DNA from: a virus
Reading direction: 5' to 3' (one strand)
Length of the DNA: 23,027 nucleotides
Virus record (IMG/VR): IMGVR_UViG_3300045912_000120
Location: 1 to 23,027 of that record
Position numbers and translations under genes: made by a program. Below the pieces are notes generated by a model. It was not told where the DNA came from. It was given only the letters and a program-made list of their open reading frames with translations, and ran no database searches. Shown here piece after piece: positions 1 to 23,027 of the stretch. Positions within the stretch are counted from its first letter, which is position 1; each line of letters opens with the position of its first letter.

Positions 1-484
1 TGATATGGAAGACGATGGTTATGACGTGGAAATTAAATATGAGGGTCTTTATATTGCAGTAACTAAAGAATTGGAAAATGGTGAAAAACAAGATATTTTC
101 ATCAGACGGGGTGACGAAGCAACTAATCTAATGGATCAAGTACCTAGATATGTCACTGCTCCTGAATACATCCTTTGGTGGGTTAGGAATAACATAGAAA
201 ACCGTCGTTCAGTGAGTAAAATGAAAAGATTTAATGAATCAGTCAGTTCCAGTATGATTGATGAAATTAGAAGTACCGCTAATGATATGGAAGACGATGG
301 TTATGACGTGGAAATTAAATATGAGGGTCTTTATATTGCAGTAACTAAAGAATTGGAAAATGGTGAAAAACAAGATATTTTTTTCACACAAGGTGATGAA
401 GCATCTGATTTATTAGATGAAGTACCTAGATATGTCACTGCTCCAGAATACATCCTTTGGTGGGTTAGGAATAACATAGAATAA
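1..484 (+). CDS. Small phage protein of two fused tandem copies (5' partial)
   Basis: The reading frame is already open at the window edge, so the true start lies upstream. The first visible ATG is at 5. The protein contains the same ~94-residue unit twice, with a 282-bp DNA period (ATGGAAGAC at 5 and at 287). Each unit runs from an acidic EDDGYDVEIKYEGLYIAVTKE segment to PRYVTAPEYILWWVRNNIE. Between the units lies MKRFNES (ATG at 220), which looks like the original start codon of a single-copy ancestor. In copy 1 the codon after NNIE is AAC, whereas copy 2 has TAA, so loss of a stop joined two tandem genes. The copies differ mainly between the IF and PRYVT segments. Small acidic proteins starting MKxFxE are common in T4-like genomes, but I do not recognise this one and assign no function. 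Confidence 0.7.
   Translation, partial: DMEDDGYDVEIKYEGLYIAVTKELENGEKQDIFIRRGDEATNLMDQVPRYVTAPEYILWWVRNNIENRRSVSKMKRFNESVSSSMIDEIRSTANDMEDDGYDVEIKYEGLYIAVTKELENGEKQDIFFTQGDEASDLLDEVPRYVTAPEYILWWVRNNIE
5..484 (+). repeat. 282-bp direct tandem duplication inside the first gene
   Basis: Positions about 5-198 and 287-480 are nearly identical at the DNA level, with a period of 282 bp. The frame is kept, giving a two-unit protein. Differences cluster around 100-135 versus 382-417, which encode FIRRGDEATNLMDQ and FFTQGDEASDLLDE. Confidence 0.85.
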
Positions 485-746
485 TGATTTAAGCAGATAT
501 AAGCCAATTACTAAACGAAGCAGTTATATCTACTTTAGATAGTTTTAATTGGCTTTACATTATCATATTCGGTTCAGTTTGTCATGCTATAAAGAAATAT
601 CTAGTATAATCATTGCCATGTTTCATATAGGATTGTCTTATATTGAAGATGGGTTCGTTACGCCTGAATACATATCTAGTCTAATGAGGACATTCATCAT
701 GGTGATTATTTTTCATCGAATTCATATTTCAGTGGAAGTGAAATAA
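484..746 (+). pseudogene. Degraded small-ORF region between two genes
   Basis: I see no convincing intact gene here. ATG 484 overlaps the previous TAA (TAATG) but meets TAA at its third codon. The same frame then reads a protein-like 38-codon stretch to 609 with a hydrophobic run (NWLYIIIFGSV), as in a small membrane protein. A second frame, ATG 619 to TAA 746, gives 42 residues containing FVTPEYISSLMRTFI. This resembles YVTAPEYILWWVRNNI at the end of the upstream repeat and shares an 11-bp stretch (CCTGAATACAT). My reading is decayed small genes, one possibly a remnant third copy of the upstream unit. A TTG-started frame from 549 lies across the hairpin and is not credible as written. Confidence 0.35.
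501..555 (+). terminator. Long inverted repeat after the duplicated gene (possible terminator or processing hairpin)
   Basis: AAGCCAATTA (501-510) pairs perfectly with TAATTGGCTT (546-555). After a 2-nt bulge, AAAC (513-516) pairs with GTTT (542-545). It starts 17 nt after the stop codon at 482-484. Only a weak U-rich stretch follows, so a processing or protective hairpin is as likely as a terminator. Confidence 0.4.
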
Positions 747-782
747 GATATATAGTACATAAACCAATATAAGCATCTATCT

Positions 783-1379
783 ATGTTTTCTATCATAAAC
801 TTTGAACAATTCTTACCAGAAGCTGAATTTCACCCTGGTAGAGTATATCCTATAAGTGCCCCCGACGGCACTATGTACTACTCCCAATACATAGGTAAAG
901 ACGACGCCACGTATAAAAGACTATTCTATGTCCCATTCGAAGCTATTTCTGATGTTCAGACGCAATCATTCTGGTCTATTGTTGACCAAAACGGGAACGG
1001 TTTTACTAGAATCAGAATTTACCCGCAAGTCATTAACGACACTCGTTACGCGCCTGAACTGTTGGCTTCTGTCAATCCGCCCTTTACTGTCAGTGCAACC
1101 CCAACTAATGCTTACCCAAATACTGGAGGTAATTGGGTGATTAGCTTAAATGTGGTTCGCAATGGTGGAACGGGTGCTATAAATGTGAGTATCATAGCAC
1201 CCGTAGGTTACAGTGGTTCAACTACAATAGGACCATCACCCGCTGTTTCTGGTACATTGAACATAACAGTAGCTGACCCTACACCTGACCCTTCTCTACT
1301 AGGCCCAGGTGATATAATTATAGTATCTGAAATGGCTGGTGTGTATACTTACCATACGTTATTGATTACACCTCGCTAG
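783..1379 (+). CDS. Unknown protein with probable beta-sandwich C-terminal domain
   Basis: 198 residues from ATG 783 to TAG. I recognise no family. Residues 1-95 form a globular, aromatic-rich part (GRVYPISAPDGTMYYSQYIG, LFYVPFEAI). Residues ~97-198 are rich in V, T, S, G and P with alternating hydrophobics (FTVSATPTNAYPNTGGNWVISLNVV, GTLNITVADPTPDP). That pattern suggests an immunoglobulin-like or adhesin-type beta-sandwich, as seen on phage virion decoration or tail proteins; this is inference from composition only. No signal peptide or membrane segment is visible. The gene is followed closely by a strong hairpin terminator, so it is the end of its transcript. Upstream I see no Shine-Dalgarno site and no Bacteroidota promoter match. 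Confidence 0.7.
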   Translation: MFSIINFEQFLPEAEFHPGRVYPISAPDGTMYYSQYIGKDDATYKRLFYVPFEAISDVQTQSFWSIVDQNGNGFTRIRIYPQVINDTRYAPELLASVNPPFTVSATPTNAYPNTGGNWVISLNVVRNGGTGAINVSIIAPVGYSGSTTIGPSPAVSGTLNITVADPTPDPSLLGPGDIIIVSEMAGVYTYHTLLITPR

Positions 1380-1405
1380 TTACAGTTCTGAACTCATTAG
1401 TATTC

Positions 1406-1456
1406 CCATTAGCCTCTGATTCATTTCAATCAAGCTAATGGCTTTTAATTTTTTAA
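1406..1456 (+). terminator. Intrinsic terminator after the 783-1379 gene
   Basis: CCATTAGC (1406-1413) pairs perfectly with GCTAATGG (1434-1441). A nested stem, TGATT (1417-1421) with AATCA (1428-1432), sits inside. The stem is followed by CTTTTAATTTTTT, a typical U-tract for plus-strand termination, 27 nt after the stop codon. Confidence 0.8.
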
Positions 1457-1502
1457 CAACTAATCTAAGTGAGCGAAGTATAAATGGTACAAGAAGTATA
1501 CC

Positions 1503-2969
1503 ATGCTCATTGATTACCAGTACATCAATAATTACCTTGTTTGTTCTTATGTAACAGATAAAGGTGATATTGGGCTTTATAACATAAAATGGAACAACCC
1601 AATGAACTGGGTGGAGTGTTCTATAGACGATCCTGATGCACACCCACAGTATAAGACATGGGATGGGTGCGCAGTTAAACAAGTACCCGTTAAGAAACCA
1701 AATAAGCACTCAGTTTCTTACTTCTTATATGAGCAACCAGAGGAAATAAGGAATATGTTATTTCGGTCTGTGAAACCGAATAAAATGTACATAGATATTG
1801 AAACCGAGATAGTATCTGGTTTTCCCTCACCTAAATTAGCCCCCACGCGCATATTGACTATTGCCACTGTATTCGATTTAGATAAAGTGGTATTTCTATC
1901 ACTTAAAGAATTATCAGGAGAAGAGAAGGTAAGGATAAAAGAAAAAACAAACGAATATGTTAAAAAATTCGGTGTATCTTATAAGTTCAAGTTCATACAT
2001 TTCGAAAAAGAACATAATATGTTATTATATTTTTTTGAGAATTTAGTAAAGAGAGCCACTATCTTATCGGGTTGGAATGTTATAAACTTCGACTGGCAAT
2101 TCTTAATCAATAGATGTAAAAATCTGGGTATATATGATACTATAAATAATAATAGATGGTTATCACCGTCCAAATCATTTTTACCGTATGATGGAGATTT
2201 TATATTACCTAGACACAAAGAAGTAATAGACTACATGGAAGTTTATGTTAAATACCAACAGGAAGTAAAAGTCAAAGAAAGTACCTCTCTCGATTTCGTA
2301 GCAGAAAAACTATTGAAAGTAAAGAAGATTGAGTATTCTGGTTCACTCATGGAACTTTACAATAACGACTTTGAGACATATGCATATTATAATATAGTGG
2401 ATACTTTATTGGTGAAAATAATAGATGATGAGAAGAAGTACTTTGATATTATGATTTCCATCGCAGAGGCTTCGCGTACGCGATTTAAAGATGCTATGGG
2501 TACTGTAACCCCAACTGAAGGGTTTGTGCGCGACACGATGCTTAAAATGCATAATATCGTATTTGTTTCGAATAAGATACCGAATATAGAAGAAGTATCT
2601 GGTGGTTGGGTTAAGGAAAGAGAAAACACACTCCTCAACTGGGTATCTGTATTTGACTTCGCATCACTATACCCTACAACTCAAAGACAAAACTACATAG
2701 CACCAGAAAACTTTATAGGTAACGTAGATTCAACAGGGGAATACGCGATTTATAATTACCCGCTACTTGGTGAAGTAAAGACTAAGATTGATAAGAATAT
2801 ACACATAATAACAAATAGAGGTAGTGTATTCATTAAAAGAAAATCAGCAACTATAATTTTTTTGGAAGAAACATACAATCAAAGAAAATTAAATAAGAAA
2901 AAAGCATCAGAAGCTTTCAAAAAAATAGAGAAACTAAAGAAACTTAAAGAAATCCTATACAATAAATGA
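1503..2969 (+). CDS. 43: Family B DNA polymerase, N-terminal half (exonuclease plus motif A only)
   Basis: 488 residues related to T4 gp43. The 3'-5' exonuclease is complete. Exo I is YIDIET (D98, E100), Exo II is GWNVINFD (N192, D197) and Exo III is YYNIVD (Y296, D300). Polymerase motif A follows as DFASLYP (D385), then TQRQNYIAPENFIG, matching the T4 segment after motif A. The protein ends in a lysine-rich helix at 455-488, just before motif B (KxxxNSxYG) is expected. Motif C (DTDS) and the thumb are absent, and T4 gp43 is nearly twice as long. No second half is encoded elsewhere in the window. The stop (TGA then TAA) overlaps the next ATG, so this end looks settled. Split gp43A/gp43B genes are known in some T4-like Aeromonas phages, and a partner elsewhere in the genome is the likeliest explanation. 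A TATAAATG box sits at 1479-1486. Confidence 0.85.
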   Translation: MLIDYQYINNYLVCSYVTDKGDIGLYNIKWNNPMNWVECSIDDPDAHPQYKTWDGCAVKQVPVKKPNKHSVSYFLYEQPEEIRNMLFRSVKPNKMYIDIETEIVSGFPSPKLAPTRILTIATVFDLDKVVFLSLKELSGEEKVRIKEKTNEYVKKFGVSYKFKFIHFEKEHNMLLYFFENLVKRATILSGWNVINFDWQFLINRCKNLGIYDTINNNRWLSPSKSFLPYDGDFILPRHKEVIDYMEVYVKYQQEVKVKESTSLDFVAEKLLKVKKIEYSGSLMELYNNDFETYAYYNIVDTLLVKIIDDEKKYFDIMISIAEASRTRFKDAMGTVTPTEGFVRDTMLKMHNIVFVSNKIPNIEEVSGGWVKERENTLLNWVSVFDFASLYPTTQRQNYIAPENFIGNVDSTGEYAIYNYPLLGEVKTKIDKNIHIITNRGSVFIKRKSATIIFLEETYNQRKLNKKKASEAFKKIEKLKKLKEILYNK

Positions 2970-3253
2970 TAAGCAAAGAACAGCTTATAGATAGGATAAA
3001 TGCACTTTGGCAGTTAATCCCAGACCCACCTACATATGCCGATTTCAATAAGGTGTATAAGTTCGGTGCCAATGGTATATTGACGCGGTCTATAGACCCT
3101 AACATACAAACACATAAACCATACACGTATGATGAAGCACTTACACATATAACCTTTCTATCCAATATAGTCATGTGGGGTTGGGGGTATAAACTAAAAC
3201 CTATAGTAGACCCTGAAACCAATATCATAAATTCTTGGATTTTATCTGAATGA
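2966..3253 (+). CDS. Unknown 95-residue protein coupled to the polymerase gene
   Basis: ATG 2966 overlaps the polymerase stop (ATGA), which suggests translational coupling. The protein is mixed charged and aromatic (LWQLIPDPPTYADFNKVYKFG, FLSNIVMWGWGYKL). It has no homing-endonuclease motif (HNH or GIY-YIG) and no polymerase motif, so it is not the missing polymerase half. The stop is TGA at 3251-3253, and the next gene lies in the same frame 15 nt later. A host-type promoter overlaps its 3' end. Function unknown. Confidence 0.6.
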   Translation: MISKEQLIDRINALWQLIPDPPTYADFNKVYKFGANGILTRSIDPNIQTHKPYTYDEALTHITFLSNIVMWGWGYKLKPIVDPETNIINSWILSE

Positions 3254-3265
3254 TGTCTATATTTG
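3235..3265 (+). promoter_or_regulatory. Bacteroidota-type promoter TTG-N20-TATATTTG
   Basis: TTG at 3235-3237, exactly 20 nt, then TATATTTG at 3258-3265. This is the known Bacteroidota sigma-A -33/-7 pattern. The ATG at 3269 lies only 3 nt beyond the -7 box, so the transcript would be leaderless or nearly so. Confidence 0.7.
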
Positions 3266-3268
3266 TAT

Positions 3269-3604
3269 ATGCTAAATTTCAAAATATACACAAATAATAA
3301 TCTGTCTAGTACACATAGACAGTTTATAGAATCATTTTCTTATATAAAAAATATATTTAGACTTGAAAGTAAAGACATACATGGTCAACTAAGAGAACTA
3401 TCTGATAAACACTCAAAGGATAACTTCTCTTGGGGTATAAGACATATAGATGGTATTATAGAGTTCGGGTACTTCCCTTCAATAGAAATATTTAAGACAT
3501 CAAACGAAATCGCAGAAGAGTACGAGAAGTACGAATACGAAAATGTTACAGTACACCCTGTGCCAATAGATATATTCGTGGAGTCGTTTTTAGCAAAATC
3601 ATAA
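3269..3604 (+). CDS. Unknown 111-residue protein behind a host-type promoter
   Basis: I chose ATG 3269 because it follows a perfect promoter. An in-frame TTG at 3263 overlaps the -7 box and cannot be transcribed from it. The protein is charged, without membrane segments. It includes a strongly acidic, tyrosine-rich helix (NEIAEEYEKYEYENV) and ends VPIDIFVESFLAKS. I do not recognise it. The promoter suggests early expression by host RNA polymerase, as for many small host-directed phage proteins, but no specific activity can be inferred. Confidence 0.6.
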   Translation: MLNFKIYTNNNLSSTHRQFIESFSYIKNIFRLESKDIHGQLRELSDKHSKDNFSWGIRHIDGIIEFGYFPSIEIFKTSNEIAEEYEKYEYENVTVHPVPIDIFVESFLAKS

Positions 3605-3667
3605 GAAAAACATAAATGAAATTGAAAAAGGATAAGCAAACTAACCCTATCATATTTATTGGAAGAA

Positions 3668-3973
3668 ATGACACCACCACCTAACTGCCACAACAAATAC
3701 ACCGCAATCAATTATTTTAGTAAATCTCTAAAACTTATAGAATTACCTTTATTAAATCTGGAAGAGTTCAGTAAAATAAGAAATAGAATATATTTCTCAT
3801 TCAAGAAACCAAATGTATATGGTGTGTTTGCATATATCACTGAAATAGATATACCCGAAACATTCACAGTCTACGGGAGTTCTGATAAATTAAATACGTT
3901 TAACACTAAAAAGGAAATACTATCTAAATTCAAAAAAGATAACCCGAATCATATAATGATAAAGGCATATTAG
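3668..3973 (+). CDS. Unknown 101-residue protein
   Basis: ATG 3668 gives 101 residues ending at TAG; an in-frame TTG at 3659 would add three. It begins MTPPPNCHNKYTAINYFSKSL and ends FKKDNPNHIMIKAY, with a central beta-rich stretch (IYFSFKKPNVYGVFAYITEID). No known motif is visible. A separate 22-codon frame (ATG 3615 to TAA 3683) overlaps its start and could be a leader peptide or chance. It is the last plus-strand gene of this cluster, and I see no clear hairpin terminator after it. Confidence 0.55.
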   Translation: MTPPPNCHNKYTAINYFSKSLKLIELPLLNLEEFSKIRNRIYFSFKKPNVYGVFAYITEIDIPETFTVYGSSDKLNTFNTKKEILSKFKKDNPNHIMIKAY

Positions 3974-3991
3974 AAATACACTACCATACAT

Positions 3992-4072
3992 TTAGTTTAT
4001 TTTGTATTCATTTCTAGTATATTTTGTTTCTGTCACCCAATAACAACTGAACACCCTGTTAGTAATAGACAT
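3992..4072 (-). CDS. Possible 26-residue ORF
   Basis: Minus-strand ATG at 4072 to TAA at 3992 encodes a small polar peptide (MSITNRVFSCYWVTETKYTR...). It lies downstream of two other small minus-strand reading frames. Its size makes it weak on its own; position in a same-strand series is the main support. Confidence 0.25.
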   Translation of the reverse strand: MSITNRVFSCYWVTETKYTRNEYKIN

Positions 4073-4086
4073 CGAGACATTAACTT

Positions 4087-4199
4087 TTACTTGTCTCTAA
4101 CTTTAAGAGTACCCCCAAATCTCATTTCTAATTTAGAGACATTGCCGTTTTTAATATACTCTTTCAAAAAAGAGTATTTGAATTTAAATAAAACCCCAT
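4087..4199 (-). pseudogene. Small ORF with a one-base frame break
   Basis: On the minus strand ATG 4199 is followed by GGGG and stops early in its own frame. The adjacent frame reads a convincing peptide (VLFKFKYSFLKEYIKNG, then SKLEMRFGGTLKVRDK) to TAA at 4087-4089. One extra G in the GGGG run (4194-4197) would restore a 37-residue protein. This could be a real lesion or a homopolymer-length error. Function unknown. Confidence 0.4.
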
Positions 4200-4289
4200 A
4201 TGGCTATTCTTTTATCTCTCTAGTGCATATGTGTATGCGAGATATATTATTTTTTTAGATATAAACTTGAATACTTATGTGATGTTTTT

Positions 4290-4518
4290 TTACTTAACAT
4301 CTCGAATTTTTATTGGAATGTAACCGTTTTTACTGAAATGCTCACCTGATTCTGTTACAACGGAGTCATTTTTAACTGCTTGAATTTCTTCATATTTGTA
4401 AAATAACTCTAAATTATACGATTCCTCTGCGAATTCATCTTTCCATGAGATGAACAACTCATCTCCTTTTTTTCACATCAGAAAGCTTAACGTATATAAA
4501 TCGACTGCGTATTTCCAT
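4290..4518 (-). pseudogene. 75-residue ORF broken by a one-base change in an A7 run
   Basis: ATG 4518 reads MEIRSRFIYVKLSDVKK and then hits TGA just past a run of seven A (T7 on plus, 4467-4473). Removing one A restores a frame that continues as GDELFISWKDEFAEESYNLE to a terminal GYIPIKIRDVK and TAA at 4290-4292. Both halves look like real protein sequence. The total of 229 nt is one base over a multiple of three. Either the gene is dead, the frame is corrected by slippage, or the run length is misassembled. The family is not recognised. It lies just beyond the capsid terminator on the same strand. Confidence 0.5.
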
Positions 4519-4561
4519 ACCTTAAAGTTAAGTATTATTTCCTACAAATAAAAATAAATGG

Positions 4562-4591
4562 AATAAAAAAGGGAGACTTTCGTCTCCCTTT
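4562..4591 (-). terminator. Intrinsic terminator of the capsid operon
   Basis: AAAGGGAGAC (4568-4577) pairs perfectly over 10 bp with GTCTCCCTTT (4582-4591) around a TTTC loop. Read on the minus strand it is followed by TTTTTTATT. It lies 26 nt after the capsid stop codon, the expected end of the head-gene transcript. Confidence 0.9.
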
Positions 4592-4616
4592 GTAATGTAA
4601 CCGAGAAGTCATCCTC

Positions 4617-6470
4617 TTAGAGTAGGATTTCTTCGGGGTCATTCACGTTGATTTCCATGAACTGCTTGAATGGGAAGAAACCAAGTTCAACCACTGAATA
4701 GCGAGAACGTAGGAACAGACGTGGAGTACGAGTTTGCTCACTCATTATGCTCAGTGATTGAGCCATCAGGTAAGGAACGAATATCAGACCGGGTTGGTCT
4801 ACATTGTTCTTACGACCGAGGTAGAGTGAGTTATCATTGTCTGCTTGGTAAGGGTCAACATAAAGAACCATGCCTTTAACAGTACCAACAGGATACAGTT
4901 GATTACCGTTAGCTGTGAGATTACTCTCGTATGGGTTCAACATGTTAGTTGCATTGTCAACCAGTACAGACGCTAGTTTGCTGTTGGTTACAATGTGAGT
5001 CGGACGACCGATACGACCTTCACGTACAATGAAAGCAGCAGCTCTCTCTATTTTAGCAACCAGCTTACGTTGCAGGTCACTAAAAGATGTACGTAGAATA
5101 GTACCAGATGGCGCACCAGCAGCAAATTGGTCAACGTCAAAGTCGAATTGGGTTTTGAAACCACCTTTCATTTGAGGGAAAACACCAGCCACACGGGGTG
5201 CGGTCTCACGACCACGAGCTGAAAGACGCTTCCAGTTAGCTACAATCTCTTTAGAGATAGCTTGTGAAAGTTCGTTAACCAGAACACCTTCCAACTTCTG
5301 TATGATGTCTATGCCAGTCGCTGCTTTGATGTCTTCGATTTCATTTTGCTTAACAGCAGCAGAAACTTCGATACTACCAATTTGAACTGAACGAACTTTC
5401 AGGTCAGGTGCGATAATACCCGGATAGAAATCATCATCTTGTTCACGAGGCATGGCGAACTTGTTCCAGTTGTTAACAAAACCTTCGAAGTTGTCTTCCA
5501 TCACAGATACGTGTGAAGGTTGAGCAGGTGTAGTAGCGTCTACTACTTGAAGAGTGGGGTTAACAATCGCTACAGCGGTACCTAGAGCAGGAACAGGGGG
5601 GGCTGTAACGGGTGCCAAAAAAGCCACACGGCTGTTAGCGGGGGTAGTACCATCGATATAAGCACCCAAAGCCTCACCAACACGCAGGTTAGCGGGGAAA
5701 GAGTTATCGTTTGCACTAAAACCAAAAGCTGTAGTAGACCCACTGGTAGCATTGTTCACTTGACGGTATACACGGAACACGGGGTTACCTTCGATACGAG
5801 TGTAACCAACGAACTCAAGTTCATAAGTGTCTGTGTTAGCCATAGCGGACAAACTATTCACGAATGGGTTACTTATGTTAGATTTGGCAACTTTCTCTAC
5901 AGAAAGGGCACTAGCTGCTATAGGGGTTGCGCTAGCAGCGTCAGGTGCAATGCTAACAGTAACGAAAACACGACCTTCTGGGTTGGTAGTTGCAGCTTTA
6001 GCAGCGGACAGATACTCCAAAAGTGCAGGGTAAGCGGGAACTTGGAAAAGTTGTGGCTTCTCTTGAGCACGGTTGAAGTTGTTATCATCATAACGATAAT
6101 CAAGGTAAGCGAGGTCAATACGTGGACCAGCAGCAGGTTTAACCGATACCAAATCAAGACCGATAGTCTGAGCTGCTATTTTCATTGCTACTGGAACTAG
6201 GTTCTGACCAAAATCACCGCTACCGAAAGTACCGGGTTGACCTGGTACAGCACCAGGGAAAGAGGGGCTAACAGCACCCATACCTTGGATAGTGCTCATA
6301 TTCACTTGAGCAATACCGTTTTCGTTAAGACGACGACCTTTCATTTCCTGAATGTTCGCCATTTCACTCATCCAAGCCAGTCTTTCACGACCTTGGGCTT
6401 TTGAAGTGTCAATGCCAAGTTTTTCAACGATGGCTTTCCACTTGTTTGAAGTATTTACAGGTTTCAACAT
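4617..6470 (-). CDS. 23: Major capsid protein, T4 gp23-like
   Basis: 617 residues, the size range of T4-like major capsid precursors. The N-terminal region has the gp23 signature PVAMKIAAQTIGLDLVSVKPAAGPR (about residues 92-116) followed by LAYLDYRYDD, matching the T4 AAQTIGFDLVSV region. The end (PYLMAQSLSIMSEQTRTPRLFLRSRYSVVELGFFPF) matches the gp23 C-terminus. LNE at residues 48-50 fits the (I/L)xE site of gp21-type proteases, so the delta piece is probably removed there; this is inference. A variable, T/A/V/P-rich stretch at about 160-310 is likely the surface insertion domain. It is the last gene of the head operon, after the scaffold-protease and before a strong terminator, and has a CATAAATA late-promoter-like box upstream. 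Its codon use is less AT-biased than its neighbours, as expected for high expression. Confidence 0.95.
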   Translation of the reverse strand: MLKPVNTSNKWKAIVEKLGIDTSKAQGRERLAWMSEMANIQEMKGRRLNENGIAQVNMSTIQGMGAVSPSFPGAVPGQPGTFGSGDFGQNLVPVAMKIAAQTIGLDLVSVKPAAGPRIDLAYLDYRYDDNNFNRAQEKPQLFQVPAYPALLEYLSAAKAATTNPEGRVFVTVSIAPDAASATPIAASALSVEKVAKSNISNPFVNSLSAMANTDTYELEFVGYTRIEGNPVFRVYRQVNNATSGSTTAFGFSANDNSFPANLRVGEALGAYIDGTTPANSRVAFLAPVTAPPVPALGTAVAIVNPTLQVVDATTPAQPSHVSVMEDNFEGFVNNWNKFAMPREQDDDFYPGIIAPDLKVRSVQIGSIEVSAAVKQNEIEDIKAATGIDIIQKLEGVLVNELSQAISKEIVANWKRLSARGRETAPRVAGVFPQMKGGFKTQFDFDVDQFAAGAPSGTILRTSFSDLQRKLVAKIERAAAFIVREGRIGRPTHIVTNSKLASVLVDNATNMLNPYESNLTANGNQLYPVGTVKGMVLYVDPYQADNDNSLYLGRKNNVDQPGLIFVPYLMAQSLSIMSEQTRTPRLFLRSRYSVVELGFFPFKQFMEINVNDPEEILL

Positions 6471-6502
6471 AATTTGTTCTGTTTTTTTCTGTTATTTTAG
6501 AC

Positions 6503-6522
6503 TATTTATGCGAAAGCATAAA
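6503..6522 (-). promoter_or_regulatory. Late-promoter-like CATAAATA overlapping a hairpin upstream of the capsid gene
   Basis: CATAAATA on the minus strand (6510-6503) differs by one base from the T4 late box TATAAATA and lies about 33 nt before the capsid ATG. The same bases form a perfect 7-bp hairpin, TTTATGC/GCATAAA (6505-6511 with 6516-6522) around a 4-nt loop. This could also be an RNA processing site between scaffold-protease and capsid genes. Confidence 0.4.
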
Positions 6523-6539
6523 CAGTGTTTTTTCCACTT

Positions 6540-8951
<2,412 letters not shown>

Positions 8952-9021
8952 GATTACTCGTGTGACTTTTTAGTTTGTTGGTATATATTAAAGTATAATA
9001 AGCGATTTTTTTCTACTTTTT

Positions 9022-9215
9022 CTAAAGCGTCATAGCACCCTCTCACCACCTATATCGTCACCTAATTCACTACCACCACCTTCTGATACACCATCAATCA
9101 TTTTATACTGTTCATTTCTTTATAGTTGCTCTGGGGCATATCCCATATTTCTTTACCAAGAACTTAGTACAGAAATATGGATCTTTATCTTTGATGTTAC
9201 TCACCAGATTAGACT
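9022..9215 (-). pseudogene. Remnant of the portal C-terminus (duplicated fragment)
   Basis: The minus strand reads YAPEQL, stop, RNEQYKMIDGVSEGGGSE, matching the portal end (MSPEQLERNEQYKMSEGISQGGG). GAA has become TAA inside it and the Gly/Asp tail is shortened. The fragment has no start. It is joined at about 9215 to a remnant of the protease-scaffold coiled coil, marking a tandem-duplication junction. Confidence 0.8.
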
Positions 9216-9457
9216 TATTTGATAGTTTGCTCAAATACTCATTCATGCGAACTTGGTTCTCTTGTATATTTTCAATCTCTTCTTTAAGTTTGAAAACTTG
9301 ACTAGAATCACCGCCACCTTTAACTGCCTTATCAAGGCTTTCTTCCAGTTTAGTGATACGATTAGAAAGATGCTCTGAATATTCGAGTACCTTTGCGATG
9401 CTGCGTTTTTCGTTTTGGTCTATTTTAATAACGGCTTGTATGTCTTCTTTTTGTGAT
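9216..9457 (-). pseudogene. Remnant of the scaffold coiled-coil part of the duplicated protease gene
   Basis: This aligns closely with plus-strand positions ~8110-8385 of the intact gene, including the GGGDSS and KLEESLEKA regions. A deletion of about 20 bp at the 9450 side and point changes break the frame with the truncated copy at 9458-10030. It ends at the junction with the portal remnant. Confidence 0.75.
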
Positions 9458-10030
9458 TTAATTTTTCATCTCATAAAATTGAATACTTCCATTGGGATTG
9501 AATCCCAATGATTCGGTGAGTGTATTCATTTTAGCTTGAGAAAAAACTGGTTGTGCTACGACATCGTACGTTAACAGTTGGTTAATTACAATAAGACCGT
9601 CAGACTTAACCACTCCTGCTGCACGATATGAAACATATAAATGTTTTCCTTCTTCTACCATGGCCATCGCATTTTTACCTTGTGGTGTAGGTAAAAGCTC
9701 AATTTCACCTTCCACTCTACTATCCCTCTCATTCATCCATATTTTATTTATAGAATGAGAAACATTAGTAAATTTCATTCCAAAGTTTTCAGGATGATTT
9801 AATTCACCATAAATACAACCATTCTTTTGAATGGACTCTTGCATTCTTTTAAGGTGAGGTTGGAAATCTTTTGCAATATAGAATCGTTGTTTTTCATTTA
9901 CAATATCAAAAATTGTAAAGGGTCCACTTAGAATATACTTCTTTGGGTTTTGCATTTCAACAGACTCTTTCAAAAGAGTCAAAGATTCCTCACACTGGTG
10001 GGTAATATATACGTTTTTTGACATGTTCAA
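9458..10030 (-). CDS. Truncated duplicate of the prohead protease, probably inactive
   Basis: 190 residues (ATG 10030, or 10024 to match the intact copy) covering the whole protease domain, then TAA right after FYEMKN where the intact gene enters its scaffold. It is highly similar to residues 1-188 of the 803-residue protein. Changes fall on key motifs: GELDHP has become GELNHP, and the serine motif YVSSRAAG has become YVSYRAAG, replacing one of the two candidate catalytic serines. Much of the rest is conserved and the frame is open for 573 nt, so purifying selection or recent origin is possible. It may be a decaying copy, a regulator or dominant-negative partner of the active protease, or a capsid-internal protein. 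Only the duplication and substitutions are seen; the roles are inference. Confidence 0.7.
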   Translation of the reverse strand: MNMSKNVYITHQCEESLTLLKESVEMQNPKKYILSGPFTIFDIVNEKQRFYIAKDFQPHLKRMQESIQKNGCIYGELNHPENFGMKFTNVSHSINKIWMNERDSRVEGEIELLPTPQGKNAMAMVEEGKHLYVSYRAAGVVKSDGLIVINQLLTYDVVAQPVFSQAKMNTLTESLGFNPNGSIQFYEMKN

Positions 10031-10082
10031 TCTTTATTTTGTTGTTATATGTTAAGTTAAAAAGCGATTTTTTCTACTTTTT

Positions 10083-11738
10083 CTAAAGTGTTATACCACC
10101 TTCATCTCCACCCGAATCGCCACCTGAGTCACCGCCACTATCACCCCCATCACCCCCATCACCACCACCTTGTGATATACCCTCACTCATTTTATACTGT
10201 TCATTTCTTTCTAATTGCTCTGGGGACATATCCAGTATTTCCTCCACCAAGAACTTAGTAGAGAAATATGGTTTATCATCTTTATCTTTGATGTTACCTG
10301 CTAGATTAGATATAATAGTAGACTGTTTTTCGAGAGTAGAATAAAAACGCCATTTCTCAAATATGTTATCCTTGACAAATTCTATATCAACACTAGATTT
10401 GAACATCATGTTATCCTTATACTCAGGATAATCTAATACCATCTGTATCCATAGCGGCTTGACTAATATCTCTTTGAATATCATCTGTAAACGACCTATA
10501 AACTTAGAAAAATCACGCTCTTCTCTCGTAACTTCGGATATAGAATCGAACATACCACCCCCTCTGCCATCCTTAGATAACCTAGAAAGTGGTATCATAG
10601 ATGCCAATTCGAGCTTCTCTCTAAAGTAATTAAGTAAAGTGTCATCTTGAAGATTCAACTGAGGTGGGTCTATAAATTCTATCTCTGGACTATTACCACC
10701 ATCCTTAGGCATCCAAACATCCTTGTAAGCCTGTAAACTACGCTGACCATTTATTCTAGCAAATCCGTATTGGTTATCAAAATCTATATCATCATCATAG
10801 GTCGCTATCAACTTACCTATTTCCTCTTCTGCCTTGGTGGCAGTCAATCCATCGACTGGTATTAAAAACTTACGGTACAGTGTAGCTGTTGTAATAGACC
10901 ATATTATCTTAGAGTCTTCCAAAACGGAAAGTATATTATAAGGTCTAATCAGATTCTCTACATATGAAATTTCACCTTCATTTTGAGCCATAGCATATGA
11001 AATGTATATAATTTGAGAATCTAAAAATATTCTCCTGTTTACTGGGTCATCTGGATACTGAACCCAAAGAAATTCCCCACTGTAAGGGTCTATATCCTGT
11101 ACTAAAGTAGTATGGTCAAGCTCTATGATATTTAGAACCTTTCTCTGCCTATCATCAAATACTATTTCAAAAGCCAAATACCCTTCAATAAGAAGTCTTT
11201 TTGCCAAATGCCATGCCCTAATCCCATCATTAAATCTAAATTGAGTGTAAAGCGCGTTAAAGTTCTCATCCATTTTACGAGCAACCTCTTCACCAAATTT
11301 ACTTTCGAGGCTATTCGGATTACAAAAACGCTTTGTCTCAGAATCATAAATAATCATCTCCTGTGATACAATATTGATATAATCACGTATTCTCTCTTTT
11401 CTCGAATAATCAACTAAGATGTTACGCATCTGTGGGTATGACTTATCAAAAAATGACATCCTCTTCTCACTGATTCGTGTAGCTAAAGCATTAGCAAAGG
11501 AAGCATACTGTGAATCTGGACTATAAGTGTTTGCTTTATCCGGAGTAAACCCCGTAATCACCTGTGAACCCCTAGGAACACCAACAGTATTCTTGTAAGT
11601 CATACCCTCGTAATCCTGACCCCAAGAAGAGAGAAATCTCAGTACCTTATTATATACACTTCTACCCCTCCCCCCAGAAGTCATCATTCCAGATGGCATA
11701 TTATTACCAATTCCATTCGGATTCTTTAAACTGCTCAT
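10083..11738 (-). CDS. 20: Portal vertex protein, T4 gp20-like
   Basis: 551 residues, close to T4 gp20. Family hallmarks are TATLYRKFLIPVDGLTATKAEEEIGKLI (from residue 284), KDVWMPKDGGNSPEIEFI (339-356), FREKLELASMIPLSRL and TREERDFSKFIGRLQMIFKEILVKPLW. These form the stem, wing and crown core of the dodecameric ring through which DNA is packaged and the tail is attached. The C-terminal tail (about 524-548) is a Gly/Asp/Ser low-complexity stretch with short GGD repeats, unusual for gp20 and probably disordered. The gene heads the head operon. Upstream, TATAAGTA (11765-11758) resembles a T4 late box 19 nt before the ATG. Its last ~70 codons were copied into the duplication at 9022-9215. Confidence 0.95.
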   Translation of the reverse strand: MSSLKNPNGIGNNMPSGMMTSGGRGRSVYNKVLRFLSSWGQDYEGMTYKNTVGVPRGSQVITGFTPDKANTYSPDSQYASFANALATRISEKRMSFFDKSYPQMRNILVDYSRKERIRDYINIVSQEMIIYDSETKRFCNPNSLESKFGEEVARKMDENFNALYTQFRFNDGIRAWHLAKRLLIEGYLAFEIVFDDRQRKVLNIIELDHTTLVQDIDPYSGEFLWVQYPDDPVNRRIFLDSQIIYISYAMAQNEGEISYVENLIRPYNILSVLEDSKIIWSITTATLYRKFLIPVDGLTATKAEEEIGKLIATYDDDIDFDNQYGFARINGQRSLQAYKDVWMPKDGGNSPEIEFIDPPQLNLQDDTLLNYFREKLELASMIPLSRLSKDGRGGGMFDSISEVTREERDFSKFIGRLQMIFKEILVKPLWIQMVLDYPEYKDNMMFKSSVDIEFVKDNIFEKWRFYSTLEKQSTIISNLAGNIKDKDDKPYFSTKFLVEEILDMSPEQLERNEQYKMSEGISQGGGDGGDGGDSGGDSGGDSGGDEGGITL

Positions 11739-11757
11739 AAATGTTGTACTCTAAATT

Positions 11758-11765
11758 TACTTATA
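11758..11765 (-). promoter_or_regulatory. Possible late promoter box TATAAGTA upstream of portal
   Basis: One mismatch to T4 late TATAAATA, ending 19 nt before the portal ATG. The AT-rich background makes a single match weak; support comes from similar boxes before the capsid gene, the amidase and the gene at 13143. Confidence 0.35.
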
Positions 11766-11824
11766 TATGCACCTACTATACCCACATAGAGATATAGGTG
11801 TTTTCTTACTTTTTCAAAAAACAC

Positions 11825-11856
11825 TTGCATTTATAAGAAATTATGCTTTACTTTTT
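11825..11856 (+). promoter_or_regulatory. Possible Bacteroidota-type promoter for the small frameshifted gene
   Basis: TTG at 11825-11827, 21 nt, then TACTTTTT at 11849-11856. The -33 part (TTGCATTTAT) matches that of the strong promoter at 17385. The -7 box lacks the final G. It lies 37 nt before ATG 11894. Confidence 0.4.
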
Positions 11857-11893
11857 AGCGTAATTTGATGACAACCACCTAAAAAATAATAAA

Positions 11894-12057
11894 ATGGAAA
11901 ATCAAGAAATGAACCAAGAAATGAATCAGAAAATGAAAAAAAACTGAAATATTACTTTGAACTATCTAAGTTCGAATGCAAACATCATAAACTGACACCG
12001 ATTCCTGATGCCGCTGAGTTATACCGTAGAGGATACAGATTCAACCCTTCTATTTAA
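11894..12057 (+). CDS. Small protein joined by a candidate -1 frameshift at A_AAA_AAC
   Basis: ATG 11894 reads MENQEMNQEMNQKMKKN and stops at TGA 11945. The -1 frame continues from the same point as LKYYFELSKFECKHHKLT, then PIPDAAELYRRGYRFNPSI, to TAA 12055-12057, with no start of its own. The junction (11938-11944) is the classic slippery heptamer A_AAA_AAC in the correct phase, inside an A8 run. A modest hairpin follows 12 nt later (11957-11963 with 11969-11975, seven pairs including one G-U). The product would be about 54 residues, with a Gln/Met/Asn/Glu-rich head and a basic aromatic tail. The alternative is a one-base homopolymer error or mutation. It sits alone on the plus strand between minus-strand late genes behind a promoter-like element. 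Function unknown. Confidence 0.5.
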
Positions 12058-12405
12058 TTTCTAAATCCAACTACCAAATAATTAAAGATATGTATAGAAA
12101 TAAAGACCCTGATTAGTTAAGCGACCCCACAAAAAATGATGTTATGAAATACAAAATCATCCATTTAATTTGTTAATAAGAAACACCGCCATGTAAAAAA
12201 TAAAATGTGCCAGTAAGTCATATAGCTAAGTTGCTGATTTACGATTCATCTAAACTCTTGGAATGAGAATAGATGTCTTATTTAATATATGCCATATCAT
12301 TTTAATCAAAAAGTCATGTTAACAAATGATATAATTTTAGATTTCAGAATCAGAATCAAAAAACAACGAATGGGTATCATTAAATGACATGATGATACTG
12401 AAAGT
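12058..12405. other. Gap without a recognisable gene
   Basis: AT-rich and full of stops in all frames. A plus-strand frame from ATG 12091 reads eight codons, TAG, then about 19 more protein-like codons, perhaps a dead small ORF. A 17-codon minus-strand ATG frame (12390-12337) has an acidic tail. I see no tRNA, strong terminator or repeat here. Confidence 0.4.
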
Positions 12406-13143
12406 CTACTTCAAAAAGCTAGTTATTTCAACTCCCGATTTTATTAGCATTTCTCTTCTTTGTTCTGGGGTTAGTTCATTTATTCTAGCCAATTCTTCTT
12501 TAGATAAACCTGACCCAAGTCTAATCAATAAATCTCTTTCTCGTTGCGCCTGTTCTCTTATCTTAGCTTTCCATATCTTTTCTATTGCTCGCTCGTCCAA
12601 CCCTGTCAATTTAGTGGTGTTTATGTTAAGTAGTTCAACTATATTACCTGTGTGTATTTCAAACACTTTATGAATTTTACTGACTATCAATTCACGCAAA
12701 GACCATTCAAATCCTATTGACTTAGCATATTTGTAAACATCCTCGTATTTAACTTCATAAGCTCTCTGATTTACAATCTCATTCACATCCAAGTCTTGTT
12801 CCATCCATTGATCATATGACTGTAATATATCATTAAAGAAAGCAACCCTTAGATAGTTAGGTAATATAAAATTAGTGTTAACTACGTGGAGTATAGAGTG
12901 CTTATCGTACATTCTATATGCAACCGTAAAACAGGGGTTGAATTTTTCAACCTTTTGGGACTTACCATCCAAATCATACATCAAGAAGTAGAATCTACCC
13001 GGTCTTATCTGAGTTATAGGTATAGGTGCAAATTCTTGTACGCTCGGCTTTTCCAAATTTTTCTTTAACCATTCTGTAGAATATACTACTGGTTGATTGT
13101 TCGATTCGATTAGAAGTAAATCATGTTGTTCATTAATAAACAT
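12406..13143 (-). CDS. Conserved-looking late protein in the gene-53 position, function unknown
   Basis: 245 residues, ATG 13143 to TAG. The N-terminal half contains PGRFYFLMYDLDGKSQKVEKFNPC and YLRVAFFNDIL. This recalls a widespread myovirus structural-cluster protein with a PGxxYxFxYD...LPxxxR pattern, though I cannot name it. The C-terminal ~70 residues are a charged helical tail with an EELARINELTPEQRREMLIKSG segment. In T4 the order is 4, 53, 5, which would make this a baseplate-wedge candidate; sequence resemblance to T4 gp53 is not evident, so that is a positional guess. It follows gp4 by 12 nt in the same reading frame, separated by a TGA. A perfect TATAAATA box lies in that spacer. 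Confidence 0.75.
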   Translation of the reverse strand: MFINEQHDLLLIESNNQPVVYSTEWLKKNLEKPSVQEFAPIPITQIRPGRFYFLMYDLDGKSQKVEKFNPCFTVAYRMYDKHSILHVVNTNFILPNYLRVAFFNDILQSYDQWMEQDLDVNEIVNQRAYEVKYEDVYKYAKSIGFEWSLRELIVSKIHKVFEIHTGNIVELLNINTTKLTGLDERAIEKIWKAKIREQAQRERDLLIRLGSGLSKEELARINELTPEQRREMLIKSGVEITSFLK

Positions 13144-13147
13144 GATG

Positions 13148-13155
13148 TATTTATA
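13148..13155 (-). promoter_or_regulatory. Perfect T4-type late box TATAAATA between gp4 and the next gene
   Basis: The minus strand reads TATAAATA at 13155-13148, four bases before ATG 13143 and directly after the gp4 TGA. If used, the mRNA would be almost leaderless. It could be chance in AT-rich DNA. Confidence 0.4.
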
Positions 13156-13632
13156 TCACTTACCAAATATGAAATCTTCGGTTGCTATAATAAACTGAAA
13201 CCCCCTACGCTCACACCACTCTTTAGCATGTGCCCACTTGCATATATTCTTCATGTACATAGTTACCGCATACTGATAATTCTTCAATGATTTAGGAGTA
13301 ACTCTGGATGGTTTTTTAGGGGGCACTGTCTCTGATGCGGGTTTAACTTCTATAATGTATACCTTCTCGAAACCTTCATCATCTAAGACAATCACAGAGA
13401 AATCTGGGTAATATCGTCGAATTACGCCTTCTGGGTCTTTATATTGAATTTCATTTACTTCTGATCCCCATTTAACAACACGCTCATTTGAGTCTAAATA
13501 TCGCATGAATCTAAGCTCATACCCAGACCTATAGAATATATTATGCTTATCCCCTAAATACTTACTTTCATTTATAAGGTTATACTTACCTTGTCTGTAT
13601 TTAGAGTTATTTGGCGCTTTCTTGAATTCCAC
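13156..13632 (-). CDS. 4: Head completion nuclease, T4 gp4-like
   Basis: 158 residues against 150 in T4 gp4. The family pattern is clear: a basic N-terminus, then FYRSGYELRFMRYLDSNERVVKW (E39), RRYYPDFSVIV (D77) and IIEVKPASETVPPKKP (E95, K97), which is a PD-(D/E)xK-type nuclease core. The end WCERRGFQFIIATEDF matches the gp4 end. In T4, gp4 (with gp50) and gp2 complete the DNA-filled head before tail joining. It lies between unknown late genes and is followed by a gene in the position of T4 gene 53, as in T4. The stop is TGA, and the next gene is in the same frame. Confidence 0.9.
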   Translation of the reverse strand: MEFKKAPNNSKYRQGKYNLINESKYLGDKHNIFYRSGYELRFMRYLDSNERVVKWGSEVNEIQYKDPEGVIRRYYPDFSVIVLDDEGFEKVYIIEVKPASETVPPKKPSRVTPKSLKNYQYAVTMYMKNICKWAHAKEWCERRGFQFIIATEDFIFGK

Positions 13633-13648
13633 ATTTTATGTATCCGAC

Positions 13649-14089
13649 TTATATAACACCAGATATCAATATATCCATCAACTCATTTGTTGTATAAATA
13701 TCAGATATTGATAAGTCTGACATCGGATACATAAACTTGTTTAATCCTAACTCCACCCCTATAAGTTTTTTTTCATTTTCTATAGAAGAATCATCATTTT
13801 CATTATAAATCATCAATATAACCTTTTTAGATATACTTGTAACTGTCATATCCAAATCATATGATGGACATGACAGATGCTCATGGATTTGAATTAAACC
13901 AGTGTCTAATATCAATTCATAGATAGAGATGTCTTCTCTCACACCACCTTTAAATATATGCAAATTACTCAATATACAGTTATTACCAGATACCATAAAA
14001 TAATAATCTACTTCACAGGATAGCCTAAAAATGACTTTGGTATCATCCTCATAAACAGTCTCTACGTACTTGTATCGCTTTTTTATCAT
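13649..14089 (-). CDS. Unknown 146-residue late-block protein
   Basis: ATG 14089 overlaps the phosphoesterase stop (ATGA), so translation is probably coupled. The sequence alternates hydrophobic and polar residues (KYVETVYEDDTKVIFRLSCEVDYYF, SISKKVILMIYNEND), suggesting a mainly beta fold. It ends SDLSISDIYTTNELMDILISGVI. No catalytic motif, signal peptide or membrane segment is visible. It lies 16 nt before gp4, inside the morphogenesis cluster, so a virion-assembly role is possible but not shown. Confidence 0.65.
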   Translation of the reverse strand: MIKKRYKYVETVYEDDTKVIFRLSCEVDYYFMVSGNNCILSNLHIFKGGVREDISIYELILDTGLIQIHEHLSCPSYDLDMTVTSISKKVILMIYNENDDSSIENEKKLIGVELGLNKFMYPMSDLSISDIYTTNELMDILISGVI

Positions 14090-14883
14090 TTCATGGCGTG
14101 TGTTTGCATTTTAATAGAGACTTTTCCACGTATCTCGTACATATCAAATACGTATATGACATCTGGATTGTTTCCTAGTGTATCTATTCCTATCAAACAC
14201 CTCCCTTTTTGATTAAATGTCATCATAGGCATAACTGTTGAGGTGTGTCCAACTATCTGATTATACGGTAGATTTTCACCCCGTACATATTCAGCGGCAA
14301 TGGTATGATAATCGACCCATTCAAATGAACCGAAAGGGCTTTTACCGTTTCGCTTAGGACATTTGTATCCCATGACATCCTTTGGTATTTCATATACACT
14401 CAAACTCTCATAGTGCTCTATGATATACCTAAAATCCAATCTGAAATCAGACTCAATAGCATCCACATATGAAGACTGAAAACCAGCGTGAGAGAATACC
14501 AAATCATTAAATCGGTAAAAGACATCGAAATCTTTTATATTATCATTAAGCAGTCCATTCAATCTAAAGTATAGCTTTTCATTGAAACCACTACATCTAA
14601 ACTTCACATCAGGGTATATGTAGTGCAAATCATGATTACCTACCAAAAGTCTTACACGCTGTGGGTATTTTTTCTTTAGTTCAATAATCCTTGTCATATT
14701 GTCGTATGATTTCTCAACTCGCTCATCATAGAACGAATCAAAATAATCACCCATAAATACTACTTCATCTATCAGATTATTCTCCAACATACCCCCTATA
14801 CAGAGACCGTTGCTAGAACCGACTCTACAAAGAACATCCTGACAATGAATATCTGGAATTGCTAGTATAGACCTTTTATTCAT
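14086..14883 (-). CDS. Calcineurin-like metallophosphoesterase
   Basis: 265 residues with all the motifs of the two-metal phosphoesterase fold: DIHCQ (D11, H13), GDYFDS (D46, D49), GNHDLHY (N83, H84, D85), SHAG (H132) and GHT (H213), then IGIDT. The family includes Ser/Thr protein phosphatases, nucleotide and polynucleotide phosphatases, and phage enzymes such as lambda phosphatase. The GDYFDS and GNHD spacing is closest to the protein-phosphatase-like branch, but the substrate cannot be read from sequence. It is cytoplasmic, with no signal peptide. It sits in the late block and overlaps the next gene by 4 nt. Possible roles are processing of host or phage phosphoproteins or nucleic-acid ends. 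Confidence 0.9.
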   Translation of the reverse strand: MNKRSILAIPDIHCQDVLCRVGSSNGLCIGGMLENNLIDEVVFMGDYFDSFYDERVEKSYDNMTRIIELKKKYPQRVRLLVGNHDLHYIYPDVKFRCSGFNEKLYFRLNGLLNDNIKDFDVFYRFNDLVFSHAGFQSSYVDAIESDFRLDFRYIIEHYESLSVYEIPKDVMGYKCPKRNGKSPFGSFEWVDYHTIAAEYVRGENLPYNQIVGHTSTVMPMMTFNQKGRCLIGIDTLGNNPDVIYVFDMYEIRGKVSIKMQTHAMK

Positions 14884-14943
14884 ATCTCATTCTCTTATAC
14901 AGGATAAAGATATGAATAATTTCTGAAAAATACAAAAAATAAA

Positions 14944-15798
14944 TTATAAAACAATTGGATTGTAATAATCAAGTGCGATTCTCACTGCCCTTTCGTTATT
15001 GCTATAAGTACATATCAATTTACCTTCACAGAAACACAAATCTGATATTCTAAGGAGAATTTTATCATTCCCAGATATGATAGACAATAGCTTATGTACA
15101 CCTGGGTCAAACCCGTCTAATGCTCTACCATCTAAATGCCCATCCATCACTGGGTAGATTTCTGATTCTTCGATATTAGCGTAAGTTTCGTCTTCCAATT
15201 TATCAAATCCTAATTCATCAAACTTACCAGAGTAATTAACAAACATGTCAAAGTCTTCTGGTATGTTAAAGGCAACGTCAAACGCAGCAACACACTTACT
15301 ACCATCTGAAAGTAAGTAAGTTATTTCATTCGGTGTAACCTTTATCTGTTTAGAACCATTTACACCAACAATACACCTAACTGTGTTTTCAGCGATATGG
15401 AAACCTGCTAATTCAAGACGGTCAACTACTATATCACGTACTACGTCTGTAAACATAGCATCTGATTCTTGAGTTTCTTGAGTATCTTGATTATCTGAAT
15501 TATACTCTGTTTCATATACATCCACCTTACTGGAATGGGTGGTGTTGTATTTAGAATACATTTTAAATAAATTACTCTTATCCACTTCTAAATTCGTCAT
15601 CGTCGTGGTATAAAGATACTGGTCACCTTCATATACTTCAAGTATGAGTGTGTAACCACTACCGTTTTCATTAAGAGTAATATCGGATATTTTCAAGAAA
15701 TTGAAATATCCATTATCGTTAATACGATTTGAACGATATAACTCACCTGTTTTTATATTCTTGTTTACGCTTGGTTTATGTTGGCTAAACTTTTTCAT
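14944..15798 (-). CDS. Unknown acidic 284-residue protein
   Basis: It starts at ATG 15798, preceded by AAGGAG 13 nt upstream, one of the few Shine-Dalgarno-like sites in the window. Residues ~15-90 look like a beta-rich domain (GYFNFLKISDITLNENGSG, TLILEVYEGDQYLYTTTMTNL). A Gln/Thr/Glu/Asp linker follows (QDTQETQESD), then an N-GSKQIKVTPNEITYLL region and an acidic stretch (DELGFDKLEDETYANIEESE). The end is beta-like (LLRISDLCFCEGKLICTY). No known family is recognised. It lies between the amidase and the phosphoesterase on the late strand. Confidence 0.7.
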   Translation of the reverse strand: MKKFSQHKPSVNKNIKTGELYRSNRINDNGYFNFLKISDITLNENGSGYTLILEVYEGDQYLYTTTMTNLEVDKSNLFKMYSKYNTTHSSKVDVYETEYNSDNQDTQETQESDAMFTDVVRDIVVDRLELAGFHIAENTVRCIVGVNGSKQIKVTPNEITYLLSDGSKCVAAFDVAFNIPEDFDMFVNYSGKFDELGFDKLEDETYANIEESEIYPVMDGHLDGRALDGFDPGVHKLLSIISGNDKILLRISDLCFCEGKLICTYSNNERAVRIALDYYNPIVL

Positions 15799-15833
15799 AC
15801 TCTATGTATCTCCTTTATAAGTTAAATTATCTA

Positions 15834-16637
15834 TCAATTACCTATAAGAGTCAATAGATAGTTTGCTACTTGATTAGCCAGTTCACTCCTACGCTGCTGG
15901 TATACTCTCATTTCATTATCATTGGATATGAAACATATCTCCCATAATACATTTTGACAGTTAGGTCTCAATATACCCAGTCGCTTATGGCGTGTAGCTG
16001 TTTCATATTTAACACCTGGTAAAAGAGCAGGTGTGAAATTAGCTCTAATAGGTACACCCAGTACACGGTTGGTTATCACACATATGTTATGGGCTATAGT
16101 GTTTTCTTCATTTGTACATGGGTCAGATACAAAAGCCTCTGTTCCCACTGCTGCTGGTGTGGCTGCATTAAAGTGTATATCAAGTATAACATCCCAAGGC
16201 TTCACTCTAGCGAATAAATCATTAATGGTCTGCTGTAGATTCCAGTTATCATTATCAATGATAACAACAGCACCACTATTTCTCATTTGATTCGCGATAG
16301 CATCTCTCATCCAAACGGCTTCTCTAGCTTCGGTTAAACCTAGATTATTGTTTACAGCACCAGGGTCTCTAACCAAATCATGTCCTGCTATAATGTAAAA
16401 AGTACGAACTCTATCTTCAACTTTTATAGGTTTAGTATTCGTTAAAGCCGCCCAGGTGTCGCTACCGACAATACCATCAGGATTCAATCCAACAGATGTC
16501 TGAAATTGTATAACGGCTCTATGAGTAAGTGGTCCAAATATACCCGTTAGGGGTAACCCTGCATTTATTCTCTGGTTTAGAAGATTCTGTAGTTCCACTA
16601 CTCTGGGTCCATTATCATTAAGTCTAAGAAGTACCAT
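15834..16637 (-). CDS. N-acetylmuramoyl-L-alanine amidase with peptidoglycan-binding domain (endolysin-like)
   Basis: 267 residues. Residues 3-66 are a PG_binding_1 domain (LRLNDNGPRVVELQNLLNQR, FGPLTHRAVIQFQ, GIVGSDTWAAL). Residues 78-265 are an Amidase_3 zinc amidase: AGH (H86), glutamate near 103-106, DIHFNA (H155), and catalytic glutamate in LWEICFISN (E233). It would cleave the amide bond between MurNAc and L-Ala of peptidoglycan. No signal peptide or anchor is seen, so export would need a holin; none is evident here. It could be a lytic enzyme or a tail-associated hydrolase. Its place in the late block fits either. It ends with tandem stops TGA-TAG. A GATAAATA box (16660-16653) lies 15 nt upstream. 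Confidence 0.92.
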   Translation of the reverse strand: MVLLRLNDNGPRVVELQNLLNQRINAGLPLTGIFGPLTHRAVIQFQTSVGLNPDGIVGSDTWAALTNTKPIKVEDRVRTFYIIAGHDLVRDPGAVNNNLGLTEAREAVWMRDAIANQMRNSGAVVIIDNDNWNLQQTINDLFARVKPWDVILDIHFNAATPAAVGTEAFVSDPCTNEENTIAHNICVITNRVLGVPIRANFTPALLPGVKYETATRHKRLGILRPNCQNVLWEICFISNDNEMRVYQQRRSELANQVANYLLTLIGN

Positions 16638-16652
16638 GCTGTTTTTTGTTTT

Positions 16653-16660
16653 TATTTATC
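16653..16660 (-). promoter_or_regulatory. Possible late promoter box GATAAATA upstream of the amidase
   Basis: One mismatch to TATAAATA, ending 15 nt before the amidase ATG, in the 60-nt space between divergent genes. Confidence 0.35.
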
Positions 16661-16697
16661 ATATATAGTTAAAATATAAACTTAATTTTTACACTAT

Positions 16698-17381
16698 ATG
16701 AGATTATATGAATTTAGAAACCGACTTTTCGAGCAAGAAGAAATAAACGAAGCTGGTTTATCTCGTATGGTAGATATGATGAAGAAGAGAGATTTTATCG
16801 TGGTTTCGGGTTTCAGAAATCCTATATCAGATGAAATGAGAGCCAAATATTCTCTAAAAGAGCAACAAGCTATAAACAGATACAATTCAGCTAAGATTAA
16901 AGGAGAACCCATCACCAGAGATATCTTAGAAGCTATGCCTGAGGGGGCTAAAGAAATAGTAGACAAAAAGATAATGAATAACAGAAAACAGAATCAGCGT
17001 ATACTAAATTTCATAAATAGTAAATCGGAGCAAATGGGAGGGTACAAAATGATTGGATTCTGAGAAGAGGCCCCTGATGATATGGATTATACAGATGCTA
17101 AGATGCAAGGTTTAACCTTACCCAGCCACGAAGAAAGCATACTGATTATCCGTCCTAATAATTACACTAAAGAAGACTTTTTGGCTTTCGCTGAACTATT
17201 GAGAAGTGAATTCAATCAGGATAGTGTTGTAATAAAAATAGATAATACCATAAGTCTACTTTTCAAAGGAGGTGATACCTATGACATAGGTAATAAGTTT
17301 ACTATGGGTAAACTAGGTCAAGGGTATTCTTCTATGCGTAACAAGCCAAATATCCCATTCGTATTCGAGTTCGCAGATTAA
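16698..17381 (+). pseudogene. DUF3293-like phage protein interrupted by one in-frame TGA
   Basis: ATG 16698 reads 121 codons to TGA 17061-17063. The same frame then continues without a break through ATG 17082 to TAA at 17381, giving 227 codons plus the TGA. The parts fit one protein. The first has MRLYEFRNRLFEQEE, FIVVSGFRNPISDEMRAKYS and an N-rich helix ending GGYKMIGF. The second begins EEAPDD and has HEESILIIRPNN, EFNQDSVVIKI, KLGQGYSSMRNKP and FVFEF. The order 'avoid or play games with' helices, GGY, E-S-x-L-V, QDSV, G-x-YS, F-x-FE resembles phage proteins of the DUF3293 type; this is recalled, not searched. TGG to TGA (FWEE) is the simplest lesion. It may be a dead gene, two separate proteins (16698-17063 and 17082-17381), or readthrough. 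Early accessory role assumed. Confidence 0.6.
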
Positions 17382-17384
17382 AAT

Positions 17385-17415
17385 TTGCATTTATCAGAAA
17401 ATATACTTATATTTG
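17385..17415 (+). promoter_or_regulatory. Bacteroidota-type promoter TTG-N20-TATATTTG
   Basis: TTG at 17385-17387, exactly 20 nt, then TATATTTG at 17408-17415. ATG 17433 lies 17 nt after the box, leaving a leader of about 10-13 nt. The promoter starts 4 nt after the previous gene ends. Confidence 0.8.
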
Positions 17416-17432
17416 CTTCAAATAGCTAAAGA

Positions 17433-18137
17433 ATGTATAAAATTTTAAGCGACGTAGATATAGAAAAGTATAATTACTTTCATCGAAGTGGTTATCACAT
17501 CAAGACATTGGACACATATCGGATGTATTCAGAAGACAAAACTGATAGTTACGTTCTAGTGGGTGTTAAGTCCATTGAACCCGAATTCAAATTCAGTTCT
17601 AAATCGGAGTTAAGTCATGTAGTCCGTTATATGAACGGAAGGAACACTATAACCAACCTAGCGAGCAATCATAATATATCCGTAGACGATGACACCAAAC
17701 TGGAAATATTAGAGCATCGTTATCAGACTAAAAGTATATTAGCACAATACGATGCGTATAGGAAAAATAAAAAAATAAATTTTAATTGGGTAGTTTTTGT
17801 ATATAACGATAACGTTTCATCCGTTTATGACGGAAGTGTGAAGCTAAATGAAATAAAAATTAGCAGATGTGCTTATCATTTACACCTTGAAATGAATAAA
17901 GAAAATGAAAGCACCGTGCTCGATGATAGTAATATCGCACACGTGTTTAAGCTAAAACACGACGGAGACGTGAAATCGGTTATCCATCTAAAAGGACATC
18001 TAGGAGGACAACAATCGAAACAAGTCATTGAATATGGTGATAGTTTCTGTGATATAATGACACGTATTATGAATAAGATATATGACATACCTGATAACAT
18101 CGAATCGAGATATGGGTACTTATTTAGAACTATATGA
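17433..18137 (+). CDS. Unknown 234-residue protein behind a host-type promoter
   Basis: ATG 17433 to TGA, followed two codons later by TAG. It is charged and soluble. Notable segments are KILSDVDIEKYNYFHRSGYHIKT, a DDDTKLEILEHRYQTK helix, FNWVVFVYNDNVSSVYDGSV and a histidine- and glycine-rich part (VIHLKGHLGGQQSKQ). I recognise no family. It is transcribed from its own consensus promoter against the direction of the late genes, so it is probably early. Its last 8 nt overlap the end of the convergent gene at 18130. Confidence 0.7.
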   Translation: MYKILSDVDIEKYNYFHRSGYHIKTLDTYRMYSEDKTDSYVLVGVKSIEPEFKFSSKSELSHVVRYMNGRNTITNLASNHNISVDDDTKLEILEHRYQTKSILAQYDAYRKNKKINFNWVVFVYNDNVSSVYDGSVKLNEIKISRCAYHLHLEMNKENESTVLDDSNIAHVFKLKHDGDVKSVIHLKGHLGGQQSKQVIEYGDSFCDIMTRIMNKIYDIPDNIESRYGYLFRTI

Positions 18138-18840
18138 ATTTAGATATCACCCAATTTCCAAGTATAAATGATATATCAACGCCCGTGCTGAGATGAGAAG
18201 GCTTAAAAAATAATTTTGGTAGCTCTTTCATACAGTAATAAAAGAAGTCTTGATTGTACTTTATATTATATCCAGACACATCAATGTTCACATTATCTAA
18301 AAATTCGGGTATATCTCTGTAATATTCTATATCATGATTAAGTCTAGTGTATTTTGACCACTGTTCTTTATTAGCGACTATCATAAAGTTCAATTCAACC
18401 TTTCTAAGTTTGAAATTGTTTATATAGTGTATCATGTAAAAGCGAATCAGTTCCACATCATCTATACTCAAATTGTATTCTACTGATACCGTACCGACAG
18501 ACACACGATTGTAATCAGATGGCGAAACCACATAATCATCGCTTATATTGCGAGAATTACTTGAGTTTTTAATTATTTTTTTATTTTGTCTATAATTATT
18601 CAACTCATCAACACACGAATCATTTTTAAGGATTCCGTGTGAATTTTTAATTGAAGAGTTAGGTGCAATATCAGAAAGAAATACATTAGAATGTAAGTCT
18701 TCTATATGAACTTTCAAATCGCTCCTTTTATCTAATTCACATATAATATATTTAAAATTAGAGTTAGTATTATTTAACATACTAGAAAGAATGAAGTTGA
18801 CATTCTTAAAAGTATCATCGTCAACTAATTTAATGTCCAT
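18130..18840 (-). CDS. Unknown 236-residue protein
   Basis: ATG 18840 to TAG, 12 nt after the gp55-like gene on the same strand, so probably co-transcribed with it. It is rich in Asn and Ser in the middle (NNYRQNKKIIKNSSNSRNISDD), probably a linker between two domains. The C-terminal part has VELIRFYMIHYINNFKLRKVELNF, EYYRDIPEFLDNVNIDVSGYN and ends ISFILGNWVISKFI. No motif is recognised. Its 3' end overlaps the convergent plus-strand gene by 8 nt. Confidence 0.65.
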   Translation of the reverse strand: MDIKLVDDDTFKNVNFILSSMLNNTNSNFKYIICELDKRSDLKVHIEDLHSNVFLSDIAPNSSIKNSHGILKNDSCVDELNNYRQNKKIIKNSSNSRNISDDYVVSPSDYNRVSVGTVSVEYNLSIDDVELIRFYMIHYINNFKLRKVELNFMIVANKEQWSKYTRLNHDIEYYRDIPEFLDNVNIDVSGYNIKYNQDFFYYCMKELPKLFFKPSHLSTGVDISFILGNWVISKFI

Positions 18841-18852
18841 GTGTGTATTTGA

Positions 18853-19362
18853 TTAAAACGAAAATAAACCTTCACCTTCGTTACCCCTTTCTATTGACAC
18901 ATAACCATTACACTCGTATTTTTTCTTACGATTAGTAATCTCATTAAAACCTCTAGCCATTCCTCTTTTGAATATCTCTGTATAGTAAGCGAAGGCGTTA
19001 TTGGATATGTTTATATCGAATGAGCGCCATCTTGTAAAAAGGGCATTGTATCCTTCTTGTAAACAATCCATCATATCATCTTTTGATTTGAAATCTTTAC
19101 CTTTCTTTCTTATGATATTCTTACCGAGTGCTATGAATATGCGTTCAAGTTCAGGTGTAAGTTGGTCTTGTTCTAAAGATTTCAAAGTCTCTTCTAGCAT
19201 CATCTTACCATCTATTGGAATGGTATAAGGCGAACGGGTACCTACACCTCTATTGGTTTTTGGTTTAGTTGCTTTTTTCTTTTTCTTAGGTGTTATCTGT
19301 GAATCAAATGTTTCCGTTTGATTGATAGACCGTTCTGTTTTTTCATTTTTTTCTGAAATCAT
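18853..19362 (-). CDS. 55: Late-transcription sigma factor, T4 gp55-like
   Basis: 169 residues (T4 gp55 is 185). After a lysine-rich N-terminus (PKKKKKATKPK), residues ~72-150 match gp55: IFIALGKNIIRKKGKDFKSK, DDMMDCLQEGYNALFTRWRSFD, NNAFAYYTEIFKRGMARGFNEI and NRKKKYE. This corresponds to the region-2-like part that binds core RNA polymerase and the TATAAATA late box. The end EGEGLFSF is acidic then hydrophobic, like the T4 gp55 tail that contacts the sliding clamp. It would direct host RNA polymerase to the late genes on the minus strand. It is divergent from the LRR cluster across a 122-bp AT-rich region. Confidence 0.85.
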   Translation of the reverse strand: MISEKNEKTERSINQTETFDSQITPKKKKKATKPKTNRGVGTRSPYTIPIDGKMMLEETLKSLEQDQLTPELERIFIALGKNIIRKKGKDFKSKDDMMDCLQEGYNALFTRWRSFDINISNNAFAYYTEIFKRGMARGFNEITNRKKKYECNGYVSIERGNEGEGLFSF

Positions 19363-19398
19363 TTATGATGGTGTGCTTATAGCTTTAATTTATTATAT

Positions 19399-19441
19399 TT
19401 TATTCAATCTAAAAGGTTATGTTTTAATAGTTTATTCAATC
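19399..19441. repeat. Pair of 11-bp direct repeats in the divergent promoter region
   Basis: TTTATTCAATC occurs at 19399-19409 and 19431-19441, a 32-bp (about three helical turns) spacing, between the gp55 start and the LRR-cluster promoter. It could be an operator pair; AT-rich chance is possible. Confidence 0.3.
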
Positions 19442-19449
19442 CAAATAAT

Positions 19450-19480
19450 TTGTATTTTTTAATCATTATCATTATATTTG
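19450..19480 (+). promoter_or_regulatory. Bacteroidota-type promoter TTG-N20-TATATTTG for the LRR cluster
   Basis: TTG at 19450-19452, exactly 20 nt, then TATATTTG at 19473-19480. ATG 19485 is only 4 nt after the box (leaderless), and ATG 19494 in the same frame would leave a very short leader. Confidence 0.8.
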
Positions 19481-19484
19481 TATA

Positions 19485-19946
19485 ATGATAATAATGACTG
19501 AAACCCTAAATGTTTTTCTAAACACTGTAGTTGGGTGTAATTCGTGGCATCTTAACAAAAAGACTGGTCTAATAGATACCGATTCAAGTGTTAATATAAT
19601 CGGTAACACTTTAATTTATGACTACAGAAATGATAACGGTATCTCTAATAAAAAGAAGAAAAGAAACAAGCAGATATTCGGTGTAGTAGGAGGTGATTTT
19701 TGTTACATACAAAGAATGGAAACCGAGATAACCCTACTACCAAAACACATAAAGGGAGATTTAATAGTCTATGGTTCTAATCTAAACAGAATAGATTCAG
19801 TTAAAAACATTATACTGGAAGGCGATTTTAAGATAAGACTAAGCGATATACCTAAAAAATTCCTAGAATTGATTATACAGGACTTAGAAGTTCTTATAAG
19901 TGAAGGGTTTAGTATAAAAGAAGCAGATATTAACTATTACACATGA
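19485..19946 (+). CDS. LRR-family paralogue lacking most repeats, with shifted C-terminus
   Basis: 153 residues from ATG 19485 (150 if ATG 19494 is used). The N-terminus (LNVFLNTVVGCNSWHLNKKTGLIDTD) matches the cap of the downstream genes (SFLDKVVSGKWSINSDTNLID). The end (RLSDIPKKFLELIIQDLEVLISEGF) matches their C-cap (DLSYIDKKYYHVIIPEIEELISKGI). Between the caps only one or two degenerate repeats remain (LPKHIKGDLIVYGSNLNRIDSV) plus a lysine-rich insert (KKKKRNKQ). At the end, 13 nt replace 12 nt of the family sequence, so TGA 19944 truncates the usual YKxIHYxNKLIxLL tail, which is still readable in the next frame. It is first behind the cluster promoter. It may still work as a short protein or be early in decay. 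Confidence 0.6.
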   Translation: MIIMTETLNVFLNTVVGCNSWHLNKKTGLIDTDSSVNIIGNTLIYDYRNDNGISNKKKKRNKQIFGVVGGDFCYIQRMETEITLLPKHIKGDLIVYGSNLNRIDSVKNIILEGDFKIRLSDIPKKFLELIIQDLEVLISEGFSIKEADINYYT

Positions 19947-19982
19947 AATCAATTCACTATACCAATAAACTAATTGACTTGT

Positions 19983-20629
19983 TATGGTGCTCAACAATAA
20001 ACAAAAGTCATTCCTTTAAAATGTAGCCATAGGAACATGGTAAATAAACCAAAATACAGGTTTAGTTAATGTAAAAGGTAATGTACTTATGTCAGATACG
20101 AGAATAAATGAAATACCTGTCAAATTTGGTAAAAATAACTGCTAGTTTCAATTGCTCATATAACCGATTGAATAGTCTGGTAGGTGTACCTCAATCAGTC
20201 GGTGGTTATTTCAATTACAGTGATAACAAATTAACTAACTTAAAAGAAGCGCCTAAATTGGTTAAGGGTAATTTTTATTGCAATAGTAATCAATAAACTA
20301 GTTTAGAAGGGTTACCCAAATCAGTCAGAGGTTATTTTTATTGCCATAATAACAAATTGTCTAATCTTATAGGAGCACCTAAATCAGTTGAGGGTGATTT
20401 TGATTGTTTAGATAACGAATTGATGACATTGGAAGGGGCACCCCAATTGGTTGGTGGTAATTTCCATATAAAATTAAGTTATATTGATAAAAAGTATTAC
20501 CATGTCTCCATACTCGAAATAGAAGACATGTTGGGAATGGGTATAAAATTTGATTATCCATATATTGCATTTGTCGAAAATTATTCTTTACTTTGTGATA
20601 TAAAGAAGTATACTATAATAATAAAATAA
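19983..20629 (+). pseudogene. Decayed LRR gene
   Basis: From ATG 19983 the sequence aligns with the intact genes (MVLNNKQKSFL against MKITNEQKSFL) but has TAA at codon 12, a second TAA where TCA is expected (TW-stop-IN against IWSIN), a one-base insertion near 20140 (A-rich run) and TTG to TAA at 20294-20296. Two open fragments remain (20108-20296 and 20357-20629), with repeats such as GVPQSVGGYFNYSDNKLTNL. The C-cap LSYIDKKYYHVSILEIEDML is recognisable. The sequence has drifted more than in the next two genes, so it is the oldest decaying member. Confidence 0.8.
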
Positions 20630-20639
20630 TAGAGGTATT

Positions 20640-21845
20640 ATGAAAAAAACTGATAGACAGAAGTCATTCCTTGACAAAGTAGTCTCTGGAAAATGGTCAA
20701 TCAATTCAGATACAAATCTGATTGATGTAGAAGGTAGTGTGGATATGTCACAAATGAATTTGACTGAAATACCTGTTAAATTTGGAAAAGTAACTGGTAA
20801 TTTATATTGTTCGATTAACCAATTGACTAGTTTGGATGGTGCACCACAATCAGTTGGAGGTTTTTTCAATTGCTCATATAACCAATTGACTAGTTTGGTA
20901 GGTGCACCTCAATCGGTAGGTGGTAATTTCATTTGCCATGAAAACCAATTGACTAGCTTAGAGGGAGCACCACAATCGGTAGGTGGTAATTTCATTTGCT
21001 ATGAAAACCAATTAACTAGCTTAGAGGGAGCACCACAATCAGTTGGAGAAGATTTCTATTGCTCATATAATCGATTGACTAGTCTAGTAGGTGCGCCCCA
21101 ATCAGTTGGGGGGGATTTCATTTGCCATCATAATAGATTGAATAGTTTGGTAGGTGCACCTCAATCAGTTGGGGGTGATTTCAATTGCTCATATAACCAA
21201 TTGACTAGTTTAGAAGGTGCACCTCAATCAATTAGGTGTATTTTCAATTGTTACCATAACCAATTGACTAGTCTGGATGGTTCACCTCAATCGGTAGGTG
21301 GTAATTTCATTTGCTATGAAAACCAATTGAATAGTTTGGTAGGTGCACCTCAATTAGTAGGTGGAGATTTCAATTGCCATCATAATAGATTGACTAGTTT
21401 AGAGTGAGCACCTCAATCAGTTGGGAGGGATTTCATTTGCCATCATAACCAATTGACTAGCTTAGAGGGAGCACCCCAATCAGTTGGAAGGGATTTCATT
21501 TGCTCATATAATCAATTGACTAGTTTAGAAGGTGCACCCCAATCAGTTAGGAGGGATTTCTATTGCCATCATAATAGATTGACTAGTTTGGTAGGTGCAC
21601 CTCAATCAGTTGGGGGTGGTTTCAGTTGCTCATATAACCAATTGACTAGTCTGGTAGGTGCACCTAAATCAGTTGGAGGTTTATTTTATATAGATTTAAG
21701 TTATATTGATAAAAAGTATTACCATGTCATTATACCCGAAATAGAAGAACTAATATCTAAAGGTATTAGACTATACAACCCAGATGAATACTATTACCCC
21801 TACAAAGAAATTCACTATAAAAATAAGTTGATTGAATTGTTATGA
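20640..21845 (+). pseudogene. LRR protein with 14 repeats, interrupted by a single TGA
   Basis: ATG 20640 opens a 401-codon frame with one in-frame TGA at 21405-21407. Structure: N-cap ~1-55, fourteen 21-residue repeats of the form [xx]NxLTSLxGAPQSVGGxFxC, and a C-cap (DLSYIDKKYYHVIIPEIEEL ... KLIELL). The TGA replaces the glycine codon GGA in repeat 10 (LTSLE-stop-APQSV). All other units and the rest of the frame are intact, so the lesion is recent or read through. As written, the 5' product is 255 residues and a 130-residue fragment could start at ATG 21453. Its true stop overlaps the next ATG (ATGA). The repeats form a parallel-beta solenoid typical of protein-binding LRRs. The protein has no signal peptide. 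Function unknown; host-protein binding or receptor interaction is only a guess. Confidence 0.8.
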
Positions 21846-22890
21846 AAATAACCAATGAACAGAAGTCATTCCTTGACAAAGTAGTCAATGGTATATGGTC
21901 AATCAATCCAAATACTGGTTTAACTGATGTAGAAGGTAGTGTGTATATGTCACGAATGAATTTGACAGAAATACCTATAAAATTCGGTGAAGTGACTGGT
22001 AATTTCGATTGCTCGATTAACCAATTGACTAGTCTGGAAGGAGCACCTCAATCAGTTGGCAGTAGTTTCTATTGTTATAAAAACAAATTGACTAGTCTGG
22101 AAGGAGCACCTCAATCAGTTGGCAGTGGTTTCTATTGTTATAAAAACAAATTGACTAGTTTGGATGGTGCACCACAATCAGTTGGGGGTGGTTTCGATTG
22201 CTCATATAACCGATTGACCCGTCTAATAAGAGCACCCCGATCAGTTGGGGAGGGTTTCTATTGCCAAGCAAACCAATTGAATAGTTTGGTAGGTGCACCT
22301 CAATCGGTAGGTGGTAATTTCATTTGCCATCAAAACCAATTGACTAGCTTAGAAGGAGCACCCCAATCAGTAGATGGAGATTTCATTTGCTATGATAACC
22401 AATTGACTAGTTTGGTAGGTGCACCACAATCAGTTGGGGAGGGTTTCTATTGCCAAGCAAACCAATTGAATAGTTTGGTAGGAGCACCACAATCAGTTAG
22501 GGGTGGTTTCAATTGCTCATATAACCAATTGACTAGTCTGGATGGTTCACCTCAATCAGTGGGTGGTGATTTCATTTGCCATGAAAACCAATTGACTAGT
22601 CTGGATGGTTCACCTCAATCAGTGGGTGGTGATTTCATTTGCTATGAAAACCAATTAACTAGCTTAGAGGGAGCACCACAATCAGTTGGAGAAGATTTCT
22701 ATTGCTCATATAATCGATTGACTAGTCTAGTAGGTGCGCCCCAATCAGTTGGGGGTGATTTCATTTGCCATCATAATAGATTGACTAGTTTGGTAGGTGC
22801 ACCTCAATCAGTTGGGGGTGATTTCAATTGCTCATATAACCAATTGACTAGTTTAGAAGGTGCACCCCAATCAATTGGAGTTTTATTTTA
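20811..22890 (+). repeat. Two arrays of 63-bp LRR-coding repeats
   Basis: Each array has 14 units of 63 bp, separated by a C-cap and N-cap of about 300 bp. Some runs are nearly identical between arrays: about 140 bp at 20998-21137 matches 22641-22780, including the rarer codons TTA and GCG. Adjacent duplicated units also occur (GATGGTTCACCTCAATCAGT units near 22550 and 22610). Unit exchange and gene conversion are implied. Confidence 0.85.
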
Positions 22891-23027
22891 TATAGATTTA
22901 AGTTATATTGATAAAAAGTATTACCATGTCATTATACCCGAAATAGAAGAACTAATATCTAAAGGTATCAATGTATACCAACCAGATGAGTATTATTACC
23001 CATATAAAGAATCATACTATAATAATA
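21842..23027 (+). CDS. LRR protein with 14 repeats, intact in the window (3' partial)
   Basis: ATG 21842 overlaps the previous stop, and the frame stays open for 395 codons to the window edge. N-cap MKITNEQKSFLDKVV and GIWSINPNTGLTDVEG, then EIPIKFGEVTGNFDC leads into fourteen 21-residue repeats and the C-cap (DLSYIDKKYYHVIIPEIEEL), ending in a tyrosine-rich DEYYYPYKESYYNN. By comparison with its neighbour only about 8 codons are missing. Repeat framework residues (N, L, SL, GAP, V, G, F, C) are nearly fixed. The two residues before Asn vary among SY, HE, YE, HH, HQ, YK, QA, YD and SI, and the residue between F and C among I, Y, N and D. These fall on the predicted beta-strand face. The cytoplasmic or virion location is unknown. 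Confidence 0.85.
   Translation, partial: MKITNEQKSFLDKVVNGIWSINPNTGLTDVEGSVYMSRMNLTEIPIKFGEVTGNFDCSINQLTSLEGAPQSVGSSFYCYKNKLTSLEGAPQSVGSGFYCYKNKLTSLDGAPQSVGGGFDCSYNRLTRLIRAPRSVGEGFYCQANQLNSLVGAPQSVGGNFICHQNQLTSLEGAPQSVDGDFICYDNQLTSLVGAPQSVGEGFYCQANQLNSLVGAPQSVRGGFNCSYNQLTSLDGSPQSVGGDFICHENQLTSLDGSPQSVGGDFICYENQLTSLEGAPQSVGEDFYCSYNRLTSLVGAPQSVGGDFICHHNRLTSLVGAPQSVGGDFNCSYNQLTSLEGAPQSIGVLFYIDLSYIDKKYYHVIIPEIEELISKGINVYQPDEYYYPYKESYYNN

Follow-up and report, generated by a model that had tools for sequence, protein, structure and literature searches.

The DNA analysed here, which we call the window, is an IMG/VR viral contig of 23,027 bp, taken in full. Its phage is T4-like, and the following genes are found ahead of the repeat genes that form the subject of this report:

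4617-6470: gp23-type capsid protein
6540-8951: S77 prohead protease
10083-11738: gp20-type portal
13156-13632: head-closure protein
15834-16637: amidase

The nearest relatives of the window portal are portals from metagenomic phages of 634-735 kb, and the window is therefore likely to be one piece of a very large genome. Several other features lie in this part of the contig. At the contig start (2-484) there is a tandem duplication inside an open reading frame, with MEDDGYDVEIKYEGLYIAVTKELENGEKQDIF present twice. An open reading frame of 488 aa at 1503-2969 encodes a DNA polymerase B exonuclease region and stops early relative to full-length family members, and is possibly a split or truncated gene. 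The prohead protease reading frame contains a run of Asp, Glu and Lys codons (7235-7385) made of a 12-bp tandem repeat in about 12.6 copies, and the N-terminal part of the same gene is partly duplicated at 9458-10310, with 81% identity to 8401-9213 over about 850 bases.

Tandem arrays of 21-residue repeats

The right end of the window carries four related leucine-rich repeat (LRR) genes in tandem, namely a short diverged gene, a dead gene, and the two array-bearing genes referred to below as genes 1 and 2:

19485-19946, + strand: short, diverged paralogue, an intact open reading frame of 153 aa with a tail resembling those of genes 1 and 2
19985-20629, + strand: decayed paralogue with an N-cap remnant, about five units and a tail, containing several stops and a frame change
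20640-21845, + strand: gene 1, with N-cap 20640-20816, 14 units 20817-21698 and tail 21699-21845
21405-21407, + strand: in-frame TGA in unit 10 of gene 1
21842-23027, + strand: gene 2, with N-cap 21842-22018, 14 units 22019-22900 and a tail from 22901 that is cut by the contig end

Gene 2 matches the short paralogue at 19686-19946 (E 1.7e-7). The matches to the decayed paralogue, at 19987-20169 and 20135-20560, contain TAA and TAG codons, and its stops are also present in a relative contig, IMGVR_UViG_3300045911_000115. With these two paralogues (19485-20629) lying beside them, genes 1 and 2 belong to a tandem family, and because gene 2 reaches the contig end, the LRR cluster may extend further.

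An earlier note on this DNA had described two adjacent arrays of fourteen 63-bp units. Both genes do carry fourteen such units, each encoding a 21-residue cysteine-ladder LRR, but the reading frame of gene 1 is interrupted by the TGA in unit 10. The possibility that this TGA is a recoded codon was rejected, because the other long genes of the window are open under table 11; recoding is also disfavoured by the identity of the affected codon, which is Gly in all of the other units except for one with Arg.

Where do the units vary? With positions numbered relative to Asn (0), entropy (H) and pN/pS were computed over 26 units, whose consensus is approximately NxLxSLxGxPxxVxGxFxCxx. There is no variation at Phe(-5), Cys(-3), Asn(0), Leu(+2), Leu(+5) or Pro(+9), while entropy reaches 2.41 bits at -1, 1.95 at -6, 1.88 at -4, 1.85 at -2, 1.70 at +6 and 1.67 at -7. 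The two residues before Asn and the residue between Phe and Cys are thus variable, as the earlier note had proposed, but -6 is equally so, and +6 and -7 vary as well. Likewise, the six surface dipeptides that it named become nine when those preceding Asn are counted (SY 9, HH 5, YE 3, HE 2, YK 2, QA 2, and YH, HQ and YD once each; n=26). The among-unit pN/pS is 1.79 at -6, -4, -2 and -1 versus 0.20 at the other positions, a comparison of paralogous repeats that marks tolerated or favoured variation rather than strict positive selection.

Structural evidence is in keeping with this pattern. The window array proteins score above the cut-off for Pfam LRR_4 (31 and 28.6 bits versus 27), and their tandem units fall within the 20-30 residues of the LRR consensus and have its LxxLxLxxN-type pattern. 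The model predicted for gene 2, an LRR solenoid, is confident (mean pLDDT 91.4); its short strands are regular and fall at about -6 to -4 in many of the units, and its fold matches are LRR proteins. Alternating positions of an LRR strand point outward, and the variable positions -6, -4 and -2 fit such an arrangement. The exposed-face pattern is thereby supported by unit entropy and pN/pS, by the predicted model, and by the recent changes pooled over phage pairs that are described below. Variation of the arrays may amount to variation of a phage binding surface.

Exchange of sequence between units and between neighbouring genes

The near-identity of non-allelic runs in the two genes was confirmed, with 20998-21137 and 22641-22780 matching at 139 of 140 bases. 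The exact tracts are as follows:

20989-21112 (gene 1) and 22632-22755 (gene 2), + strand: 124-bp exact copy, the longest exact non-allelic run
21143-21223 and 22786-22866 (gene 2), + strand: 81-bp exact copy
21680-21766 and 22882-22968, + strand: 87-bp exact copy, comprising the last unit and tail common to genes 1 and 2
22507-22599, + strand: 93-bp stretch of gene 2 found exactly in gene 1 of the relative contig, where it is allelic to 20864-20956

None of 5000 permutations of the mismatches in that register equalled the 124-bp run. Neighbouring units are also duplicated, as had been noticed before, with near-duplicates at units 1/2 and 9/10 of gene 2.

More direct evidence comes from comparison with another phage. 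A search of viral contigs with three window proteins found one contig as close relative, IMGVR_UViG_3300045911_000115, which is colinear with the window over 9507-21292; it ends within unit 8, and the comparison covers units 1-8 of gene 1 only. The flank at 16707-20639 differs at 15 of 3933 positions (0.4%) and gene 1 at 32 of 653 (4.9%), giving an odds ratio of 13.5 (p 3.8e-17). All 20 of the array differences have a matching base at the same column of another window unit, compared with null means of 7.6 for random columns and 10.6 for the same columns; none of the 20,000 trials exceeded 18. In the N-cap, 8 of the 12 differences match gene 2. Gene 1 of the relative also contains 68 bp that are identical to a neighbouring gene 1 unit.

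The order of units 1-8 is nonetheless the same in the two phages. Patches of sequence change while unit order is kept, which argues for non-allelic gene conversion in register and against the permutation of units that the earlier note had envisaged. Its broader proposal, non-allelic recombination between units, is strongly supported by the near-identical relative together with the unit and gene indels of other phage pairs. The comparisons show conversion at this locus between two phages, and related clusters show indels of units and of genes; the copying between cassettes that characterizes gene-conversion repertoires, whichever the direction of transfer, is found here.

The arrays are not the sole divergent stretch between the two phages. 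The 9507-10100 part of the protease gene duplicate is far more diverged than the flanks. Upstream of the portal gene, 300 bases that appear to be non-coding (11907-12207) have 41 mismatches and 9 gap positions, in surroundings where the phages are otherwise about 99.6% identical, and the amidase gene has 14 differences in 300 bases of its N-terminal part (16407-16707), compared with 0-4 in most neighbouring stretches.

Other phage pairs extend these results to gains and losses. Loci L059 and L112 have no substitutions in 3897 aligned flank positions, and one 63-bp unit is absent from L112; similarly, L116_4 is one unit short of L127_5. L091 is without three LRR genes of L089, with the bordering genes 99.7-100% identical. 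The 13 differences between L078 and L079 are all in one LRR gene, within 73 bp of its tail that match paralogues in part, and the flank has none in 2777 positions. Arrays are unchanged in several (most other) near-identical pairs, and at such divergence the process is therefore not a fast one. A family member also occurs in two Vibrio phages, whose genome lengths and gene tables are nearly equal, and their arrays were left out of this test of change.

A large gene family and its possible explanations

T4-like huge phages carry tens of LRR genes per genome. A scan of viral contigs found 141 stretches encoding such proteins, 80 of which were retained and form 75 loci, and a second scan gave 17 loci; a scan of genome contigs gave a single distant match, in an Oscillospiraceae MAG contig. 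The genes occur in tandem runs, with up to 12 in 10 kb (L067). One contig of 596,785 bp (L109, L114, L129, L130 and L132-L137) has at least 46 LRR open reading frames in the 120 kb that were read, 15 of which form a single same-strand run, and 132 query matches across its whole length. Among 12 large LRR-rich contigs, a T4-type portal is present in 10 and a gp23-type capsid gene in 10.

The explanation that we consider probable is that genes 1 and 2, as tandem paralogues, belong to a large phage LRR family and have 63-bp units that recombine non-allelically. The family, found in large T4-like phages, would consist of free-standing LRR solenoid proteins. Units would exchange with one another and with those of neighbouring genes, mostly by in-register conversion of patches of about 30-120 bp, and unequal exchange would sometimes gain or lose one unit or a whole gene. 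Such conversion could hold the Leu/Phe/Cys/Asn framework uniform while shifting the exposed residues (-6, -4, -2 and -1) in blocks. The phage's own T4-type recombination machinery may perform the conversion, and gene 1, with its TGA, may be a currently damaged copy that can still donate sequence. What would the proteins do? Our preferred guess is that they bind proteins within the cell and target host factors; the concave face would then contact a variable partner, most likely a host intracellular protein.

Could the same observations arise without selection for a changing surface? In neutral concerted evolution, units that are 80-100% identical would convert and slip, and the exposed variation would reflect weak constraint. 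This account, which we regard as possible but clearly less likely, readily accommodates the conversion of N-caps and tails, the synonymous patches that travel together with other changes, and the dead and interrupted paralogues that adjoin. It fits less well with an among-unit pN/pS above 1 at exposed positions and with the fact that each genome has kept tens of genes intact over the long term. In addition, recent amino-acid changes pooled over phage pairs are in excess at exposed positions (27/236 versus 40/1002, p 3.5e-5), mainly owing to one diverged pair; between the window locus and the relative contig, 3 of 9 recent residue changes fall at the four exposed positions.

Somewhat more doubtful is the proposal that the family consists of packaged LRR effectors that are injected and act on host proteins, like the T4 internal proteins, with the window genes as variants that lost or never had a head-targeting peptide. 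In T4, the gp21 protease cleaves after L/I-X-E, and ten N-terminal residues of IPIII are enough for head targeting (PMC9026906). The best clue to function comes from the N-terminus of many LRR relatives, which is similar to the capsid-targeting sequence of T4 internal head proteins, with peptides often like MKRISNYKTFINE. A hydrophobic-x-Glu site at residues 8-15 was found in 126 of 198 LRR relatives versus 124 of 465 other open reading frames at the same loci, by a loose test and among related sequences that are non-independent, and S77-type proteases are above cut-off in 7 of 26 contigs. Against this, the capsid-targeting-like peptide is absent in both window genes, whose proteins start where the peptide-bearing relatives resume past it, and packaging is therefore not predicted for genes 1 and 2. 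A still more ambitious reading, which we hold to be rather unlikely, would join these elements: a phage repertoire of tens of LRR genes, partly head-packaged and injected, would have its binding faces remixed through inter-unit conversion and so track host proteins as they change, much as receptor repertoires built by gene conversion do elsewhere.

The contigs compared are short-read assemblies, and wrong joins between units could in principle create a mosaic and the appearance of exchange. The relative contig stops within unit 8, that of the window stops just past an array, and the longest exact repeat, at 124 bp, is near common k-mer limits. Such an artefact is nevertheless improbable, considering that unit order is preserved in the relative and that the N-cap, outside the array, has the same donor pattern. 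Moreover, the overlaps of allelic and non-allelic sequence at the joins are just 31 and 5 bp, below the false-join length for usual k-mers, which makes the conversion finding fairly robust against simple assembly chimeras.

A diversity-generating retroelement would explain the concentration of variation on a few exposed codons, but is extremely improbable, since every array change has a donor in another unit, the changes lack the adenine specificity expected of copying from a template repeat (7/20 at A in the window), framework synonymous sites also change, and a reverse transcriptase was not noticed among the annotated genes of this 23-kb fragment. The earlier suggestion of variation without a reverse transcriptase holds in that none is needed for the observed changes, but its reach is the 23-kb fragment rather than the whole phage genome.

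On the favoured reading of paralogues that recombine non-allelically, the system is a bacterial virus with converting LRR families of up to tens of copies per genome, in which conversion, unit loss and gene loss can be followed at the strain level. If the proteins meet host factors, the arrays would let the course of a phage-host arms race be read, and would offer natural binders in which the scaffold is fixed and the faces are exchangeable. If the process is neutral, the arrays remain a clear example of concerted evolution in the genomes of large phages.

Comparison with known leucine-rich repeat systems

The phage families nearest to genes 1 and 2 are PHROG 21719 and 7816 (matches at 6e-23 and 2e-15), LRR families of unknown function to which no recombination behaviour is attached. 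Domain and family searches found no attached known functional domain in the window LRR genes, and a PADLOC search of the two array genes gave no match. Full-text searches on LRRs of huge or jumbo phages and on phage LRR gene conversion, over a literature that includes few subscription journals, yielded no account of the system.

Among solved structures, the top sequence match is Internalin J of Listeria (PDB 3bz5; E 4.8e-15), which is also a fold match. Its LRR domain likewise has a 21-residue LRR and a cysteine ladder, and Cys is present at -3 in 26 of 26 window units. InlJ is a wall-anchored bacterial surface protein; the window proteins, in contrast, are short phage proteins with caps alone flanking the repeats. 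They do not resemble a full-length class 1 internalin with export and wall-anchor regions (NF033187, 74 bits versus a cut-off of 1700), and, judged from sequence, their N-cap starts without a hydrophobic signal stretch. The best fold matches are to the LRR domains of the effectors YopM (E 1.8e-7) and SspH1, and the YopM, SspH1 and IpaH group also gives sequence matches. This group, however, has 20-residue units compared with the 21 of the window, and the C-terminal NEL (E3 ligase) domain of the IpaH/SspH effectors was not found by Pfam in the window proteins, with LRR_4 the sole domain above cut-off.

In animal and plant immunity, LRR families are known to exchange sequence by gene conversion. 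A close parallel is with the variable lymphocyte receptors of lampreys, in which repeat cassettes are copied in a manner like gene conversion and LRR faces vary as a result (PMC3900441). The lamprey process is somatic, deaminase-driven and directed to a defined acceptor gene, whereas the phage LRR genes display evolutionary change between lineages.
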